Assembly: GCF_022387135.1 (NCBI RefSeq)
Contig: NZ_CP092462.1
Location: 4,588,001 to 4,652,000, forward strand
DNA length: 64,000 bases
DNA from: Comamonas sp. B21-038
Lineage (GTDB): Bacteria; Pseudomonadota; Gammaproteobacteria; Burkholderiales; Burkholderiaceae_C
Direction: 5' to 3'
The notes under the pieces were generated by a model, which was given only the letters and a program-made list of their open reading frames with translations, was not told where the DNA came from and did not search any database. Below, one piece after another: positions 1 to 64,000 of the stretch. A program made the position numbers and the translations under genes. How positions within the stretch are numbered: position 1 is the first letter of the stretch; each line of letters starts with the position of its first letter.

Positions 1-800
1 ACATCACCAAGATCAAGCCGCGCGAGCTGCGCCAGCTGCAGGGCAACCGCATCGCGATGATCTTCCAGGACCCGATGATGACGCTCAACCCCGTGTTGCG
101 CGTGGACACGCAGATGATCGAAGCGGTGCGCGCCCATACCTCGGCCAGCAAGGCCCAGGCACGTGACCGTGCCCGCGAGACCCTGGCGATGATGGGCATT
201 GCCAGCCCCGACGAGCGCCTGCAGGCCTACCCGCACCAGCTGTCGGGCGGCATGCGCCAGCGCGTGGCCATTGCCACGGCGATGCTGCACCGGCCCGATC
301 TGATCATTGCCGACGAGCCCACAACGGCGCTGGATGTGACCATCCAGGCGCAGATCCTGTCCGAGGTGCAGAAGCTGGCGCGCCAGCAGGGCACCTCGCT
401 GATCTGGATCACGCACGACCTGTCGGTGGTGGCCGGTCTGGCCGACGAAGTGGCCGTGATGTATGCCGGCCGCATCGTCGAGCAAGGCGGCGTCGATGCC
501 GTGCTGGACAGCCCGCTGCACCCTTATACCGCCGGCCTCATCGGCAGCCTGCCGGCCAACAACCGGCGCGGCAGCCGCCTGCAGCAGATTCCCGGAATGA
601 CGCCCAATATGCTGCAGCTGCCGCCGGGCTGTGCCTTTGCCGCCCGCTGCGCCCGCGCCACCGCTGCCTGCCAGGCCCAGCCCGAGCAGACCGAGCCGCT
701 GCCCGGCCGCCTGGTGCGCTGCTTCCACCCGGCGCTGGCCGCCAGCGCCCCCAGCAACCTGGGTGCCACCGCGCCGCAAGGCCTGGAGGCCCGCCCATGA
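1..800 (+). CDS. Peptide/nickel-type ABC transporter ATP-binding protein (DppD/OppD-like), 5' truncated by window edge
   Basis: The reading frame is open from base 3, so the start and the Walker A loop lie upstream of the window. The visible part has the Q-loop region ([12 protein letters not shown]), the ABC signature [12 protein letters not shown], the Walker [13 protein letters not shown] and the H-loop ITHDLS. It ends in the Cys-rich C-terminal extension ([14 protein letters not shown]) of the oligopeptide/dipeptide/nickel importer ATPases. It would energise import together with permeases that must lie upstream. Its stop overlaps the start of the next ATPase by four bases (ATGA), the usual DppD-DppF arrangement. 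The substrate cannot be told from the ATPase. Confidence 0.93.
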
Positions 801-1831
801 ACGAGATGATGAACACCCCAGCGGACAGCGCAGCAGTCACCCCGGTCGTCGAGCTGCGCCAGGTCAGCAAGCGCTTTGGCGAGCACAAGCCCGGCCTGGG
901 CGGCCGCCTGCTGCAAAGCCTGGGGCTGGAAAAGCCCCACCCGGTGACCCGTGCGGTCGACCAGGTCGATCTGCTGGTGCGCCCCGGTGAGGTGGTGGGC
1001 CTGGTGGGCGAATCCGGTTGCGGCAAGTCCACCCTGGGCCGCATGGCGGCCGGGTTGCTGCCGCCGTCCGATGGCGAAGTGCGCTTTTCCGGCAAACCGC
1101 TGGCCGCGCTGACGCCAGCCGAGCGCCATGCTGAGCGCCTGCGCATCCAGATGATCTTCCAGGACCCGTACGCCAGCTTGAACCCGCGCCTGCGCGTGGA
1201 CGAGATCGTTGGCGAGGCGGCCCGCATCCATGGCCTGGTGGACCAGGCCGGTTTTGACGACTATGTCTGCGCGCAGATGGAGCGCGCCGGGCTCGACCCC
1301 GCGCTGCGCAGCCGCTACCCGCACCAGTTCAGCGGCGGCCAGCGCCAGCGCATCGGTATTGCCCGCGCACTGGCGGTGCAGCCGCACATGCTGGTCTGCG
1401 ATGAGGCGGTGGCCGCGCTCGATGTGTCGATCCAGGCGCAGATCCTGAACCTGTTCATGGACCTGCGCGAGCAGCTGCACCTGACCTATCTGTTCATCAG
1501 CCATGACCTGGGCGTCGTCGAGCACATCTGCGACCGGGTGGTGGTGATGTACCTGGGCCGCGTGATCGAGACTGCGCCGGTCGAAGAGCTGTTTGCCCGG
1601 CCCAACCACCCCTACACCCAGGCCTTGCTGGCCGAGGTGCCCAACATGAACGCCCGCCACAAGACCTACTCGGCCATCCAGGGTGAAATCCCCAGCCCGC
1701 TGAACCCTCCCAGCGGCTGCCACTTCCATCCGCGATGTCCGCGTGCGATGCCGCGCTGCACGGTGGAGGCGCCCCAGCTCAAGGGCATTGCCATCCAGCA
1801 CCAAAGCGCCTGCCATTTGAACGACGCCTGA
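797..1831 (+). CDS. Peptide/nickel-type ABC transporter ATP-binding protein (DppF/OppF-like)
   Basis: This 344-residue ATPase is complete. It has Walker A GESGCGKST at residues 71-79, the Q-loop MIFQDPYASLNP, the signature FSGGQRQRIGIA, Walker B LVCDEAVAALDV and the H-loop ISHDLG. The C-terminal oligopeptide-type extension contains CHFHPRCPRAMPRC. It pairs with the overlapping upstream ATPase as the heterodimeric motor of a peptide/opine/nickel-class importer. A solute-binding protein follows 70 bases downstream. The DEAV form of Walker B is common in OppF-type proteins and is not a defect. Confidence 0.94.
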   Translation: MNEMMNTPADSAAVTPVVELRQVSKRFGEHKPGLGGRLLQSLGLEKPHPVTRAVDQVDLLVRPGEVVGLVGESGCGKSTLGRMAAGLLPPSDGEVRFSGKPLAALTPAERHAERLRIQMIFQDPYASLNPRLRVDEIVGEAARIHGLVDQAGFDDYVCAQMERAGLDPALRSRYPHQFSGGQRQRIGIARALAVQPHMLVCDEAVAALDVSIQAQILNLFMDLREQLHLTYLFISHDLGVVEHICDRVVVMYLGRVIETAPVEELFARPNHPYTQALLAEVPNMNARHKTYSAIQGEIPSPLNPPSGCHFHPRCPRAMPRCTVEAPQLKGIAIQHQSACHLNDA

Positions 1832-1832
1832 A

Positions 1833-1846
1833 CGCTCAGCTGAGCG
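1833..1846 (+). repeat. 14-bp perfect palindrome between ATPase and binding-protein genes
   Basis: CGCTCAGCTGAGCG is a perfect palindrome two bases after the ATPase stop. As RNA it could fold to a 5-bp stem with an AGCT loop. Small intercistronic hairpins before solute-binding-protein genes can uncouple their expression from the ATPase genes. A similar GAGCT-rich palindrome follows glcE. The role is unproven. Confidence 0.3.
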
Positions 1847-1901
1847 CCGCCTTTTATCCGCATTCTTTGCACCGTTTTCACAGTTTCACCAGGAGTTCGC
1901 C

Positions 1902-3470
1902 ATGAAACGCATCATCGTCTCTTCCCTCACCGCTGCCCTGATGGGCGCTGGCCTGGCTGCCCATGCGCAGACCTTGAACATCGGCTTTGCCGACCCGGTC
2001 TCGTCGATGGACCCCCAGCTCAACAACCACGCCGGCGACCGCTCGGTGGACCTGCACTTCTGGGACCTGCTGGTCCAGAACAACTACAACAAGCTGCAGC
2101 CTGGCCTGGCCGCCAGCTGGAAGAACCTGGACGCCAAGACCTGGGAGTTCAAGCTGCGCACCGATGTGAAATGGCAGGACGGCAAGGCCTTCAGCGCCGA
2201 AGACGTCATCTACTCCTACCAGCGCGCGCGCGCCGTGCCCGGCAGCGTGGCCACCTTTGCCGGCTACCTGCGTACCGTCGAATCGGTGACCGCCAAGGAC
2301 CCGCACACGCTGATCATCAAGACCAATATCCCCAACCCCGATCTGCCGCTGAACCTGGCTTCGGTGCACATCGTCAGCAAGCATGTGGGCGAGAAATCGG
2401 CCACCGAAGACTACAACGCGGGCAAGGCCATGGTCGGCTCGGGCCCCTACAAATGGGTGTCCTACACGCCGGGCGACCGCGTGGTGATGCAGCGCAACGA
2501 TGGCTACTGGGGTGACAAGCCGATCTGGGAGAAGGTCAACTACCGCTACATCAACAATGCCGCATCGCGCACCGCCGCGCTGCTGGCAGGCGATGTGGAC
2601 GTGATCGACAAGGTCTCGGTCTCCGACCTGGCGCGGCTGAAGAACGCGCCCAACGTCACCGTCTACCCCTACGACGGCCTGCGCGTGATGCTGCTGCAAC
2701 CGAGCTTCAACCCGGCGCCCAATGCCTTCATCACCGACAACGCCGGCAAGCCTTTGCCCAAGAACCCGCTGCTGGACCAGCGCGTGCGTGAGGCGCTGAA
2801 CCTGGCGATCAACCGGGGCGCCATCGTGGACCGCATCCTGCAGGACGCGGCCACCGAGGCCAACCAGTGGATGCCCAAGAACACCTATGGCTACAACCCC
2901 GACATCAAGAACATTCCTTTTGATGCCGCCAAGGCCAAGAAGCTGCTGGCCGATGCCGGTTTCCCCGAAGGCTTCAAGCTGACCATGCATGTGCCCAACG
3001 ACCGCTACCCGCAAGGCCCGGAAACGGCCCAGGTGGTGGCCCAGTTCTGGACCCGCATTGGCGTGAAGACCCAGGTGGAGGTGGTGCCATGGGCCGTGTA
3101 CTCGGGCCGCGCCAACAAGAACGAATATGCGATGAGCATGCTCGCCTGGGGCAATGGCACCGGCGAGGCCAGCTATGCGCTGGTGAACGTGCTGGCCACG
3201 GTCGATGCCAAGAAGGGCCTGGGCGCTTCCAACTGGGGCCACTACAGCAACCCGGCGGTGGACAAGGCGCTGACCGAATCCACCGAAGAGTTCGACATGG
3301 CCAAGCGCGAGAGCATTCTGCGCCAGTCGGCCAAGGTGGTGTCCGATGATGTGGGCATCATCCCGCTGTTCCACTACCGCAATATCTGGGCCGCGAAGAA
3401 GGGCCTGAAGGTCACCCCGTTCAGCAGCGACCGCACCACCGCATCGATGGTGACCAAGGTGGCACCCTGA
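1902..3470 (+). CDS. ABC transporter substrate-binding protein, SBP_bac_5 (DppA/OppA-like)
   Basis: This is a 522-residue periplasmic binding protein. Residues 1 to about 22 form a signal peptide ending in AHAQ. The mature protein opens with TLNIGFADPVSSMDPQLNNHAGDR, typical of family 5 binding proteins, and keeps the family's YSYQRARAVPGS and GSGPYKWVSYTPGDR segments. The start is supported by AGGAG a few bases upstream. It follows the two ATPases and overlaps the next gene by one base (TGATG), so all belong to one transcript. It delivers the substrate, probably a peptide, opine or other amine-containing molecule, to permeases encoded outside the window. Confidence 0.92.
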   Translation: MKRIIVSSLTAALMGAGLAAHAQTLNIGFADPVSSMDPQLNNHAGDRSVDLHFWDLLVQNNYNKLQPGLAASWKNLDAKTWEFKLRTDVKWQDGKAFSAEDVIYSYQRARAVPGSVATFAGYLRTVESVTAKDPHTLIIKTNIPNPDLPLNLASVHIVSKHVGEKSATEDYNAGKAMVGSGPYKWVSYTPGDRVVMQRNDGYWGDKPIWEKVNYRYINNAASRTAALLAGDVDVIDKVSVSDLARLKNAPNVTVYPYDGLRVMLLQPSFNPAPNAFITDNAGKPLPKNPLLDQRVREALNLAINRGAIVDRILQDAATEANQWMPKNTYGYNPDIKNIPFDAAKAKKLLADAGFPEGFKLTMHVPNDRYPQGPETAQVVAQFWTRIGVKTQVEVVPWAVYSGRANKNEYAMSMLAWGNGTGEASYALVNVLATVDAKKGLGASNWGHYSNPAVDKALTESTEEFDMAKRESILRQSAKVVSDDVGIIPLFHYRNIWAAKKGLKVTPFSSDRTTASMVTKVAP

Positions 3471-4777
3471 TGGCCCAGCTGTCCATCACGGTTGACCAGG
3501 CGGACGCGCTGATCGATGTGGCACGCCACATCCGTATCGAAGGCGCCCAGCCCGGTGAGGCGGTAGAGATCCGTGCCGAGACCCCGCGCAGTGGTGTGCT
3601 GTGGCGCGCGCAGGCGCGCTTCATCGCCGATGCGCAGGGGACCGTGGATCTGAACCGCGATGCCCCCGTCTCCGGCAGCTATGCCGGGGTCGATGGCATG
3701 GGCCTGGTCTGGTCGCAAAGCCCGGTGCAATCCTCCAGCCGCGAGCTGTTCAACCAGCCGGTGACCGATGCGCTGGTAACGACCTTGCAGGCCAGTTCTG
3801 GCACTGCGCAGGCGCAGGCCCGCTTCAGCCAGCAGCTCGCTGCGCCCGGCGTGACCCGCCGCGAGGTGCGCGAGGACGGCCTGGTCGGCACCCTGTACCT
3901 GCCCGCCGGCCCCGGTCCGCACCCGGCGGTGATGATCGTCAATGGCTCGGGCGGCGGCATCAACGAGCCGCGCGCCGCGCTCTATGCATCGCACGGCTAT
4001 GCGGCCTTTGCACTGGCGTATTTCAAGGCGCCGGGGCTGTCGCCCTACATCTCCAACACCCCGTTGGAGTATTTTGAAAAAGGCCTGCAATGGCTGCGCC
4101 GCACGGTGCAACCGGCGCATGACTTTGTCGCGCTCAGCGGCCAGTCGCGCGGCGGTGAGCTGGTGCTGCTGCTCGGGGCGACCTTTGCGCAGCAGGTATC
4201 GGCCGTGGTGGGCTATGTGCCCAGCGCGTTTGTGCACAGCGGCCAGAACGCCTGCGACCCGCAGGTGGGCCGCGAAGGCCCGACCTGGCTGCTGGACGGC
4301 CAGCCGCTGACCCACATCTGGGAAAACAACCGCACCGCCAGCTGGGCCCCGTTTGACGAAGGCCCATCGCCCCACCGCCATGAGCGCGCGATGCGCACAG
4401 CCTTGCTCGATGCCGAGGCCGTCGCGCGTGCGCGCATCCCGGTGGAGCGCATCCAGGGCCCGGTGATGCTGCTGTCGGCCACCGACGATGGCTCCTGGCC
4501 GTCAAGCGTGTATTCGCAGATGGTGCGCGACAAGCTGGCCGAGGTGCAGCACCCGCACGATGTGCAGTGGCTGGACTTCGAGCGCGCCGGCCACGCCATC
4601 CTGTTCCCCTATGTGCCGACCACGCAGCTGGTCTATGCGCACCCTGTCTCGGGCAAGGTCAGCACCGGCGGCGGCAACCCGGCCGACAACGCCCATGCCG
4701 ATGCCGCGTCCTGGCAGGGCGTGCTGCAGTTTCTAGCACGTGCGGTGGCGGCCCATGCCGGCGCTGCAAAAACATAA
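3470..4777 (+). CDS. Acyl-CoA thioesterase / BAAT family alpha/beta hydrolase
   Basis: This 435-residue protein has an N-terminal all-beta domain (residues 1 to about 120) of the bile-acid-CoA:amino-acid N-acyltransferase/acyl-CoA thioesterase type and a C-terminal alpha/beta hydrolase domain. The nucleophile elbow is SGQSRGGE (Ser226). The acid is probably in SATDDGSWPSS and the His in AGHAILFPY. The family cleaves or transfers acyl groups from CoA thioesters or related amides. No signal peptide is seen, so it should be cytoplasmic. It is translationally coupled to the binding protein, which suggests that it processes the imported compound. The exact substrate is unknown. Confidence 0.8.
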   Translation: MAQLSITVDQADALIDVARHIRIEGAQPGEAVEIRAETPRSGVLWRAQARFIADAQGTVDLNRDAPVSGSYAGVDGMGLVWSQSPVQSSSRELFNQPVTDALVTTLQASSGTAQAQARFSQQLAAPGVTRREVREDGLVGTLYLPAGPGPHPAVMIVNGSGGGINEPRAALYASHGYAAFALAYFKAPGLSPYISNTPLEYFEKGLQWLRRTVQPAHDFVALSGQSRGGELVLLLGATFAQQVSAVVGYVPSAFVHSGQNACDPQVGREGPTWLLDGQPLTHIWENNRTASWAPFDEGPSPHRHERAMRTALLDAEAVARARIPVERIQGPVMLLSATDDGSWPSSVYSQMVRDKLAEVQHPHDVQWLDFERAGHAILFPYVPTTQLVYAHPVSGKVSTGGGNPADNAHADAASWQGVLQFLARAVAAHAGAAKT

Positions 4778-4791
4778 CCAAGGAGTCTTGC

Positions 4792-5310
4792 ATGTCCACA
4801 TCCCCCAGCGATGACCTGATCGACCGGCTGGTCGGTCTGGCACCGGGCAGCCGCACCTACGCGGCCCGCCACCAGCGTGAAAAGGTGGTGGCTGCCACCC
4901 AGGGCAGCTACCAGGCCATGTTTGACCCGGCGCTGCCGGGCATCAACCTGGCCGAGCGCCTGCTGGTCGCGCTCTATGCCTGCCGCCTGACCCCCGCCCC
5001 CGAGCTGGTTGCCCACTACCGCGAACGCTTGCAGCAGCTGCCGGTGGATGCCGCACTGATCGCCGTGGCCGAGACCGGCCAACCCCAGGATGCGCAAGAC
5101 CCGCGCCTGGCGGCCATGCTGGCCTTTACCCGCACCCTGATCGAGAACCCGATCGACGGCGACAAGGCCGCGCTGGAAACCCTGCCAGCCGCAGGCATCA
5201 GCACGCCAGCCGTCGTGGCGCTGTCGCAGCTGATCGCGTTTCTTTCGTACCAGGTCCGCCTTGTGGCCGGCCTGCAAGCCATGAAAGCATCCGAGGAGGC
5301 CACCGCATGA
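4792..5310 (+). CDS. CMD-domain protein, Avi_7170-like
   Basis: This 172-residue helical protein of the carboxymuconolactone decarboxylase superfamily starts at the ATG preceded by AAGGAG. Unlike its downstream partner it lacks the CxxC pair and has only a single Cys in LYACRLT, so it is probably a structural or regulatory partner rather than a peroxidase. It overlaps the next gene by ATGA. Paired CMD and alkylhydroperoxidase-domain genes of this kind are known next to ABC importers and luciferase-like monooxygenases, and both are present here. Its role is otherwise unassigned. Confidence 0.78.
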   Translation: MSTSPSDDLIDRLVGLAPGSRTYAARHQREKVVAATQGSYQAMFDPALPGINLAERLLVALYACRLTPAPELVAHYRERLQQLPVDAALIAVAETGQPQDAQDPRLAAMLAFTRTLIENPIDGDKAALETLPAAGISTPAVVALSQLIAFLSYQVRLVAGLQAMKASEEATA

Positions 5311-5918
5311 GCACGCCCGCCGCATTCCAACCCGCCCAGGTCATCCGCGCCCACGGCTTCACCAACGAATCGCTGGAGTGGAAGGCCTGGCTCGATGTGG
5401 TCCAGCTCGACCAGGCCACGCCCGACCAGATGGCCGTGCTGGAGGAGAGCCACCCCAAGGCCAAGACCTCGGACTACTACCTGTTCCTGGTGCACCAGCC
5501 GCAGATCCTGCGCGAGCGCTCCACGGCCTTCAACGCCATCATGTATGCGCCCGGCGGCCTCTCGCGTGCCGAGCGCGAGCTGGGCTCCACGGTGGTATCG
5601 CGCATCAACGGCTGCGTCTACTGCGCCTCGGTGCATGCGCAGCGCTTCGAGCAGCTGGCCAAGCGCAGCGACACCATTGCCCAGGTGTTCGAGCAGCCTG
5701 CCACCGCCGGCACCACCGCGCGTGAAAAGGCCATCGTGCAGTTCTCGATCAAGATCACCGAGCAGCCCGCCGCCATCAATGCCGCCGACATCGACGCGCT
5801 CAAGGCCGAGGGCCTGAACGACGGCGAGGTGCTGGACCTGCTGCATTCGGACGCCATCTTTGCCTGGGCCAACCGCCTGATGCTGAACCTGGGCGAGCCG
5901 CTGATGCCGGAAGCCTGA
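5307..5918 (+). CDS. Alkylhydroperoxidase-domain (AhpD-like) protein, Avi_7169-like
   Basis: This is a 203-residue CMD/AhpD family protein. It carries the redox motif C103-V-Y-C106-ASV-H110 (CxxCxxxH) of AhpD-type peroxidases, in which the two Cys form a reducible disulfide and the His acts as proton relay. It overlaps the preceding CMD gene by four bases and is the last gene of the plus-strand operon, ahead of a strong terminator. It probably removes hydroperoxides or peracids formed during flavin-dependent oxidation of the imported substrate. That link is inferred from the neighbouring monooxygenase cluster. Confidence 0.84.
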   Translation: MSTPAAFQPAQVIRAHGFTNESLEWKAWLDVVQLDQATPDQMAVLEESHPKAKTSDYYLFLVHQPQILRERSTAFNAIMYAPGGLSRAERELGSTVVSRINGCVYCASVHAQRFEQLAKRSDTIAQVFEQPATAGTTAREKAIVQFSIKITEQPAAINAADIDALKAEGLNDGEVLDLLHSDAIFAWANRLMLNLGEPLMPEA

Positions 5919-5944
5919 AGCGGCTTAGTGCGCTGATATGCCAT

Positions 5945-5983
5945 CCCCCATCGCTCTTTGCCGGGCGATGGGGGTTGTTTTTT
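5945..5983 (+). terminator. Rho-independent terminator after the AhpD-like gene
   Basis: A perfect 10-bp stem (CCCCCATCGC with GCGATGGGGG) and a 10-base loop are followed by TTGTTTTTT. It ends the plus-strand ABC-thioesterase-CMD operon. On the other strand there is no T-run after the stem, so it should not terminate the converging operon efficiently. Confidence 0.9.
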
Positions 5984-6014
5984 GGGATAGTTGAGGTAAG
6001 CGCCCGCTGGAACA

Positions 6015-7388
6015 TCAGCGCCGGTAAGCAGCCCCCGGGTGGCTGGCCGGCAGCAGCTGGCCCCCTGCCGGAAAAAGCTTTTCGCGCAAGGACCCTTCCG
6101 CATAGCGCGTCTTGAACATGCCCCGGTTTTGCAGCTCGGGGATCAGCAGGTCGACGATGGCGTCCAGGCTCTCGGGCATGACGGTGCGCACGAGGTTGAA
6201 GCCATCGACATCGCTCTCGGCGACCCAGTGGGCCATCTGGTCGGCGACATCGGCCGGCGAGCCGATGAAGACCGGCGCCCGCGCACCGACCGGGCTGAAA
6301 TCGAGCAGATCGCGCACCTTGGGCGGCTGTGGCGTGTTGCGGGTCAGGTGCTCCACGGTGGACTGGATGGCATTGGTTTTCGCGAAGGGCAGCACATCGT
6401 CCAGGCCGAGCCGGGACAGGTCCATGCCGGTCCAGCCCGAGACCAGCGCCAGCTGGCCGGCGCTGTCCAGGTAGCGGCGGTACTCGTCGCGCAGGTCCTG
6501 GGCTTCGGCGTTGGTGGGCGCAACAATCACGGTGGCGCCCAGCAGGGTGAGCAGATCGTAGGGATCGCGGCCGGCGTCGCGGGCCGAATCGCGCAGCGCC
6601 TTAACCGACTTGGCGGCCGCCGCAGGTGTGGGGCCATTGATAAAGCAGGCCTCGGCATGGCGGCCGGCAAACTGCTGGCCGCGCGCGGAGCTGCCGGCCT
6701 GGTACAGCAACGGTGTGCGCTGGGGCGAGGGCTCGGCCAGCGCCCGGCCATGCACGCGGTAGTAGGGGCCGTCGTGCGCTACCGCATGCACGCGCTCGGG
6801 GTGGCTGAACACGCCGCTGATCTTGTCGCGCACGGCAGCGCCGGCCTCCCAGCTGCCTTCCCAGAGCTGGTAGATCGCGGCCATGAAGTCTTCGGCCACC
6901 TCGTAGCGCTCGTCATGGTCGCGCAGGCTGTCGCGCCCCAGGCCGCGTGCGCCGCTCTCCAGGTAGCCGGTGACGATGTTCCAGCCCAGGCGGCCATGGG
7001 TCAGGTGGTCCAGGGTGCTGAAGCGCCGCGCAAAGGAGAAGGGGTGGTCGTTGCTCAGGCTCGATGTCACGCCAAAGCCGATGTGCTCGGTCACCAGCGC
7101 CATCGCCGAGATGAGCATCGTCGGGTCCAGCTGCGGGGACTGGGCACCGGCCGCCAGGGCCGCATCGGCGCTGCCTGCGTAGACGTCGTAGATGCCGAAC
7201 ACATCGGCAATGAAGATGCCGTCGAGCAGGCCCCGCTCTGCGGTGCGGGCCATGTCCGCCCAGTAGCGCAACTGGTGGTATTGCGCCTGGTTGTCGCGCG
7301 GGTGCTTCCACAGGCCCGCCCAGTTGTGGGAGGGCGCAGCCATCTGGAAGGTGTTGAGGCGCAGTTCACGCCGGGGCTGTCTGCTCAT
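6015..7388 (-). CDS. FMN-dependent monooxygenase, NtaA/SnaA/DszA family (luciferase-like)
   Basis: This 457-residue protein belongs to the two-component flavin monooxygenases related to nitrilotriacetate and dibenzothiophene-sulfone monooxygenases. Recognisable segments are NTFQMAAPSHNWAGLWKHP at the N-terminus, RFSTLDHLTHGRLGWNIVTG in the middle and QAGSSARGQQFAGRHAEACF further on. Such enzymes use FMNH2 from a separate reductase to oxidise C-N or C-S bonds in small organics. No flavin reductase gene is seen nearby. It is the last gene of a seven-gene operon with a Liv-type importer and lies 31 bases after an AhpD-like gene, so it probably attacks the imported compound. Confidence 0.9.
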   Translation of the reverse strand: MSRQPRRELRLNTFQMAAPSHNWAGLWKHPRDNQAQYHQLRYWADMARTAERGLLDGIFIADVFGIYDVYAGSADAALAAGAQSPQLDPTMLISAMALVTEHIGFGVTSSLSNDHPFSFARRFSTLDHLTHGRLGWNIVTGYLESGARGLGRDSLRDHDERYEVAEDFMAAIYQLWEGSWEAGAAVRDKISGVFSHPERVHAVAHDGPYYRVHGRALAEPSPQRTPLLYQAGSSARGQQFAGRHAEACFINGPTPAAAAKSVKALRDSARDAGRDPYDLLTLLGATVIVAPTNAEAQDLRDEYRRYLDSAGQLALVSGWTGMDLSRLGLDDVLPFAKTNAIQSTVEHLTRNTPQPPKVRDLLDFSPVGARAPVFIGSPADVADQMAHWVAESDVDGFNLVRTVMPESLDAIVDLLIPELQNRGMFKTRYAEGSLREKLFPAGGQLLPASHPGAAYRR

Positions 7389-7419
7389 GCGATGGGATCC
7401 GTCACGGTGCTTCCGGTGC

Positions 7420-7983
7420 TCAGGCCTGTGCGGCGGTTTCGCTGGCTGCCGGGCTGGCCAGGGGCGCGGTCTGCACTTGCAGGATGTCGTTGAAGCGGTT
7501 GAAGGCGCCGCACAGCGCGGTGCGCCAGGTCAGCTCGACAATCTGCGCTTCGCTGAAGTGCTGGTGCAGGCGCACAAAGATCTCGTCGCGCGTCTGGCTC
7601 CAGTTCCGGGTCACCGCGATCGCGTACTCCACCACCAGGCGGTCCACCTCGTTCAGCTCGGGGTGGTTGGCGTAGTCCAGCAGCGTTCGCACGCCGTCCG
7701 CCGACAGGCCTTCGACCTGCAGCTTGGGGCCGTGGTGGTCGATGCAGTACTCGCATTCGTTGAGCAGCGAGACGGTGACGATGGCCAGCTCGGTGTAGCG
7801 CTTGGGCAGCACCGCCTCCTGGCCCAGCTGCAGCAACAGCGCCCAGGTCTGCGAGAAGATCGGCAGGCGCTGCGCCATGACGCCGGCCTGGTCGGCAAAA
7901 TCGCCAGCGGCCAGCATGCGGTCCCACAGCGGTTGCTCTGCAGCGGGCAGGTCGTCGCGGGATTTGCGGGTGATTCGGGTCAT
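7420..7983 (-). CDS. AhpD-like carboxymuconolactone decarboxylase family protein
   Basis: The product has 187 residues with the CMD-fold redox motif C77-E-Y-C80-IDH-H84 (CxxCxxxH). The start MTRITRKSRDD overlaps the livM stop by ATGA, which fixes it; a longer in-frame extension upstream would lie inside livM. It is the third CMD-family gene within 4 kb and sits directly before the flavin monooxygenase. It probably acts as a peroxidase or peroxide-protective partner for that oxidation. A decarboxylase or hydratase role cannot be excluded. Confidence 0.86.
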   Translation of the reverse strand: MTRITRKSRDDLPAAEQPLWDRMLAAGDFADQAGVMAQRLPIFSQTWALLLQLGQEAVLPKRYTELAIVTVSLLNECEYCIDHHGPKLQVEGLSADGVRTLLDYANHPELNEVDRLVVEYAIAVTRNWSQTRDEIFVRLHQHFSEAQIVELTWRTALCGAFNRFNDILQVQTAPLASPAASETAAQA

Positions 7984-8891
7984 GGTGAGGTTCCTTGAGA
8001 GCGGGGGCCCAGCCGGTATTCCGGCAGCAAGCCATTGGGTTTGAAGATCAGCATCGCCAGCAGCAGCACGCCGACCAGCGACAGGCGGATAGCGGCCAGC
8101 TGCGCGCCATCGAGCCAGGGGATGACGCCGGCCAGCATGCGGCTGCCCTCGAGCAGCAGGATCACCGTGAAGCCGGCAACCAGCACGCCGGCATGGCTGC
8201 CGCGCCCGCCCAGGATCACCGCCATGAAGGCATAGGCGGTCAGGATGGTGGTGAACTGGGTCGGGTCGATATAGGTGTAGTAGAACGCGTGCAGGCTGCC
8301 GGCAATGCCCAGGATGGCGCCGCCCAGCGCAAAGCTGCGCGCCCGCACCCAGAGCACGTTCTTGCCCAGTGCCTCGGCCACGCCCGCGTCCTCGCGCGTG
8401 GCACGCAGCAGGCGGCCGAAGGGCGAGCGCGCCAGGCGCTGCAGCACCACAAACACCAGCGCCAGCCAGACCAGGCAGAAGCCCAGAAAGAACAGGTCCC
8501 GCCAGGCTGTGGGCACCAGGTCGGCAAACGGCCGCACGATGTTGGGGATGCCCAGGGTGCCCCGGGTCAGCCACTCCTCGTAGCTGATGAAGAGCCGCAG
8601 CGATTCGGCAAAGCCCAGCGTGACGATGGCCAGGTAGTCCTCGCTCAGCCGCACCGAGATCAGGCTGACCAGCGCACTGGCCGCTGCCGTCAGCAGCAGC
8701 GCCAGCAGCATGGCGGTGAGAGGCGGCACACCCTGCATCTCCAGCAGGCTGCAGGCATAGGCGCCCAGCATGTAAAAGCCGAACAGGCCAAAATTGACCA
8801 GGCCGCCCAGGCCCCATTGCAGGTTCAGCGCCAGGCCCGACAAGGTGGCAATGACCACCAGCACCAGGGTTGCAATCAGATAGCTTGTCAT
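7980..8891 (-). CDS. Branched-chain amino acid-type ABC transporter permease (LivM-like)
   Basis: This is a 303-residue inner-membrane permease with about eight to ten hydrophobic helices. It contains the LivM features LNLQWGLGGLVNFGLFGFYMLGAYA and, in the cytoplasmic coupling region, SPFGRLLRATREDAGVAEALGKNVL. The start MTSYLIATLV is fixed by its ATGA overlap with livH. It forms the translocation pore with LivH and is driven by LivG and LivF. HAAT-family systems also take up amides, urea and aromatic acids, so the substrate here need not be an amino acid. Confidence 0.93.
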   Translation of the reverse strand: MTSYLIATLVLVVIATLSGLALNLQWGLGGLVNFGLFGFYMLGAYACSLLEMQGVPPLTAMLLALLLTAAASALVSLISVRLSEDYLAIVTLGFAESLRLFISYEEWLTRGTLGIPNIVRPFADLVPTAWRDLFFLGFCLVWLALVFVVLQRLARSPFGRLLRATREDAGVAEALGKNVLWVRARSFALGGAILGIAGSLHAFYYTYIDPTQFTTILTAYAFMAVILGGRGSHAGVLVAGFTVILLLEGSRMLAGVIPWLDGAQLAAIRLSLVGVLLLAMLIFKPNGLLPEYRLGPRSQGTSP

Positions 8892-9751
8892 TTGCGCACC
8901 CACTTGGCGCCAAACAGGCCGTGCGGCCGCAGCAGCAGCAACAAGGCCATGACCACAAAGGCCACCACCGTGCGGTAGTGGGGCGCCAGGAACAGGGTGG
9001 CCAGCTCTTCGGTCACCCCCAGCAGCAGCGCGCCGGCTACTGCCGCCATCGGGCTGCCGATGCCGCCCAGGATGGCGGCGGTGAAGACCGGCAGCAGGTA
9101 GTTCCAACCCATCTGCGGGTCCACATTCGAATCCAGGCCGATCAGCACGCCCGACAAGGTCGCCATCGCGGCGGCCAGCGCCCAGACGGCGGCCGTCACC
9201 TTTTTGCGCGAGATCCCGCGCACATCCGCCAGATCGGGGTTGTCGGCCACCGCCTGCATTGCCCGGCCCAGGCGCGTGAAGCGGAACACCAGACACACCA
9301 GCGCCAGCGCTGCCAGCACGCAGGCCAGGGTGATGAGCTGCTCTTGGTTGACGCGCAGACCGAGCAGACGCGCGGGCCGGGCGATCTCGACACCAAAGCC
9401 GCGCGGCGCATTGCCGGCGACCAGGCGCACCAGGTTCTCCAGCACCAGGCCCAGGCCGATCGAGGCCACCAGCAAGGTGACGCCCGAGCGCCCACGCAGC
9501 GGCGCAAACACCAGCCTGTCGAGCAGCAGCGCCAGCGCAATGCTGAGGGCCATGCCGGCAGCCACTGCCAGCGGCAAGGGCCAGTTCAGCGGGCCGTTGA
9601 AGGCATAGACCAGGTAGGCGCCGGTGGTCACCATCGCACCAATGGCGTAGTTGGCAAAGCGCAGCACGCTGAAAATCAAGGCCAGCGACAGCGCCGGCAA
9701 CGCAATGAGCAGGCCCGAGACCAGGCCGTTGAAGATGAGCTGCGCCAGCAT
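8888..9751 (-). CDS. Branched-chain amino acid-type ABC transporter permease (LivH-like)
   Basis: This 287-residue membrane protein has the LivH N-terminus (QLIFNGLVSGLLIALPALSL) and the coupling segment FTRLGRAMQAVADNPDLADV that docks on the ATPases. Its stop overlaps the livM start by four bases and its start overlaps the livF stop by one base. It is a partner of LivM in the pore. Like the rest of this operon, it belongs to an importer probably dedicated to the substrate of the terminal monooxygenase. Confidence 0.93.
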   Translation of the reverse strand: MLAQLIFNGLVSGLLIALPALSLALIFSVLRFANYAIGAMVTTGAYLVYAFNGPLNWPLPLAVAAGMALSIALALLLDRLVFAPLRGRSGVTLLVASIGLGLVLENLVRLVAGNAPRGFGVEIARPARLLGLRVNQEQLITLACVLAALALVCLVFRFTRLGRAMQAVADNPDLADVRGISRKKVTAAVWALAAAMATLSGVLIGLDSNVDPQMGWNYLLPVFTAAILGGIGSPMAAVAGALLLGVTEELATLFLAPHYRTVVAFVVMALLLLLRPHGLFGAKWVRK

Positions 9752-10473
9752 CAGTGCGCCCCCAGATAAAGACTTTGAAGTTGGCCGTTGGCCAGCAGCT
9801 CCTGGCTGGGCGCGCGCGCCCGTACCTGGCCAGCGACCAGCACCAGGCCCTGGTCCGCAGCGGCCAGACCCAGGCGGGTGTTCTGCTCGATCATGAACAG
9901 GGTGACGCCGGTTTGCGCCACGCGCTGCACCACCTCAAACAGGCGCGATGCATTCAACGGCGACAGACCTGCCGAGGGCTCGTCGAGCGCCAGCAGCCGG
10001 GGCGATGGCATCAGCGCCGCGCCCATGGCCACCATCTGCCGCTGGCCGCCGCTGAGCAAGCCGGCCGCCACGTTCAGCTTGGGAACGATCTCGGGAAACA
10101 GCGCCAGCACCGCATCGAGCCGCTGGCGCAAGGCCTTGGCGCCACCGCTGGCGATGAACTCATGGCCGAGCTTGAGGTTGTCCAGCACCGAGAGGTTGCG
10201 GAACACATTGGCCTCCTGCGGCACATAGCCCAGCCCCAGGCGCGCACGGCCTGGTGCATCAATGGCGGTGATGTCGCGGCCATCCCAGAGCACGCGGCCC
10301 GATTGCGGGCGGATCAGCCCGGTGACCACGCGCATCAAGGTGGATTTGCCCGAGCCGTTGGGGCCAACGACCACCAGGCTGGAGCCGGGTGCGACATCCA
10401 GGCTCACGCCATGCAGCACGGCGCGCGCGCCGTAGCCGGCCACGATGTTGTCCAGACGGAGCTCGGCGCTCAT
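9751..10473 (-). CDS. ABC transporter ATP-binding protein (LivF-like)
   Basis: This 240-residue ATPase has Walker A GPNGSGKST, the signature LSGGQRQMVAMG, Walker B LLALDEPSAGLSP and the switch MIEQNTRL typical of LivF. The Y/P-rich LGYVPQEANVF segment is also LivF-like. It overlaps livG by ATGA upstream and livH by one base downstream. It forms the motor heterodimer with LivG on the cytoplasmic face of LivHM. Confidence 0.94.
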   Translation of the reverse strand: MSAELRLDNIVAGYGARAVLHGVSLDVAPGSSLVVVGPNGSGKSTLMRVVTGLIRPQSGRVLWDGRDITAIDAPGRARLGLGYVPQEANVFRNLSVLDNLKLGHEFIASGGAKALRQRLDAVLALFPEIVPKLNVAAGLLSGGQRQMVAMGAALMPSPRLLALDEPSAGLSPLNASRLFEVVQRVAQTGVTLFMIEQNTRLGLAAADQGLVLVAGQVRARAPSQELLANGQLQSLYLGAH

Positions 10474-11246
10474 GCCACACCTCCGAGGTAGGCTTCGACC
10501 ACCTGCGCATCGGCAGAGACCTGCGCAAAGCTGCCCTGGGTCAGCACCTTGCCCTGCGCCAGCACATACACCGGGTCGCAGAGGGCGGCAATCATGTCCA
10601 TGTTGTGTTCCACGATGGCAAAGCTCATGCCCTCGGCCTGCAGGCTGCGGATAAAGTCCGCAATCTCGCCGACCAGCACCGGGTTGACACCGGCTGCCGG
10701 CTCATCGAGCAGCACCAGCCGGGGCTTGAGCATCAGCGCGCGGCAGAGCTCCAGCAGTTTCTTCTGGCCGCCCGAGAGGCTGTCGGCCCGCTCATGCGCC
10801 AGGCGCCACAGGCCCACGCGCTCCAGCAAGGCCTGGGCCTGCGCCATCGCCTGGGCTTCATGCTGGCGCGCAGCAGCGGTGTTCAGCAGCGCATGCCAGA
10901 GCTTTTCTCCGGGCTGCCGGGGGGCGGCGAGCAGCAGGTTCTCCAGCACGGTGAGCGCGCCCATCTCGCGCGAGATCTGAAAGGTACGGGTAAGCCCGGC
11001 CTGGGCGCGGCGGTGCACGGACCAGTGCGTGATGTCCTGCCCGTCGAACAGCACCCGGCCGCCCTGGTGCGCCTGCTGGCCGCCCAGCACATTGAACAAC
11101 GTGGACTTGCCCGCGCCATTGGGCCCCACCATGCCGGTGATGCCCCCGCGCGCAATGCGCAGGTGGGCACCGTCGAGGGCGGTGAATTCGCCAAAACCTA
11201 CATGAACATCCTGAACCGTGAGCAGATCGTCTGTCTGCAGGCTCAT
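10470..11246 (-). CDS. ABC transporter ATP-binding protein (LivG-like)
   Basis: This is a 258-residue ATPase with Walker A GPNGAGKST, the long LivG insert after the Q-loop (LTRTFQISREMGALTVLENLLLAAPRQPG), the signature LSGGQKKLLELC, Walker B LVLLDEPAAGVNP and switch VEHNMDM. Both ends overlap neighbouring genes by ATGA (binding-protein gene upstream, livF downstream), showing tight translational coupling. Confidence 0.94.
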   Translation of the reverse strand: MSLQTDDLLTVQDVHVGFGEFTALDGAHLRIARGGITGMVGPNGAGKSTLFNVLGGQQAHQGGRVLFDGQDITHWSVHRRAQAGLTRTFQISREMGALTVLENLLLAAPRQPGEKLWHALLNTAAARQHEAQAMAQAQALLERVGLWRLAHERADSLSGGQKKLLELCRALMLKPRLVLLDEPAAGVNPVLVGEIADFIRSLQAEGMSFAIVEHNMDMIAALCDPVYVLAQGKVLTQGSFAQVSADAQVVEAYLGGVA

Positions 11247-12487
11247 TTGGTGGTGCCCACCAGCTTGCTCACGCCATTGAGCACGCGGTAGTGGCCATAG
11301 TCCAGGTCCACCTGGTCGCCATTGGGCGCAAAGCGGAAGTCCGCCGTCGCGCCGGAGTAGCGGAAAGGCTTGCCTGCGCGGATCAGTTGCAGGCCCTGCA
11401 CGGGGTCGTGCACATCGGGGCCCTTGGTGTTGACCACGTTGGCGATTTCCTTGCTGAAGTCGGCTGCCTTGGCACTCTTGGCCTTTTCGATCGCCAGCGC
11501 CAGCACATTGATCTCGTCGAACACATTGGCGCCAAACGCGACGATGGTGCCTTCGGGCTGCTGGGTCTGCTTCAGGTAGAGCTGGTAGCTGGCGTTGTTG
11601 CCCACCGGCGTGGCCTGCACGTGGTTCACGCCCTCTGCGGCGGCCTTGCCCACGTTCTGCACAAACTTGCCGCCGCTGTCGGCCGCATGGCTGAAGGTGT
11701 AGAGCTTGCTTTCGTAGCCGCTGCGGTAAATCTCGCGCACGATGGCGCTGAACTCGGGGATATAGCTGGGCAGGAAGACCGCATCGGGCTTCTTGCTGAA
11801 GATCTTCTCCACCTCGGCCCGGTACGAGGGCTGGTTGGGGTTGAAGTAGAGGGTGTCGAGCACCTTGCCGCCCTGCTGCGTAAAGCGGTCGGCAAAGGGC
11901 TTGACGGTGCTGAGCGTGAAGGGCGTCTGCAGCACCAGGATGGAGGCCGTCCTGGCGCCATCCTTGTAGGCCACATTGGCAAAGGCCTGGCCCCAGTTCT
12001 TGCCATTGGTCTGGAAGCGCCAGACCAGGCCCTTGTTGTCACCTTCGGTCAGCTCATCGGCCGAACCCACCGGCAGCAAGGCCACGCTCTTCTCCAGCGC
12101 GACCGGGCGCACGGCCAGCGCCACGGCGCTGCTCCACACGCCGGTGATGGCCACCACGCCGTCCACATCGATCAGCTTGCGCGCGGCCGAGACACCGGCC
12201 GTCGGCGTGGTCTCGTCATCGGCGACGACGATCTCCAACGGCCGGCCCAGCACACCGCCATGGGCATTGATATGGGCAGCGGCGGCCTTGGCCGCCGTTT
12301 CCTCTTCCTTGCCATAGGCACCGCCCGATCCGGTCAGCGGCGCCAGCAAGCCGATACGGATGGGAGCGCCACTGGGGGCGCTGGCTGCACCTGCAGCACT
12401 GGCACCGGCCACCACACACAGCGAGGCCACCGCCACGCCCAAGACTCGCCACTGGCCCAATTTGCTCACACCCATATCCGCTTTCAA
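11243..12487 (-). CDS. ABC transporter substrate-binding protein, LivJ/LivK-like (Peripla_BP_6)
   Basis: This 414-residue periplasmic binding protein has an N-terminal signal peptide (hydrophobic VLGVAVASLCVVAGASAAGA). The mature domain starts at IRIGLLAPLTGSGGAYGKEEETAAKAAAAHINAHGG, the classic type I Liv/HAAT fold. A second in-frame ATG six codons on (MGVSKLG) could be the real start. It is the first gene of the minus-strand operon and overlaps livG by ATGA. It sets the specificity of the importer feeding the AhpD-like protein and flavin monooxygenase. The ligand cannot be read from the sequence. Confidence 0.92.
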   Translation of the reverse strand: MKADMGVSKLGQWRVLGVAVASLCVVAGASAAGAASAPSGAPIRIGLLAPLTGSGGAYGKEEETAAKAAAAHINAHGGVLGRPLEIVVADDETTPTAGVSAARKLIDVDGVVAITGVWSSAVALAVRPVALEKSVALLPVGSADELTEGDNKGLVWRFQTNGKNWGQAFANVAYKDGARTASILVLQTPFTLSTVKPFADRFTQQGGKVLDTLYFNPNQPSYRAEVEKIFSKKPDAVFLPSYIPEFSAIVREIYRSGYESKLYTFSHAADSGGKFVQNVGKAAAEGVNHVQATPVGNNASYQLYLKQTQQPEGTIVAFGANVFDEINVLALAIEKAKSAKAADFSKEIANVVNTKGPDVHDPVQGLQLIRAGKPFRYSGATADFRFAPNGDQVDLDYGHYRVLNGVSKLVGTTK

Positions 12488-12620
12488 AAACCCGCCGGCC
12501 GCAGCAGGGCTGCGCGGCGCAAAAGGGGGGATTGTGCGAAGGCAGCGTTGCGGGAGGAACTAATTTTTCTGACTTAGCAAACGCGTTTTCTGCATAAGGC
12601 CCGGCACGCAGCAGCGCTGG

Positions 12621-14165
12621 CTACATGCCGTTGGTGCCCAGCAGCGCCCGCCGGTACTGCACCGCTTCGGCCACATGGGCCGGGCTGATGGTCTCCGACT
12701 GCGCCAGGTCGGCGATCGAGCGGGCCACGCGCAGGCTGCGGTGGATGCCGCGAGCGGACCAGGCCAGCTGGGCTGCGGCGGTTTGCAGCAGCTGCAGGGC
12801 GGCGGGCTCGGCCTGGCAGTGGGCATCGAGCGCCTGGCCTTGCAGCTGCTGGTTGAGCATGCCCTGGCGCCGCAGTGAGCGGGCGCGGGCCGCAGTCACC
12901 CGCTCGCGGATGGCGGCGGTCGATTCGCCGGCCGGGGCGGTCAGCAGTTCGTCGGCGGGCAGGGGGCTGACTTCCAGGTGCAGGTCGATGCGGTCGAGCA
13001 AGGGGCCGCTGATGCGGGCCTGGTAGCGGCTGACCTGGTCGGGTGAGCAGCGGCAGGCGCGCTGGCGCGAGCCCCGAAAGCCGCAGGGGCAGGGGTTCAT
13101 CGCGGCGATCAGCTGAAATCGGGCGGGAAAGGTGGCCTGCTGCGCGGCGCGGGCAATGCTGATCTGGCCGGTCTCCAGCGGCTCGCGCAGTGCTTCGAGC
13201 GCGCTGCGGGGGAACTCCGGTAGCTCATCGAGGAACAGCACGCCGCAATGGGCCAGCGATATCGCACCGGGCCGGGGCGGGCTGCCGCCGCCCACCAGGG
13301 CCACGGCGCTGGCGGTGTGGTGGGGCGCCATCGTGGTGCGCTGGCCCCAGCTGCGGGCATCAAAGGCGCCGACCAGGCTGTGCACGGCGGCGTTCTCCAG
13401 GGCCTCGGCCACGCTCAGCGCAGGCAGCAGGCCGGCAAAGCGCTGGGCCAGCATCGATTTGCCAGCGCCCGGTGCGCCCAGCATCAGCAGGTTGTGGCCG
13501 CCGCAGGCGGCGATCTCCAGCACCCGCTTGCTGGCGGTCTGGCCTTTGACGTCGGCCATGTCGGCGCCGGGCGCCTCGGGCGGCCGGTTCTGGGCGGGCA
13601 TGCGCTGCCACTGGCTGGGGGCTGCATCGGGCTCGGCGCTGGCGGCCTGCGGCGCAAAGTGCTGCACCACGTCCATCAGGTGGCTGGCGCGGTAGACCTC
13701 GGCATCGGGCACCAGCGCCGCATCTTCTGCACTGCCCGGGGGCAGCACCTGGCGCACATGCTGGCCGCGCTGGTGCAGATCCATGCTCGCGGCCAGCGCC
13801 CCGCGCACGGGCCGCAGTGCGCCGGACAGCGACAGCTCGCCGGCAAACTCGTAGTGCTGGAGCCGGTCTGCATCGATGGCGCCGCTGGCCGCCAGAATGC
13901 CGACCGCGATGGCCAGGTCATAGCGGCCCGATTCCTTGGGCAGGTCGGCCGGGGCCAGGTTGACGGTGATGCGCTTGTTGTGCGGGAACTCCAGTCCGCT
14001 GTTCTGCAGCGCCGAGCGCACGCGCTCGCGGGCCTCTTTCACTTCCAGATCGGCCAGGCCGACCAAGGTGAAGCTGGGCAGGCCATTGGCCAGATGGACT
14101 TCGACGCTGACGGAGTGGCCGGTAAGCCCGACTAGGGCCCGGCTGTGCACCACGGCGAGACTCAT
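12621..14165 (-). CDS. comM: YifB/ComM family Mg-chelatase-like AAA+ ATPase
   Basis: This 514-residue protein has an N-terminal Lon-like ChlI domain (MSLAVVHSRALVGLTGHSVSVEVHL), a central AAA+ ATPase domain with Walker A GAPGAGKSM and Walker B VLFLDELPEF, and a C-terminal Mg_chelatase_C domain. A Cys cluster (CPCGFRG, RACRC) sits in the ATPase region. ComM is a hexameric helicase that promotes branch migration during natural transformation. The chosen start is the ATG whose product aligns with the family N-terminus; an open extension upstream has unrelated composition. An NtrC-type palindrome lies 22-38 bases upstream of the start. Confidence 0.93.
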   Translation of the reverse strand: MSLAVVHSRALVGLTGHSVSVEVHLANGLPSFTLVGLADLEVKEARERVRSALQNSGLEFPHNKRITVNLAPADLPKESGRYDLAIAVGILAASGAIDADRLQHYEFAGELSLSGALRPVRGALAASMDLHQRGQHVRQVLPPGSAEDAALVPDAEVYRASHLMDVVQHFAPQAASAEPDAAPSQWQRMPAQNRPPEAPGADMADVKGQTASKRVLEIAACGGHNLLMLGAPGAGKSMLAQRFAGLLPALSVAEALENAAVHSLVGAFDARSWGQRTTMAPHHTASAVALVGGGSPPRPGAISLAHCGVLFLDELPEFPRSALEALREPLETGQISIARAAQQATFPARFQLIAAMNPCPCGFRGSRQRACRCSPDQVSRYQARISGPLLDRIDLHLEVSPLPADELLTAPAGESTAAIRERVTAARARSLRRQGMLNQQLQGQALDAHCQAEPAALQLLQTAAAQLAWSARGIHRSLRVARSIADLAQSETISPAHVAEAVQYRRALLGTNGM

Positions 14166-14186
14166 GGGCTGGCTTCCTTGTGGTTG

Positions 14187-14203
14187 TGCACCGTTTTGGT
14201 GCA
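14187..14203. promoter_or_regulatory. NtrC binding site
   Basis: TGCACCGTTTTGGTGCA is a perfect palindrome with arms TGCACC/GGTGCA and a 5-base spacer, matching the classic NtrC enhancer consensus. It probably activates the sigma-54 promoter downstream under nitrogen limitation. It is also very close to the comM start and might affect comM. Confidence 0.82.
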
Positions 14204-14418
14204 TTGTGAAGCACCTCTTGGAGGCACGGCTGCAGCCAGCATCGCAAAAGTCGGTTTTCGGGACAAGGGGCGCCAGCCCGCAGCGGCAGCGCCGCTGGCA
14301 CCCAGCCTGCGCCGTTTGCCCCGCACAGCCCGGTGGCGGCTGAGAACGTAAGCATTTGCAAAAAAACATAGCGGGCGGCGCTTGTCTGGTGCGCACAACG
14401 CGCGGGGTGGTGCCAGGT

Positions 14419-14435
14419 TTGGCACGCTCTGTGCA
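14419..14435 (+). promoter_or_regulatory. Sigma-54 (RpoN) promoter of the porin-glnK-amtB operon
   Basis: TTGGCACGCTCTGTGCA has the invariant GG and GC dinucleotides with exactly ten bases between them and the TGGCACG -24 box. Transcription would start near 14446, about 40 bases ahead of the porin start codon. With the upstream NtrC site this predicts nitrogen-starvation induction. Confidence 0.85.
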
Positions 14436-14486
14436 TTGTGCTTGCCACCAACGGATGGGTCGAATTCATCAACAAGGAGTGTGGCA

Positions 14487-15224
14487 ATGGCGATGAGCAA
14501 CAGAGGCTGGATGGTGGTGGCGGGTGCAGCGTTCCTGGCGCTGCCGGTGGTGGCGAGCGCGCAGCTGACCGCCAACGTGAGCGTGACCACGAACTACAAG
14601 TTCCGCGGTCAGGACCAGAAGTCCTCTAGTGCCAAGTGGGTCAAGCCTGCACTCCAGGGAGGGGTCGACTACGCCTTTGGCGACAGCGGCTTTTATGTGG
14701 GTAACTGGAACTCCACCGTCGACTGGCTCGACAACAACAAGGTGGAGATGGATTTCTACGGTGGCTACAAGTTCAAGGCCGCCGATGTGGATTGGGACCT
14801 GGGTCTGCTGACCTATGTCTATCCCGGCAACACGCTGGGCAACACCACCGAACTGTACGGCTCGGGCACCTACGGCCCGGTGACCGTGAAGTACTCGCAC
14901 ACCGTATCGAAGGATTACTTTGGCTGGGCCGGCACCAAGTACGACAGTACGTACAAGGGCCGCAACACCGGCTACCTGAATGTGGCGTTTGCGCAGGAAG
15001 TGGCGCCCAAAACCACGTTGAAGCTGGCCGTGGGCTACACCCGCTTTTCCAGCGACATCAAGGACCTGGGCGTGCCCAACTACCTGGACTACAGCGTGGG
15101 CGGTGCCTATGACCTGGGTGACGGTTTCTCGCTGAGTGCCGCCTGGGTGGGTGCCAACAAGACAGGCGCCTTCGGCTTTGTGAACAAGGGTCGTGCGATC
15201 GTGTCGCTGACCAAGGCTTTTTGA
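14487..15224 (+). CDS. TorF family putative porin
   Basis: The product has 245 residues. A signal peptide (MVVAGAAFLALPVVASAQ) is followed by alternating beta-strand-like sequence starting LTANVSVTTNYKFRGQDQ, typical of the TorF (Gcw_chp) outer-membrane family. It ends with the aromatic residue Phe, as outer-membrane beta-barrels do. AAGGAG eight bases upstream supports the chosen ATG; MSNRGW two codons on is an alternative. It is the first gene after the sigma-54 promoter, followed by glnK and amtB. It probably gives outer-membrane permeability to ammonium or small nitrogen compounds when nitrogen is scarce. Confidence 0.85.
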   Translation: MAMSNRGWMVVAGAAFLALPVVASAQLTANVSVTTNYKFRGQDQKSSSAKWVKPALQGGVDYAFGDSGFYVGNWNSTVDWLDNNKVEMDFYGGYKFKAADVDWDLGLLTYVYPGNTLGNTTELYGSGTYGPVTVKYSHTVSKDYFGWAGTKYDSTYKGRNTGYLNVAFAQEVAPKTTLKLAVGYTRFSSDIKDLGVPNYLDYSVGGAYDLGDGFSLSAAWVGANKTGAFGFVNKGRAIVSLTKAF

Positions 15225-15243
15225 TGCAGCGCCGCTGCAATAA

Positions 15244-15606
<363 letters not shown>

Positions 15607-15672
15607 AAAAGCAGCGCTCCGCGCTGGCAAGGCGCGCGCTACAAGCCAATTTATCTTGAAGGTGTGAACAAC

Positions 15673-16980
15673 ATGAGACGACTACTTTCCTTGGCAGGGC
15701 TGGCGGCGGTGGCACTGGCCACTGCGGGCAACGCGGCTGCGGCTGATGCGGCAGCTCCCGTTCTGAGCGCGGGCGATACCGCCTGGATCATGACCTCGAC
15801 CATGCTGGTGATCCTGATGGTCATCCCGGGTCTGGCGCTGTTCTACGGCGGTCTGGTGCGCAGCAAGAACATGCTGTCGGTGCTGGCCCAGGTGTTCACG
15901 ATCTTTTCGCTGATCACCGTGCTGTGGACCATCTACGGCTACTCGCTGACCTTCTCCGGCGAAGGCAACTTCTTTGGCGACTTCGGCAAGGTGTTCCTGA
16001 TGGGCATCACCCCGGATACGCTCTCGGGTGCGATGGCCACTGTGCCTGAGTATGTGTTCGTCTCGTTCCAGGCCACGTTCGCCGCCATCACCGTGGCGCT
16101 GATCGTTGGTGCCTTTGCCGAGCGCATCAAGTTTGCTGCCGTGATGATCTTTGCGGTGCTGTGGTTCACGTTGAGCTACCTGCCGATTGCCCACATGGTC
16201 TGGGGCGGTGGTCTGCTGGGCAAGGATGGCGCGCTGGACTTTGCCGGCGGCACCGTCGTGCACATCAACGCCGGTGTGGCCGGTCTGGTGGGCTCCTATG
16301 TGCTGGGCAAGCGCCTGGGCTTTGGCCGCGAAGCGCTGGCGCCCCACAACCTGACTCTGACCATGGTGGGCGCATCGCTGCTGTGGGTGGGCTGGTTCGG
16401 CTTCAACGCCGGCTCGGCAGGTGCTGCCAACGGTATTGCCGGTCTGGCCTTCATCAATACCATCGTGGCCACCGGCGCAGCTTGCGTGAGCTGGTTGGTC
16501 TGCGAAACCCTGCACAAGGGCAAGCCTTCGATGCTGGGTGCCGCTTCGGGTGCCGTCGGTGGCCTGGTGGTCATCACCCCGGCAGCCGGTTTTGTCGGCC
16601 CCATGGGTGCCATCGTGATGGGTCTGCTCGCTGGCGCTCTGTGCCTGTGGGGTGTGTCCGGTCTCAAGCGCCTGCTCAAGGTCGATGACACCTGCGACGT
16701 CTTCGGTGTGCACGGCGTGGGCGGTATCCTGGGTGCCATCCTGACCGGTGTGTTCTGCGCCTCCAGCCTGGGTGGTGTCGAGCCGGAAGGCTACAACATG
16801 GCCCACCAGATCTGGGTGCAGACCAAGGGCGTGCTGATCACCATCGTGTGGTCTGCGGTGGCCGCGTGGATCTCGTACAAGGTGGCAGGTCTGCTGACCG
16901 GTGGCCTGCGGGTGACGGAAGAGGCCGAACGTGAAGGCCTGGACATCACCTCCCACGGCGAAGCGGCCTACGGACGTTGA
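15673..16980 (+). CDS. amtB: Ammonium transporter AmtB
   Basis: This 435-residue Amt/Rh protein has a signal peptide (residues 1 to about 24) and eleven membrane segments. The twin pore histidines are His174 (LSYLPIAHMVWGGG) and His347 (VFGVHGVGGILGA). Other family landmarks are LALFYGGLVRSKN and WVGWFGFNAGSA. The ATG is preceded by GAAGG; the GTG three codons earlier is less likely. It conducts ammonium/ammonia across the inner membrane and is gated by GlnK, encoded 66 bases upstream. Confidence 0.97.
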   Translation: MRRLLSLAGLAAVALATAGNAAAADAAAPVLSAGDTAWIMTSTMLVILMVIPGLALFYGGLVRSKNMLSVLAQVFTIFSLITVLWTIYGYSLTFSGEGNFFGDFGKVFLMGITPDTLSGAMATVPEYVFVSFQATFAAITVALIVGAFAERIKFAAVMIFAVLWFTLSYLPIAHMVWGGGLLGKDGALDFAGGTVVHINAGVAGLVGSYVLGKRLGFGREALAPHNLTLTMVGASLLWVGWFGFNAGSAGAANGIAGLAFINTIVATGAACVSWLVCETLHKGKPSMLGAASGAVGGLVVITPAAGFVGPMGAIVMGLLAGALCLWGVSGLKRLLKVDDTCDVFGVHGVGGILGAILTGVFCASSLGGVEPEGYNMAHQIWVQTKGVLITIVWSAVAAWISYKVAGLLTGGLRVTEEAEREGLDITSHGEAAYGR

Positions 16981-17002
16981 TTCTTGCGGATACTCCTTGG
17001 GA

Positions 17003-17038
17003 GGCCGGACGGGTGTACAACCCGGCCGGCCTTTTTTT
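17003..17038 (+). terminator. Rho-independent terminator after amtB
   Basis: GGCCGG and GGGT pair with ACCC and CCGGCC around a GTACA loop, with one two-base internal mismatch, and are followed by seven T residues. It closes the porin-glnK-amtB operon. Confidence 0.88.
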
Positions 17039-17091
17039 GTGCGCCGCGCTGGCGCTCAGAACCTGTCTACGATTTGCTCCTGAAACACGGC

Positions 17092-19344
17092 TTAGACCGA
17101 TGCCGGGGCACGCTCTGGCCACAGCGCCAGGCCACCGGCCACGCTGAAGGCCTGGTGGTGGCCCAGCCGGCGCAATGCATGGGCCGCCTGGGCACTTCGG
17201 TTGCCGCTGCGGCAGTAAAACACCACGGGGGTATCGGCCGGCAAGGCCAGCCACTGCGGCAGTGCATTGAGCAGGCCTGACAGCGGCACAGCCTGGCTGC
17301 TGGCGCCCTCGTCCATGCCCGGCGCCTGGCCCAGTTGCTGCTCATAGGGCTCGCGCACATCCACCAGCAGCGCGGCGCTGCCGGCCTGCTGCAGTGCCTG
17401 CGCACGGGCCGCGGGCAGTTCCACACATGCGGCGGGCGTGGCCGCCTCCACGCGGGCGCCGCAGGCCATCGTTTGGTAGGCGGTGGGGGCCAGGTCCTGC
17501 TCCAGTGCAGCCTTGGCAGCGGCAAAGGCGGCGGCATCCAGCTGGCCCTGCAGCACGCCAGCCAGCAGCGGCTGGGCAGCAGCCTCGACGGCCAGGGTGC
17601 AGGCAAAGCGGTGGTCGTAGTCATGGCCGGGCAGCAGCAGGGTCTGCGGGCCCACGGTCTCCGCCAGCAGGCGCAGGCTGTCCGCATAGGCGAGCGGCGC
17701 GCTCTGCGCAAAATCGCTGCGGCCCAGCGCGCCAGGCAGCACGGTATCGCCGACCAGCGCCAACTGCAGCTGCGCGCCTTCATGCAGCAGATAGGCGGTG
17801 GAGTCGGCCGTGTGGCCGGGCAGCGCCAGCCGGCTCAGGCGGTAGGCGCCCAGGTCGATCTGCGTGGCGCCTTGGGGCCAGCCCAGCGCAGCCACCGCGC
17901 CAGCGGCCTGCAGCGCAGCGGGCACGGCCGCGCGCAGCTCGGCCGCCGATGAGGCATGGTCGCCATGGCTGTGGGTGTCCAGCACGGCGGCCAGGGTGAA
18001 GCCCCGGCAGCGCAGCCATTGCGCCAGGCGCCCAACCAGCTCGGGCAGCGGATCGACCACCACGCAGCGCTGGCTGGCGGCATCGGCCAGCAGGTAGCAG
18101 CAGGCGCCATCGACGACAAAGCGCGTCAGCAGCGGGGCAGCACCGTGGGCGGTGTCTTCAGGCGCTTCCACCAGGCAGTTGGCGCGCAGTGCGGCGCCGC
18201 AGGCGCGGATGCGCTGGCAGGCCTCGGCGATCATCACGGCCGAATCGGCAGCGCCAAAGGACATGCGCACCGCAGCGGCCGTCTGCCAGGCGGGCAGGCC
18301 CATGGCTTCGAGCACATAGCTGGGCTGAGCCTTGCTGGCGCTGCAGGCGGAGCCGCCGCTGACCCGCAGGCCGGCGGCATCAAACAGATCGAGCAGCAGC
18401 TTGGCGCTGAGGCCCGGCACGGAGAAGTTCAACGTGGTGGGCAGGCACAGCGCGGGCGGGGCGTTGAACACCAGACCGGCAAAGGCATCGCGCAGCGCCG
18501 CTTCCAGCTGGCTGCGGTGGGCGGCCATCGTGGCGGCGTTGGCAAAGCTGCTGCCGTCCTGCAGCGCGCGCAGCACCGCGCCGAGCGCGGCAATGCCAGC
18601 CATGTTTTCGGTACCGGCGCGCAGCGCGCCTTCCTGGCCACCGCCGGCCAGCAGCGGGGTAAAGGGCGCGCCCTCGCGCACATAGAGCATGCCTACGCCC
18701 TTGGGCGCATAGAGCTTGTGGCCGGAAAACGGTGCGTAGTCGATGCCGCGCTCCACCGGTTGGAGCGCCAGCTTGCCCAGCGCCTGCACGCCATCGACCA
18801 GCCACAGCGCCGGGCTGCCGCGCAGCGCATCGGCAATGCCATCGAGGTCGCTGACCACGCCGGTTTCGTTGTTCGCGGCCATCGTGCACACCAAGCCGGC
18901 CGAGGGGGCCTGCGTGCGCAGCCAGGCCAGGTCATGGCGGCCATCGATGCCCACGGGGATGGCGGTGACAGGCAGGTGCAGGCCGAGCACGGCATTCCAG
19001 TGCTTGAGGGCCTCGGGCACGGCCTTGTGTTCGGTCGCGCCGTAGAGCAGCTGCATGGGGCTGCTGTCGCCTGCCTCACGGCGCTGGCGCAGCGCGCTCA
19101 GCGCGGACAGCACGGCCGTCTGGATGCCCTCGGTCGCGCCGCTGGTGAACAGCAGCTGGCCGCTGGGCACCTCCAGCACCTGGCGTGCGGCAGCGCGCGC
19201 CTCGTCGAGCACCGCACGGGCCTTGAGGCCGCTGCCATGGATGCTGCTGGGGTTGCCATAGGCATTGGCCATGACCGCCAGGGCGGCGGCGCGGGCCTGG
19301 GGAAGGACAGGGGTGGTGGCGTTGGCGTCGAGGTAGATTTCCAT
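17092..19344 (-). CDS. Three-domain fusion: cysteine desulfurase (NifS/IscS-like) + MBL-fold persulfide dioxygenase-like + rhodanese
   Basis: This 750-residue protein joins three sulfur enzymes. Residues 1 to about 390 are a class V PLP aminotransferase of the cysteine desulfurase type, with His106, the Schiff-base Lys210 in FSGHK and the catalytic-loop Cys334 in SGGSACSAS. Residues about 400-615 are a metallo-beta-lactamase fold with H458-S-H460-G-D462-H463, His511, Asp533, His574 and a GRSDF motif (541-545) like the ETHE1 persulfide dioxygenase GRTDF. Residues about 645-750 are a rhodanese domain with Cys711 in CRSGNRS. The predicted route is cysteine to alanine plus persulfide, then sulfite and possibly thiosulfate. 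The protein is probably cytoplasmic. A GTG two codons upstream is an alternative start. It is divergent from a DecR/CyuR-like regulator. Confidence 0.88.
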   Translation of the reverse strand: MEIYLDANATTPVLPQARAAALAVMANAYGNPSSIHGSGLKARAVLDEARAAARQVLEVPSGQLLFTSGATEGIQTAVLSALSALRQRREAGDSSPMQLLYGATEHKAVPEALKHWNAVLGLHLPVTAIPVGIDGRHDLAWLRTQAPSAGLVCTMAANNETGVVSDLDGIADALRGSPALWLVDGVQALGKLALQPVERGIDYAPFSGHKLYAPKGVGMLYVREGAPFTPLLAGGGQEGALRAGTENMAGIAALGAVLRALQDGSSFANAATMAAHRSQLEAALRDAFAGLVFNAPPALCLPTTLNFSVPGLSAKLLLDLFDAAGLRVSGGSACSASKAQPSYVLEAMGLPAWQTAAAVRMSFGAADSAVMIAEACQRIRACGAALRANCLVEAPEDTAHGAAPLLTRFVVDGACCYLLADAASQRCVVVDPLPELVGRLAQWLRCRGFTLAAVLDTHSHGDHASSAAELRAAVPAALQAAGAVAALGWPQGATQIDLGAYRLSRLALPGHTADSTAYLLHEGAQLQLALVGDTVLPGALGRSDFAQSAPLAYADSLRLLAETVGPQTLLLPGHDYDHRFACTLAVEAAAQPLLAGVLQGQLDAAAFAAAKAALEQDLAPTAYQTMACGARVEAATPAACVELPAARAQALQQAGSAALLVDVREPYEQQLGQAPGMDEGASSQAVPLSGLLNALPQWLALPADTPVVFYCRSGNRSAQAAHALRRLGHHQAFSVAGGLALWPERAPASV

Positions 19345-19395
19345 GCCCACATTGTCGAGGCCGGGCCAGGGAATACAGCCGCAAAATTCGCCAGG

Positions 19396-19424
19396 TATTG
19401 GACAATATTAGATTCTTATTCTAA
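19396..19424. promoter_or_regulatory. Two inverted repeats in the fusion enzyme/Lrp regulator divergent promoter
   Basis: TATTGGACAATA (perfect 5-bp arms, 2-base spacer, 19396-19407) abuts TTAGATTCTTATTCTAA (arms TTAGA/TCTAA, 7-base spacer, 19408-19424). Both lie in an unusually AT-rich 94-base gap. Lrp/AsnC proteins often bind degenerate AT-rich palindromes of this kind, so these are the likely operators for both divergent genes. Confidence 0.6.
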
Positions 19425-19438
19425 AAACCTCTTAAAAA

Positions 19439-19906
19439 ATGAAACTGGATTCCATTGACCGCAAACTGCTGGAGTTGCTGCAGGCCGATGCGGAGACCCA
19501 GGTCGCCGAACTGGCGGCCCAGGTCGGGCTGTCGGCCACGCCCTGCTGGCGCCGTATCCAGCGGCTCAAGGAGGCCGGGGTCATCAAGCGCCAGGTGGCA
19601 CTGGTGGACCGCGACAAGGTCAATGTGGGCGTGACTGTGTTTGTCGCGGTGCGCACCAGCACGCACAGCCAGGAATGGTTTGAGCGCTTTCGCGCTGCGG
19701 TGGCCGCTATTGCCGAGGTGGTGGAGTTCTACCGCATGAGCGGTGAGGTGGACTACCTGCTGCGCGTGGTGGTGCCCGATATCGCCGCCTACGACAAGGT
19801 CTACAAGCGCCTGATTGCCGATACCCAGTTGCTGGATGTGTCGTCCAGCTTTGCGATGGAGGAGCTGAAGTTCACCACCGCGTTGCCGCTGTCCTATATT
19901 CCATAG
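19439..19906 (+). CDS. Lrp/AsnC family regulator, DecR/CyuR-like
   Basis: This is a 155-residue regulator with an N-terminal winged-HTH (residues about 4-60, IDRKLLELLQ and VGLSATPCWRRIQRL) and a RAM ligand-binding domain (about 65-145). The segments HSQEWFERF, YRMSGEVDYLLRV and SSSFAMEELKFTTALPL resemble, from memory, the E. coli cysteine-responsive regulator DecR (YbaO/CyuR) more than Lrp itself. It is transcribed divergently from the cysteine desulfurase fusion across 94 bases with two palindromes, so it probably senses cysteine and induces that gene. No clear ribosome-binding site precedes the ATG. Confidence 0.88.
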   Translation: MKLDSIDRKLLELLQADAETQVAELAAQVGLSATPCWRRIQRLKEAGVIKRQVALVDRDKVNVGVTVFVAVRTSTHSQEWFERFRAAVAAIAEVVEFYRMSGEVDYLLRVVVPDIAAYDKVYKRLIADTQLLDVSSSFAMEELKFTTALPLSYIP

Positions 19907-19979
19907 CCCGTCTTGCGGCAAGCCGGTGGCACAGATAATGCTTAGGGTTTTCCATGCAATTTTTTATCAAAGGAACGCC

Positions 19980-20927
19980 ATGATCTGGCATACCGTGGTC
20001 AGCCAGCCCTTTGCGTTGGGGGAGTCTCCTTTCTGGCAAGCCAGCGGTGGTGTTCTCTATGGCGTTGATGTGGCTGGCAAGCAGCTGTGGCGCACGATGC
20101 CCGGATCGGGCTATATGGACCGCTGGGACATGCCTGCCGAGCCCGGCTGCATGGCACCGGCCCGCAGCGGCGGCGCGCTGGACGGCTGGATCGTCGTGCT
20201 GCGCGACCGCATCTGCCGCGCCACCCACTGGGGCGGTACCTTGCACGACATCGCGCGCCTGCCGATCGACCCCGCCACCGAGCGCGGCAACGATGGCCGC
20301 TGTGATGCCCAGGGCCGCTTCTGGGTGGGCACCATCCACGAGCCGGCCAGCGGCCCGCGCGAGCCGGTAGCAGCGCTCTACTGCATCGATGGCCTGACAG
20401 GCACCACGACGGTGCGCAAGGTGCTCGATGGCGTCTCCAACGCCAATGGCCTGGCCTGGTCGCCCGACCGCCGCACGATGTACTGGGCCGATACCCCCAG
20501 CCACACGATCAAGAAATTTGCCTGCGACGTGAGCGGCTATCCGCAAGGCGAGGGCGAGGTCTTCATCCGTTTTGACAGCAAGCCCGAGGGCTGGACACCG
20601 GGCGAGCCCGGCTACGGCGGCCGGCCCGATGGCGCCGCTGTCGACGTCGAAGGCAACTACTGGTGCGCGATGTATGAGGGCGGACGCGTGCTGCAGATAT
20701 CCCCGCAGGGCCGCATCCTCGCCAACCACTACACCCCGGCGCTGTGCCCCACGATGCCCTGCTTTGGCGGCAGCGATGGCCGCACCCTGTACGTCACCTC
20801 CGCCCGCCACGGCCGCAGCCGCGACGAGCTGGCCCAGCTGCCGCTGTCAGGCTGCGTGTTCGCGATGCGCGTCGGCGTAGCCGGCCTGCCGACCCAGCCT
20901 TGGCGGGAAATCGGGCATGGGTTCTGA
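19980..20927 (+). CDS. SMP-30/gluconolactonase/LRE family protein
   Basis: This 315-residue six-bladed beta-propeller hydrolase starts at an ATG preceded by AAAGGAA. The metal-site pattern is recognisable: Glu15 in GESPFW, the NDGRCDAQGRFWVGT strand, Asn in SNANGLAWSPDRRTMYWADT and Asp in RPDGAAVDVEGNYWCA. Family members hydrolyse sugar-acid lactones such as gluconolactone using a divalent metal. It is on the same strand as glcE, 70 bases upstream of it, and may be co-transcribed. A role in sugar-acid or hydroxy-acid use is inferred; the substrate is unknown. Confidence 0.85.
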   Translation: MIWHTVVSQPFALGESPFWQASGGVLYGVDVAGKQLWRTMPGSGYMDRWDMPAEPGCMAPARSGGALDGWIVVLRDRICRATHWGGTLHDIARLPIDPATERGNDGRCDAQGRFWVGTIHEPASGPREPVAALYCIDGLTGTTTVRKVLDGVSNANGLAWSPDRRTMYWADTPSHTIKKFACDVSGYPQGEGEVFIRFDSKPEGWTPGEPGYGGRPDGAAVDVEGNYWCAMYEGGRVLQISPQGRILANHYTPALCPTMPCFGGSDGRTLYVTSARHGRSRDELAQLPLSGCVFAMRVGVAGLPTQPWREIGHGF

Positions 20928-20997
20928 GAACCTGCGCAAAGTCCCCCATCTAACTTGAGCGCCGTACGCCGGGCGCAACTGTCGCTACCATGGCGCC

Positions 20998-22149
20998 ATG
21001 GACCAAGCTGTGGCTGCCTCTCTTCCCCCCACCGTGCTCGACTGGCAGGAGCGCGTTCGATCCGCCCATGCCCACAAGACGCCGCTGCGCATCCGGGGCG
21101 GTGGCAGCAAGGATTTTTATGGTGCACGCCTGGGCGGCGAGGTGTTCGATACTCGCAGCTATAGCGGCATCATCAGCTACGAGCCCAGTGAGCTGGTCGT
21201 GACCGTGCGGTCCGGCACGCCGCTGGCGGCGCTGGAGCAGAGCTTGGCCGAATGCGGCCAGTGCCTGGCTTTTGACCCGCCGCATTTTGGCCCCGGCGCC
21301 ACGGTCGGCGGCATGGTGGCGGCGGGCCTGTCCGGCCCCTCGCGGGCAGCAGTCGGCGCCGTGCGCGACTACATCCTGGGCCTGGAGCTGATCAATGGCC
21401 AGGGCGAGCTGCTGCGCTTTGGCGGCCAGGTGATGAAGAACGTCGCGGGCTATGACGTGTCGCGCCTGATGGCCGGTGCCTGGGGCACCCTGGGCCTGCT
21501 GACCGACATCAGCCTCAAGGTGCTGCCGATGCAGCGCGCGCAGGCCACCCTGTACTACGAATGCACAGCGCAGCAGGCGCTGGACAAACTCTCGGCCTGG
21601 CGCGCCAAGCCGCTGCCCATCAATGCCAGCCTGTGGCAGCAATCCGGCGAGGGCGAGCAAGGCCATCTGCTGGTGCGGCTGCGCGGTGCGGTCGCGGCGG
21701 TGCAGTCGGCCCTGGATGGCATGGGTGGCACGATGCTGGACCACGGCCAGGCAGATGCCGCCTGGCTGGCCTGCCGCGAGCAGCAACTGCCCTGGTTCAG
21801 CGCTATGGACCCGAGCCATGCGCTGTGGCGCCTGTCGCTGCCGGCCACCACGCCGGTGCTGCCCTGCACCGAAGCAGGCCTGCAGCCGCTGATGGAATGG
21901 GGCGGCGCACTGCGCTGGGTACAGGCCCCCATGCAGCATGCCCAGGCCTTGCAGGCGCTGGCCGCCAGTGTGGGCGGCAGCGCCGTGTGTTTCCGGCCCG
22001 GCCCCCAGGTGGGCCTGGCCGCATCCGATGATTTTGGTTTCACGCCCGCCTCGCCCGCGCTGCGCCAGGTGCAGCAGCGGCTCAAGCAGGCGTTCGACCC
22101 CCATGGCATCTTCAATCCCGGCCGCCTGGGCGACTGGGCGTTGAGCTAA
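20998..22149 (+). CDS. glcE: Glycolate oxidase FAD-binding subunit GlcE
   Basis: This 383-residue FAD-linked (PCMH-type) protein has LRIRGGGSKDFYG, the FDPPHFGPGATVGGMVAAGLSGPSR flavin loop and MKNVAGYDVSRLMAGAWGTLGLLTDISLKVLP, all typical of GlcE. It works with GlcD and GlcF to oxidise glycolate to glyoxylate at the membrane. glcF follows 33 bases downstream. glcD is not in the window between these genes and must lie elsewhere. Confidence 0.93.
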   Translation: MDQAVAASLPPTVLDWQERVRSAHAHKTPLRIRGGGSKDFYGARLGGEVFDTRSYSGIISYEPSELVVTVRSGTPLAALEQSLAECGQCLAFDPPHFGPGATVGGMVAAGLSGPSRAAVGAVRDYILGLELINGQGELLRFGGQVMKNVAGYDVSRLMAGAWGTLGLLTDISLKVLPMQRAQATLYYECTAQQALDKLSAWRAKPLPINASLWQQSGEGEQGHLLVRLRGAVAAVQSALDGMGGTMLDHGQADAAWLACREQQLPWFSAMDPSHALWRLSLPATTPVLPCTEAGLQPLMEWGGALRWVQAPMQHAQALQALAASVGGSAVCFRPGPQVGLAASDDFGFTPASPALRQVQQRLKQAFDPHGIFNPGRLGDWALS

Positions 22150-22162
22150 GCTGAGCTCAGCT
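22143..22162 (+). repeat. GAGCT-rich palindrome at the glcE-glcF junction
   Basis: AGCTGAGCTCAGCT (22149-22162) is a perfect 14-bp palindrome overlapping the glcE stop, next to another GAGCTAAGC half. It resembles the palindrome at 1833-1846. It could be an intercistronic hairpin; the function is unknown. Confidence 0.3.
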
Positions 22163-22182
22163 AATCGAGGCACCCCTGCACC

Positions 22183-23448
22183 ATGCAAACCCAATTAGCC
22201 CCCGAATTCAAAGACACCCCCGAAGGCCAGGAGGCCGAGGCCATTCTGCGCAAGTGCGTGCATTGCGGCTTTTGCACCGCCACCTGCCCCACCTACCAGC
22301 TGCTGGGCGATGAGCTCGACGGCCCGCGCGGCCGCATCTACCTGATCAAGCAGGTGCTCGAAGGGCAGGAGCCCACCCGCAAGACCCAGACCCACCTGGA
22401 CCGCTGCCTGACCTGCCGCAACTGCGAATCGACCTGCCCCAGCGGCGTGCAGTACGGCAAGCTGCTCGACATTGGCCGCCACATGGTCGACCAGAAGGTG
22501 GAGCGCCCGGCGGCCGAGCGCCTGCAGCGCTGGGCGCTGCGCAAGGGCATGGTGTCCAAGGCCTTTGGACCGGCGCTGGCGCTGGGGCGGCTGGCCCGCC
22601 CGGTGCTGCCGGCAGCGCTCAAGGCCAAGCTGGCGCGCGTACCGCGTGCCGGCAAGTGGCCCACACGCAGCCATGCGCGCAAGGTGCTGATGCTGGCCGG
22701 CTGCGTGCAGCCGGTGATGCTGCCCAATATCAATGCGGCCGCTGCGCGGGTGCTCGATGCCGTGGGCATCCAGACCTTGGTGACGCCAGCCGCCGCCTGC
22801 TGCGGCGCAGTGCAGCAGCACCTGAGCGACCCGCAGGGCGCGCTGGCCCAGGCGCGCGCCAATATCGATGCCTGGTGGCCGCATGTCGAGAGCCAGCAGG
22901 TCGAGGCCATTGTGACCACGGCCTCGGGTTGCGGCGTGATGGTGAAGGACTACGGCCATCTGCTGCGCCATGACCCGGCCTATGCCGCACGGGCCGCTGC
23001 GATTGCTGCGCTGGCGCGTGACTTGTGCGAGCTGCTGCCCGACATGCTGCCCGAGCTGGAGCAGCGCCTGCAGGGCCAGCTGAACCTGCCCGAGGCCCCA
23101 TTGGCCTACCACCCGCCCTGCACCTTGCAGCATGGCCAGAAGCTGCGCGGCGGGGTGGAGACCAGCCTGCGCCGCCTGGGTTTTGACATCCGCGTCTCGC
23201 GCGTGGAATCGCACCTGTGCTGCGGCTCGGCCGGCACCTATTCGCTGCTGCAGCCCGAGATTGCGCACCAGCTGCGCGACCGCAAGATCGGCACCCTGAA
23301 CCAGGCCTGCAGCGATGCGCCACCCGCCGCGATCCTGTCGGCCAATATCGGCTGCATCTCGCATCTGCAGTCGGGCACCGATGTGCCGGTGCGCCACTGG
23401 ATCGAGGTGATCGACGACGCGCTGGCGCCTGCCAAGGCCCCGCGCTGA
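22183..23448 (+). CDS. glcF: Glycolate oxidase iron-sulfur subunit GlcF
   Basis: This 421-residue protein has two N-terminal [4Fe-4S] motifs (CVHCGFCTATCPTY and CLTCRNCESTCPSG) and two C-terminal CCG domains (AAACCGAVQQHL and HLCCGSAGTYS). This is the standard GlcF layout. It passes electrons from the flavin subunits toward quinone. It follows glcE and converges on the GGT-like gene with only six bases between the stop codons. Confidence 0.95.
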   Translation: MQTQLAPEFKDTPEGQEAEAILRKCVHCGFCTATCPTYQLLGDELDGPRGRIYLIKQVLEGQEPTRKTQTHLDRCLTCRNCESTCPSGVQYGKLLDIGRHMVDQKVERPAAERLQRWALRKGMVSKAFGPALALGRLARPVLPAALKAKLARVPRAGKWPTRSHARKVLMLAGCVQPVMLPNINAAAARVLDAVGIQTLVTPAAACCGAVQQHLSDPQGALAQARANIDAWWPHVESQQVEAIVTTASGCGVMVKDYGHLLRHDPAYAARAAAIAALARDLCELLPDMLPELEQRLQGQLNLPEAPLAYHPPCTLQHGQKLRGGVETSLRRLGFDIRVSRVESHLCCGSAGTYSLLQPEIAHQLRDRKIGTLNQACSDAPPAAILSANIGCISHLQSGTDVPVRHWIEVIDDALAPAKAPR

Positions 23449-23454
23449 AGCGGC

Positions 23455-24936
23455 TCAGACGGCCAGCGCCAGGCCGTCCTTGCGGTGGTCGGATGCGCCG
23501 CAGAGCTGGCCATCGGCCAGGCGCCAGATGCACTGCGCGCCACCAAAGTCGCTGCGCCCGCCCAGCTCACCTTCGCCGCTCGGCTCGCGGTAGCCCTGGG
23601 CCCGCAGCGCAGCGGTAATCGCAGGCGGCATGCCTGCCTCCACCGCCAGCACGCGGCCGCCTTCCAGGCGCCAGCGCGGCTGGTTCATGGCGGGCTGCGG
23701 CGCCTCGCCGCCGGCCAGCATGCGGCACAGCAGCTGCACCTGGCCTTGGGGTTGCATCGCGCCGCCCACCACGCCAAACACGCCGAGGAATTGGCCATCG
23801 CGCGTGGCAGCGCCCGGCACTACCGTGTGGTAGGGGCGTTTGCCCGGCGCCGGTCCGTTGATATGGCCGGGCTGCGAAAAACCATGGCCCCGGTTCTGCA
23901 GCACAAAGCCGCCCTCGGCCACACCAATGCCCGAGCCAAAGCGCTTGAACACGCTGCTCATCAGGCTGATGGCCAGGCCGTCGCCATCCACCACGGTGGT
24001 GCAGACGGTATTGCCGGCCGGGTCGGCCACGGTCTGCTGGGCATGGGCCATCGCTGCCTCCATTGCCTGCACCAGCGCGACCTGGGTGGCCGCGCTGGCC
24101 ATATCGATGGCCTGGTCCTGCATGGCGGCCAGTGCATGGAGCACGGCCACGCCATGGGTATTGGGCGGGCATTCGTAGATGGTGGCGCCGCGAAACGAGG
24201 TGCTCACCGGCGTGCAGAAGTTGCCCTGGTGGGCGCTGAAATCTGCAGCGGCCAACACGCCGCCGGCTGCCTGCACCGCAGCGGCGCAGGCAGCGGGAAT
24301 GGCGCCGGCATAGAAGGCCTGCGGCCCCTGCGCAGCTACGGCCTGCAGCAGGCGGCCCAGAGCGGGGTTGTCAAAGTGCTCGCCCGCACGGGGCGGCGCA
24401 TCGGCGCGGTACAGCGCGGCGCTGGCGGCATCGCGGGCTATCACCGGTTGGAACAGCGCCCATTCACGTGCAGCGACCGGGGCCACCGCAAAGCCCTGGC
24501 TGGCGGCCTGCACGGCCGCATCGAACAGCTGCGCCCACGGGCGTTGGCCAAAGCGCTGGTGCAGATCCCACCAGCCTTGCACCACGCCGGGCGTGGTGAC
24601 CGACAGCGGATGGCGCTCGGGGATGCGGCGTTGGGGCAGGGCCTCGACCAGATCGGCTGTCAAAGCCTGCGGCGCACGCCCGGTGCCGTTGTAGGCCAGC
24701 GGTGCCTGGCCGGGCGGCACCAGCATTGCCAGCAGGTCGCCGCCCACACCGGTGGCCATCGGCTCGACGACGCCCAGCACCGCATCGGCAGCAATCGCGG
24801 CATCGACGGCCGAGCCGCCTTGCTGCAGCTGGGCCTGCGCGGCCGCCGCAGCCAGCGGGTGGCCGGTGGCCACCATCGCGCCCCGGCCCAGTACGCCTGC
24901 TGCGCCTGGCTCGTCCTGGCGGTGCTGCGGCACCAT
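23455..24936 (-). CDS. Gamma-glutamyltransferase family Ntn-hydrolase
   Basis: This 493-residue protein belongs to the GGT family. The likely autoprocessing nucleophile is Thr310 in GNTVCTTVVD, placed seven residues before the conserved Asp as in E. coli GGT; the GSGIGVAEGGFVLQNRG motif follows. There is no signal peptide, so unlike classic periplasmic GGT it should be cytoplasmic. The family includes glutathione hydrolases, oxamate amidohydrolase and cephalosporin acylases, and this protein could cleave an amide of the imported compound. The ATG follows the transporter stop directly (TGAGATG), so the two are co-translated; a GTG three codons earlier is possible. Confidence 0.85.
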   Translation of the reverse strand: MVPQHRQDEPGAAGVLGRGAMVATGHPLAAAAAQAQLQQGGSAVDAAIAADAVLGVVEPMATGVGGDLLAMLVPPGQAPLAYNGTGRAPQALTADLVEALPQRRIPERHPLSVTTPGVVQGWWDLHQRFGQRPWAQLFDAAVQAASQGFAVAPVAAREWALFQPVIARDAASAALYRADAPPRAGEHFDNPALGRLLQAVAAQGPQAFYAGAIPAACAAAVQAAGGVLAAADFSAHQGNFCTPVSTSFRGATIYECPPNTHGVAVLHALAAMQDQAIDMASAATQVALVQAMEAAMAHAQQTVADPAGNTVCTTVVDGDGLAISLMSSVFKRFGSGIGVAEGGFVLQNRGHGFSQPGHINGPAPGKRPYHTVVPGAATRDGQFLGVFGVVGGAMQPQGQVQLLCRMLAGGEAPQPAMNQPRWRLEGGRVLAVEAGMPPAITAALRAQGYREPSGEGELGGRSDFGGAQCIWRLADGQLCGASDHRKDGLALAV

Positions 24937-24937
24937 C

Positions 24938-26476
24938 TCAACCACCCCAGAGTGCGACGGCGGTGAAAACGGCCGCCAGCAGGCCCAGCACCACCGGAAT
25001 CAGCAGCGCGCGGGCCAGCTCCAGCACATTCACCCGCGCAAAGCCTGCCACCGCGATCAGCGAGGACCACGCAATCAGGGTGCCACCGCCGGTCCATACC
25101 GCGCCCATCTGGCCCAGCGCAGCCAGTGCCGACACATCCATGCCGGAGGCCGGGCCCAGCGCGCCGGACAAGGTGCCGGTCAGCGGCAGGCCGGCAAAGC
25201 CCGAACCGTCAATGCCGGTGATCATGCCCATCAGCAGCACACCAAAGGACACCAGCAGCTGGCTGTCGGGAATCAGGTGCTGGCTGGCCTTGACCAGCTC
25301 GAACAGCAGATCGGGCACCGGCTGGCCGGCGGCAATGCCCAGGATGGGACCGGCGGTCTCATGCGAGCCGATGAAGAAGAAGCCGGCAATTGGCAGCACC
25401 GCGCCCATGGCCTTGAACGCGAAGACGAAGCCATCGGTGATGTGGTCCGCCGCGCCGTCGAGCATCTTGCGAAAGCCGCGCGCTGCCGTAGTGGCCCAGA
25501 TCATCAGCAGCGCAGCCACGCCGCCGATCAGCATGGCCGCGTCGCCGCCCTTGAGCTCGGGCACGCTGGTGGTGAACTTGGGCGCCACCATCACCAGAAT
25601 CACCACCAGAAAGGCCAATGGCGTGACCACGGCAAACAGCCTGGAGGCCGAGGCCAGCGGTTGGGTCTTGCGCAACTCGGCTTCCAGCTCGGAGTTGGTG
25701 CCCAGGTCGTTTTCGTGGGCCGTGCCCTTGGCAATCTCGGCCTTGTCAAAGGCGCCAGCGCCCTCGATCTGCGCGCTGATGCCGGCGGGGTTGAGTTCCC
25801 AGCGCTCCAGCAGCGCGTTGTCACTGGGCACGATGAGCTTGCGCACCTTGAAGTACGACAGGAACAGCGCAATCATGCCGACCACCCAGGACAGCAGCAG
25901 TGCCTTGTCCGCCACCGCCACAGCGCTGATGCCGCCGGCGGCCTTGGCGCTGATGCCTGGTGCCACGCCAATCACATAGTCCGACGACAGCGCCATGCCC
26001 TGACCGGCAATCGCGATGGCCATCGCTCCTGCGATGGGCGGCAGGCCCGCTGCAATCGCTGCCGGCAGCAGCACGGCCGCCACCAGTGGCACCGCAGGCG
26101 TGGGCCAGAAGAACAGCGAGATCAGGTAGGTGACCAGCGCCAGGATGAAATAGGCCATGTGGCCGTTTTTCATCACCGCGCGAAAGGGCTTGACCATGCG
26201 GATGTCCGAGCCCAGGTCCTTGAGCGCATTGAGCAAGGCCGTCATCAGCGCAATGATCAGAAAGATGTTGAACAACTCCTTGGCGGCCACCATGCTGGCA
26301 CTGAATATGCTTCCAATGCCGGTGATGAAGCTGCCGCTCCAGGCGAGGGCCACGACGACGGTGGCCAGTATCGATGGCACCACCACATTGGCACGGAAGG
26401 CCATGGTCAAGATGATGACCAGCACCCCGGCGAGGTAGGCCCAGTGCGCGGGGCCTATAGAGACTGACGGATCCAT
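24938..26476 (-). CDS. Multi-spanning membrane transporter, ion-transporter/GntP-like superfamily
   Basis: This 512-residue protein has about twelve hydrophobic segments. A hydrophilic cytoplasmic loop around residues 225-290 (IEGAGAFDKAEIAKGT, LGTNSELEAELRKTQP) splits it into two halves. Internal motifs FFWPTPAVPLVAAVLLP and GIDGSGFAGLPLTGTLSG suggest a secondary carboxylate/anion transporter fold, but I do not recognise a named family with certainty. AAGGAG eight bases upstream supports the start. Its promoter contains a perfect TTGTAT-N5-ATACAA palindrome, the presumed operator of the nearby GntR regulator. It is translationally linked to the GGT-like hydrolase. Confidence 0.7.
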   Translation of the reverse strand: MDPSVSIGPAHWAYLAGVLVIILTMAFRANVVVPSILATVVVALAWSGSFITGIGSIFSASMVAAKELFNIFLIIALMTALLNALKDLGSDIRMVKPFRAVMKNGHMAYFILALVTYLISLFFWPTPAVPLVAAVLLPAAIAAGLPPIAGAMAIAIAGQGMALSSDYVIGVAPGISAKAAGGISAVAVADKALLLSWVVGMIALFLSYFKVRKLIVPSDNALLERWELNPAGISAQIEGAGAFDKAEIAKGTAHENDLGTNSELEAELRKTQPLASASRLFAVVTPLAFLVVILVMVAPKFTTSVPELKGGDAAMLIGGVAALLMIWATTAARGFRKMLDGAADHITDGFVFAFKAMGAVLPIAGFFFIGSHETAGPILGIAAGQPVPDLLFELVKASQHLIPDSQLLVSFGVLLMGMITGIDGSGFAGLPLTGTLSGALGPASGMDVSALAALGQMGAVWTGGGTLIAWSSLIAVAGFARVNVLELARALLIPVVLGLLAAVFTAVALWGG

Positions 26477-26510
26477 CGTGGCTACTCCTTGGTATGTTGA
26501 TACAGCCAAT

Positions 26511-26527
26511 TTGTATACTAAATACAA
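26511..26527. promoter_or_regulatory. Candidate GntR operator in the transporter promoter
   Basis: TTGTATACTAAATACAA has perfect 6-bp arms TTGTAT/ATACAA with a 5-base spacer. It lies 35 bases upstream of the transporter start codon. The same architecture recurs at 30558-30574 and 30760-30776. Confidence 0.7.
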
Positions 26528-26611
26528 TGAATCAAAAAATCATCAGGGAATACCAGAAATATTGCGTCGCAGCATGCGATAAACCCGGGTTAAATAGCCA
26601 ATAAGTTAGTT

Positions 26612-26623
26612 TTCGTATACAAA
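26612..26623. promoter_or_regulatory. Isolated GTATAC core (possible weak GntR site)
   Basis: TTCGTATACAAA shares the GTATAC core but only one arm of the proposed consensus. It could be an auxiliary site. Confidence 0.3.
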
Positions 26624-26772
26624 AAAGAAAAATCCTCTGAAGGAATTCGAGGTGATGGCTTTGGATGAACAAGGTTCACAGCGCTGGGGGAATGCTGTTT
26701 TTGCCTGTATTTGCAAGCCGTATCAAAGGCTTGGATAGCGCATGGTTATGAACCCAGATCAAGGACATGGAT

Positions 26773-26789
26773 TTGTACACTGGATACAC
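26773..26789. promoter_or_regulatory. Degenerate candidate GntR operator before the 76-residue gene
   Basis: TTGTACACTGGATACAC matches TTGTAT-N5-ATACAA at 10 of 12 arm positions. It ends about 34 bases before the small gene's start and overlaps a plausible -35 element. Confidence 0.5.
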
Positions 26790-26823
26790 TAGGGTAATTA
26801 CTAGGTCATCCAGGAGCTATCCG

Positions 26824-27054
26824 ATGAAGAACACTGCTTCCCAAGCCATTGCTGCCCAGCAAACCGATCTGCTGAACCTGCGCGAGCCCCGCCAGGCCTT
26901 GTTGCCCGCGTCACTGGGCTGGCTCTCGGCCATCGAAAATGCCTTTGTGCGCTGGCAGGCCAAGCGCCTCGCTGAGCTGGAGCCGGGCCGTCTCTGGGCG
27001 CAGGCGATGCAGGACACGCGCTCGCTGGCGGAGATCCGCCGCACCCAGCGCTGA
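26824..27054 (+). CDS. Small hypothetical protein (76 aa)
   Basis: This 76-residue protein is preceded by AGGAG seven bases upstream of the ATG and by a candidate GntR operator. The sequence is amphipathic and mixed-charge, with Trp/Leu-rich SLGWLSAIENAFVRWQAKRLAELEPGRL followed by a basic tail ending RRTQR. No signal peptide, metal motif or clear membrane helix is visible, and I do not recognise the family. Its place between the transporter and the GntR gene, with its own ribosome-binding site and operator, argues that it is real and part of the regulon. Confidence 0.6.
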   Translation: MKNTASQAIAAQQTDLLNLREPRQALLPASLGWLSAIENAFVRWQAKRLAELEPGRLWAQAMQDTRSLAEIRRTQR

Positions 27055-27063
27055 ACGCCGATT

Positions 27064-27075
27064 TCTGTATACAAG
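27064..27075. promoter_or_regulatory. GTATAC-containing site upstream of the GntR gene
   Basis: TCTGTATACAAG contains the 8-bp palindrome TGTATACA about 118 bases before the regulator start. It could mediate autoregulation, though the second arm of the proposed operator is poor. Confidence 0.4.
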
Positions 27076-27192
27076 GCACGGCGAAGGCGCTGCAAACCCT
27101 TGCCGGGCATGTAAACTGGGTGCGACCCTGGGGGAGCATGGCAGCCGATGCCGCAACCCGGGGCTTGCAACGTACCGAACGGACCGACTTTC

Positions 27193-27846
27193 ATGCCCAT
27201 TGCCAACGGAGACAAAAAACCTGCACTGAACCACTCGCCGCTGACCCAGCAGCTGGTGGAGGCCTTGCGCGAGAAGATCATGTCTGGCGAACTCGCCTCG
27301 GGGGAGCGGCTGGTGGAGGAGCGTCTGTCCGAGGAGTTTTCGGTCTCGCGCATGCCTGTGCGCGAGGCCCTGCGCCAGCTGGCTGCCAGTGGCCTGGTGA
27401 TCATCGAGCCCCGGCGTGGTGCCTCGGTGGCCAAGTTCCATGGCGACCTGCTGCGCGAGCTGGTCGAGGTGCGCGCCACCCTGGAGGCGCTCAATGCGCG
27501 CCTGGCCGCCAAGCGCCATGACCCCGAGCAGATTGCCGCGCTGGAGGCCTTGCTGGCCGAGGGCACCAAGAACGCCCATTCGGGCGATGCCGATGTGCTG
27601 GCCGTGCTGAACCAGAAGTTCCACCTGGCGCTGGGCAAGATCGCCGCCAACTCCGTGCTGCAAGAGGTGATGCTGTCCCTGCGTGACCGCACCGAAGTGC
27701 TGTTTGCGCCCCGCAGCCAGGCGCGTGCGCCCCAGAACTGGGAAGAGCATGCCGCCATCCTGCGCGCGGTGATCAAGGGCGATCCGGAACTGGCCGGCCT
27801 GCTGGCCGCGCGCCATATCTACAACGCGGCCGGCATCGAGCCCTGA
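27193..27846 (+). CDS. GntR family transcriptional regulator, FCD domain (FadR subfamily)
   Basis: This 217-residue regulator has an N-terminal winged-HTH (residues about 15-75: LTQQLVEALREKIMSGEL, RLSEEFSVSRMPVREALRQLAASGLV) and an all-helical FCD ligand domain (about 85-205) with the metal-type residues Asp/His spread over VRATLEALNARLAA, LNQKFHLALGKIAAN and EEHAAILRAVIKGD. FCD regulators usually sense small carboxylates or related metabolites. GTATAC-type palindromes at four or more promoters between 26511 and 30776 are its likely targets. It converges on the cyclodeaminase-like gene with nine bases between stops. Confidence 0.92.
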   Translation: MPIANGDKKPALNHSPLTQQLVEALREKIMSGELASGERLVEERLSEEFSVSRMPVREALRQLAASGLVIIEPRRGASVAKFHGDLLRELVEVRATLEALNARLAAKRHDPEQIAALEALLAEGTKNAHSGDADVLAVLNQKFHLALGKIAANSVLQEVMLSLRDRTEVLFAPRSQARAPQNWEEHAAILRAVIKGDPELAGLLAARHIYNAAGIEP

Positions 27847-27855
27847 GTTCCGCGT

Positions 27856-28782
27856 TTACGATTGGCTGGCCAGGTAGTTCTGGTAAGCCACACCCGCCAG
27901 CGCAATATCTTCCAAACCCACGCCCACGGCCTTGTACAGCCGGATGGCCGGCTGCGCGCTGACGGCATAGCGGCCGCTGACGATATCGCCCAGCTCCACC
28001 AGCTTGCCCGCCAGCGACAAGCCCGGGTCCGCCAGCACCAGGTCGCCCGCTTCGCTGGTCGCCTGTTTTTTCCATTCCACGGCAATCAGCTGCGCACGCG
28101 CCAGCAAGGCATCGTCGAGCTCGCGGGTGTGGGGCAGGCTGGAGCCAATCGCAGCGACCAGTGCATGGGGGGCGACATGTTCCCCGTTGAACAGCGGCTC
28201 CTTGGCGCGCGAGGCGGTGACGATGATGTCGGCCTCGCCGACGCCCTGGGTGTGCGCCACGCGGCGGATCTGCGCTTCGGGCAGACCGGTCAGCTGCGCC
28301 AAACGTGCCTCCAGGCCGCTGGGCGCATAGGGGTCGAACACATCGATGCGCTGCAGCCCGAAGTGCTGCACCATCTGCTGCGCATGGGCGAGGCCTTGCA
28401 CGCCGGCGCCGCACAGGAACAGATGGCGCGCATTGGCAGGCGCCAGATGCTGGGCCACCAGCACCGTGGTCGCGGCGGTGCGCAGGCGCGTGATCGCATT
28501 GGCATCGAGGGTGGCCAGCGGCGCGCCGGTCTCGGTCGAGAACAGCAGGATGACAAAGTTGAACTGGCCGGCAATGGTGGTGTAGACCTTGGCGCCAGTC
28601 ACCCCTTGCGCGGGGATGACGGCTCCCAGCGTGGAGAGCTTGACGCCCCCGGCATCGGTGCGCTCGCGCGCCTGCATCGCTGCTTCGCCCGCGCCAAAGG
28701 CGGCAAAGGCGCGGTGCATGGCCTGCAGGGCTTGGTCGGTGGACACCAGGGTGTCCACCATGGCATCGGTGATGTGCAGCAT
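27856..28782 (-). CDS. Ornithine cyclodeaminase / mu-crystallin family protein
   Basis: This 308-residue NAD(P)-dependent protein has the Rossmann loop LFLCGAGVQGLAHAQ, the substrate-side GAKVYTTIAG lysine segment, and VGVGLEDIALAGVAY near the C-terminus with the conserved Asp. Family members are ornithine cyclodeaminases, alanine dehydrogenases or reductases of cyclic imines such as delta-1-pyrroline-2-carboxylate. It is the last gene of the five-gene minus-strand operon with two ferredoxins and a TauE/SafE exporter. Reduction or deamination of an imino/amino-acid intermediate in that pathway is inferred. Confidence 0.85.
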   Translation of the reverse strand: MLHITDAMVDTLVSTDQALQAMHRAFAAFGAGEAAMQARERTDAGGVKLSTLGAVIPAQGVTGAKVYTTIAGQFNFVILLFSTETGAPLATLDANAITRLRTAATTVLVAQHLAPANARHLFLCGAGVQGLAHAQQMVQHFGLQRIDVFDPYAPSGLEARLAQLTGLPEAQIRRVAHTQGVGEADIIVTASRAKEPLFNGEHVAPHALVAAIGSSLPHTRELDDALLARAQLIAVEWKKQATSEAGDLVLADPGLSLAGKLVELGDIVSGRYAVSAQPAIRLYKAVGVGLEDIALAGVAYQNYLASQS

Positions 28783-28809
28783 GGTGTGTAGGGTGGGTGA
28801 GGGTGAGAA

Positions 28810-29556
28810 TCAGAGCCAGACGCGCAGCAGGATGATGCAGGCGCTGACGGCGGCAGTGCCCAGCAGCCAGCGGCGGATGGTGGCCTTGGAGACATGGCGG
28901 GCCAGGCGGTTGGAGACCAGAAAGCCGCCCAGCATCCAGGGCAGCAGCACCAGGCTGAGCAGCCATTGGCCGCTGCCCATGCGCCCCACCCAGGCAAGCG
29001 CTGTGAGCGAGACGATGGTGCCGGCAAAAAAGACCACGCCCAGCGTGGAGCGCATCGTCGCCGGCGCCAGGTGCTGCATCGCAATCGCAAACGGCGGGCC
29101 GCCCGCGGCGGTGATGGTGCCCATGATGCCGCTGGCCACACCGGCAATCGACAGGTTGGTGGTGCTGGGCTGCACGCGCCAGCCCAGGGTGCTGAGGCTG
29201 ACGGCGGCCAGGATCAGCACCGCAAACAGAACCGACAGCGCATGGGCGCTGAACAGCACCAGCAGCCCGGCGGCCGCAAAGGTGCCGATGACCCGGCCCA
29301 CCAAGGTGGCGGCAGCGACCTGGCGGTTGAGGGCATCGCGCTCACGCAGGTAAGCCAGCAGGGCCAGCGGCGCACCCACGGCCAGCAGCGGGCCGGGCAC
29401 CAGCTCGGGGAAGAAGATCGCCGCCAGCGGCGCGCAGAACATCGCATAGCCCAGGCCGCCGACGCCCTGCATGGCGGCACCGGCGAGCACCATCAGCCCC
29501 ATGGCCAGGTAGCGGCCCCAGGAGAGGTGCTCGGCCATCGCCGTCCATGCGCTCAT
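28810..29556 (-). CDS. TauE/SafE family sulfite/anion exporter
   Basis: This 248-residue membrane protein has about seven to eight hydrophobic segments. It shows the family pattern GVGGLGYAMFCAPLAAIFFPELVPGPLL near the N-terminus and SGIMGTITAAGGPPFAIAMQ at the second repeat. TauE/SafE proteins export sulfite, sulfoacetate or other organic anions. The start overlaps the ferredoxin stop by ATGA. Its presence hints that the pathway releases an anion such as sulfite that must leave the cell, or that it transports a related carboxylate. Confidence 0.87.
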   Translation of the reverse strand: MSAWTAMAEHLSWGRYLAMGLMVLAGAAMQGVGGLGYAMFCAPLAAIFFPELVPGPLLAVGAPLALLAYLRERDALNRQVAAATLVGRVIGTFAAAGLLVLFSAHALSVLFAVLILAAVSLSTLGWRVQPSTTNLSIAGVASGIMGTITAAGGPPFAIAMQHLAPATMRSTLGVVFFAGTIVSLTALAWVGRMGSGQWLLSLVLLPWMLGGFLVSNRLARHVSKATIRRWLLGTAAVSACIILLRVWL

Positions 29557-29843
29557 GGCCGGGGCACCCAGCTGACCTTGATGTCGCCGTTGACAAAGGT
29601 CTGGCAGGCCAGGCGGTGCCCCTGCGCAAACTCTTCATCGCTGAAATGCTTGCGCTCCTTGGCCTTGATCGCATCGGTGTGGGCCAGGCCTTCTTCAATG
29701 CGGCATTTGCAGGTGCCGCACAGGCCACCGCCGCATTTGAAGGGGATGCCGCCTTTCTCGCGCAGCGATACGCGCAGCAGGTTGCTGTTTTCCGGGGCTT
29801 CGACGGTCTTGTTGTCGTTGCTGACAAAGGTGATGGTGGGCAT
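29553..29843 (-). CDS. [2Fe-2S] ferredoxin
   Basis: This 96-residue plant-type ferredoxin has the cluster motif CGGGLCGTC (Cx4Cx2C) and a distal Cys in HRLACQTF. The ATG beginning MPTITFVSND is chosen; a TTG three codons upstream is unlikely. It overlaps the TauE/SafE gene by ATGA. It is one of two stand-alone ferredoxins in this operon and probably delivers electrons to the diiron protein encoded divergently. Confidence 0.88.
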   Translation of the reverse strand: MPTITFVSNDNKTVEAPENSNLLRVSLREKGGIPFKCGGGLCGTCKCRIEEGLAHTDAIKAKERKHFSDEEFAQGHRLACQTFVNGDIKVSWVPRP

Positions 29844-29852
29844 ACGGGGCAA

Positions 29853-30170
29853 TCAGGCGGCGGGCACAGAGGTGAGGGGGGCTGTGGTCAGCGTGGCATC
29901 GAGCGCGCCGAACTGGCACAGGTGCTGCAGCTCCTGGCGGGCTTGCTCCAGCGAGTCAAAGCGCTCCAGAAACTTGGAAGGCACCAGGTTGGTGGTGCCG
30001 CCGGGGCCATCCTCGATCACCTGCACCTTGGTTTCGCGCAGCAACTCGCCCACCGCAAAGCGGGCCAGCAGGCGGCCGCAGAAGTGGTAATCCCAGGCTT
30101 CGCACAGCGCAATGTCGGCATTGGCTTGTGTGCGGTACTGGCCGGGCTTGCTGGTCAAGATCACAAACAT
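29853..30170 (-). CDS. Unrecognised small protein (105 aa) between two ferredoxin genes
   Basis: This is a 105-residue soluble protein beginning MFVILTSKPGQYRTQ, with a central Cys/His/Trp-bearing segment CEAWDYHFCGRLLARFAVGE. I do not recognise the family. GAGGA lies six bases before this ATG; an ATG two codons upstream is an alternative but sits too close to that site. It is flanked by ferredoxin genes nine bases away on each side, so it is probably a subunit or assembly/electron-transfer partner of the oxygenase system rather than a free-standing enzyme. Confidence 0.7.
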   Translation of the reverse strand: MFVILTSKPGQYRTQANADIALCEAWDYHFCGRLLARFAVGELLRETKVQVIEDGPGGTTNLVPSKFLERFDSLEQARQELQHLCQFGALDATLTTAPLTSVPAA

Positions 30171-30179
30171 GGGCATTCC

Positions 30180-30536
30180 TCAGGCAGCAGGGGTGGCGGG
30201 CGCTGTGCCTGCGGGGTGGGTATTGCTGGCAGGGGCGGCCGGCAGCGGCACTTGCGCCAGCTCTAGGTCGTGCTCCGGCCAGAGCTGGCAGACCAGGCGA
30301 AAGCCCTCGTCCAGGTGGGCGCCCAGCTGCTTCTTTTCCTTCCAGTTCGGCGCCGGCAGGTGCTCGGCCCCGGCCAGCACCTTGCAGGCGCAGGTTGCGC
30401 ACTTGCCCATGCCGCATTGGTAGGCCAGGTGGGGGAAGGGGAACTGCTTGATCCCCGCGCGCACGACCAGGTTGGCGCCGCTCTTGACCTCGCCGTGGAA
30501 GGTCTGGCCGTTCTTGTGAAAGGTGATCTGGGGCAT
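30180..30536 (-). CDS. [2Fe-2S] ferredoxin-like protein with Ala/Pro-rich tail
   Basis: This 118-residue protein has a plant-type [2Fe-2S] motif CGMGKCATC plus a distal Cys in FRLVCQLW, and a C-terminal tail rich in Pro and Ala (about residues 95-118) not seen in the second ferredoxin. It is the first gene of the minus-strand operon. A TTGTAT-N5-ATACGC palindrome lies just upstream of the start, so it should be controlled by the GntR regulator together with the divergent operon. Confidence 0.87.
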   Translation of the reverse strand: MPQITFHKNGQTFHGEVKSGANLVVRAGIKQFPFPHLAYQCGMGKCATCACKVLAGAEHLPAPNWKEKKQLGAHLDEGFRLVCQLWPEHDLELAQVPLPAAPASNTHPAGTAPATPAA

Positions 30537-30557
30537 GGCATCCTCCGCATTGCAATT

Positions 30558-30574
30558 GCGTATACTGTATACAA
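30558..30574. promoter_or_regulatory. Candidate GntR operator before the ferredoxin operon
   Basis: GCGTATACTGTATACAA; read on the minus strand it is TTGTAT-ACAGT-ATACGC, matching the 17-bp TTGTAT-N5-ATACAA pattern. It also contains two GTATAC cores in tandem. It lies about 22 bases from the first ferredoxin start codon. Confidence 0.65.
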
Positions 30575-30759
30575 ATGGATGTTGTGAATGTATTAGGGAT
30601 AACGTGATGCAGGGGGAATTTTGGCTGGGCTCTGGCACTTGCGGATGAATGAATATCAATGGCTTGTGACTGTTAGGTGACGATCGAAGACTTTGAAATT
30701 CACCAGCGATAGGGGTAAGCACTAGGGCGAGTTGGATGCGAAAACATTGACCATGTTTT

Positions 30760-30776
30760 CTGTATACAGTATTCTA
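30760..30776. promoter_or_regulatory. Candidate GntR operator before the diiron-protein operon
   Basis: CTGTATACAGTATTCTA has the same 6-5-6 layout, with CTGTAT and ATTCTA arms and a perfect CTGTATACAG 10-bp palindrome inside. It lies about 60 bases before the diiron-protein start. Confidence 0.62.
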
Positions 30777-30835
30777 ACTCCGTCGCTTGGATCGGTTTGA
30801 CTTGGCGACACCCCAACATTTCAGAGGAACCCGCC

Positions 30836-31573
30836 ATGACCCAAACACTGATGAACCGCGACGAATTCCGCGCTGCGCTTGAGAATGCGATCAAGGGCAA
30901 AAGCGCCAACAAGGCCCCTTTCAGCGTGGCCTGGGCAACCGGCCGCCTGAGCCGTGAGCACCTGGCGCGCTGGGCCGAGAACCACTACCACTATGTGGGC
31001 CCGTTTGCCGATTACCTGGCCTATCTGTATGCCCGCACGCCGGACCATATGACGGAGGCCAAGGACTTCCTGCTGGCCAATATGTATGAGGAAGAGATTG
31101 GTGGCGACCGCCATACCGATCTGCTGATCCGCTTTGCCGAGGCCTGCGGCACGACGCGTGAGCGCGTGGTGGACCCCAACAACATGTCGCCCACCACGCG
31201 TGGCCTGCAGGCCTGGTGCTATTCGATTGCGATGCGCGAAGACCCGGTGGTCGCGGTGGCCGGTCTGGTCGTGGGCCTGGAGTCGCAGGTGCCATCGATC
31301 TACCGCAAGCAGACACCCACCCTGCGTGACAAGTACGGCTTTACCGATGAAGAGGTCGAGTTCTTTGACCTGCACATCGTCTCTGACGAAATCCATGGCG
31401 AGCGCGGCTACCAGATCGTGCTGGAGCATGCCAACACGCCCGAGCTGCAAGCCAAGTGCCTGCGCATCTGCGAGATCGGTGCCCAGATGCGCCTGCTCTA
31501 CACGACGGCGCTCTACCACGACTACGTCGCCAAGGACCTGCAGATCTCGCAGGAAGAGCTGCTGGCTGCCTGA
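30836..31573 (+). CDS. Haem-oxygenase-like diiron (HDO) / TenA-PqqC superfamily protein
   Basis: This 245-residue all-helical protein is of the iron-containing redox / PqqC-TenA superfamily. The metal-ligand pattern of haem-oxygenase-like diiron oxidases is visible: Glu86-x6-His93 (YEEEIGGDRH), Glu149 (VGLESQVP) and Asp184-x2-His187 with His180 (DLHIVSDEIHGER). Glu48 and His50 lie in WAENHYHY on an earlier helix. Such enzymes use O2 to cleave, desaturate or N-oxygenate amino-acid-like substrates. It heads the plus-strand operon; ferredoxins and a ferredoxin reductase in the same divergon fit an oxygenase needing electrons. PqqC-like cofactor chemistry is an alternative. GAGGA supports the start. 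Confidence 0.78.
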   Translation: MTQTLMNRDEFRAALENAIKGKSANKAPFSVAWATGRLSREHLARWAENHYHYVGPFADYLAYLYARTPDHMTEAKDFLLANMYEEEIGGDRHTDLLIRFAEACGTTRERVVDPNNMSPTTRGLQAWCYSIAMREDPVVAVAGLVVGLESQVPSIYRKQTPTLRDKYGFTDEEVEFFDLHIVSDEIHGERGYQIVLEHANTPELQAKCLRICEIGAQMRLLYTTALYHDYVAKDLQISQEELLAA

Positions 31574-31600
31574 GCGTTGCCGACCCCCACTTGCCCCGCG

Positions 31601-31629
31601 CAGCGGCGGGCCGCTGGCGGCCGCCGCTG
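31601..31629 (+). other. Intercistronic hairpin between the diiron-protein and aldehyde dehydrogenase genes
   Basis: CAGCGGCGG and CCGCCGCTG form a perfect 9-bp GC-rich stem with an 11-base loop and no T-run. In the transcript it may stabilise the upstream message or reduce read-through, giving more diiron protein than the downstream enzymes. Confidence 0.5.
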
Positions 31630-31664
31630 TGACTGACCTCCACCTCTCCAAGACCCTCTCCACC

Positions 31665-33122
31665 ATGGCTGACACCGTGCAAACGTTTCTGAACTATATC
31701 GACGGCGCCTGGGTGCCTTGCCTGCTCGGCAGCACCTTTGACAACCTCAACCCCGCCGATACCCGTGATGTGGTGGGGCGTTTTCAGGCGTCAGGCCCGG
31801 CCGATGCCGAGGCGGCCGTGCAGGCGGCGCAAAAAGCCTTTGATGGCTGGCGCAAGCTGCCCATTGGCAAGCGCGCCAAGATCCTCAACGACGCGGCCAG
31901 TTATCTGGAGCAGAACGTGGAGCAGTTTGCGCAGGAGCTGACCCGTGAGGAGGGCAAGCAGCTGAGCCAGGCGCGCGACGAGTTTCTGCGCAGCGCGCAA
32001 ACCTTTCGTTTCTATGCCACCGAAGGCCAGACCTTGGGCGGCGAGACCTACCCGCAGGACGATGCCAACCTGCATGTGTTCAGCCACCGCGAGCCGCTGG
32101 GCGTGGTGACGGTGATCTCGCCCTGGAACTTTCCCGCCTCCATCCCGGCGCGCAAGCTGGCGCCTGCGCTGATCACCGGCAACACGGTGGTGTTCAAGCC
32201 CTCGTCGGATGCGCCGCTGTCGGGGCTGCATCTGGTCGAGGCGCTGGAGAAGGCGGGCGTGCCCGCAGGCGTGGTCAACTGCGTCACCGGCCGCGCGGGC
32301 GAGGTGGGACCGGTGATCACCAATTCGCAGGCCATCCGCGCGATTTCGTTCACCGGCTCGACGACGGCCGGCACCCAGATCCACCGCACCGTGCACCTCT
32401 CGACCCGGCTGCAGATGGAGCTGGGCGGCAAGAACCCGCTGATCGTGATGGAGGACGCCGACCTCAACCTGGCGGTGGACCTGGCGATCAAGGGCGGTTT
32501 CTCGCTGACCGGCCAGGCCTGCACCGGCACCAGCCGCATCCTGGTGGTGCCCAGCGTGAAGGCGGCCTTTACCGACAAGCTGCTGACGCGCGTGGCCCAG
32601 CTCAAGATCGGCAACGGCATGGCCCCGGGTATGGACCTGGGCCCGCTGGCCACCGAAAAGCAGCTGCAGACCGTGCAGCGCTATATCGACATCGGCAAGA
32701 GCGAGGCGCGCTGGCTGTGCGGCGGCGAGCGGCTGACCGGTGGCGAATTCGACCATGGCTACTACCTGTCGCCAGCGGTGTTCACCGATGTGAAGAACGG
32801 CATGCGCATTGCGCAGGAAGAGATCTTCGGCCCGGTACTGGCGATCATCGAGGTGGCCGATTTTGACGACGCGCTGCGCCAGGCCAACGACTCGCAGTAC
32901 GGGCTGTCGGCCAGCATCGTCACGATGAACCCGCGCTACATGCATGTGTTCACCAACGAGATCCAGGCGGGCACCGTCAAGATCAACCGCACGACCACCG
33001 GCAACCTGGTCAACGCCCCCTTTGGCGGGCTGAAGAACTCCAGCACCTCCACCTTCCGCGAATCGGGCCGCGCCGGCCTGGAATTCTTTACCCAGATCAA
33101 GACCGTCTACCGCGGTATCTGA
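31665..33122 (+). CDS. NAD(P)-dependent aldehyde dehydrogenase (succinate/2-oxoglutarate semialdehyde type)
   Basis: This is a 485-residue aldehyde dehydrogenase. It has the VISPWNFPASIPARKLAPAL cofactor segment, FTGSTTAGTQI, the general base Glu in MELGGKNPLIVMEDADL and the nucleophile Cys in GQACTGTSRI. The C-terminal GRAGLEFFTQIKTVY resembles alpha-ketoglutaric semialdehyde dehydrogenases. It is the second gene of the operon and probably oxidises an aldehyde produced by the diiron protein or SDR. The substrate is inferred only. Confidence 0.9.
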   Translation: MADTVQTFLNYIDGAWVPCLLGSTFDNLNPADTRDVVGRFQASGPADAEAAVQAAQKAFDGWRKLPIGKRAKILNDAASYLEQNVEQFAQELTREEGKQLSQARDEFLRSAQTFRFYATEGQTLGGETYPQDDANLHVFSHREPLGVVTVISPWNFPASIPARKLAPALITGNTVVFKPSSDAPLSGLHLVEALEKAGVPAGVVNCVTGRAGEVGPVITNSQAIRAISFTGSTTAGTQIHRTVHLSTRLQMELGGKNPLIVMEDADLNLAVDLAIKGGFSLTGQACTGTSRILVVPSVKAAFTDKLLTRVAQLKIGNGMAPGMDLGPLATEKQLQTVQRYIDIGKSEARWLCGGERLTGGEFDHGYYLSPAVFTDVKNGMRIAQEEIFGPVLAIIEVADFDDALRQANDSQYGLSASIVTMNPRYMHVFTNEIQAGTVKINRTTTGNLVNAPFGGLKNSSTSTFRESGRAGLEFFTQIKTVYRGI

Positions 33123-33146
33123 CCCCTGACAGCAAGAGGAAACACG

Positions 33147-33623
33147 ATGAAAAGCGCACTGAAACTGGAACTGGCGGAAGCCCGTGTGATGTCCCTGGCC
33201 GCGCTGGCCAAAGCCAAGGAAATCGGCGTGACCGAGACGGTCTGCATCACCGACGAGGGCGGCTTTCCGCTGGTGCTCGAACGCATGGATGGCGCCCGTG
33301 TCACCGGCCCGCAGATCGCCTGGAACAAGGCCTTCACGGCTGCAGGGCACAAGCGCTCCACGCACTTGTTCAATACCTTGCCCAATGGACCGGCGCTGCC
33401 GGGCAACGAGGCCTTTGGCATCCAGTGGAGCTTCGAAGGCAAGTTTGCGGTCTTCGTCGGCGGCTACCCCATCGTCGTCAATGGCGAGGTGATTGGCGGC
33501 GTGGGCCTGTCGGGCGGCAATGGCGAGCAGGACACCGCCTGTGGTGTGGCCGCCTTGCAAGCCTTGAAAGACCACCTGGGCGCCGCAGCCGATGTGCTGG
33601 TGCAGGCCGACATCAAGAAATAA
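33147..33623 (+). CDS. GlcG/HbpS family (DUF336) protein
   Basis: This 158-residue protein has the family pattern ALAKAKEIGVTETVCITDEGGFPLVLERMDGA followed by WNKAFTAAGHKRST and a Gly-rich core VVNGEVIGGVGLSGG. HbpS/GlcG proteins bind haem or cobalamin-like ligands, or act as small accessory proteins in hydroxy-acid and diol pathways. No signal peptide is visible, so it should be cytoplasmic. It lies 24 bases after the aldehyde dehydrogenase and 30 before the reductase. It is possibly a cofactor-binding or enzyme-stabilising partner in this operon. Confidence 0.85.
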   Translation: MKSALKLELAEARVMSLAALAKAKEIGVTETVCITDEGGFPLVLERMDGARVTGPQIAWNKAFTAAGHKRSTHLFNTLPNGPALPGNEAFGIQWSFEGKFAVFVGGYPIVVNGEVIGGVGLSGGNGEQDTACGVAALQALKDHLGAAADVLVQADIKK

Positions 33624-33653
33624 GCGCCAGGGACAACCGAGCTGAGGTCTGCG

Positions 33654-34688
33654 ATGAACTACCGCGTACAGTGGCTGCAGACGCAGCAATCGTTTGACGT
33701 GGGTGCCGATGAGTCGGTGCTCGATGCCGCCACGCGCCAGGGCGTGCCGCTGCCCCATGAATGTACCTTTGGCGGCTGCGGCACCTGCCGCATGAAGGTG
33801 GAAGCGGGCGCGTTTGCCTATGCCGATGGCGAGCTGCCGCTGGCCATGAGCGACGAGGAACATGCCCAGGGCTATGCGCTGGCCTGCCAGGCGCGGGCGC
33901 AGTCCGATCTGGTGATCAGCATCGCGGCGGGGCCGGACAGCTCCGCACCCACCCGGGTGCAGGCTACCGTGGCCGAGCTGCGCATGCACACGCCCGATAT
34001 CTACCACCTGGCGCTGGATCTGCCCGAGGACCACGGCCTGCGCTATGTGCCGGGCCAGTACCTGAACATCTGCCTGCCCGGCGGCGAGCACCGCAGCTTC
34101 TCGATGGCCACGCCGCCGCAGGGCCGGCGCATCAGCCTGCAGATCCGCAAGATTGCCGGCGGGCGCTTTACCGATGGCCTGCTGGCGACGATGGCGGTCG
34201 GTGATACGCTGGAGGTGGAACTGCCCCATGGCAGCTTTTACTACCGCGCGCAGGACTACCAGCCGATGGTGTTTGCCGCCACCGGCACCGGCTTTGCGCC
34301 GATCAAGGCGATCCTGGAATCGCTGCTGGGCGATGCGGATTGCCCGCCGATCCATTTCTACTGGGGCATGCGCAGCGAGGCGGATCTGTACCTGCTCGAT
34401 GAGATTGCGGCCTGGGCCGGGCAGTTGTATGAATTCACTTTTGTGCCGGTGCTCTCGCGCCCGTCCGATCGCTGGACCGGCCGGCGCGGCTATGTGCAGG
34501 ACGCCATTGCCGAGGACTTCGAGGACCTGTCCGAGCATGCGATCTATCTGTGTGGCTCGCCCCATATGATTGCCGATGCCAAGGCGCTGATGGCCCTGTC
34601 GGGGGCGGCGCTGGACAAGATCTACAGCGACAGCTTCATCTTCCAGAACGAAGCGGCCGCCGTGGCCGAACTCAGTGAGCAAAACTAA
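33654..34688 (+). CDS. [2Fe-2S]/FAD/NAD(P)H oxidoreductase (class IB ferredoxin reductase)
   Basis: This 344-residue electron-transfer protein has an N-terminal plant-type [2Fe-2S] domain (residues 1 to about 90; CTFGGCGTC plus LACQA), an FAD domain with HRSFSMATPP, and an NAD(P)H domain with AATGTGFAPIKAILESLL and CGSPHMI. This is the reductase layout of multi-component oxygenases such as phenol, benzoate and toluene systems. It is the natural electron source for the two ferredoxins of the divergent operon and, through them, the diiron protein. Confidence 0.92.
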   Translation: MNYRVQWLQTQQSFDVGADESVLDAATRQGVPLPHECTFGGCGTCRMKVEAGAFAYADGELPLAMSDEEHAQGYALACQARAQSDLVISIAAGPDSSAPTRVQATVAELRMHTPDIYHLALDLPEDHGLRYVPGQYLNICLPGGEHRSFSMATPPQGRRISLQIRKIAGGRFTDGLLATMAVGDTLEVELPHGSFYYRAQDYQPMVFAATGTGFAPIKAILESLLGDADCPPIHFYWGMRSEADLYLLDEIAAWAGQLYEFTFVPVLSRPSDRWTGRRGYVQDAIAEDFEDLSEHAIYLCGSPHMIADAKALMALSGAALDKIYSDSFIFQNEAAAVAELSEQN

Positions 34689-34709
34689 GCCGAGCTAAGG
34701 AACAACACC

Positions 34710-35489
34710 ATGGATCTGGGATTGACGGGCAAGGCCGCGCTGGTCTGGGGCGGCAGCAAGGGCATGGGCTATGCAGCGGCGCGCCAGCTGGCGCTCGAAG
34801 GGGTGGAGGTAGTGATCGCCGCGCGCACCGAAAGCAGCTTGCAGGCTGCGGCGCAGGCCTTGTCGGCCGAGTGTGGCCGCCCCGTGCGCTATGTGGTGGC
34901 CGACATCACGAGGAAGGCCGGACGCGAAGCTGCGCTGGCCGCCTGCCCGCAGCCGGACATTCTGGTCAACAACTCCGACGGCTACCCGCCGGGCGACTTC
35001 CGCGACTGGAGCGACGAGACCTGGCACGAGGCGCTGGACATGATGATGGTCGGCCCCATCGACATGATGCGCCGCGTGGTCGATGGCATGCAGCAGCGCG
35101 GCTACGGGCGCATCATCAATATCGTTTCGCGCAGCGTCAAGGCCGCGCATGCCGAGCTGGGGCTGTCCAACGGCGCGCGCTCGGGCCTGGTCGGCTTTGT
35201 GGCGGGGCTGGCGCGCCAGACGGTGCGCCACAACGTCACCATCAACAATGTGCTGCCCGGCGCGTTCGACACCGATGCGCAGACCCGCCACATCGACAAG
35301 CTCGCCCAGCAAAGCGGCCGCTCGCCCGCCCAGGTGCGCCAGAGCCGCGAGGCCGCCAATCCGGCAGGCCGCTTTGGCCGGCCCGAGGAGGTGGGCGCGC
35401 TGATCGCCTACCTGGCATCGCGGCACACCGGCTATGTGACCGGGCAGAGCTGGTTGATCGACGGCGGCGAGTACCCGGGGACCTATTGA
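34710..35489 (+). CDS. SDR family oxidoreductase lacking the usual YxxxK pair
   Basis: This 259-residue Rossmann-fold protein has GGSKGMG (residues 14-20) for the dinucleotide, DILVNNSDG near residue 86 and Ser140 at the catalytic-Ser position. Where classical SDRs have Tyr and Lys, this protein has Ser153 and Arg157 (GLSNGARSGL). The same SNGAR-like variant occurs in a divergent SDR subgroup, so it may use a different mechanism or act as a binding protein. It is the last gene of the diiron-protein operon. No clear terminator follows. Confidence 0.87.
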   Translation: MDLGLTGKAALVWGGSKGMGYAAARQLALEGVEVVIAARTESSLQAAAQALSAECGRPVRYVVADITRKAGREAALAACPQPDILVNNSDGYPPGDFRDWSDETWHEALDMMMVGPIDMMRRVVDGMQQRGYGRIINIVSRSVKAAHAELGLSNGARSGLVGFVAGLARQTVRHNVTINNVLPGAFDTDAQTRHIDKLAQQSGRSPAQVRQSREAANPAGRFGRPEEVGALIAYLASRHTGYVTGQSWLIDGGEYPGTY

Positions 35490-35729
35490 CGATGGGCAGT
35501 GCCAGCGGCGATGCCGTTACCGCAGGCCTTGGCGTGGCCGCGCCACGCCGCCCTGCACCCTGGCCGCTCCCGCCGTTAAAGCCCTGCTGCGGTGTGCAGC
35601 TGCTTACTTGGTGATGGGCTTGATTCGTTATACTTGCAGCCTTGCCTTGGGTAATCCAGGGCGTTTTGCTTTTTACCGGTGCAGCTGCTCTTGGCGGGTC
35701 TGCACTTTTTTCTGTGCCAGCCTCTGTTT
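35490..35729 (+). promoter_or_regulatory. Upstream region of the ProQ gene
   Basis: These 240 bases hold no gene. A TATACT -10-like box at 35629-35634 lies 15 bases after TTGGTG, a plausible though sub-optimal sigma-70 promoter for the ProQ gene, leaving a leader of about 90 bases. Confidence 0.4.
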
Positions 35730-36824
35730 ATGACCGAACCGACCCTCCCCACCTCTTCTGATGCTTCCGCACCGGCACCAGCTGCGGCAGCGCCCGCAGC
35801 GGGCGGTGATACGCGTCGCCAGCCCAAGCAGGAGCGCCGCGAGCGCCCTGCAGGCGCAGCGCCGGTGCTGAACTCGGCGATGGCCGATGCGCTGCGTGCG
35901 GCCACCAAGGGCCATGCGCTGGAAGTGGCAGCTGCGCCTGCACCGGTCGAGGCAGATGCCGCACCCGTGCAGCGCCAGGCGCGCAGCGAGCGCCCCGCTC
36001 GCAGCGGCCAGGCCCCCCGCCGCAGCAACAAGCCCGGCAATGGCGCACGCCGCGAAGGCCAGGGTGCTGGTGGCCGTGGCCCGCGCCGTGACGGTGGCCA
36101 GGCAGCCCCCGCTGCGCCCAAGGCGCCTCCCCGCCCTCGCCACCCGGTGGTGGAAAAGCTCGCAGGTCTGTACCCGGCGCTGTTTGGTGACCAGCCGCTG
36201 CCGCTCAAGCGCGGTGTGTTCCAGGACCTGATGGCCGCCCACCCCGACGCGTTCGAGAAGAGCGAGCTGAAGGTGGCCCTGGGCCTGCATACCCGTTCGA
36301 CCCGCTACCTGAACGCCGTGGCAATGGGCCAGCCCCGCCATGACCTGCAGGGCCAGGTGGTCGAGGCGATGGCGCCTGAGCACGTGTTCCATGCGCTGGT
36401 GGAGTCCTTCCGCCGCCGCAAGCCGCGCGACGGCGAAGACCTGCAGCTCAAGCTGCGCCGCCGCATCGGCATGGCCTATATTGCATCGGACCTGAGCCGC
36501 GACGACTTCCTGGCCAAGGTCCAGGTCAAGGATGAAGCAACCCAGGCGATGCTCGCTGCTGCCATGCAGGAAGTGGCCGAGTTCGACGCCAAGGCCGAGG
36601 CGCTGGCGACCGCCCATGCTGCCAGCGGCAAGAGCGTGGCCGAGTTTGCCGACATGTACGGCATGCACCCGGCTGCGGTCGAGCGCCACCTGCACCGCGC
36701 CGCCCAGACCAAGGCGATTGCTGCACGCCCTGCAGCGGCCCCTGCGGCCCCCGAAGCGGCGGACGAGGACGAGGTGGCCGAGCCGGCCGCTGCCAAGGCC
36801 GACGACAGCGCTGCTGCTGAATAA
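35730..36824 (+). CDS. proQ: ProQ/FinO family RNA chaperone with long Ala-rich N-terminus
   Basis: This is a 364-residue protein. The ProQ/FinO RNA-binding domain spans roughly residues 135-260 (HPVVEKLAGLYPALFGDQPLPLKRGVFQDL, HTRSTRYLNAVAMGQPRHDLQG). It is preceded by about 130 residues rich in Ala/Pro/Arg and followed by a helical region and an acidic Ala-rich tail, the betaproteobacterial form of ProQ. The ATG at MTEPTLP is preferred because the upstream extension is hydrophobic and unrelated. It probably binds structured RNAs and mRNA 3' ends. It is monocistronic, ending at a strong terminator. Confidence 0.9.
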   Translation: MTEPTLPTSSDASAPAPAAAAPAAGGDTRRQPKQERRERPAGAAPVLNSAMADALRAATKGHALEVAAAPAPVEADAAPVQRQARSERPARSGQAPRRSNKPGNGARREGQGAGGRGPRRDGGQAAPAAPKAPPRPRHPVVEKLAGLYPALFGDQPLPLKRGVFQDLMAAHPDAFEKSELKVALGLHTRSTRYLNAVAMGQPRHDLQGQVVEAMAPEHVFHALVESFRRRKPRDGEDLQLKLRRRIGMAYIASDLSRDDFLAKVQVKDEATQAMLAAAMQEVAEFDAKAEALATAHAASGKSVAEFADMYGMHPAAVERHLHRAAQTKAIAARPAAAPAAPEAADEDEVAEPAAAKADDSAAAE

Positions 36825-36842
36825 ACCCGGCATCCGCCCAGC

Positions 36843-36883
36843 AAAAAGCTGCCCGCGCTCCAGGAGCGTGGACAGCTTTTTTT
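36843..36883 (+). terminator. Rho-independent terminator after proQ
   Basis: A long interrupted stem (AAAAAGCTG/CAGCTTTTT with CGCTCC/GGAGCG nearer the loop) is followed by a T-run. The flanking A and T tracts make it potentially bidirectional. Confidence 0.82.
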
Positions 36884-36952
36884 ATGCCCTGGCTTGATCG
36901 CCGATCAGCCGCTGCTTACACTGACCGTCTGAGACCTGGCAAGGAGACCGCC

Positions 36953-37078
36953 ATGAAGCCCAATACCACCACAAGCACCACCAAGCGCCGCTGGCTGCGC
37001 AAGTTCTGGGGTGCGGTCTGTGTGATTGCGGGCCTGGCCAGCATTGCCGCCGGGCTGGAGACGGCGCTGATGGACTGA
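36953..37078 (+). CDS. Small membrane protein (41 aa), hypothetical
   Basis: This 41-residue peptide has an excellent ribosome-binding site (AAGGAG, seven bases before the ATG). A Lys/Arg-rich N-terminus (TKRRWLRKF) precedes one hydrophobic helix (FWGAVCVIAGLASIAAGLETAL). The positive-inside pattern predicts a single-span inner-membrane protein. No family is recognised. It lies between the proQ terminator and the convergent glutathione peroxidase gene and has no obvious partner. Confidence 0.6.
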   Translation: MKPNTTTSTTKRRWLRKFWGAVCVIAGLASIAAGLETALMD

Positions 37079-37092
37079 GCGCCGTTTGGTAA

Positions 37093-37590
37093 TTAAGAAG
37101 CAGCCAAGGCCTTTTCGATAGCCGCTGCCAGCTTGGCGGGTTTGGTCATCGGTGCAAAGCGCTGCACCGTGCGGCCATCACGCGCCACCAGAAACTTGGT
37201 GAAGTTCCACAGAATCCGCCCACCCAGGATGCCCGGCGCCTGCGCCTTGAGCCAGGCAAACAAGGGGTCGGTGTGCGGGCCGTTCACTTCCACCTTGGCC
37301 AGGCTGGGAAAGCTGGTCTGGTAGTTCAGCTCACAAAACTGTGCAATCTCGGCATTGCTGCCCGATGCCTGCGCGCCAAACTGGTTGCACGGCACCCCCA
37401 GCACCTGCAGGCCCTGGGCGCCATACTGCTGCTGCAAGGCCTCCAGCCCCTTGAGCTGCGGCGTGAAACCGCAGGCCGTGGCCGTGTTGACCACCAGCAC
37501 CACCTGGCCGGCATAGCGCGACAGCGGCAGCGGCTGCGCGCTGGCATCGTGGAGAACAAAGTCCTGGATCGTGTGCGGGGTTGCGGGCAT
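37093..37590 (-). CDS. Glutathione peroxidase family protein (Cys type)
   Basis: This 165-residue thioredoxin-fold peroxidase has the active-site Cys40 in NTATACGFTPQ, LGVPCNQFGAQ as second signature, and a conserved Trp in LWNFTKFLV. As in most bacteria, Cys replaces selenocysteine. It reduces hydroperoxides, probably using thioredoxin rather than glutathione. No signal peptide is seen. It is convergent with the 41-residue membrane protein gene. Confidence 0.92.
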   Translation of the reverse strand: MPATPHTIQDFVLHDASAQPLPLSRYAGQVVLVVNTATACGFTPQLKGLEALQQQYGAQGLQVLGVPCNQFGAQASGSNAEIAQFCELNYQTSFPSLAKVEVNGPHTDPLFAWLKAQAPGILGGRILWNFTKFLVARDGRTVQRFAPMTKPAKLAAAIEKALAAS

Positions 37591-37642
37591 GGTGGCTATC
37601 TTAGTCGCTAACCTGCCTTCAGTGAGCCGCCTTCAGCGCCAC

Positions 37643-38524
37643 TCAGGGCAGTCGCGACTCCAGCGCCGCGATCAGCGAGGCCGACAGCACCAGCGCGCCG
37701 CCCAGCAGCAGGCGGCCCGAGAGCACCGTGCCCTCGATCAGCACATTGGACGCGCTGGCAAACACCACCTCGGACAGCATCACCACTGCAGCCGTGGTGG
37801 CGGCCAGGCGCGAGGCACCGTACTGCAAGGTCCAGTTGCTCAGCATGATCAGCACGGCGACGACCAGCACCATCAGCGGCCAGCTCCAGGCGATATCGGG
37901 CATGGCCGGCATGCGGCCCAGGGAGATGCCCAGCACCGACATGGCACCGGCGGCGACCAGGCCGCCAAAGAACATGGCCAGCATGCGCGCCTCCCCCGGC
38001 ACGCGGTACTGGCTGCGCAACACCACATTGGTGCCGGCAAAGGTGAAGCCGCCGACAATCGCCAGCGCATCGGGCAGCGAGAGGTTGGCCGTCAGGCTCT
38101 GCCATGTGGCGCCGGCCGGAATCATCACGATCAGCACGCCGCTGAAAGCCAGCACCAGGCGCAGTATCGAATACTTGTTGGGCTTTTCACCCAGAAAGTA
38201 CCAGGCCAGCAGCACCGACCAGGCGGGCATCAGATAGAACAGCAGCACCACGCGCACCACATCGCCGGTGGTGGCAGCCCAGTTGAACAGCACATTGGTG
38301 CTGCCCGAGGTGAAGGCCAGCAGCAGCAGCAGCGGGTGGCGCCGGGCAATGGCCGCCGCCGCCGGCTTGACCAGCAGCAGCCCGCAAAACAGGATCAGGT
38401 AGACCAGGGCCGTGCCCAGCACTGGGTGCACCCCCAGGGCCTGCAGCTGGCGGAACGGCCACCAGATCGTGCCCCAGATCAGGGCGTTGGTCATCAGGGC
38501 TAAAAAGGGCAGCGCGGTGAGCAT
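37643..38524 (-). CDS. EamA/DMT superfamily transporter
   Basis: This 293-residue protein has ten hydrophobic segments in two repeated halves, with ALIWGTIWWPFRQLQ at the start and the EamA-like motifs FYLMPAWSVLLAWYFLGEKP and LSEVVFASASNVLIEGTVLSGRLLLGGALVL. Members export amino acids or other metabolites. It lies between gpx and lplT on the same strand. The substrate is unknown. Confidence 0.87.
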   Translation of the reverse strand: MLTALPFLALMTNALIWGTIWWPFRQLQALGVHPVLGTALVYLILFCGLLLVKPAAAAIARRHPLLLLLAFTSGSTNVLFNWAATTGDVVRVVLLFYLMPAWSVLLAWYFLGEKPNKYSILRLVLAFSGVLIVMIPAGATWQSLTANLSLPDALAIVGGFTFAGTNVVLRSQYRVPGEARMLAMFFGGLVAAGAMSVLGISLGRMPAMPDIAWSWPLMVLVVAVLIMLSNWTLQYGASRLAATTAAVVMLSEVVFASASNVLIEGTVLSGRLLLGGALVLSASLIAALESRLP

Positions 38525-38633
38525 GGGGCGAGGGGAAACCGCGCCTGGGGTGCCCAGGCGCTGTCAGCTTTCTAATTTTTGGGTGGTGCAGAAGGGCCGG
38601 GTGGCCTGGCGCTGGGCCCACCGCCTTGTGCCG

Positions 38634-39938
38634 TCAGTGGTGGTGGTCGTGGCGGGCAATGTCCAGCAGCCGTTGGACTTCCTGCGGATGCTGTTTGCAA
38701 TTATGCCGGTGCCACAGCAGGATGCACCACATGATGCCGGCCACCAGCAGGCCAAAGCAGGTGATGGCGCCGTAGGCCGACATGCCAAAGCGGGTGAACA
38801 TGCTGTAGACGACACCCAGGCCCAGGATGCAGGCCTGCTCGTTGAAGTTCTGCACGGCAATCGAGCGGCCCGAGCCCATCAGGTTGTGGCCCCGGTGCTG
38901 CAGCAAGGCATTCATCGGCACCACCAGGAAGCCGCCCAGGCCCCCCAGCACGACCAGGAAAGGCACCGCCAGCCAGATGCTGTGGATAAAGTTCATGCAC
39001 ACCACCAGGAGGCCCATCGCAATGCCCAGCGGGATCACCCGCGTGGCGCCGTCGAGCTTCATGCGCATCGAGGCCAGAATGGCGCCGACTGCCGTGCCAA
39101 TCGCCACCACGCCGACGAGGGCCGAGGCCTTGGTGGTGCTGTAGCCCAGCGCCACCGCGCTCCAGGCCAGCACGATATAGCGCAGGTTGCCCGATACGCC
39201 CCAGAACAAGGTGGTGGTCGACAGCGAGATCTGGCCGAGCTTGTCGCGCCAGAGGCGGCTGTTGCAGCGCCAGAAGTCGGGCAGCAGGTCCATCACGTTG
39301 GAGAACATGCTGCGGCTCATGTCCTGGCGCAGCGGCACCAGCTGGGTATTCGTGCGCGGGATGCGCGTGTTGAACCAGGCAGCGCCGGCATACAGCAGCC
39401 CGATCACGCAGATCGCCGCCTCGGACGGGGTGTCGATGGGGGTGTCGATCAGCGGCAGATCAAAAGACAGCAGCCAGCCCGAGACCTGGGGGCCCACCAG
39501 CTGGCCACCCAGCAGCACACCCAGGATGATCGAGGTAATGGTCAGCCCCTCGATCCAGCCATTGGCCCGCACCAGCTGGCTGGCGGGCAGCAGCTCGGTG
39601 AGGATGCCGTATTTGGCCGGGGAGTAGGCCGCTGCGCCCAGGCCGACGACCGCATAGGCGAGCAGCGGGTGGTGGCCAAACAGCATCAGCAGGCAGCCGA
39701 CGACCTTGATGGCATTGCTGATGAACATCACCTGCCCCTTGGGGTAGGCATCGGCAAAAGCGCCTACAAACGGTGCCAGGATCACGTAGAACAGCGCGAA
39801 CATGGGCACCAGGGCGGCACGCTGCCACTCGGCGGCCCCTGCGTTGATCAGCAGATCGACGGCAACGACAAACAGGGCGTTGTCGGCCAGCGAGCTGAAA
39901 AACTGCGCCGACATGATGGTGTAGAAACCGCGCTTCAT
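38634..39938 (-). CDS. lplT: Lysophospholipid transporter LplT (MFS)
   Basis: This 434-residue twelve-span MFS protein has the LplT N-terminus (MKRGFYTIMSAQFFSSLADNALF), PLLAYAVVGLGAAAYSPAKYGILTELLP and ANGWIEGLTITSIILGVLLGG. LplT flips lysophospholipids across the inner membrane for re-acylation. A His-rich end (ARHDHHH) is present. It is divergent from alr, as in related genomes. Confidence 0.92.
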   Translation of the reverse strand: MKRGFYTIMSAQFFSSLADNALFVVAVDLLINAGAAEWQRAALVPMFALFYVILAPFVGAFADAYPKGQVMFISNAIKVVGCLLMLFGHHPLLAYAVVGLGAAAYSPAKYGILTELLPASQLVRANGWIEGLTITSIILGVLLGGQLVGPQVSGWLLSFDLPLIDTPIDTPSEAAICVIGLLYAGAAWFNTRIPRTNTQLVPLRQDMSRSMFSNVMDLLPDFWRCNSRLWRDKLGQISLSTTTLFWGVSGNLRYIVLAWSAVALGYSTTKASALVGVVAIGTAVGAILASMRMKLDGATRVIPLGIAMGLLVVCMNFIHSIWLAVPFLVVLGGLGGFLVVPMNALLQHRGHNLMGSGRSIAVQNFNEQACILGLGVVYSMFTRFGMSAYGAITCFGLLVAGIMWCILLWHRHNCKQHPQEVQRLLDIARHDHHH

Positions 39939-40081
39939 TCGTTGGGGATGCTAATAAGGGATGCTAATGGCGCGAGAAATTTGTAAGCTGCGTGTAGGGA
40001 GTCGAGGTTATAGCACGCAGGGGCGAAAGCACGGTGCCAGAATACTAGGGGTTTTTCATCATCTTGTTGTGAGTATTCGCC

Positions 40082-41185
40082 ATGCCGCGCCCCATTCTAG
40101 CCACCATTCATACCGCTGCCTTGCAACATAACCTGGCACGCGCGCGTCAAGCGGCGCAAGACGCCAAGCTGTGGTGTGTCGTGAAAGCAAACGCTTACGG
40201 GCATGGTATCGAGCAGGTGTTTGATGGCATGCGCGCCGCCGATGGCTTTGCGCTGCTGGAGCCGTCCGAGGCGCAGCGCATCCGTGATCTGGGCTGGCGC
40301 GGCCCCATCCTGCTGCTCGAAGGCGTCTTCGATGCGCGTGACCTGGAGCTGTGCTCGCGCCTGAACCTCTGGCACACGGTGCACTGCGACCAGCAGATCG
40401 ACTGGCTGGCGGCGCACAAGACCCAGCAGCCCCACCGCGTGTTCCTGAAGATGAACTCCGGCATGAACCGCCTGGGCTTCACCGCCGAGCGCTACCGCTC
40501 GGCCTGGGCGCGCCTCAATGCGCTGCCCCAGGTGGATGAGATCTCCTTCATCACCCATTTCAGCGATGCCGATACCGCCAAGGGCATTGGCGCGGCACTG
40601 GCGCTGTTCACCCAGACCACTGTGGACCTGCCCGGCGAGCGCAGCATCTGCAACAGCGCCGCGCTGCTGCGCCATCCCGATATGTCGGCGAGCGAGCGTG
40701 GCGACTGGGTGCGCGGCGGCATCCTGCTCTATGGCAGCGCGCCCGATTACCCGCTGCAAACCGCTGACGACTGGGGCCTGCAGCCCACGATGACCTTGTC
40801 GGCCAAGGTCATCGGCGTGCAGGAACTGCAGCCCGGCGACACCGTCGGCTATGGCTCGGCCTTTACCGCCGACAAGCCCATGCGCATCGGTGTCGTTGCC
40901 TGCGGCTATGCCGACGGCTACCCCCGCCACTGCGGCAACGGCACCCCCGTGCTGGTCGACGGCCAGCGCTCGCGCCTGATCGGCCGGGTCAGCATGGACA
41001 TGGTCACCGTTGATCTCACGGACATCCCCCAAGCCGGCTGGGGCAGCGAGGTCACCCTCTGGGGCCGCGCCGCCAATGGCACGGTGCTCTCCATCGACGA
41101 AGTGGCCCAGGCCGCCGGCACCGTGGGCTATGAGCTGATGTGCGCGGTGGCGCCCCGGGTGCCGGTGGTGGTGGATGGGCACTGA
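40082..41185 (+). CDS. alr: Alanine racemase
   Basis: This 367-residue fold type III PLP enzyme has the Schiff-base Lys35 in VVKANAYGHG, MNSGMNRLGF, SICNSAALLRHP and RVSMDMVTVDLTD. It interconverts L- and D-alanine for peptidoglycan. It is divergent from lplT over a 143-base gap. The downstream neighbour expected in relatives, radA, is about 15.5 kb away here (starts at 56723). Confidence 0.96.
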   Translation: MPRPILATIHTAALQHNLARARQAAQDAKLWCVVKANAYGHGIEQVFDGMRAADGFALLEPSEAQRIRDLGWRGPILLLEGVFDARDLELCSRLNLWHTVHCDQQIDWLAAHKTQQPHRVFLKMNSGMNRLGFTAERYRSAWARLNALPQVDEISFITHFSDADTAKGIGAALALFTQTTVDLPGERSICNSAALLRHPDMSASERGDWVRGGILLYGSAPDYPLQTADDWGLQPTMTLSAKVIGVQELQPGDTVGYGSAFTADKPMRIGVVACGYADGYPRHCGNGTPVLVDGQRSRLIGRVSMDMVTVDLTDIPQAGWGSEVTLWGRAANGTVLSIDEVAQAAGTVGYELMCAVAPRVPVVVDGH

Positions 41186-41275
41186 GCTGCCCTAAATATA
41201 GGCAGATCTTCCAAGGGCTGGGATGGGAGGGCGCTGCGCCATCGCTTCTGAAGGTTTCAGCCAGCCCCGCAGGTT

Positions 41276-42547
41276 TTAAAGAAATGCCTGCCTTTGCAGC
41301 CGGAGCGCGTCGCGGTCGATGCTGGCTGCGAGCTGCTCCATGTCCACAGCGCTGACACCCTGCGTCTGGAAATGCGCAGACCATTGGTCAACGGCTGCAG
41401 CGACCTGTTGTACCAGCGCAATCGCGCGCGGCCTTTTAAGGCCGTACTCGTTGATCTGGGTGAGGGCATTCTCCAAGGTGGATTCGGCGCCCATGGTTCC
41501 CACGCTGAGGGCTTGGTAGCCCAGGTTTTGCAGGCTCGGCACCACGTCGTAGGCGGGGCTGAGGTCGTAATATCCATCCGCCAGATTGAGGCTGATGCAG
41601 TGGTTGCGCTCATGGTCGTCGGTGTTGTCCATGAGGATGTTGAAAACCATGCGCTTGAACAACTCCTCGCGCATGGCGGCTTGTCGCTCGGGATGGCCCA
41701 GGCGCAGCAGGATGCTTGCCAAGGCGCTGTAGCCCATCTCCAGCCCCGCAGCGCGCAGGGCGGTATGGGCAGACTGGCAGTGCACCCGGAAGGGGCCGAT
41801 GCGGTCAAAACGTTCGACGGTGAGTGCGTGCCGTGCTTTGCCATAGCGTGGTGGCAGAGGCAGCACCGCCGTGTTGGCGGTGTGCATGCCGGCTTGTGCG
41901 GCCAGCCTCATCGTCGCGTGTTCAATCAGCGGGGTATCCACGGCATCATCCAACTCGCTGAACTTGATGACGCAAGGGCCATTGTCGGTCTGCAGCAAGG
42001 CCTTGGGCCGGGCGCCGCCCAAGGTGACGCCGGGCTGGATCAGCCGCTGTATCTCAGGGGTGATCGGGGCCTGGGTCTGCACGTCTTCTACGGCGGCAGC
42101 GAGTTGCGCCAAGTCGTTCAACCGCGGATAGGGCCCGATGTAGCGCGGCAGGTAACGCTCGGCCGAGGTGGAGATGCCCAGCGCGCCAAAGCGGTCGTCA
42201 CCGGCAAAGAGCAGCATCTCCAGAATTGACAGGCGTGCAGGCCGGTCGATGTGGCGGATGATGCGCTCGCCCCAGCGGTCAGGCCGGGCATCGTCAATGG
42301 CGCCGGGCGCTGTATGCTTTTCATCATTGCTGAAGAGCTGGCCTTGTACCAAGGGCAGGTCCTGGCTGAGTGCAAAGTTCCACCAATCTGGCGCATAGCT
42401 GAATGTGGCGCAATCCGCCACCAACTGCGAAAGGCTGACCGTGCCCGCCAAGGTGGGCGCTGCTGGGTTGACCATGGCCCAGACATAGAGCTGGTCTTGC
42501 GGCACATAGGTGCGTGCAGAGACGGCGGGGATGGCGGCGGTGGTCAT
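41276..42547 (-). CDS. hipA: HipA-like serine/threonine kinase toxin
   Basis: This 423-residue HipA family kinase has the Gly-rich loop VTLGGARPKALL (Thr at the position of the usual autophosphorylated Ser), Lys195 in VIKF, the catalytic DDHERNH (Asp311/Asn315) and metal-binding YDLSPAYDVVP. The catalytic residues are intact, so it should be active. HipA-type toxins phosphorylate targets such as glutamyl-tRNA synthetase and slow growth. The start overlaps the hipB stop by ATGA. It is convergent with alr. Confidence 0.92.
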   Translation of the reverse strand: MTTAAIPAVSARTYVPQDQLYVWAMVNPAAPTLAGTVSLSQLVADCATFSYAPDWWNFALSQDLPLVQGQLFSNDEKHTAPGAIDDARPDRWGERIIRHIDRPARLSILEMLLFAGDDRFGALGISTSAERYLPRYIGPYPRLNDLAQLAAAVEDVQTQAPITPEIQRLIQPGVTLGGARPKALLQTDNGPCVIKFSELDDAVDTPLIEHATMRLAAQAGMHTANTAVLPLPPRYGKARHALTVERFDRIGPFRVHCQSAHTALRAAGLEMGYSALASILLRLGHPERQAAMREELFKRMVFNILMDNTDDHERNHCISLNLADGYYDLSPAYDVVPSLQNLGYQALSVGTMGAESTLENALTQINEYGLKRPRAIALVQQVAAAVDQWSAHFQTQGVSAVDMEQLAASIDRDALRLQRQAFL

Positions 42548-43044
42548 GGCTTTTGGGGAGGCTTCTTGGCCATGAGCGCGGCAAGCCCTGGGGCTGCACT
42601 TGTCCATTCCTGGCGTGCTTCGTTCAACAGGCCAGGAATGATGGAGGCAAGGTCGGATTCCTGGCTGGGGTACACGGCACTATCCGCGTTGGCCGTTGGC
42701 GGCGCAGCACTGTCTGGCTGGGGCGCTTTGGGTTTGCGCTGAGCTTTTGCCTTGGCGACCTCCCGCTCCAGCGCCGCATGGTCGTTTTGGGGCGCAATCA
42801 GCGCGGCCAAATCGCCCCTTGGATTGATCAGCCACATGCACATCACATAGGAGGCCATTGCCACCGACGGATCACCCCGCTCGATCCGCGCCATCGTGGG
42901 CTGCGAAATGCCCAGGCGCTTGGCCCATTGCGCCTGCGACTCTCCCCGCCGCTTACGGGCGATCGCAATGTTCTGCGCCAGCTTTTCGATCTGCTGCAGA
43001 ACGGCTTGCGGGTAGTGAGAGGGCGGTGTGTTTTGGCGAGGCAT
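42544..43044 (-). CDS. hipB: HipB-like XRE family antitoxin/repressor with extended C-terminus
   Basis: This 166-residue protein has a helix-turn-helix at about residues 20-75 (IAIARKRRGESQAQWAKRLGISQPTMARIERGDPSV). A C-terminal extension of about 90 residues is rich in Ala/Pro/Lys, longer than E. coli HipB (88 residues). It would neutralise HipA and repress the operon through the ATAGAT half-sites just upstream, one of which overlaps its own start codon. Confidence 0.9.
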   Translation of the reverse strand: MPRQNTPPSHYPQAVLQQIEKLAQNIAIARKRRGESQAQWAKRLGISQPTMARIERGDPSVAMASYVMCMWLINPRGDLAALIAPQNDHAALEREVAKAKAQRKPKAPQPDSAAPPTANADSAVYPSQESDLASIIPGLLNEARQEWTSAAPGLAALMAKKPPQKP

Positions 43045-43088
43045 TCATAGATATTAGTCTTTTGCGAGAGAAAAGCAAATCTATGAAT
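43043..43088. promoter_or_regulatory. HipB operator pair 1
   Basis: ATTCATAGAT and ATCTATGAAT are perfect 10-bp inverted halves separated by 26 bases (start-to-start about 33 for the CATAGAT/ATCTAT cores, close to three helical turns). The left half overlaps the hipB start codon. This is typical of an autorepressed toxin-antitoxin promoter. Confidence 0.72.
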
Positions 43089-43149
43089 TATTTCGACTTA
43101 CACGTCGCTGAAATCCGACCAACCTCTGCTTGCTAAAGGTGTTATGCAC

Positions 43150-43188
43150 CATAGATGTCGTGATTCACGCATATTTCATTCATCTATA
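43150..43188. promoter_or_regulatory. HipB operator pair 2
   Basis: CATAGAT (43150) and ATCTAT (43182) repeat the half-sites of pair 1 with almost the same separation (32 bases start to start), 104 bases further upstream. This suggests HipB assemblies bridging two operator pairs. Confidence 0.55.
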
Positions 43189-43372
43189 AATAACTTGAGA
43201 AGAATGTGTCATGCCTCACGCTTTTTCTCAAGTGGGCCGCGTGACCTCTGGTGGCTCATCTCGCAGGCTGTTCTCTCGAAAGTCACTAGTAAGTTGCCCA
43301 AAAAATTGGCAGCCATTAACCCACGGGTTTACCCTAGCGTCACCAGGGTTTGTGCAGGCCGCGCGCAATTAG

Positions 43373-43388
43373 CGTACAGTTTTGTACG
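43373..43388. promoter_or_regulatory. TetR-type operator of the efflux operon
   Basis: CGTACAGTTTTGTACG has perfect 6-bp arms (CGTACA/TGTACG) and a 4-base spacer, 22 bases before the TetR start. It is the probable autoregulatory operator. Confidence 0.72.
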
Positions 43389-43410
43389 TTTAATGCTTTT
43401 GCCCCACACC

Positions 43411-43995
43411 ATGACCTCCAAAGAACGCCAACCCCGCAGTGATGCGCTGGCCCATCGCAGCCAGTTGCTCGATGCGGCTCTGCATGTGTTTACCGAGCAG
43501 GGGGTGACGGTGGCCTTGGATGTGGTGGCCGAGCGGGCGGGGGTGAGCCGCACGACGCTGTACCGCAATTTTGCGGACCGGTCCGAGCTGCTGCGGGCCT
43601 TGCTGATCCATATTCTGGATCGGCTGGCCGCCAAGGCCCAGGCCTTGAGCGCTACCGGCGATGCCGATGCGCTGTTCGAGTTTCTGCGCCTGTGGGCGCA
43701 TGACTCGGTGCTGACCGTGCCGCTGACCGATTACTGGCGTTCGCTACCGCTCGATGACCCCTTGGTCGTCGATCTGCGTGCGCGCCTGTTGGCGCTGGTG
43801 ACACCGTTGTTGCTGCAGGCCAAGGCGGCAGGGCGCTGCCGGGAGGATCTGCAAGGCGCCGATTTGCTGCTGATCGTGGGCATGTTCAGTGCGGCGCGGC
43901 GGGGCCGCACACCGGCTGAGCGCCTGCAGCTGAGCGACCGCGCCTGGCAGCTGATCACCGAGGGCCTGCGCGTGGATGCCCGGGAGATGGTATGA
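43411..43995 (+). CDS. TetR/AcrR family transcriptional regulator
   Basis: This 194-residue regulator has an N-terminal HTH (residues about 14-60: SQLLDAALHVFTEQGVT, VVAERAGVSRTTLYRNFADRSELL) and a helical ligand-binding domain. An upstream ATG six codons earlier is only five bases from the palindromic operator, so the MTSKER start is preferred. It overlaps the MFS gene by ATGA and heads the EmrAB-type efflux operon, which it probably represses until a toxic ligand binds. Confidence 0.9.
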   Translation: MTSKERQPRSDALAHRSQLLDAALHVFTEQGVTVALDVVAERAGVSRTTLYRNFADRSELLRALLIHILDRLAAKAQALSATGDADALFEFLRLWAHDSVLTVPLTDYWRSLPLDDPLVVDLRARLLALVTPLLLQAKAAGRCREDLQGADLLLIVGMFSAARRGRTPAERLQLSDRAWQLITEGLRVDAREMV

Positions 43996-45656
43996 ACGCG
44001 CCTGCCTTTCGCTATGTCGAGCAACCCCCGGATTGGGAGACGCATGAGCGCCCCGTGCTGCCGGGCTCGCCCGCGCGGCTGCAGCACACGCTGCCCCGGC
44101 GCATTGCCTACATCATGGTGGGCCTGTTTGTCGGCCTGGTCGGCGGTCTGGGCAATGGCCTGGTCACCGCCAATCTGACTTCGATCCAGGGCCAGCTGGG
44201 CCTGACCGCCGTGGAGGCCGCCTGGCTGCCTGCGGCCTATGTGATGGTCAATGTGACGGCCAACCTGCTGGTCTTCAAAAGCCGCCAGCAGCTGGGCCTG
44301 CGGGTGTTTGCCGAATGGGGCCTGGGCATCTATGCGCTCCTGGCGCTGCTGCATGTGTTTGTCGAGGGCTACACGATGTCCATCGTCGTGCGGGCGGTGG
44401 CCGGTTTTGCCGGGGCCACCACCACCTCGCTGGCCGTCATGTATGTGATGCAGGGTTTTCCGGCGTCCAAGGTGCCCTCGGCCTTCATCCTGGGCATGAA
44501 CATGTCCTCGATCGCCGTGCCGCTGGCCTGGGTGCTGTCGCCCTCGCTGGTCAACGTCAACCCCTGGCCCCATCTGTATGCGTTCGAGGCGGGCCTGGCG
44601 CTGATGGCCTTTGCCGCCGTGGTGGTGCTCAAGCTGCCACGGGGCTTGCAGATCCATGTGTTCGAGCCGCTGGACTTTGTGACCTTTCTGCTGGTCGCGC
44701 CTGCGGTGGGCCTGCTGTGTGCGGTGCTGGCCCAGGGCGTCAATGCCTGGTGGTTCAATGCCCCATGGCTGGCCTATGCGCTGATCGCCTCCGTGGTGCT
44801 GTTTGCGCTCGCCGCGCTGCTGGAGTACAGCCGGCGCACGCCGCTGATCCAGCTGCGCTGGCTGATGCACCCCACGACGCTGACCTTCATGGCCGGGGCC
44901 ATCATGATGCGTTTCATGATCTCCGAGCAGAACTATGGCGTGGTGGGTCTGCTGCGCGCGATGGGCGTGGTGCCCGAGCAGCTGCAGGCACTGTACGGCG
45001 TGATCTTTGTCGGCATGCTGCTGGGCGTGATCGTCGGGGCGGCTACTTTCAGCGCGCAGGCCATCCTGCCGCAGATCCTGACCTCGATCCTGCTGATCGG
45101 CGTGGGCGGATGGCTGGACCTGCACTCCACCAGCCTGAGCCGCCCGCATGACTTCTTCTTCAGCCAGTTCCTGATCGCGTTTTCGGCGGCGCTGTTCATG
45201 GGGCCGGTGATGATGATCGGCATCCAGCGCGCGCTGGGCAAGGGGCTGGACCACATGGTCACCTTTGTCGTGCTGTTCTCGGTGACCCAAAGCCTGGGCG
45301 GCCTGCTCGGCCCGGCGCTGCTGGGCAGTATCCAGCAGCAGCGTGCCCAGCTCTATACCCAGGCGATTGCGGCCGAGATGCCGGTGACCAACCCGCTGGT
45401 CGCGCAGCGCCTGGCCCAGCAATCGCAGTCCCTGGGCCGCACGATCACCGACCCGGTGCAGCGCGGCGCCCAAAGCCAGGCCCAGCTGGTGCAGGTGATC
45501 CGGCGCGAAGCGGCGGTGCGTGCCTTCAACGATGTGTTCCGCGTCATTGGGGCGATGGCGCTGGCCTTCCTGGCCTGGGCGTTCTACCGCGTGCTGCGCC
45601 AGCGCACCCTGGCCTGGCTGGCGCGGCGCCGAGGCGAGCTGCCGGCCCCCGTCTGA
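43992..45656 (+). CDS. MFS multidrug exporter, DHA2 (EmrB/QacA-like)
   Basis: This 554-residue protein has about fourteen membrane segments. The N-terminal half contains LTAVEAAWLPAAYVMVNVTANLL and the family-typical MYVMQGFPASKVPSAFILG. It overlaps the TetR gene by ATGA and is followed by a HlyD-type adaptor and a TolC-like outer-membrane factor, giving a complete tripartite pump. The substrate is unknown; neighbouring synthesis of a possible polycationic product is worth considering. Confidence 0.88.
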   Translation: MNAPAFRYVEQPPDWETHERPVLPGSPARLQHTLPRRIAYIMVGLFVGLVGGLGNGLVTANLTSIQGQLGLTAVEAAWLPAAYVMVNVTANLLVFKSRQQLGLRVFAEWGLGIYALLALLHVFVEGYTMSIVVRAVAGFAGATTTSLAVMYVMQGFPASKVPSAFILGMNMSSIAVPLAWVLSPSLVNVNPWPHLYAFEAGLALMAFAAVVVLKLPRGLQIHVFEPLDFVTFLLVAPAVGLLCAVLAQGVNAWWFNAPWLAYALIASVVLFALAALLEYSRRTPLIQLRWLMHPTTLTFMAGAIMMRFMISEQNYGVVGLLRAMGVVPEQLQALYGVIFVGMLLGVIVGAATFSAQAILPQILTSILLIGVGGWLDLHSTSLSRPHDFFFSQFLIAFSAALFMGPVMMIGIQRALGKGLDHMVTFVVLFSVTQSLGGLLGPALLGSIQQQRAQLYTQAIAAEMPVTNPLVAQRLAQQSQSLGRTITDPVQRGAQSQAQLVQVIRREAAVRAFNDVFRVIGAMALAFLAWAFYRVLRQRTLAWLARRRGELPAPV

Positions 45657-45695
45657 TCCCACCCCTTTTCGATCCCTATCTACAAAGCAACAATA

Positions 45696-46892
45696 ATGTC
45701 TGATACTGAAAAACCCACCCCCAACGCTGCCCCCGCTCCCGCAGCGGAGCCGGCAGCCCCTCAAGCCACGCCAGCGCCTGCGGCGCCCGTGCCCGCCGCT
45801 GCGCCTGCGGCATCGCCAACGGCCAAGCTGATCCGGCCCAGCCGCCGCGCGGTGCTGACGATGGCGGTCGTCGCCTTGGCCGGCGTGCTGCTGGTGCTCT
45901 GGGCCTGGAAGCTGCCGCCCTTTGCCTCCGACATGATGCGCACCGACAACGCCTATGTGCGCGGCCAGATCACCGTGCTGGCGCCCCAGGTCAGCGGTTA
46001 TGTGACCGAGGTGAATGTGCAGGACTATGCGCACGTCAAACGCGGCGATGTGCTGCTGCGCATCGACGACCGCATCTATGCCGAAAAAGTGGCCCAGGCC
46101 CAGGCGCAGCTCGACAATGCCCGCGCGCAGCTGGCCAACTCGGACCAGACCCAGGCGCAAAACCGCGCCAACCTGGGCGCACGCCAGGCCAGCCTGTCGG
46201 CGGTGGATGCCGAAGCCCGCCGTGCGGCGGCCGATCTGCAGCGGGTCGAGGACCTGGCCGCGCGCGGCTCGGTGTCGCTGCGCGAGCGTGACCAGTCGCG
46301 CGCCACCAGCCAGTTGGCCAAGGCCAATGTGCAAAAGGCGCAGGCCGACATCCGCATTGGCGAGCAAAGCATCAAATCCACCCAGGTGGCACGGGCCAGC
46401 CTGGAAGCCCAGGTGAAGGCCGCCGAAGCCCAGCTGGGCCTGGCCAGGATCGACCTGGACAACACGGTGGTGCGTGCGCCGCGCGATGGCCAGATCAGCG
46501 AGGCCTCGGTGCGCCTGGGCCAGTATGTGGCCGCTGGCACGCAGCTGCTGTTCCTGGTGCCCGAGCAGCTGTGGGTGGTAGCCAACTTCAAGGAAACCCA
46601 GATTGCCCACATGCAGCAGGGCCAGGCCGCCAGCTTTTACGTCGATGCGCTGGAAGGCGCACGGCTGAACGGCCATATCGAGCAGATGGCACCGGCGACC
46701 GGCTCGGAATTCAGCGTCATCAAGGCCGACAATGCCTCGGGCAACTTCATCAAGATCGTGCAGCGCCTGCCGATCCGCATTGCGATTGACCCGGACCAGC
46801 CGCTCGCTGCCCGCCTGCGCCCCGGCATGTCGGTCGAAGTGCAGGTGGACACGCGCGCCGCCAAGGCCGCCGCCCAGGGAGACCGGCCATGA
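45696..46892 (+). CDS. HlyD/EmrA family membrane-fusion protein
   Basis: The product has 398 residues. An Ala/Pro-rich cytoplasmic N-terminus (about 45 residues) precedes one membrane helix (MAVVALAGVLLVLWAW), then a barrel-sandwich/lipoyl domain (TDNAYVRGQITVLAPQVSGYVTEVNVQDYAHVKRGD) and a long alpha-helical hairpin rich in Gln/Ala, then VVRAPRDGQIS. This is the EmrA form of the periplasmic adaptor. It sits 39 bases after the MFS gene and overlaps the outer-membrane factor by ATGA. Confidence 0.92.
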   Translation: MSDTEKPTPNAAPAPAAEPAAPQATPAPAAPVPAAAPAASPTAKLIRPSRRAVLTMAVVALAGVLLVLWAWKLPPFASDMMRTDNAYVRGQITVLAPQVSGYVTEVNVQDYAHVKRGDVLLRIDDRIYAEKVAQAQAQLDNARAQLANSDQTQAQNRANLGARQASLSAVDAEARRAAADLQRVEDLAARGSVSLRERDQSRATSQLAKANVQKAQADIRIGEQSIKSTQVARASLEAQVKAAEAQLGLARIDLDNTVVRAPRDGQISEASVRLGQYVAAGTQLLFLVPEQLWVVANFKETQIAHMQQGQAASFYVDALEGARLNGHIEQMAPATGSEFSVIKADNASGNFIKIVQRLPIRIAIDPDQPLAARLRPGMSVEVQVDTRAAKAAAQGDRP

Positions 46893-48352
46893 CCCGCACT
46901 CCGCCAGTGCGCGGTTCGGCCTGGACCACGCTGACCACCCTGAGCCTGACCCTGCTGCTGGCCGGTTGCGCACCGGCGCTGCGCCAGGCGCCTGCCGATG
47001 CCGCCGTGACCGTGCCCGCCGCCTGGGCGCAGACCGAGGCCGCTGCCACCAGCGGGCCTGAGGCAGCCGTGCCCGCTGCCTGGTGGCAGGCCTTTGGCGA
47101 TGAGCAGCTCAACCACTATGTGCAGGCCGCGCTGGCGCGCAATGCCAACCTGCAGGTGGCGGGCACCCGGGTGGCGGCTGCGCGCGCCCAGCTCGCGGCG
47201 GCCGCTGCCGCACTGCAACCCAACCTGTCGCTGGGCGCCAATGTGGCCGCCACCCATACGTTGACGGCCTCGGGCATCACCACCAGCCGCTCCGTTCAGC
47301 CCCAGCTGCAGGCCAGCTGGGAGCCCGATCTGTGGGGGCGCCTGGGCGACCGCAGTGCCGCAGCCGATCTGCAGTACCGTGCCAGCCAGGCCGACCGGGA
47401 TGCAGTGGCGCTGACGGTGGCGGCCACCACGGCCCAGGCCTATGTCGATCTGCTGGGCCGCGAAGCACAACTGGCCCAGACGCGCCAGACCTTGCAGACC
47501 CGCAGCACCGCGCTGCAGCTGGCCCGGGACCAGGAATCGGTGGGCTATATCTCGCGCCTGCAGGTGACGCAGGCCCAGGCCGAGTACGAGGCGGTGCAGG
47601 GCCAGATCCCGCCGCTGGAGCTGGCCATTGCGCGCCAGTACAACGCGCTGCAACTGCTGGCCGGCGATGTGCCCGCCGTGCGCGATACCAAGGCGGCCGA
47701 CGGCCAGGGCTTTGCCCGTCTGCAGATGCCGGTGGTGCCTGCGGCGCTGCCATCGGCGCTGTTGCGCCGCCGGCCCGATCTGGTGCAGGCCGAGCTGAAC
47801 CTGGCCGCCAGTGATGCCAGCCTGCGTGCCAGCCGGGCCGCCTACCTGCCCCAGCTCAACCTCAGCGCCAGTGCGGGGCGGCTGTTTGTCAATGCGCTGC
47901 AGTACAACCCCATCAATGTCTGGAGCCTGGGCGCCAGCGTGCTGGCACCGCTGTTGGATGGCGGCCGGCTCGATGCGCAGTACGGCACCGCCACGGCCCA
48001 GCGTGACCAGGCCGCCTATGCGTACCGGGCTGCGGTACTGTCGGCGTTGGGCGACGTGGAAAACGCGCTGGTCGGCGTGCAGCGCCTGGCCGAGCAGGAG
48101 CAGGCAGCCGAGCGCCGCCGCGCCGTGCTGGCCCAGACCCTGGGCTATGCCAAGGACCGCTATGAGGCGGGCTATGCGTCCTACCTCGAGCAGATCGACG
48201 CCCAGCGCAACCTGTTCCAGGCCGAGACCGAACTGGTCAACCTGCGCCAGAGCCGGCTGGACAACCAGATAGCGCTGTACCGCGCGCTGGGCGGGGGCTG
48301 GTCGGCCGATGCCGTGTTGCCCGCAGCCGCTGCGCAGCCGGCCGCAGATTAG
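46889..48352 (+). CDS. Outer-membrane efflux lipoprotein, NodT family (TolC-like)
   Basis: This 487-residue protein has a lipoprotein signal with lipobox LLAGC, then the duplicated outer-membrane-factor repeats (WWQAFGDEQLNHYVQAALARNANLQVAGTRV, RRRPDLVQAELNLAASDASLRASRAAYLPQLNLSAS). It forms the outer-membrane channel of the EmrAB pump. It is the last gene of that operon; a small GCCCC/GGGGC hairpin follows before the Pls-like gene. Confidence 0.92.
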   Translation: MTRTPPVRGSAWTTLTTLSLTLLLAGCAPALRQAPADAAVTVPAAWAQTEAAATSGPEAAVPAAWWQAFGDEQLNHYVQAALARNANLQVAGTRVAAARAQLAAAAAALQPNLSLGANVAATHTLTASGITTSRSVQPQLQASWEPDLWGRLGDRSAAADLQYRASQADRDAVALTVAATTAQAYVDLLGREAQLAQTRQTLQTRSTALQLARDQESVGYISRLQVTQAQAEYEAVQGQIPPLELAIARQYNALQLLAGDVPAVRDTKAADGQGFARLQMPVVPAALPSALLRRRPDLVQAELNLAASDASLRASRAAYLPQLNLSASAGRLFVNALQYNPINVWSLGASVLAPLLDGGRLDAQYGTATAQRDQAAYAYRAAVLSALGDVENALVGVQRLAEQEQAAERRRAVLAQTLGYAKDRYEAGYASYLEQIDAQRNLFQAETELVNLRQSRLDNQIALYRALGGGWSADAVLPAAAAQPAAD

Positions 48353-48457
48353 ACGGGCCTTAATCCCGGCACAAAGCGTTGCGCACAGCCGTCAGACCGG
48401 GGGTGGCAGGGGGATCCAGCCGCAGCGGGCGCTGGCGCCGCCGCATAATGCGCGAAT

Positions 48458-48476
48458 GCCCCGTTCTGGGGCGTTT
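48458..48476 (+). terminator. Short GC hairpin with GTTTT, possible weak terminator
   Basis: GCCCC-GTTCT-GGGGC followed by GTTTT lies between the efflux operon and the Pls-like gene. The stem is short (5 bp), so partial termination at best is expected; the 177-base gap separates the two units. Confidence 0.35.
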
Positions 48477-48529
48477 TGTGCAGCAAGGCGGTGCATGTGC
48501 GCCTTCTGCAGCTGCCGGGTATTGCTGCC

Positions 48530-51500
48530 ATGTCTGAGACTGTTGTATTGCGGGGGCCCGAGCGCCCTGATCTGTTGCGCCATGAGGTGCTGGCTGATGT
48601 ATTTGAGGCCACTGCCTATGCCCACCCGGAGCAGGTCGCACTGATCGCCGGTGCGCGGCAGCTGACCTATGCCCAGCTCGATGCCGATGCCAGCCGCGCG
48701 GCGCACCGGTTGATCGAGGCCGGCATTGGCCCGGGTGACATGGTGGGCCTGTGGCTGCCACGTGGCATTGCGCTGCTCAGCCTGCAGCTGGCGATTGCCA
48801 AAACAGGCGCTGCCTGGCTGCCCTTTGACAGCGAAACACCCCCCGAGCGCATAGCAACCTGCCTGGAAGACGCAGGCGCCAAGGCACTGCTGCTGGCAGC
48901 GGCCACGCCCCAGCAGGGCCTGCGCGATGCCCAGGTGCTGTGCCCGCTATGGACCGATGTGGACCTGCTGGCCGATCTGCCCGCTGGCACCACGGCGCGG
49001 CGGCGCAGCCATGCCCAGCCCGGCGATCCGGCCTATGTGATCTACACCAGCGGTTCGACCGGCAAGCCCAAGGGCATCGCCATCAACCAGGGCAGCATCT
49101 GCCACTTTCTGCGCAGCGAGAATGCACGCCTGGGCGTGCGCCTGGGCGACAAGGTCTACCAGGGCTTCTCGGTAGCCTTTGACATGTCGTTCGAGGAGAT
49201 CTGGATCAGCTACCTGGTGGGCGCCACCTTGTGGATTGCGCCGCGCGAGATCGCCGGCGACCCCGAGGCGCTGCCCCAGGCCTTGCTGGACCAGCAGGTG
49301 ACCGTGCTGCATGCCGTGCCCACGTTGCTGGCGCTGTTTGCCCAGGATGTGCCCAGCCTGCGCATCATCAACCTGGGTGGCGAGATGTGCCCCGAGGCGC
49401 TGGTCGACCGCTGGGCCCGCTCCAGCACCGGTGCGCCCCGCCAGCTGTTCAACACCTATGGGCCGACCGAGGCCACCGTATCGGCCAGCCTGGCCGAGCT
49501 GAAGGCGGGTGAGCCCGTGACCATCGGCACGCCGCTGCCCAACTACAGCATGGTGGTGGTGCAGGTGATCGACGCGGACAGCTTTCCCGCAGGCACGGCG
49601 CCCCAGTTGGTGGGCTTGCCGGCCGGAGAGGTGGGCGAGCTGTGCATTACCGGCCCTGGCGTGGCTGCGGGCTACCTGGGCCGGCCGGAGCTGACGGGCG
49701 AGAAGTTTTTGGACAACCCCTGGCCGGCGGGGCCGCATGACACGCGCCTCTACCGCACCGGCGACCTGGCGCGCATCGATGAAAAAGGCCAGATGCAGTG
49801 CCTGGGCCGGGCCGATGACCAGGTGAAGATCCGTGGCTTCCGCGTGGAGCTGGGCGAGATCGAGGCGGTGTTGGCCCAGCAGCACGGTGTGGGTACCACG
49901 GCGGTGCTGCTGCGCAAGGACGATGGCATCGACCAGCTGGTGGCCTTTTATGTGCCGCTGGACGCGCCTCCCAGCCATGCAGCGCTGCGCAGCGCGCTGG
50001 CCGAGCGCCTGCCGCCCTATATGGTGCCGGCCCGTTTTGAGGCGCTGGCGCTGATGCCGCGCCTGACCTCAGGCAAGATCGACCGCAAGGCGCTGCGCGC
50101 GGCTGCGCTGAGTGCCGCCGTGGACAGCGGTGACTCGGATACCGCCGAGACCCCGGCCGAGGAAGTGCTGTTTGCCGCGCTGGCGAAGCTCTTCCCGGGC
50201 CAACCCATTCGCCGCTCGCTGGATTTCTTCAGCGACCTGGGCGGCCACTCGCTGTTTGCCGCGCGGCTGACGTCGATGCTGCGCGCCGATGCGCGCTTTG
50301 CACAGGCCACCGTCAGCACCATCTACCAGCAGCGCCGCGTGGGCGCGATTGCCGAGGCGCTGCAGGCCGGCATGGTGGCGGACGATGCACCGGCGGCAGC
50401 GCCCCGTGCCTTTCGCGAGCATTCGGCGCTGCGCCGCTGGCGCTGTGGCGCCGCGCAGGCGCTGGCCATCCCGTTTCTGGTGCTGGTCAAGATGGCACAG
50501 TGGCTGGCGCCGTTCTTCACCTACCACTTCTTCACCGGTGACGAGAACGACTCGGTGGCTGTGGCCATTGCGGTATCGGTACTGGCCTTTGCGCTGGCCA
50601 CGGTGCTGGAGTTTGCCGTGGCCTGGGCCGGCAAGTGGCTGATTGCCGGCCGGCTCAAGCCGGGGCGCTACCCGCTGTGGGGGCTGACCTACTTCCGCTG
50701 GTGGCTGGCGGACCGCTTGGTCGAGGCCGTGCCGGTAGGCATGATCTCGGGCTCCTCGCTGTTCCCGCTGTGGCTGCGGGCCCTGGGTGCCAACGTGGGC
50801 AAGGACGTGGTGCTGGGCTCGATGACGGTGCGCGCCCCCGATCTGCTGCGCATTGGCGCTGGTGCCAGCGTAGGCAATGTGGTGAGTCTGGAAAACGCCC
50901 GGGTCGAGGGCGGCTGGCTGCTGCTGGGCCGCATCGATATCGGCGCCGAGGCCTGCATTGGCTCCTATGTGGTGCTGGAGGGCAACACCCGCCTGGGCGA
51001 TTGGGCCCACCTCGAAGGGCAGTCCAGCCTCAGCGATGGCCAGCAGCAGCCCGCGCGCAGCGTCTGGACGGGCTCGCCCGCCCAGCCGGTGTCGGACTTC
51101 GATACCAGCTGCATGCCTGAGCGCGTGCGCCCCAGCGCCGCCTGGCGCGTCTGGGAAATGCTGGTCTATGCGGTGGGTGGTCTGAGCATCGCCACCCTGT
51201 TCTTCATGCCGGTGTTCCCGGCCTTCCTGCTGATCGACTGGCTGGATGTGGACGCGATCTCGGTGCGGCCTTTGCTCGAGGACGGTACCGTCGATGCGCT
51301 GGGCGCCTTCATCCTGCGCTTCTTCAAGTTCTTTGTGCTGGCGCTGCCCGCCAGCCTGGTGCTGGTGCTTTGCACGATGCTGGTGGCGGCCTTGGTCCGC
51401 TACCTGTTCCTGCCCCGGCTGCAGCCGGGCACCTGGTCGGTGCACAGTGGCCGTTATCTGGGCAAGTGGCTCACCAACCAGATCCAGGAAGGCAGCCTGG

Positions 51501-52597
51501 CCACCTTGCACGGCATCTATGCCACGGTGTTCTCGGCCAGCTGGTACCGCATGCTCGGCGCCAAGGTGGGCAAGCGCACCGAGCTGTCGACTGCGCTGGG
51601 CGTGGTGCCCGATATGCTGACCCTGGGCGACGAATGCTTTGTGGCCGATGCGGTGATGCTGGGCGATGAGCGCATCGATGGCGGCTATATGACGGTGCAG
51701 CCCACGGTGGTGTCGCGCCGCAGCTTCATCGGCAATGGCGCCTATGTGCCCGATGGCTCGACCATCCCCGAAGGGGTGCTGATCGGCGTGATGTCGGCCG
51801 TGCCGCGCAATGCCGACATGCAGGCGGGCCAGACCTGGATCGGCTCGCCGGCCATCAACCTGCCCGCGCGCGAAGTGGTGCAGGGCTACCCCGCCCACCT
51901 GACCTTTGCGCCGTCCCGCCGCCGCGTGCTGGGCCGGGGCCTGGTCGAAGCCTTCCGCATTGGCGCGCCCCATGCGCTGGTGATTGCGGCCGGTTATGCG
52001 ATCGTGCTCGACGCGATGCCGCTGGCAGCAGCGGGCCGCTGGGGTGCGGTGGTGCTGGACCTGGCGGTTGCCGGCATGGTGTTCGGTCTGGTCGCTTTCT
52101 GGGCGGTGGCGCTGTTCAAGTGGCTGCTGGTGGGGCGCTACCGCAAAAAGGCCGCGCCGATGTGGACGCCCTTTGTCTGGCTGTCCGAGGCCACCACCAG
52201 CATGTACGAAGGCATTGCGGTGCCCAATTTTCTGCGCTACCTGCGCGGCACCCCCTGGCTCAATCTGGCGATGAACCTGCTGGGCAGCAAGATTGCCAGC
52301 AGCGCCTACCTGGACACCACCGACATCACCGAACACGACTGCGTGACCATCGGCGCGCACAGCGAGCTCAATGCGCTGTCCTGCCCGCAAACCCATTTGT
52401 TCGAAGACCGGGTGATGAAGGTGGACGACGTGGTCATTGGCGAGCGGGTGACGGTGGGCGCACGCTGCACGGTGCTCTACAGCGCCGAGGTGGGAGATGG
52501 CGTGCAGCTGGGCCCGATGACCCTGGTGATGAAGGGCGAACGCCTGCCGGCCGGCAGCCGCTGGCAGGGCGCACCGGCCGCGCCATGGCGGGCCTAG
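48530..52597 (+). CDS. Pls/PosA-type single-module NRPS (poly-amino-acid synthetase-like)
   Basis: This is a 1355-residue membrane-bound NRPS-like enzyme. Residues about 20-525 form an adenylation domain (YTSGSTGKPKG, YGPTE, YRTGDLAR, catalytic Lys516). Residues about 540-612 form a thiolation domain with Ser574 in LGGHSL. The rest has several membrane segments and soluble domains with hexapeptide-acyltransferase-like repeats, as in epsilon-poly-L-lysine synthetase Pls and PosA (about 1300 residues). There is no condensation (HHxxxDG) or thioesterase domain. The ten-residue specificity code reads D-M-E-H-N-G-T-V-S-K; Glu at the third position suggests a basic amino acid. A phosphopantetheinyl transferase gene overlaps its end. 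The start MSETVV is preferred over an ATG-less upstream extension. Confidence 0.88.
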   Translation: MSETVVLRGPERPDLLRHEVLADVFEATAYAHPEQVALIAGARQLTYAQLDADASRAAHRLIEAGIGPGDMVGLWLPRGIALLSLQLAIAKTGAAWLPFDSETPPERIATCLEDAGAKALLLAAATPQQGLRDAQVLCPLWTDVDLLADLPAGTTARRRSHAQPGDPAYVIYTSGSTGKPKGIAINQGSICHFLRSENARLGVRLGDKVYQGFSVAFDMSFEEIWISYLVGATLWIAPREIAGDPEALPQALLDQQVTVLHAVPTLLALFAQDVPSLRIINLGGEMCPEALVDRWARSSTGAPRQLFNTYGPTEATVSASLAELKAGEPVTIGTPLPNYSMVVVQVIDADSFPAGTAPQLVGLPAGEVGELCITGPGVAAGYLGRPELTGEKFLDNPWPAGPHDTRLYRTGDLARIDEKGQMQCLGRADDQVKIRGFRVELGEIEAVLAQQHGVGTTAVLLRKDDGIDQLVAFYVPLDAPPSHAALRSALAERLPPYMVPARFEALALMPRLTSGKIDRKALRAAALSAAVDSGDSDTAETPAEEVLFAALAKLFPGQPIRRSLDFFSDLGGHSLFAARLTSMLRADARFAQATVSTIYQQRRVGAIAEALQAGMVADDAPAAAPRAFREHSALRRWRCGAAQALAIPFLVLVKMAQWLAPFFTYHFFTGDENDSVAVAIAVSVLAFALATVLEFAVAWAGKWLIAGRLKPGRYPLWGLTYFRWWLADRLVEAVPVGMISGSSLFPLWLRALGANVGKDVVLGSMTVRAPDLLRIGAGASVGNVVSLENARVEGGWLLLGRIDIGAEACIGSYVVLEGNTRLGDWAHLEGQSSLSDGQQQPARSVWTGSPAQPVSDFDTSCMPERVRPSAAWRVWEMLVYAVGGLSIATLFFMPVFPAFLLIDWLDVDAISVRPLLEDGTVDALGAFILRFFKFFVLALPASLVLVLCTMLVAALVRYLFLPRLQPGTWSVHSGRYLGKWLTNQIQEGSLATLHGIYATVFSASWYRMLGAKVGKRTELSTALGVVPDMLTLGDECFVADAVMLGDERIDGGYMTVQPTVVSRRSFIGNGAYVPDGSTIPEGVLIGVMSAVPRNADMQAGQTWIGSPAINLPAREVVQGYPAHLTFAPSRRRVLGRGLVEAFRIGAPHALVIAAGYAIVLDAMPLAAAGRWGAVVLDLAVAGMVFGLVAFWAVALFKWLLVGRYRKKAAPMWTPFVWLSEATTSMYEGIAVPNFLRYLRGTPWLNLAMNLLGSKIASSAYLDTTDITEHDCVTIGAHSELNALSCPQTHLFEDRVMKVDDVVIGERVTVGARCTVLYSAEVGDGVQLGPMTLVMKGERLPAGSRWQGAPAAPWRA

Positions 52598-53229
52598 CGC
52601 TCACGGGGACCCCGCAGCCGCTGGCCTTGCCGCCAGCGCTGCAGGGCCGGGTGCGGGCCCAGGCGGTGAAGATGGCCGCTGCTGCATCGGGTGTGCTGCC
52701 GCGCGAGGCGATGCGCGAGGCCGTGTACCGGGCGGTTGGCGAGGCCTTGGCGCCTCAGCTGGGCTGTGCACCGGCGCAACTGGCTGTGCAGCGCCGGGCG
52801 GGGCAGGCGCCGCAGCTGCTGCGCAACGGGCAGACGCTGGCGGGGTGGCAGCTGTCCATCAGCTATGCCGATGCGATGGCGGTATGGGCTTGCACGCAAG
52901 AGGGCTGCGTCGGCATTGATGTGCAAGGCCTGCCCGGTAGTGCCTCCACGGATATCGATGCCGCTGGCTGGCCAGCGGTGGCTGCGCTGTACCTGGAGCC
53001 TGACGCAGCCGCTGCGCTGACCGGCTTGCAGCGCATGGACTGGCAGCGCGGCTTTGCCCGGCAATGGGCGCGGCTGGAAGCCCAGCTCAAATGCGCCGGG
53101 CTGGCATTGACCGAGGCGGATGACCGGCCGGTGGGATGGCGCACCGGCATGGTGGTGACTGAACTACAGACAGATGCAGGGCCCGTGGCCGTGGCCTGGC
53201 GTGCGCCGGCCCAGGCCGCATCCGGTTGA
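52585..53229 (+). CDS. 4'-Phosphopantetheinyl transferase superfamily protein
   Basis: This 214-residue protein has the two PPTase metal/CoA motifs: VGIDVQ (Asp112) and WARLEAQLK (Trp161, Glu165, Lys169). The second has Leu where the consensus has Lys before Glu, and the HxS strand reads SISYAD, so the signatures are slightly degenerate. It overlaps the Pls-like gene by 13 bases and probably loads the phosphopantetheine arm onto Ser574 of that synthetase. A terminator follows. Confidence 0.83.
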   Translation: MAGLALTGTPQPLALPPALQGRVRAQAVKMAAAASGVLPREAMREAVYRAVGEALAPQLGCAPAQLAVQRRAGQAPQLLRNGQTLAGWQLSISYADAMAVWACTQEGCVGIDVQGLPGSASTDIDAAGWPAVAALYLEPDAAAALTGLQRMDWQRGFARQWARLEAQLKCAGLALTEADDRPVGWRTGMVVTELQTDAGPVAVAWRAPAQAASG

Positions 53230-53300
53230 AGCAGGGCCGTTACACTGGCCTGCCCGCCCGCCGCTAGCAGAAACTGCACAGCGCCAGGCCCATATCGATA

Positions 53301-53361
53301 CAACGAATAAATCGTTGGCGGGGCCGGGCTGCACTGCGATAGTGCGGCGTTTTGATTTTTT
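53301..53361 (+). terminator. Tandem hairpins with T-run: terminator of the Pls-like/PPTase unit
   Basis: A first hairpin, CAACGA-ATAAA-TCGTTG, is followed by an 8-bp stem (GCTGCACT with AGTGCGGC, one G-U pair, loop GCGAT, 53328-53348) and then TTTTGATTTTTT. This isolates the synthetase unit from the downstream binding-protein gene. Confidence 0.8.
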
Positions 53362-53383
53362 GCATGGAATGAAGGAGTCTGTG

Positions 53384-55006
53384 ATGCAACCTACCACTCA
53401 TCTGCAAGGCCGCAACGGCTGGGCGCGCAGCGTCTGCACCCTGGCCATCGCTGGCGCGGTGGCCAGCATGGCATTTTCTGCCCAGGCTTCGAACTTCCGC
53501 TGGACCCGCTCGGCCGATCTGTCGTCCTGGGATATCCATGCGCAGAATGTCGGCGTCAACAACTCGGTGCACCGCGCGGTGTACGAGGCCCTGGTCGAGT
53601 ACAACAGCCAGACCCAGAAGCCCGAGCCTTCGCTGGCCACCAAGTGGGAGCGCATCAACCCCAAGCAGCTGCGCATCACTTTGCGCGAAGGCGTGACCTT
53701 CAGCGATGGCTCGCCGCTGACGGCCGATGACGTCAAGTTCTCGCTGGAGCGGGCCAAGGCCAAGAGTTCCGGCTTTGTGGTCTACACCCAGGGCATCGAC
53801 CGCATCGAGGTGGTCAATGCCGGCACCTTGGATATCTTCTCGGAGGTGCCCAACCCAGTGCTGGTCAACCAGCTGACCGAGTTGCGCATCATGAGCAAGG
53901 CCTGGGCAGTGCAGCACCAGTCCGAAGTGCCCAAGGACATCAAGGCCAAGGACGAGAACTATGCCCACCGCCATGCGCTGGGCACCGGCCCCTATGTGCT
54001 CGACAGCTGGTCGCAGGATTCGCGCCTGGTGCTCAAGCGCAACCCGCAGTGGTGGGGCAAGACCCAGTACCCGAGCAACATCACGCAGGCGGTGTACACG
54101 CCGATCAAGTCGGACGCCACGCGCACGGCTGCGCTGCTGTCGGGCGAGGTGGACTTCATCATCGACCCGAGCATGAATGACCTGCAGCGCATCAAGCAGG
54201 CGCCCAACCTGCAGGTGCTGGAGTCCGCGGCTGACCGCACCCTGTTCCTGGGGATGGACCAGTTCCGCGACGAACTTCCGCAGTCCAGCGTCAAGGGCAA
54301 GAACCCGTTCAAGGATGTGCGCGTGCGCCAGGCGCTGTACCAGTCCATCGACATGGGCACCATCCAGCGCGTGGTGATGCGCGGCCTGGCCCAACCCACC
54401 GGCACCTTGATTGCCCACCATGTGAATGGCTGGACCAAGCAGGCCGACAAGCGCCTCGCCTTCGATGCCGAGGGCGCGAAGAAGCTGCTGGCCCAGGCGG
54501 GCTACCCGGATGGGTTTGAGTTCGAGTTCTCCTGCCCTGCAGGCCGTTACCCCAGTGATGAGCAGCTTTGCCAGGCCATCAGCGCCCAGTGGGCCAAGGT
54601 GGGCATCAAGGCCAAGCTGCGCACCTACCCGTTTGCCACCTACTTCCCGATGATCCAGCGCTACGAAGCCAGCGTGTACCTGCTGGGCTGGTCGGTGCCC
54701 ACCTTTGATGCCTACTACAGCCTGCAGGCGCTGTTGCGCTCGCCGGGCGGCAGCGGCGATGGCAACTTCAACCTGGGCCGCTTCTCCGACCCGCAGCAGG
54801 ATGCGATGATCGAGCGCGTCAAGACCGAGACCGATCTGAAGCTGCGCAACCAGCTGATCGAGAAGGTGCTGCTCAACGAGCACAAGGCCATCTCGCATAT
54901 CCCGCTGTTCAACCTGATCACCCCCTGGGCGGCCAGCAAGAAGGTCAGCATCCCTACCCGCGCGGACAACTACATCGACTGGCGCCTGTTGAATGTGGTG
55001 AATTAA
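53384..55006 (+). CDS. ABC transporter substrate-binding protein, SBP_bac_5 (DppA-like)
   Basis: This 540-residue periplasmic binding protein has a signal peptide ending near AFSAQAS and a family 5 N-terminus (FRWTRSADLSSWDIHAQNVGVNNS). LRITLREGVTFSDGSPLTADDVKFSLERAK and HALGTGPYVLDSWSQDSRLVLKRN are typical. AAGGAG six bases before this ATG supports the start. No permease or ATPase genes are adjacent, so it is an orphan binding protein that must share a transporter encoded elsewhere. It differs clearly from the binding protein at 1902-3470. Confidence 0.9.
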   Translation: MQPTTHLQGRNGWARSVCTLAIAGAVASMAFSAQASNFRWTRSADLSSWDIHAQNVGVNNSVHRAVYEALVEYNSQTQKPEPSLATKWERINPKQLRITLREGVTFSDGSPLTADDVKFSLERAKAKSSGFVVYTQGIDRIEVVNAGTLDIFSEVPNPVLVNQLTELRIMSKAWAVQHQSEVPKDIKAKDENYAHRHALGTGPYVLDSWSQDSRLVLKRNPQWWGKTQYPSNITQAVYTPIKSDATRTAALLSGEVDFIIDPSMNDLQRIKQAPNLQVLESAADRTLFLGMDQFRDELPQSSVKGKNPFKDVRVRQALYQSIDMGTIQRVVMRGLAQPTGTLIAHHVNGWTKQADKRLAFDAEGAKKLLAQAGYPDGFEFEFSCPAGRYPSDEQLCQAISAQWAKVGIKAKLRTYPFATYFPMIQRYEASVYLLGWSVPTFDAYYSLQALLRSPGGSGDGNFNLGRFSDPQQDAMIERVKTETDLKLRNQLIEKVLLNEHKAISHIPLFNLITPWAASKKVSIPTRADNYIDWRLLNVVN

Positions 55007-55050
55007 GGGGCCGGTGGTGAGGGTTGGCGCGGCTGTCTGATAATGCCGGC

Positions 55051-55926
55051 ATGCGCCTGATGCCTCTTCGCCGCTCCTTCTTGCTCAGCTGTGCCGCTGC
55101 GGTGCTGGCGGGCTGTGCCTCCGAGCCGCCGCAGCAGGAGGCCGAACCCAGCCTGGCCCAGGCCAGCCTGCCGGTGCAGCTGCTGATGACCGAAGGCTTT
55201 GTACCCGTGCACCGGGCACTGGCCGGCCAGCTGATGATCCCTACGCAGATCCGTGCCGAGCCCGGCTATGGCGCGCCGCATGTGGTGGTGCAGGAGCTGA
55301 CCCCGTACCTGCAGCAGGCGCGCTGTGTCGATCTGGTGCTGGCGCCGCGCCCTGTGTTGCAGCTGTTGCAGGCGCATGGCCTGGTGCGCCCGGGGCGTCT
55401 CTACGATGTGGTGCGCTCGCCGCTGATCGCCATCGTGCAGGCCGGCCGTCCGCTGCCGGTGCTCAAGGACACCGAAGATGCCAAGCAGATGCTGGAGGCG
55501 GCCCGCAGCATCGCCTACCCCTCGGCCGATGGCAGCGACTTTATCGAGCAAAAGCTGTTTCGCGAACTGGATCTGAGCGCCAAGGTTCTGCCCAAGAGCA
55601 TCAAGGTGTTTGGCCCCCAGGTGGCGCAGCTGGTGGCCCGGGGAGATGCGGAGCTGGGCCTGCTGCTGCGCAGCGAACTGCCCCGCTCCGCCGAGGTGCA
55701 GGTGGTTGGCAAGATACCGCACCCGCTTGCGTATGAGGCGGTGTACAGCGCCGGCATTGCCGGCCAGGCCTGCAGTACCGCCGGTGCCCAGTTGCTGGCC
55801 CGCTTTTACCAGCGCGAAGCGGCCATGCATGACTGGAATGGCTCAGGCTGGGAGCCGGTGGCGGGCGTGTCGCAGCCGCCACTGCCGCCGGTCGAGCACC
55901 TCGATCCGGCCGAATACCAGCCCTAG
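55051..55926 (+). CDS. Periplasmic-binding-protein-like lipoprotein (ModA-like fold)
   Basis: This is a 291-residue protein with a lipoprotein signal (SFLLSCAAAVLAGC, lipobox LAGC) and a body resembling type II binding proteins of the molybdate/tungstate/sulfate group (SIAYPSADGSDFIEQKLFRELDLSAKVLPKSIKVFGPQVAQLVARGDAELGLLL). It lies 44 bases after the preceding binding protein and may be co-transcribed. No transporter components are next to it. The ligand is unknown. Confidence 0.72.
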   Translation: MRLMPLRRSFLLSCAAAVLAGCASEPPQQEAEPSLAQASLPVQLLMTEGFVPVHRALAGQLMIPTQIRAEPGYGAPHVVVQELTPYLQQARCVDLVLAPRPVLQLLQAHGLVRPGRLYDVVRSPLIAIVQAGRPLPVLKDTEDAKQMLEAARSIAYPSADGSDFIEQKLFRELDLSAKVLPKSIKVFGPQVAQLVARGDAELGLLLRSELPRSAEVQVVGKIPHPLAYEAVYSAGIAGQACSTAGAQLLARFYQREAAMHDWNGSGWEPVAGVSQPPLPPVEHLDPAEYQP

Positions 55927-55940
55927 GATGTGAGCGAGCT

Positions 55941-56567
55941 TTAGGCCTGCGCCAGCGCCGCCTGCACCGCAGGCCGTGCCGCCACGCGGGCGTAGTGCGC
56001 GGCCACGCGCGGGAACTCGTTGATATCGACGCTGTCGCTCTTGAGCCAGCCGGCCATCGTGAACAGGTAGCCATCGGCCACCGTGTACTGCTCGCCCATC
56101 ACCCAGGTCTTGTCGCCCAGGTAGTGCCGCTCGATCAGTGCAAAGGCATCGCGCATGTTGTGCGGCACCTTGGCCTGCATGGCCTTTTGTGCGGCTTCGT
56201 CATCGGCCCAGCGTGCTGCGCGTGGGCGGTGGGCATGGCTGATGTGCACGGTCGAGGCCAGGTAGCTGTTGAACTCCTGCAGACGGGCGAGTTGGAACGG
56301 GTCGCTCAGCGGCGCCAGTTGTTTGTCAGGGTGGGTTTGTGCCACATACAGCAGCAGTGCAGCCGTCTCGGTCAGCACGCCTTGCGGGGTGACCAGCGCG
56401 GGAACGCGGCCCTTGGGATTGATGGCCAGGTAGGCGGGTGTGCGCTGCGCGCCTTCGGCCATGTTCAGGCGCTGGGCCTGGAAGGCGGCGCCCGCCTCGT
56501 GCAAGGCAATCAGCACGGCCTGGGCGCAGGTGCCGGGGGCGTAGTACAGGGTCAGGTCTTGGCTCAT
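55941..56567 (-). CDS. Glutathione S-transferase family protein
   Basis: This 208-residue protein has an N-terminal thioredoxin-like GST domain (LTLYYAPGTCAQAVLIALHEAGAAF, INPKGRVPALVTPQGVLTETAALLLYV) and an all-helical C-terminal domain. The Cys in PGTCAQ is the beta-class GST position. It should be cytoplasmic. It converges on the lipoprotein gene and is divergent from radA. Confidence 0.9.
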   Translation of the reverse strand: MSQDLTLYYAPGTCAQAVLIALHEAGAAFQAQRLNMAEGAQRTPAYLAINPKGRVPALVTPQGVLTETAALLLYVAQTHPDKQLAPLSDPFQLARLQEFNSYLASTVHISHAHRPRAARWADDEAAQKAMQAKVPHNMRDAFALIERHYLGDKTWVMGEQYTVADGYLFTMAGWLKSDSVDINEFPRVAAHYARVAARPAVQAALAQA

Positions 56568-56722
56568 GGGTCTCCTTGGATGCGGTGCTGGATGGGGTGA
56601 TGGGGCAGGGGCTGTACGCCGGTGCATGGCGTATGCCGTATCGCCTGGGGATGCTAAACGATTTGCCGGCGCCGCGCTGCGCTCGCCGTTACCATGGGTG
56701 TCTGTACCGAAACATCCTCGCC

Positions 56723-58108
<1,386 letters not shown>

Positions 58109-58114
58109 GCTGGC

Positions 58115-59119
58115 TTAAACCAAGCGCCCCTGCGGCCACAGATGCGCCGGATCGTTGTACCCGGGCGTTGATGGATGGCCGGGGCTGACCAGGCCGTTGA
58201 CCAGGCGCTCGTCTTCCACGGTGATCTGGTATTTCAGCGCGGGCTGGTAGTCCTGCCATTGCTTCAAGGTGCGCGGGCCCGCGATGACCGCGCTGATGGC
58301 GTTGTGGGCCAGCACCCAGGCGGTGGCAAACTGCGCAGCGCTGATGCCTTGGCGCTCGGCGTGCTGCTGCACCTGCTGGGCGATCACGAGGGATTCAGGG
58401 CGGAACTCGGTCTGCAGAATGCGGGCATCCTGGCGGCCGGCGCGGCTGTCCTTGGGCGGCTCCATGCCTGGCTGGTACTTGCCGCTGAGCACGCCCCGCG
58501 CAATCGGGCTGAAGGGCACGACGCCGATGCCGAACTGCGCGCAGGCGGGCAGAATGTCGGTCTCGGGCATGCGGTTGAGCAGGTTGTAATAGGGCTGGCA
58601 GACGACGGGCGGCGGCAGGCCGATCTCGCGGGCCGTGTAGACGGCCTCGACAATGCGCCAGCCGCGAAAATTGGACAGGCCCCAGTACAGAATCTTGCCG
58701 CTGTCGATCAGGTGCTTGAGCGCATACAGCGGCTCGTGCAGCTGCAGGCCGGCGCGGTCGCGGTGCAGGTAGAGAATGTCGATGCGGTCGGTCTGCAGGC
58801 GGCGCAGGCTGGCCTCGACCTCGCGCAGCATCCAGGCGCGTGAGTAGTAGCCTTGGTTGGGCTGGCTGCCCATGGGGTTGCCGAGCTTGGTGGCCAGCAC
58901 CCAGTCATCGCGCTGGCCCTGCAGCAGCTGGCCCACCATGCGCTCGGACTCGCCCTTGCTGTAGATGTCGGCGGTGTCGATGAAGTTGACGCCCTGGGCG
59001 CGCGCATCGGCGACGATGGCAGCCGCCTCCTGGAGGTCGGTCTGGTCGGCGAACATCATCGTGCCCAGGCAGAGGGCGGAGACTTGGAGGGGGCTGGCGC
59101 CCAGCTGGCGGTACTGCAT
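58115..59119 (-). CDS. Aldo/keto reductase
   Basis: This 334-residue (beta/alpha)8 NADPH-dependent oxidoreductase has the family pattern GVNFIDTADIYSKGESERMVGQLL (catalytic Asp, Tyr), the Lys in ATKLGNPMG and DILYLHRDRAGLQLHEPL (His). It reduces aldehydes or ketones; the substrate is unknown. It converges on radA with a seven-base gap. Confidence 0.92.
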   Translation of the reverse strand: MQYRQLGASPLQVSALCLGTMMFADQTDLQEAAAIVADARAQGVNFIDTADIYSKGESERMVGQLLQGQRDDWVLATKLGNPMGSQPNQGYYSRAWMLREVEASLRRLQTDRIDILYLHRDRAGLQLHEPLYALKHLIDSGKILYWGLSNFRGWRIVEAVYTAREIGLPPPVVCQPYYNLLNRMPETDILPACAQFGIGVVPFSPIARGVLSGKYQPGMEPPKDSRAGRQDARILQTEFRPESLVIAQQVQQHAERQGISAAQFATAWVLAHNAISAVIAGPRTLKQWQDYQPALKYQITVEDERLVNGLVSPGHPSTPGYNDPAHLWPQGRLV

Positions 59120-59184
59120 CTTGGTCCTTCGGGAATCAGGTCGAGTCCCTCGATGCTAGCGGGCCGCCGCCGGTTTGTCAGTCA

Positions 59185-59204
59185 TGGGGCAGCGGCTTGC
59201 CCCA
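59185..59204 (-). other. Hairpin downstream of the FHA gene
   Basis: TGGGGCA and TGCCCCA form a perfect 7-bp stem with a 6-base loop just after the FHA gene stop on the minus strand. No T-run follows, so it may be a stabilising hairpin or an inefficient terminator. Confidence 0.35.
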
Positions 59205-59215
59205 CGCATCGCGGC

Positions 59216-60325
59216 TCAATCGAGACCGCTGTCGTCGCCTTCCTCGTCGTCGTCCTTTTCCAGCTGGCTGCGGTTTTGCAGCTGCTCGCGCATGCTGTCG
59301 GTGCCCTGCATGAACTGGTCCACCGAGGTGGTAGGGGCCAAGCGCCATTCAGGCGGCAGCATGGTGGACATGTAGAGGTTGTCACCCAGGCGCTTTTGCG
59401 TCTGCCACTGCAGGCCCAGCTTGGCGCCGATGCCCAGCACCAGCAAGCCGCCAACAGCCAGCGCCAAGGTACGGGCCGACACCAAGGTGGCTGCACGCAG
59501 GTGGAACCAGATGACCACGGCCATCAACGTGAAGGACGCGAGGCTGGCAAAGCGGCTGAGCAGCGGCCAGGACATGGCAAAGCCCGTCACCGACAGCAGC
59601 ACATCGAGCAAGGCCATGGCAACCATGCCGACCGAGGCAATGCAGACATGGCGCCAGAAACCGGTCACCCCGGTGAACAGCTTGCCCATCATCGACCAGC
59701 CCAGGGTCCAGACCAGCAGGCCGCCCAGCATCCACAGCAGGATGGCGGGCAGCTGGCGGGCCAGCGCACCGGTTTCGGTGGCGCCCAGCCAGGTGGTCCA
59801 GGCCGACAGCAGCACGAGCAGCACCAGAGCCATGGCCGTCAGCAGGCCCTGGGCGCGCGAGAACGGGCGCCAGCGCTGGGTGGCGGGCAAGGGCTGGGCG
59901 GTGCTGCGCAGGTTCAGCTGCACGCCCCGGCCCAGGGTGAGCCGCTGGCCGGGCTGCCAGACAAAGCGCTCGCCAGCGCCGTAGTGGCGCCTGCCATGCC
60001 AGACGCCGTTGGTGCTGTCGAGCACCTCGACTTCGTATTGGCCCGCATTAGGGGGGCCCGCATCCGGGTGGCCCGCTTCGTTGCGGTGCAGGCGCACATG
60101 GCTGGGGCCGATACTGGGGTCGGTCAGCACCAGGTCATTGGTGGCGGCGCGGCCGATGGTGCAGGGCCAGGCAAACACCGGCAAGGCCATCGCGAGGCGG
60201 TGGCCGCGTTCGACCAGCTCCAGTACCGCGCCTTCAGGCGCTTGCGCAGCGGCAGGCGCCTGGGTGCTGGTGTTTTCGTGTTCGGGAGCGATATCGGTCA
60301 ATTCAGGGTAATCGTGCTGGCTCAT
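59216..60325 (-). CDS. FHA domain membrane protein
   Basis: This 369-residue protein has an N-terminal forkhead-associated domain (about residues 30-140: PCTIGRAATNDLVLTDPSIGPSHVRLHR, STNGVWHGRRHYGAGE) that would bind phospho-threonine peptides in the cytoplasm, followed by about five to six hydrophobic segments and a C-terminal acidic tail (EKDDDEEGDDSG). It overlaps the protease gene by ATGA. No kinase gene is adjacent. The pair may form a membrane phospho-signalling and proteolysis unit. Confidence 0.87.
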   Translation of the reverse strand: MSQHDYPELTDIAPEHENTSTQAPAAAQAPEGAVLELVERGHRLAMALPVFAWPCTIGRAATNDLVLTDPSIGPSHVRLHRNEAGHPDAGPPNAGQYEVEVLDSTNGVWHGRRHYGAGERFVWQPGQRLTLGRGVQLNLRSTAQPLPATQRWRPFSRAQGLLTAMALVLLVLLSAWTTWLGATETGALARQLPAILLWMLGGLLVWTLGWSMMGKLFTGVTGFWRHVCIASVGMVAMALLDVLLSVTGFAMSWPLLSRFASLASFTLMAVVIWFHLRAATLVSARTLALAVGGLLVLGIGAKLGLQWQTQKRLGDNLYMSTMLPPEWRLAPTTSVDQFMQGTDSMREQLQNRSQLEKDDDEEGDDSGLD

Positions 60326-61800
60326 TGGGCGGCCTCGCTGGAGAAGCCTTGCAGGTACTGGCGGGCCAGGCGCTGGGCATTGTCAAAACTCACGGCACTG
60401 ACGTTGAGGCGGCCAAGCACGCCTTGGCGCGGCTGGTCCACCGAGACGGCCAGCACGGTCAGGTCATACAGGCCACTGAACTTGCGGTAGGCGGCCATGC
60501 AGACGACGGCGCGCAGCGGCAGCTTGGCGTCACCCGCGACAAAATCCTCGCGGCATTCATAGCCGGTGCGCACGCGGTTGCCGCGCTTGCGCATCGGTTC
60601 ATTGGCAAAGCTGCTGCCATAGGTATGGGCAAACTGCCAGGGGCTCAGGCGCGGGGCGTCGTAGGCCTCGTAGCGCATGCCCAGGCCGCCGACATCGCCG
60701 TCACCGGTGAAGACTTCGCTGTCGATGCGGCATTGGCTGCGCTCAAAATCGAACAAGGATTCGCTGCGCCGCTCACGGCCGTCGCCCCAGCAGCGGGCCA
60801 GGGTTTCGGATGGCACGGGCACGCGGTAGGGGCCATAGCGCTCGCTGCGGCTGCTGCCGCTCAGCACCCGGTCGACCAGGTCCTTCTGGTGGGCCATCAG
60901 CTGGCGTGTGACTTCGGCATGCATGGCGCCCTTGACCGGGGCAGCCTCGCGGCCCTGCGCGAGCAGCTGCTCGACAAACTCCACCGGCACCAGAAAGCTC
61001 AGTTGCTCTGCGCCCAGCTGCTTGGCCACGTTGACACCGACCACCCGGCCCTGGGTGTCGATGGCCGGGCCACCGCTCATGCCCGGGTTCAGGGTGCCGC
61101 CAAAGAAGATGCGCGGGTAGAAGCTGCGCTGCACCAGACCGTTGTAGGTGCCCTCGGTGATCGCAAAGCCCACGTCCAGCGGGTTGCCCAGCGAGAAGAT
61201 ACGCTCGCCGCCGCTCAGCGGCCGGCTGCTGGGGCGCAGTGGCAGCGCACTGTAGCGGGGCGCTGGGGCCGCTTCGCTGGCTGGCGGCGGGGTGACGCGC
61301 AGCAAGGCCAGGTCATGCAGCACATCGATCGCGAGCAACTGCACCGGCGCCTCCTGGCCGCTGACCGAGACCAGCACCGCGCGGTGGCGTTCGGGCTCCA
61401 GCGCGAGCTGGCTGACCACGTGGTAGTTGGTGATCAGCAACCCATCCTCGGAGACAAAAAAGCCCGAACCGGTGCTGCTTTGCGTATTGGTCTGGCGGCG
61501 CAGGGTGCGGATCTGCACCAGCTTGTCGCGCGCAGCCATATAGGCCTGCTGCGCGTCGGGGGAGGGGGGCGGGGCCTCGGCCGCCGCTGCGGGTTGGCTG
61601 GCAGCAGCAGGCGTTCCCGGCGTTGCTGGCGCTGATGGTGACAGGGGTGGCGCCGTGGGCGCCGGCACGGCAGCCTCCGCCGCGAGCGGGTTGGCCGTCT
61701 GTACCAGCGGCGCCTGGGCCATGGCGGGCGCTGCCAGCAGGGCAGCCAGCGCAAGCGCCAGGCCGTTGCGCCACAAAGGGGAAGATGTGCAATGGGTCAT
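60322..61800 (-). CDS. S1C/trypsin-like serine protease, secreted
   Basis: The product has 492 residues. A signal peptide (GLALALAALLAAPAMAQA) and a Pro/Ala-rich linker (about residues 30-85) precede a trypsin-like domain with His127 (ITNYHVVS), Asp163 (VLHDLALL) and Ser242 (NPGMSGGPA). There is no obvious PDZ domain; the C-terminal 200 residues form a separate region with paired Cys (CWGDGRER, FERSQC, GYECRED). It is translationally coupled to the FHA membrane protein and probably acts in the periplasm. Confidence 0.87.
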   Translation of the reverse strand: MTHCTSSPLWRNGLALALAALLAAPAMAQAPLVQTANPLAAEAAVPAPTAPPLSPSAPATPGTPAAASQPAAAAEAPPPSPDAQQAYMAARDKLVQIRTLRRQTNTQSSTGSGFFVSEDGLLITNYHVVSQLALEPERHRAVLVSVSGQEAPVQLLAIDVLHDLALLRVTPPPASEAAPAPRYSALPLRPSSRPLSGGERIFSLGNPLDVGFAITEGTYNGLVQRSFYPRIFFGGTLNPGMSGGPAIDTQGRVVGVNVAKQLGAEQLSFLVPVEFVEQLLAQGREAAPVKGAMHAEVTRQLMAHQKDLVDRVLSGSSRSERYGPYRVPVPSETLARCWGDGRERRSESLFDFERSQCRIDSEVFTGDGDVGGLGMRYEAYDAPRLSPWQFAHTYGSSFANEPMRKRGNRVRTGYECREDFVAGDAKLPLRAVVCMAAYRKFSGLYDLTVLAVSVDQPRQGVLGRLNVSAVSFDNAQRLARQYLQGFSSEAAQ

Positions 61801-61969
61801 GGTGTTGGGGTTCGCGCCCTGCAGGCCGGCGGGCTCGCTCGCAGGCATGGCAGGGCGTTGGACTCAGGGGCTGACGGCCAGGGCTGGATACCGGGCAAGC
61901 TCAAATGCTATCAAAATTAAAGCGCTGTTGTGTGAAGGGATCCGGTATCTGTGCAAGTGTTCGTAGGTC

Positions 61970-62662
61970 TCAGGCAACGCCACGGCGCAGCACCTCGGTG
62001 AGCAGGTTGCGCAGCCCGCCCCAGGCCACCTGGATGCCCAGGCACATGAGGATGAAGGCCGAGAAGTTCAGGAAGACCATGACGCCGCTCTTGCCCAGCG
62101 GTTTGAGTATCCGGTCTGCATAGCGGTAGCAGATGAGTACCGTGCTGCCTGCAACCAGGCATCCGGCGACGGCACCGAGCAGGTTGGCAGCGACGACGGC
62201 GTTGGACTCGCTGTCCAGAACTGCCACGCTGACCGTGATGGTCGCTGCCAGCGTGCCCGGACCAAATGACAGCGGGAAGGTCAGTGGGTAGAAGGTGAGC
62301 AGACGGGCGGATTCCGGCGACAAGGACTGGGTGGGCTTTTCTTGCAACTCCTCATTGGGCTTGGCGTTGATCATGTTCCAGCCGATCACCGCCAGCAACA
62401 GGCCACCGCCCAGCCGCACCACGTCGATGGACAGGGAAAACAGGTTCAGGATGATGGCGCCAAAGAGCATGAAAAAGACCATCAGCACGCTGGTCTGCAG
62501 GGCGATGCGGGTGGCCATGCTTTGCCGCAATTCCTTGCTGGCGCCTTCGGTCAAGGCCAGAAAGAAGACCGAAATGCCGATCGGGCTCAGCGCAGGCACG
62601 ACGGTAACCACCAGCAGCCAGAAGCTCTGGTGGGACGCGCTCAGATAAGTGTCAAAATTCAT
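61970..62662 (-). CDS. MarC family (UPF0056) inner-membrane protein
   Basis: This 230-residue protein has six membrane helices and the MarC/NAAT signature (FWLLVVTVVPALSPIGISVFFLALTEGAS, LGGGLLLAVIGWNMI, TFPLSFGPGTLAATITVSV). The family includes putative amino-acid transporters and proteins of unknown function. The ATG preceding NFDTYLSA is used. It is monocistronic and divergent from the next small membrane-protein gene. Confidence 0.9.
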   Translation of the reverse strand: MNFDTYLSASHQSFWLLVVTVVPALSPIGISVFFLALTEGASKELRQSMATRIALQTSVLMVFFMLFGAIILNLFSLSIDVVRLGGGLLLAVIGWNMINAKPNEELQEKPTQSLSPESARLLTFYPLTFPLSFGPGTLAATITVSVAVLDSESNAVVAANLLGAVAGCLVAGSTVLICYRYADRILKPLGKSGVMVFLNFSAFILMCLGIQVAWGGLRNLLTEVLRRGVA

Positions 62663-62837
62663 CGTTAAATGCCTTTTGATAGTTAATCCATAGCCCGATG
62701 GTGCCACTCTAAGCGAAGTCCAACCAGTGGGCAACCGGCCAATATCGTTACAGCGTATGTGCGCAACGCAGGGCGGGGGACGGCCCAATTGGCCCCTGGC
62801 GACAACGGCAACTCCGGAGGCAGTGGACAATAGCGCG

Positions 62838-63269
62838 ATGAACTGGAGAAACATACTGATCCCCATCGGCTTGCTGGTGCTGCTGGGGGCTGCTTACCAA
62901 AATTACAAATGGATGGGCGTGCTGGCCGTCAGCGGCGGCATCGTGCTGTGGCTGATGCTGCACTTCACCCGTCTGATGACCATCATGAAGCGGGCCTCCG
63001 AGCGGCCTTTGGGCTATGTCGCCAGTGCGGTGATGCTCAATGCCAAGCTCAAACCCAATGTGCCGCTGGTCCATGTGGTGGCCATGACGCGCTCTTTGGG
63101 CCTGCGCCAGTCCAAGGACCTGGAGCAGCCCGAGGTGTTTGTGTGGCGCGACAACACGGACTCATCGGTGACCTGCGAGTTTGTGCACGGGCGCCTGCAG
63201 AAATGGACCCTGCAGCGCCCGGCTGATGCAGCCGAAGCCGCTGCTGCACCCGCCCATCCGCAGCCTTGA
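62838..63269 (+). CDS. Small membrane protein (143 aa), hypothetical
   Basis: This 143-residue protein has two N-terminal hydrophobic segments (ILIPIGLLVLLGAAY and WMGVLAVSGGIVLWLMLHF) and a cytoplasmic soluble part ending in an Ala/Pro tail. The ATG MNWRN is chosen because the upstream open frame is polar and unlike a membrane N-terminus. No function is known. It lies upstream of the CHCC zinc-finger and glycosyltransferase genes. Confidence 0.72.
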   Translation: MNWRNILIPIGLLVLLGAAYQNYKWMGVLAVSGGIVLWLMLHFTRLMTIMKRASERPLGYVASAVMLNAKLKPNVPLVHVVAMTRSLGLRQSKDLEQPEVFVWRDNTDSSVTCEFVHGRLQKWTLQRPADAAEAAAAPAHPQP

Positions 63270-63512
63270 GCCGGCCCCACTTGTAACAACGGCGACCTGC
63301 CGCCCGTCTGCGGCACCCTTTTAGGCGGGTTTGGCGGTCAAATCTGAGGTGCGCAATGTGCATCTTCTGCCAAGTCGGGCGCCGTCCACGTAAAATCACT
63401 GCCCAGCACGGGAGCCCGTTGGGGCTGGTCCCCACCATTGCCCGTGCCTACAGAATCATCGAAAGCCGGTCCGCGACAGGGGTGCGGGGCCGGCGCAGGA
63501 AAGTTGAAAACC

Positions 63513-63719
63513 ATGACGCAGGCAGTTGTTGAGTTGCTGGCCAAAGACCTGAACGCCCAAGGTGGCGTGTTTTGCCCCAATCCCAAGGCAGACATGAAAT
63601 TGTGGAGCGGCCATCCCCGCGTTTTTCTGGATGTCGGCCACAGCGGTGAGGCCAAATGCCCGTACTGCGGTACCGTGTACCGGCTCAAGGCGGGCGAAAC
63701 CTTCCACGGTGGCCATTGA
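63513..63719 (+). CDS. Zinc-finger domain protein (CHCC type)
   Basis: This 68-residue protein has the zf-CHCC pattern: Cys in FCPNPKADMKLWSGHPRVFL (Cys and His) and AKCPYCGTVYRL (Cys-Cys), like mitochondrial NDUFS6 and its bacterial relatives. It probably binds one zinc. It sits immediately before the glycosyltransferase gene with no gap. Confidence 0.86.
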   Translation: MTQAVVELLAKDLNAQGGVFCPNPKADMKLWSGHPRVFLDVGHSGEAKCPYCGTVYRLKAGETFHGGH

Positions 63720-64000
63720 GTGACTGATTCCCCATTGGGCGGCGCTGCAGCTTCGCGCAGGCTGACGCTGACCATTGGCATCCTCACGCTCAACGAAGAA
63801 GACAATATCGAGGCCTGCTTGCGCAGTGCCTCGTTTGCCGACCAGGTTGTGGTGGTGGACAGTGGCAGTGTGGACCGTACCACCGCCATTGCCTGTAGCC
63901 TTGGTGCCCAGGTGTTTCGCTACGAAGACTGGCAGGGCTTTGCGTTGCAGCGCAACCGGCTGCTCGCCCACGCCAAGGGGGACTATGTGTTCTTCCTCGA
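63720..64000 (+). CDS. Family 2 glycosyltransferase (WaaE/KdtX-like), 3' truncated by window edge
   Basis: An open frame starts with GTG directly after the zinc-finger stop and runs past the window end. It reads TIGILTLNEEDNIEACL and ADQVVVVDSGSVDRT, the GT2 nucleotide-sugar binding pattern, followed by WQGFALQRNRLLAHAKGDY. This resembles lipopolysaccharide core beta-1,4-glucosyltransferases. Only about 93 codons are visible, so the acceptor cannot be judged. Confidence 0.85.
   Translation, partial: MTDSPLGGAAASRRLTLTIGILTLNEEDNIEACLRSASFADQVVVVDSGSVDRTTAIACSLGAQVFRYEDWQGFALQRNRLLAHAKGDYVFFL

Follow-up and report, generated by a model that had tools for sequence, protein, structure and literature searches.

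The window analysed here, a 64,000-nucleotide (64-kb) stretch of the Comamonas sp. B21-038 genome, carries a cluster of genes centred on a candidate dimetal oxygenase of the HDO family (Table 1). A preliminary description had placed beside it two ferredoxins, a protein of about 105 residues, a reductase, an aldehyde dehydrogenase (ALDH), an SDR, a cyclodeaminase-like protein (OCD) and a TauE-type transporter, and all of these were recovered by Pfam and ORF scans. Absent from that description were the HbpS-like gene, the GntR/FCD regulator, the permease-like protein and the gamma-glutamyltransferase-family enzyme (GGT). The Cx4Cx2C...C motif of Fd1 is kept in 82 of 82 relatives, and the cluster motif of Fd2 in 83 of 83. 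The three-domain reductase (FNR) scores 220 bits against the BenC model (cut-off 430), and the nearest NCBIfam model to the ALDH is alpha-ketoglutaric semialdehyde dehydrogenase at 550 bits, below its cut-off of 770.

Table 1. Genes and putative operator cores of the HDO cluster, in window coordinates.
Feature	Position	Strand	Remarks
Gamma-glutamyltransferase-family hydrolase (GGT), optional	23455..24918	-	PF01019 3.1e-105
Permease-like membrane protein (by eye)	24938..26476	-	no Pfam/NCBIfam match
Putative operator core (TTGTATACTA)	26513..26518	.	upstream of permease, given start 26476
Second putative operator core (TCGTATACAA)	26615..26620	.	upstream of permease
Putative operator core	27067..27072	.	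upstream of GntR gene
GntR/FCD regulator	27148..27846	+	FCD 1.5e-25, GntR 1.1e-20
Ornithine cyclodeaminase/mu-crystallin family (OCD), optional	27856..28782	-	PF02423 2e-40
TauE/SafE-family transporter	28810..29556	-	PF01925 3.5e-18
Fd2, plant-type [2Fe-2S] ferredoxin	29553..29852	-	Fer2 5.6e-15
U107, orphan protein between the two ferredoxins	29853..30176	-	no Pfam family
Fd1, plant-type [2Fe-2S] ferredoxin	30180..30536	-	Fer2 5.6e-9
Two neighbouring GTATAC cores, putative	30560..30572	.	upstream of Fd1
Putative operator core GTATAC (CTGTATACAG)	30762..30767	.	upstream of HDO
HDO-family dimetal oxygenase candidate	30836..31573	+	ATG at 30836, stop codon ends at 31573; 245 aa; ligands E86, H93, E149, H180, D184, H187
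Aldehyde dehydrogenase (ALDH)	31665..33122	+	PF00171 1.2e-162
HbpS-like protein, kept with HDO in both clades	33147..33623	+	PF03928 2e-32
FNR, BenC-type ferredoxin-FAD-NAD(P) reductase	33654..34688	+	Fer2, FAD_binding_6, NAD_binding_1
SDR, optional	34710..35489	+	PF13561 9.3e-39

Several other features of the window were recorded. Just upstream of the cluster, at 20998-23448 (+), lie FAD_binding_4 and Fer4/CCG genes that look GlcE- and GlcF-like by eye and do not recur in the module. A large ORF at 6015-7388 (-) resembles an LLM-class flavin monooxygenase by eye and has ABC-transporter-like genes nearby (8888-12487), and the start of a 1373-codon ORF at 48476-52597 (+) resembles an NRPS adenylation domain, also by eye. 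ARAGORN called a tRNA-Arg (anticodon gcg) at 24433-24518 (-), inside the GGT gene; Rfam finds nothing there, and the call is probably false.

The HDO protein has the seven-helix haem-oxygenase fold of its superfamily and matches PF14518 ("Iron-containing redox enzyme") at 7.1e-37 (127.3 bits), in keeping with its preliminary description as haem-oxygenase-like. Its metal site had been described as Glu86-x6-His93, Glu149 and Asp184-x2-His187. All of these residues are present; what the pattern missed was a sixth ligand, His180, found by alignment. With this residue, alignment to CADD yields the predicted HDO set of three histidines and three carboxylates. The six positions do not vary among 83 close relatives, the window protein itself and 20 distant sequences.

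Relatives of the HDO were found 490 times in genome contigs, and the best 80 (83-100% identical) were analysed; counts out of 81 refer to these 80 loci together with a 3.7-kb copy of the window. Hosts among the best 80 are Comamonas, Cupriavidus, Achromobacter, Bordetella, Variovorax, Paraburkholderia, Bradyrhizobium, Azospirillum, Belnapia and others, and those of the module are soil and water bacteria. The laboratory strain Cupriavidus metallidurans CH34 (L082) is one of the hosts. Fd1, U107 and Fd2 each occurred in 79 of the 81 loci, as did the HbpS-like and GntR genes, followed by the ALDH (76/81), the permease and the FNR (70/81 each) and TauE (58/81). The linkage of HDO and ferredoxin pair, which the preliminary description had proposed to check, thus holds in these loci, and its core set was right; the OCD (41/81) and the SDR (12/81) that it had included proved optional, and GGT was seen in 10 of the 81. 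The complete set of six (HDO, Fd1, U107, Fd2, HbpS and GntR) was found in 77 of the best 80 loci. The sequence of one of the remaining three (L014) begins 548 bases before the HDO, another (L057) is 6.9 kb long, and the third (L042) has an HDO but neither the ferredoxin set nor GntR inside 8-kb flanks. Neither ALDH nor FNR lies near the HDO in the Belnapia and Crenalkalicoccus loci (L053, L054). The six core genes come in 12 different orders among the 77 loci, so the association has survived rearrangement. In Cupriavidus basilensis KF708 (L011), there are two HDO copies, one heading ALDH, HbpS and FNR and the other heading the ferredoxin set.

The same association was seen in independent samples. 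Nine of 349 genomes sampled in the window's family had a close HDO (86-100% identity) and ten had U107, with all nine HDO genomes carrying U107 (Fisher p 5e-17, relatedness ignored); this overlap is not due to chance. In the tenth U107 genome (G408) the module is located at the end of a contig, and U107 is missing from seven further genomes of the family whose only HDO relatives are distant (26-29% identity). In 72,556 plasmid records, the six with a close HDO are also the six with U107. The distribution of the module is patchy, since three genus-mates in the 349-genome sample are without it.

Sampling 369 genomes across the phylum added three close and three distant HDOs, and a relative at 43% identity (genome G746). 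In the family of this last genome, which we infer to be alphaproteobacterial, an HDO was present in 32 of 75 genomes, three of the window type and 29 of a sister type that is 42-44% identical to the window HDO. We analysed 25 sister loci from 19 genomes. In 24 of these a gene for a Rieske protein adjoins the HDO gene, and in the other (L140) it lies one gene off and its product shows 35% identity. The HbpS-like and GntR genes were also found in 24 of the 25, the exception (L123) being cut by a contig end. Sister HDOs keep all six ligands, with seven extra residues inserted between E86 and H93. No homologues of the window ALDH, FNR, Fd1, U107, Fd2, permease, TauE or OCD were detected at sister loci (tblastn, 1e-3; 12 genomes, 11-19 kb per locus). 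The three genomes of this family that have a window-type HDO carry Fd1, U107 and Fd2; therefore, the Fe-S partner follows the type of HDO and not the host.

Rieske oxygenases hold a 2-His-1-carboxylate iron site of the form D-x2-H-x4-H. The cluster motif is intact in 19 of 19 sister Rieske sequences, and D-x2-H-x(3-5)-H, one arrangement of the triad, appears in none of the 19. One of three scanned proteins matched the ring-hydroxylase catalytic domain faintly, below threshold (E 5e-4). Judged by these motifs, the sister Rieske protein could be an electron carrier derived from an oxygenase subunit, or it may itself be an oxygenase. Some sister loci (L115, L137, L142, L145 and others) also contain SDR genes, in some cases with a TauE-type gene, and a gene of 280-340 aa beside the Rieske gene, for which the one product scanned had no Pfam match.

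The 64-kb window contains six copies of GTATAC, each upstream of a cluster gene given the ATG starts used. The first motif tried, TGTATACA, was found upstream of the HDO in only nine of 84 loci, and the GTATAC core was picked post hoc after this failure. Among the best 80 of the 490 loci, GTATAC lies within 300 bp upstream of the HDO gene in 79 of 80 loci and of the permease gene in 68 of 74. The corresponding counts are 45 of 58 for TauE, 43 of 79 for GntR, 32 of 75 for the ALDH and 17 of 78 for Fd1, against a background of 0.0985 per 300 bp in the 80 loci; all of these counts ignore kinship and shared intergenic stretches. Since the motif precedes Fd1 and GntR in only these fractions of loci, divergent control as in the window is not general. 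The sister clade is an independent check of the core. There, 19 of 20 distinct upstream stretches contain GTATAC, 18 of them twice, over a background of 0.0185 per 160 bp, and the one stretch without it precedes the second member of a tandem HDO pair. At L139 (9045-10572, genome G1027), tandem sister-type HDO genes have the core within 160 bp upstream of the first only. GTATAC is presumably an operator, and the GntR/FCD regulator is presumed, from the conservation of the motif, to bind it.

The extended dyad TGTATACAR, read on both strands, is present at six places in the 5.18-Mb genome. Three of these are within the cluster and the others are at 2022089, 3443885 and 4548421. On one strand the pattern occurs at five more places, and a reversed control pattern likewise at five. 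The site at 2022089 is about 20 bases before the start of a gene for an SsuA-like binding protein, which is followed by genes for an ATPase, a permease and an isochorismatase-fold hydrolase. The hydrolase is nearest to RutB, at 86.7 bits, far below the equivalog cut-off of 378. Orthologues of the importer (52-86% identical) flank the HDO in eight of the best 80 of the 490 loci (L037, L041, L058, L059, L064, L078, L080 and L081), six of which also have the hydrolase. Orthologues of the hydrolase were sought in 37 chosen genomes (12 with HDO, 24 without the module, and G408). One of 71-72% identity was present in seven of the 12 HDO genomes and missing in five; none was found in the 24 module-free genomes, one of which (G293) has a 38% paralogue, or in G408. 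In the six orthologue-bearing genomes other than the window's, hydrolase and HDO are 2.8-5.9 kb apart. This operon, to which the motif led and which some other genomes keep beside the HDO, lies 2.6 Mb from the cluster and is likely a member of the pathway. For the sites at 3443885 and 4548421, a link to the module is not evident. At 4548421 (L175 3923, G000:C1), the TTGTATACAA site is next to a dicarboxylate-transporter-like gene, another FCD-GntR gene and a TenA-like gene (by eye).

U107, an orphan of 105-107 residues, sits between the two ferredoxins wherever all three are found. A Pfam scan of 49 members returned only weak, scattered matches (best E 0.028), and a comparison with PDB sequences gave no significant match. 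Its structure model is nevertheless confident (pLDDT 86.5) and predicts a mostly beta protein with one helix.

Based on these observations, we consider it probable that the locus encodes a multicomponent, ferredoxin-fed, O2-activating oxygenase of the HDO superfamily that starts a catabolic pathway. NAD(P)H would supply electrons to the three-domain reductase, and these would reach one or both small ferredoxins and finally the dimetal centre of the HDO, where O2 would be activated and a small imported molecule oxidized. Several results count against this reading: the FNR is near the HDO in just 70 of the 81 loci (best 80 of 490 plus the window copy), L042 is short of the ferredoxin set and L053 and L054 of ALDH and FNR, the sister loci yielded no homologues of most of the window genes and their HDOs have the insertion, two of the genomic dyads show no evident link, and five of 12 HDO genomes lack the hydrolase orthologue. 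U107, which goes with the ferredoxin pair, may aid coupling or docking, and the HbpS-like protein is a constant partner of the HDO. The product, perhaps after an amidohydrolase step, would be an aldehyde to be oxidized by the adjacent dehydrogenase. We predict that the FCD-type GntR, through GTATAC operators, controls both divergent operons and the permease, and in the window's genome the distant importer/amidohydrolase operon as well. Computation establishes the fold, the ligands, the gene linkage, the shared motif and the exchange of Fe-S partner in the sister clade; the rest of the scheme is read from the protein families. The oxygenase pathway with a dedicated electron supply that had been proposed for this locus is supported at its core, with its parts list corrected.

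The hydrolases that vary near the core (RutB-like, amidase, GGT family and alpha/beta hydrolase) suggest an amide or N-heterocycle as the substrate. We put this forward tentatively, by analogy with the Rut pathway. The TauE gene and the SsuA-like importer leave a sulfur compound open. Were an organosulfonate or another sulfur compound the substrate, the HDO would oxygenate beside sulfur, sulfite would exit via TauE and the aldehyde would be oxidized. The frequency of TauE and of GTATAC upstream of it (45 of 58 loci carrying it, from the best 80 of 490) agrees with such a route, as do a TauE-type gene near the sister HDO in five of 12 genomes (with a Pfam match in the one scanned) and an importer binding protein closest to the SsuA and TauA models. 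Against it, the SsuA score is 69.7 bits for a cut-off of 163.5, the sister-clade TauE is not homologous to that of the window (tblastn, 1e-3), TauE-family names do not fix the cargo, and the recurring RutB-like, amidase and GGT-family hydrolases indicate amide bonds. We regard a sulfur substrate as unlikely.

Less likely again is that the HDO makes a metabolite rather than degrading one. HDOs are presented as enzymes of natural-product biosynthesis in the part of PMC13108848 drawn on here, so a biosynthetic role would match the characterized members. The recurring neighbours of the window HDO are instead a permease, an importer, hydrolases, an ALDH and a GntR regulator. No NRPS/PKS genes were noticed to recur, the families beyond the core having been assigned by eye or from a few scans.

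It is very unlikely that the locus encodes a metal-free PqqC/TenA-like enzyme or a self-sacrificing pABA synthase of the CADD type, with the ferredoxins serving another neighbour. The protein does exceed the gathering score of PF03070 (TenA/THI-4/PQQC; 41.6 versus 22 bits), although PF14518 scores higher. TenA thiaminase II relies on a catalytic Cys/Glu. An ordinary PqqC, the outcome that the preliminary description had named as contrary to its reading, is made improbable by a score of 51.1 bits with TIGR02111 (cut-off 240), and the CADD model TIGR04305 (NCBIfam) gives 97.1 bits for a cut-off of 200. The residues sacrificed by CADD are Tyr27 and Lys152 according to the excerpted text of PMC11965152. 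The position of Tyr27 is Ser30 in 104 of 104 HDO sequences, and that of Lys152 is Gln159 in 84 of 84 close and Thr in 20 of 20 sister-clade sequences, which with the low score speaks against CADD-type synthesis. Retention of all six metal ligands and linkage to Fe-S partners in two clades point the same way. Haem breakdown, in which the haem-oxygenase-fold enzyme would work with an HbpS-like protein that binds haem and with the ferredoxins and their reductase, is the least probable reading, for although the fold, the HbpS-like family name and the need of true haem oxygenases for reductase or ferredoxin electrons would suit it, the six dimetal ligands, the relationship to PF14518 and CADD, and the ALDH, permease, hydrolase and GntR/FCD neighbours do not.

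If the catabolic, ferredoxin-fed oxygenase is real, a widespread and nearly invariant HDO in a degradation regulon would take the HDO family into catabolism. The module would then offer a genetically simple system for studying electron delivery to an HDO and its possible need for an effector, and for asking how one oxygenase core swaps its Fe-S partner. With a defined motif and a distant regulon member to draw on, the substrate can be found through a simple inducer screen.

The preliminary description knew of no pathway with this exact combination of genes, and likewise neither a catabolic HDO nor the gene set of the module was found in the open-licence literature among the matches listed. The Rut pyrimidine pathway comprises an oxygenase, a RutB-like amidohydrolase and an aldehyde step. 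Its likeness to the window module is in logic only, and its LLM monooxygenase is not among the recurring neighbours of the module. A plasmid of Arthrobacter sulfonylureivorans (L105 12143-24636) has a 44%-identical permease beside an LLM monooxygenase, a flavin reductase, an amidase, an ALDH and Rid, again a Rut-like company; this locus is possibly a flavin-based analogue of the HDO pathway. In sMMO and the toluene monooxygenases, a small effector protein assists the enzyme. They work similarly in that a diiron hydroxylase is fed by a ferredoxin and a reductase (PMC4200526, in excerpt), and a ferredoxin and NAD(P)H reductase are encoded with the oxygenase at most HDO loci also (best 80 of 490). 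However, these hydroxylases are ferritin-like (PMC13108848, in excerpt), whereas the window HDO has the haem-oxygenase fold and lacks the ferritin-like one. It is conceivable that U107 is an effector like that of methane monooxygenase, in a new multicomponent, effector-assisted and catabolic kind of HDO whose core has been paired twice with unrelated Fe-S partners, though we hold this view with reserve. About a dozen HDOs have been characterized, framed as biosynthesis enzymes, and those studied so far needed no protein effector, as far as the excerpted text of this 2026 review goes (PMC13108848).

Small Rieske proteins have served before as signposts to dimetal oxygenases. The amidohydrolase-related dinuclear oxygenases AibH1H2 and SfbO were recognized through a small Rieske protein encoded nearby, SfbO by seeking dimetal oxygenases beside such proteins (PMC10811679, in excerpt); their family is PF04909, while the window HDO belongs to PF14518. 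The gene context of the HDO CADD/NePabS (4-aminobenzoate synthase) differs from that of the window HDO. A close parallel in electron supply is MboA-MboB of mangotoxin biosynthesis, perhaps the first characterized HDO with a dedicated redox partner according to its authors (PMC13185094, in excerpt). Like the window set, it couples an HDO to its own redox partner, which in MboB is an NAD(P)H/flavin/Fe2S2 protein. In contrast to this single reductase within a peptide biosynthesis cluster, the window set adds two separate ferredoxins, U107 and an HbpS-like protein to its reductase, within a regulon of catabolic appearance.
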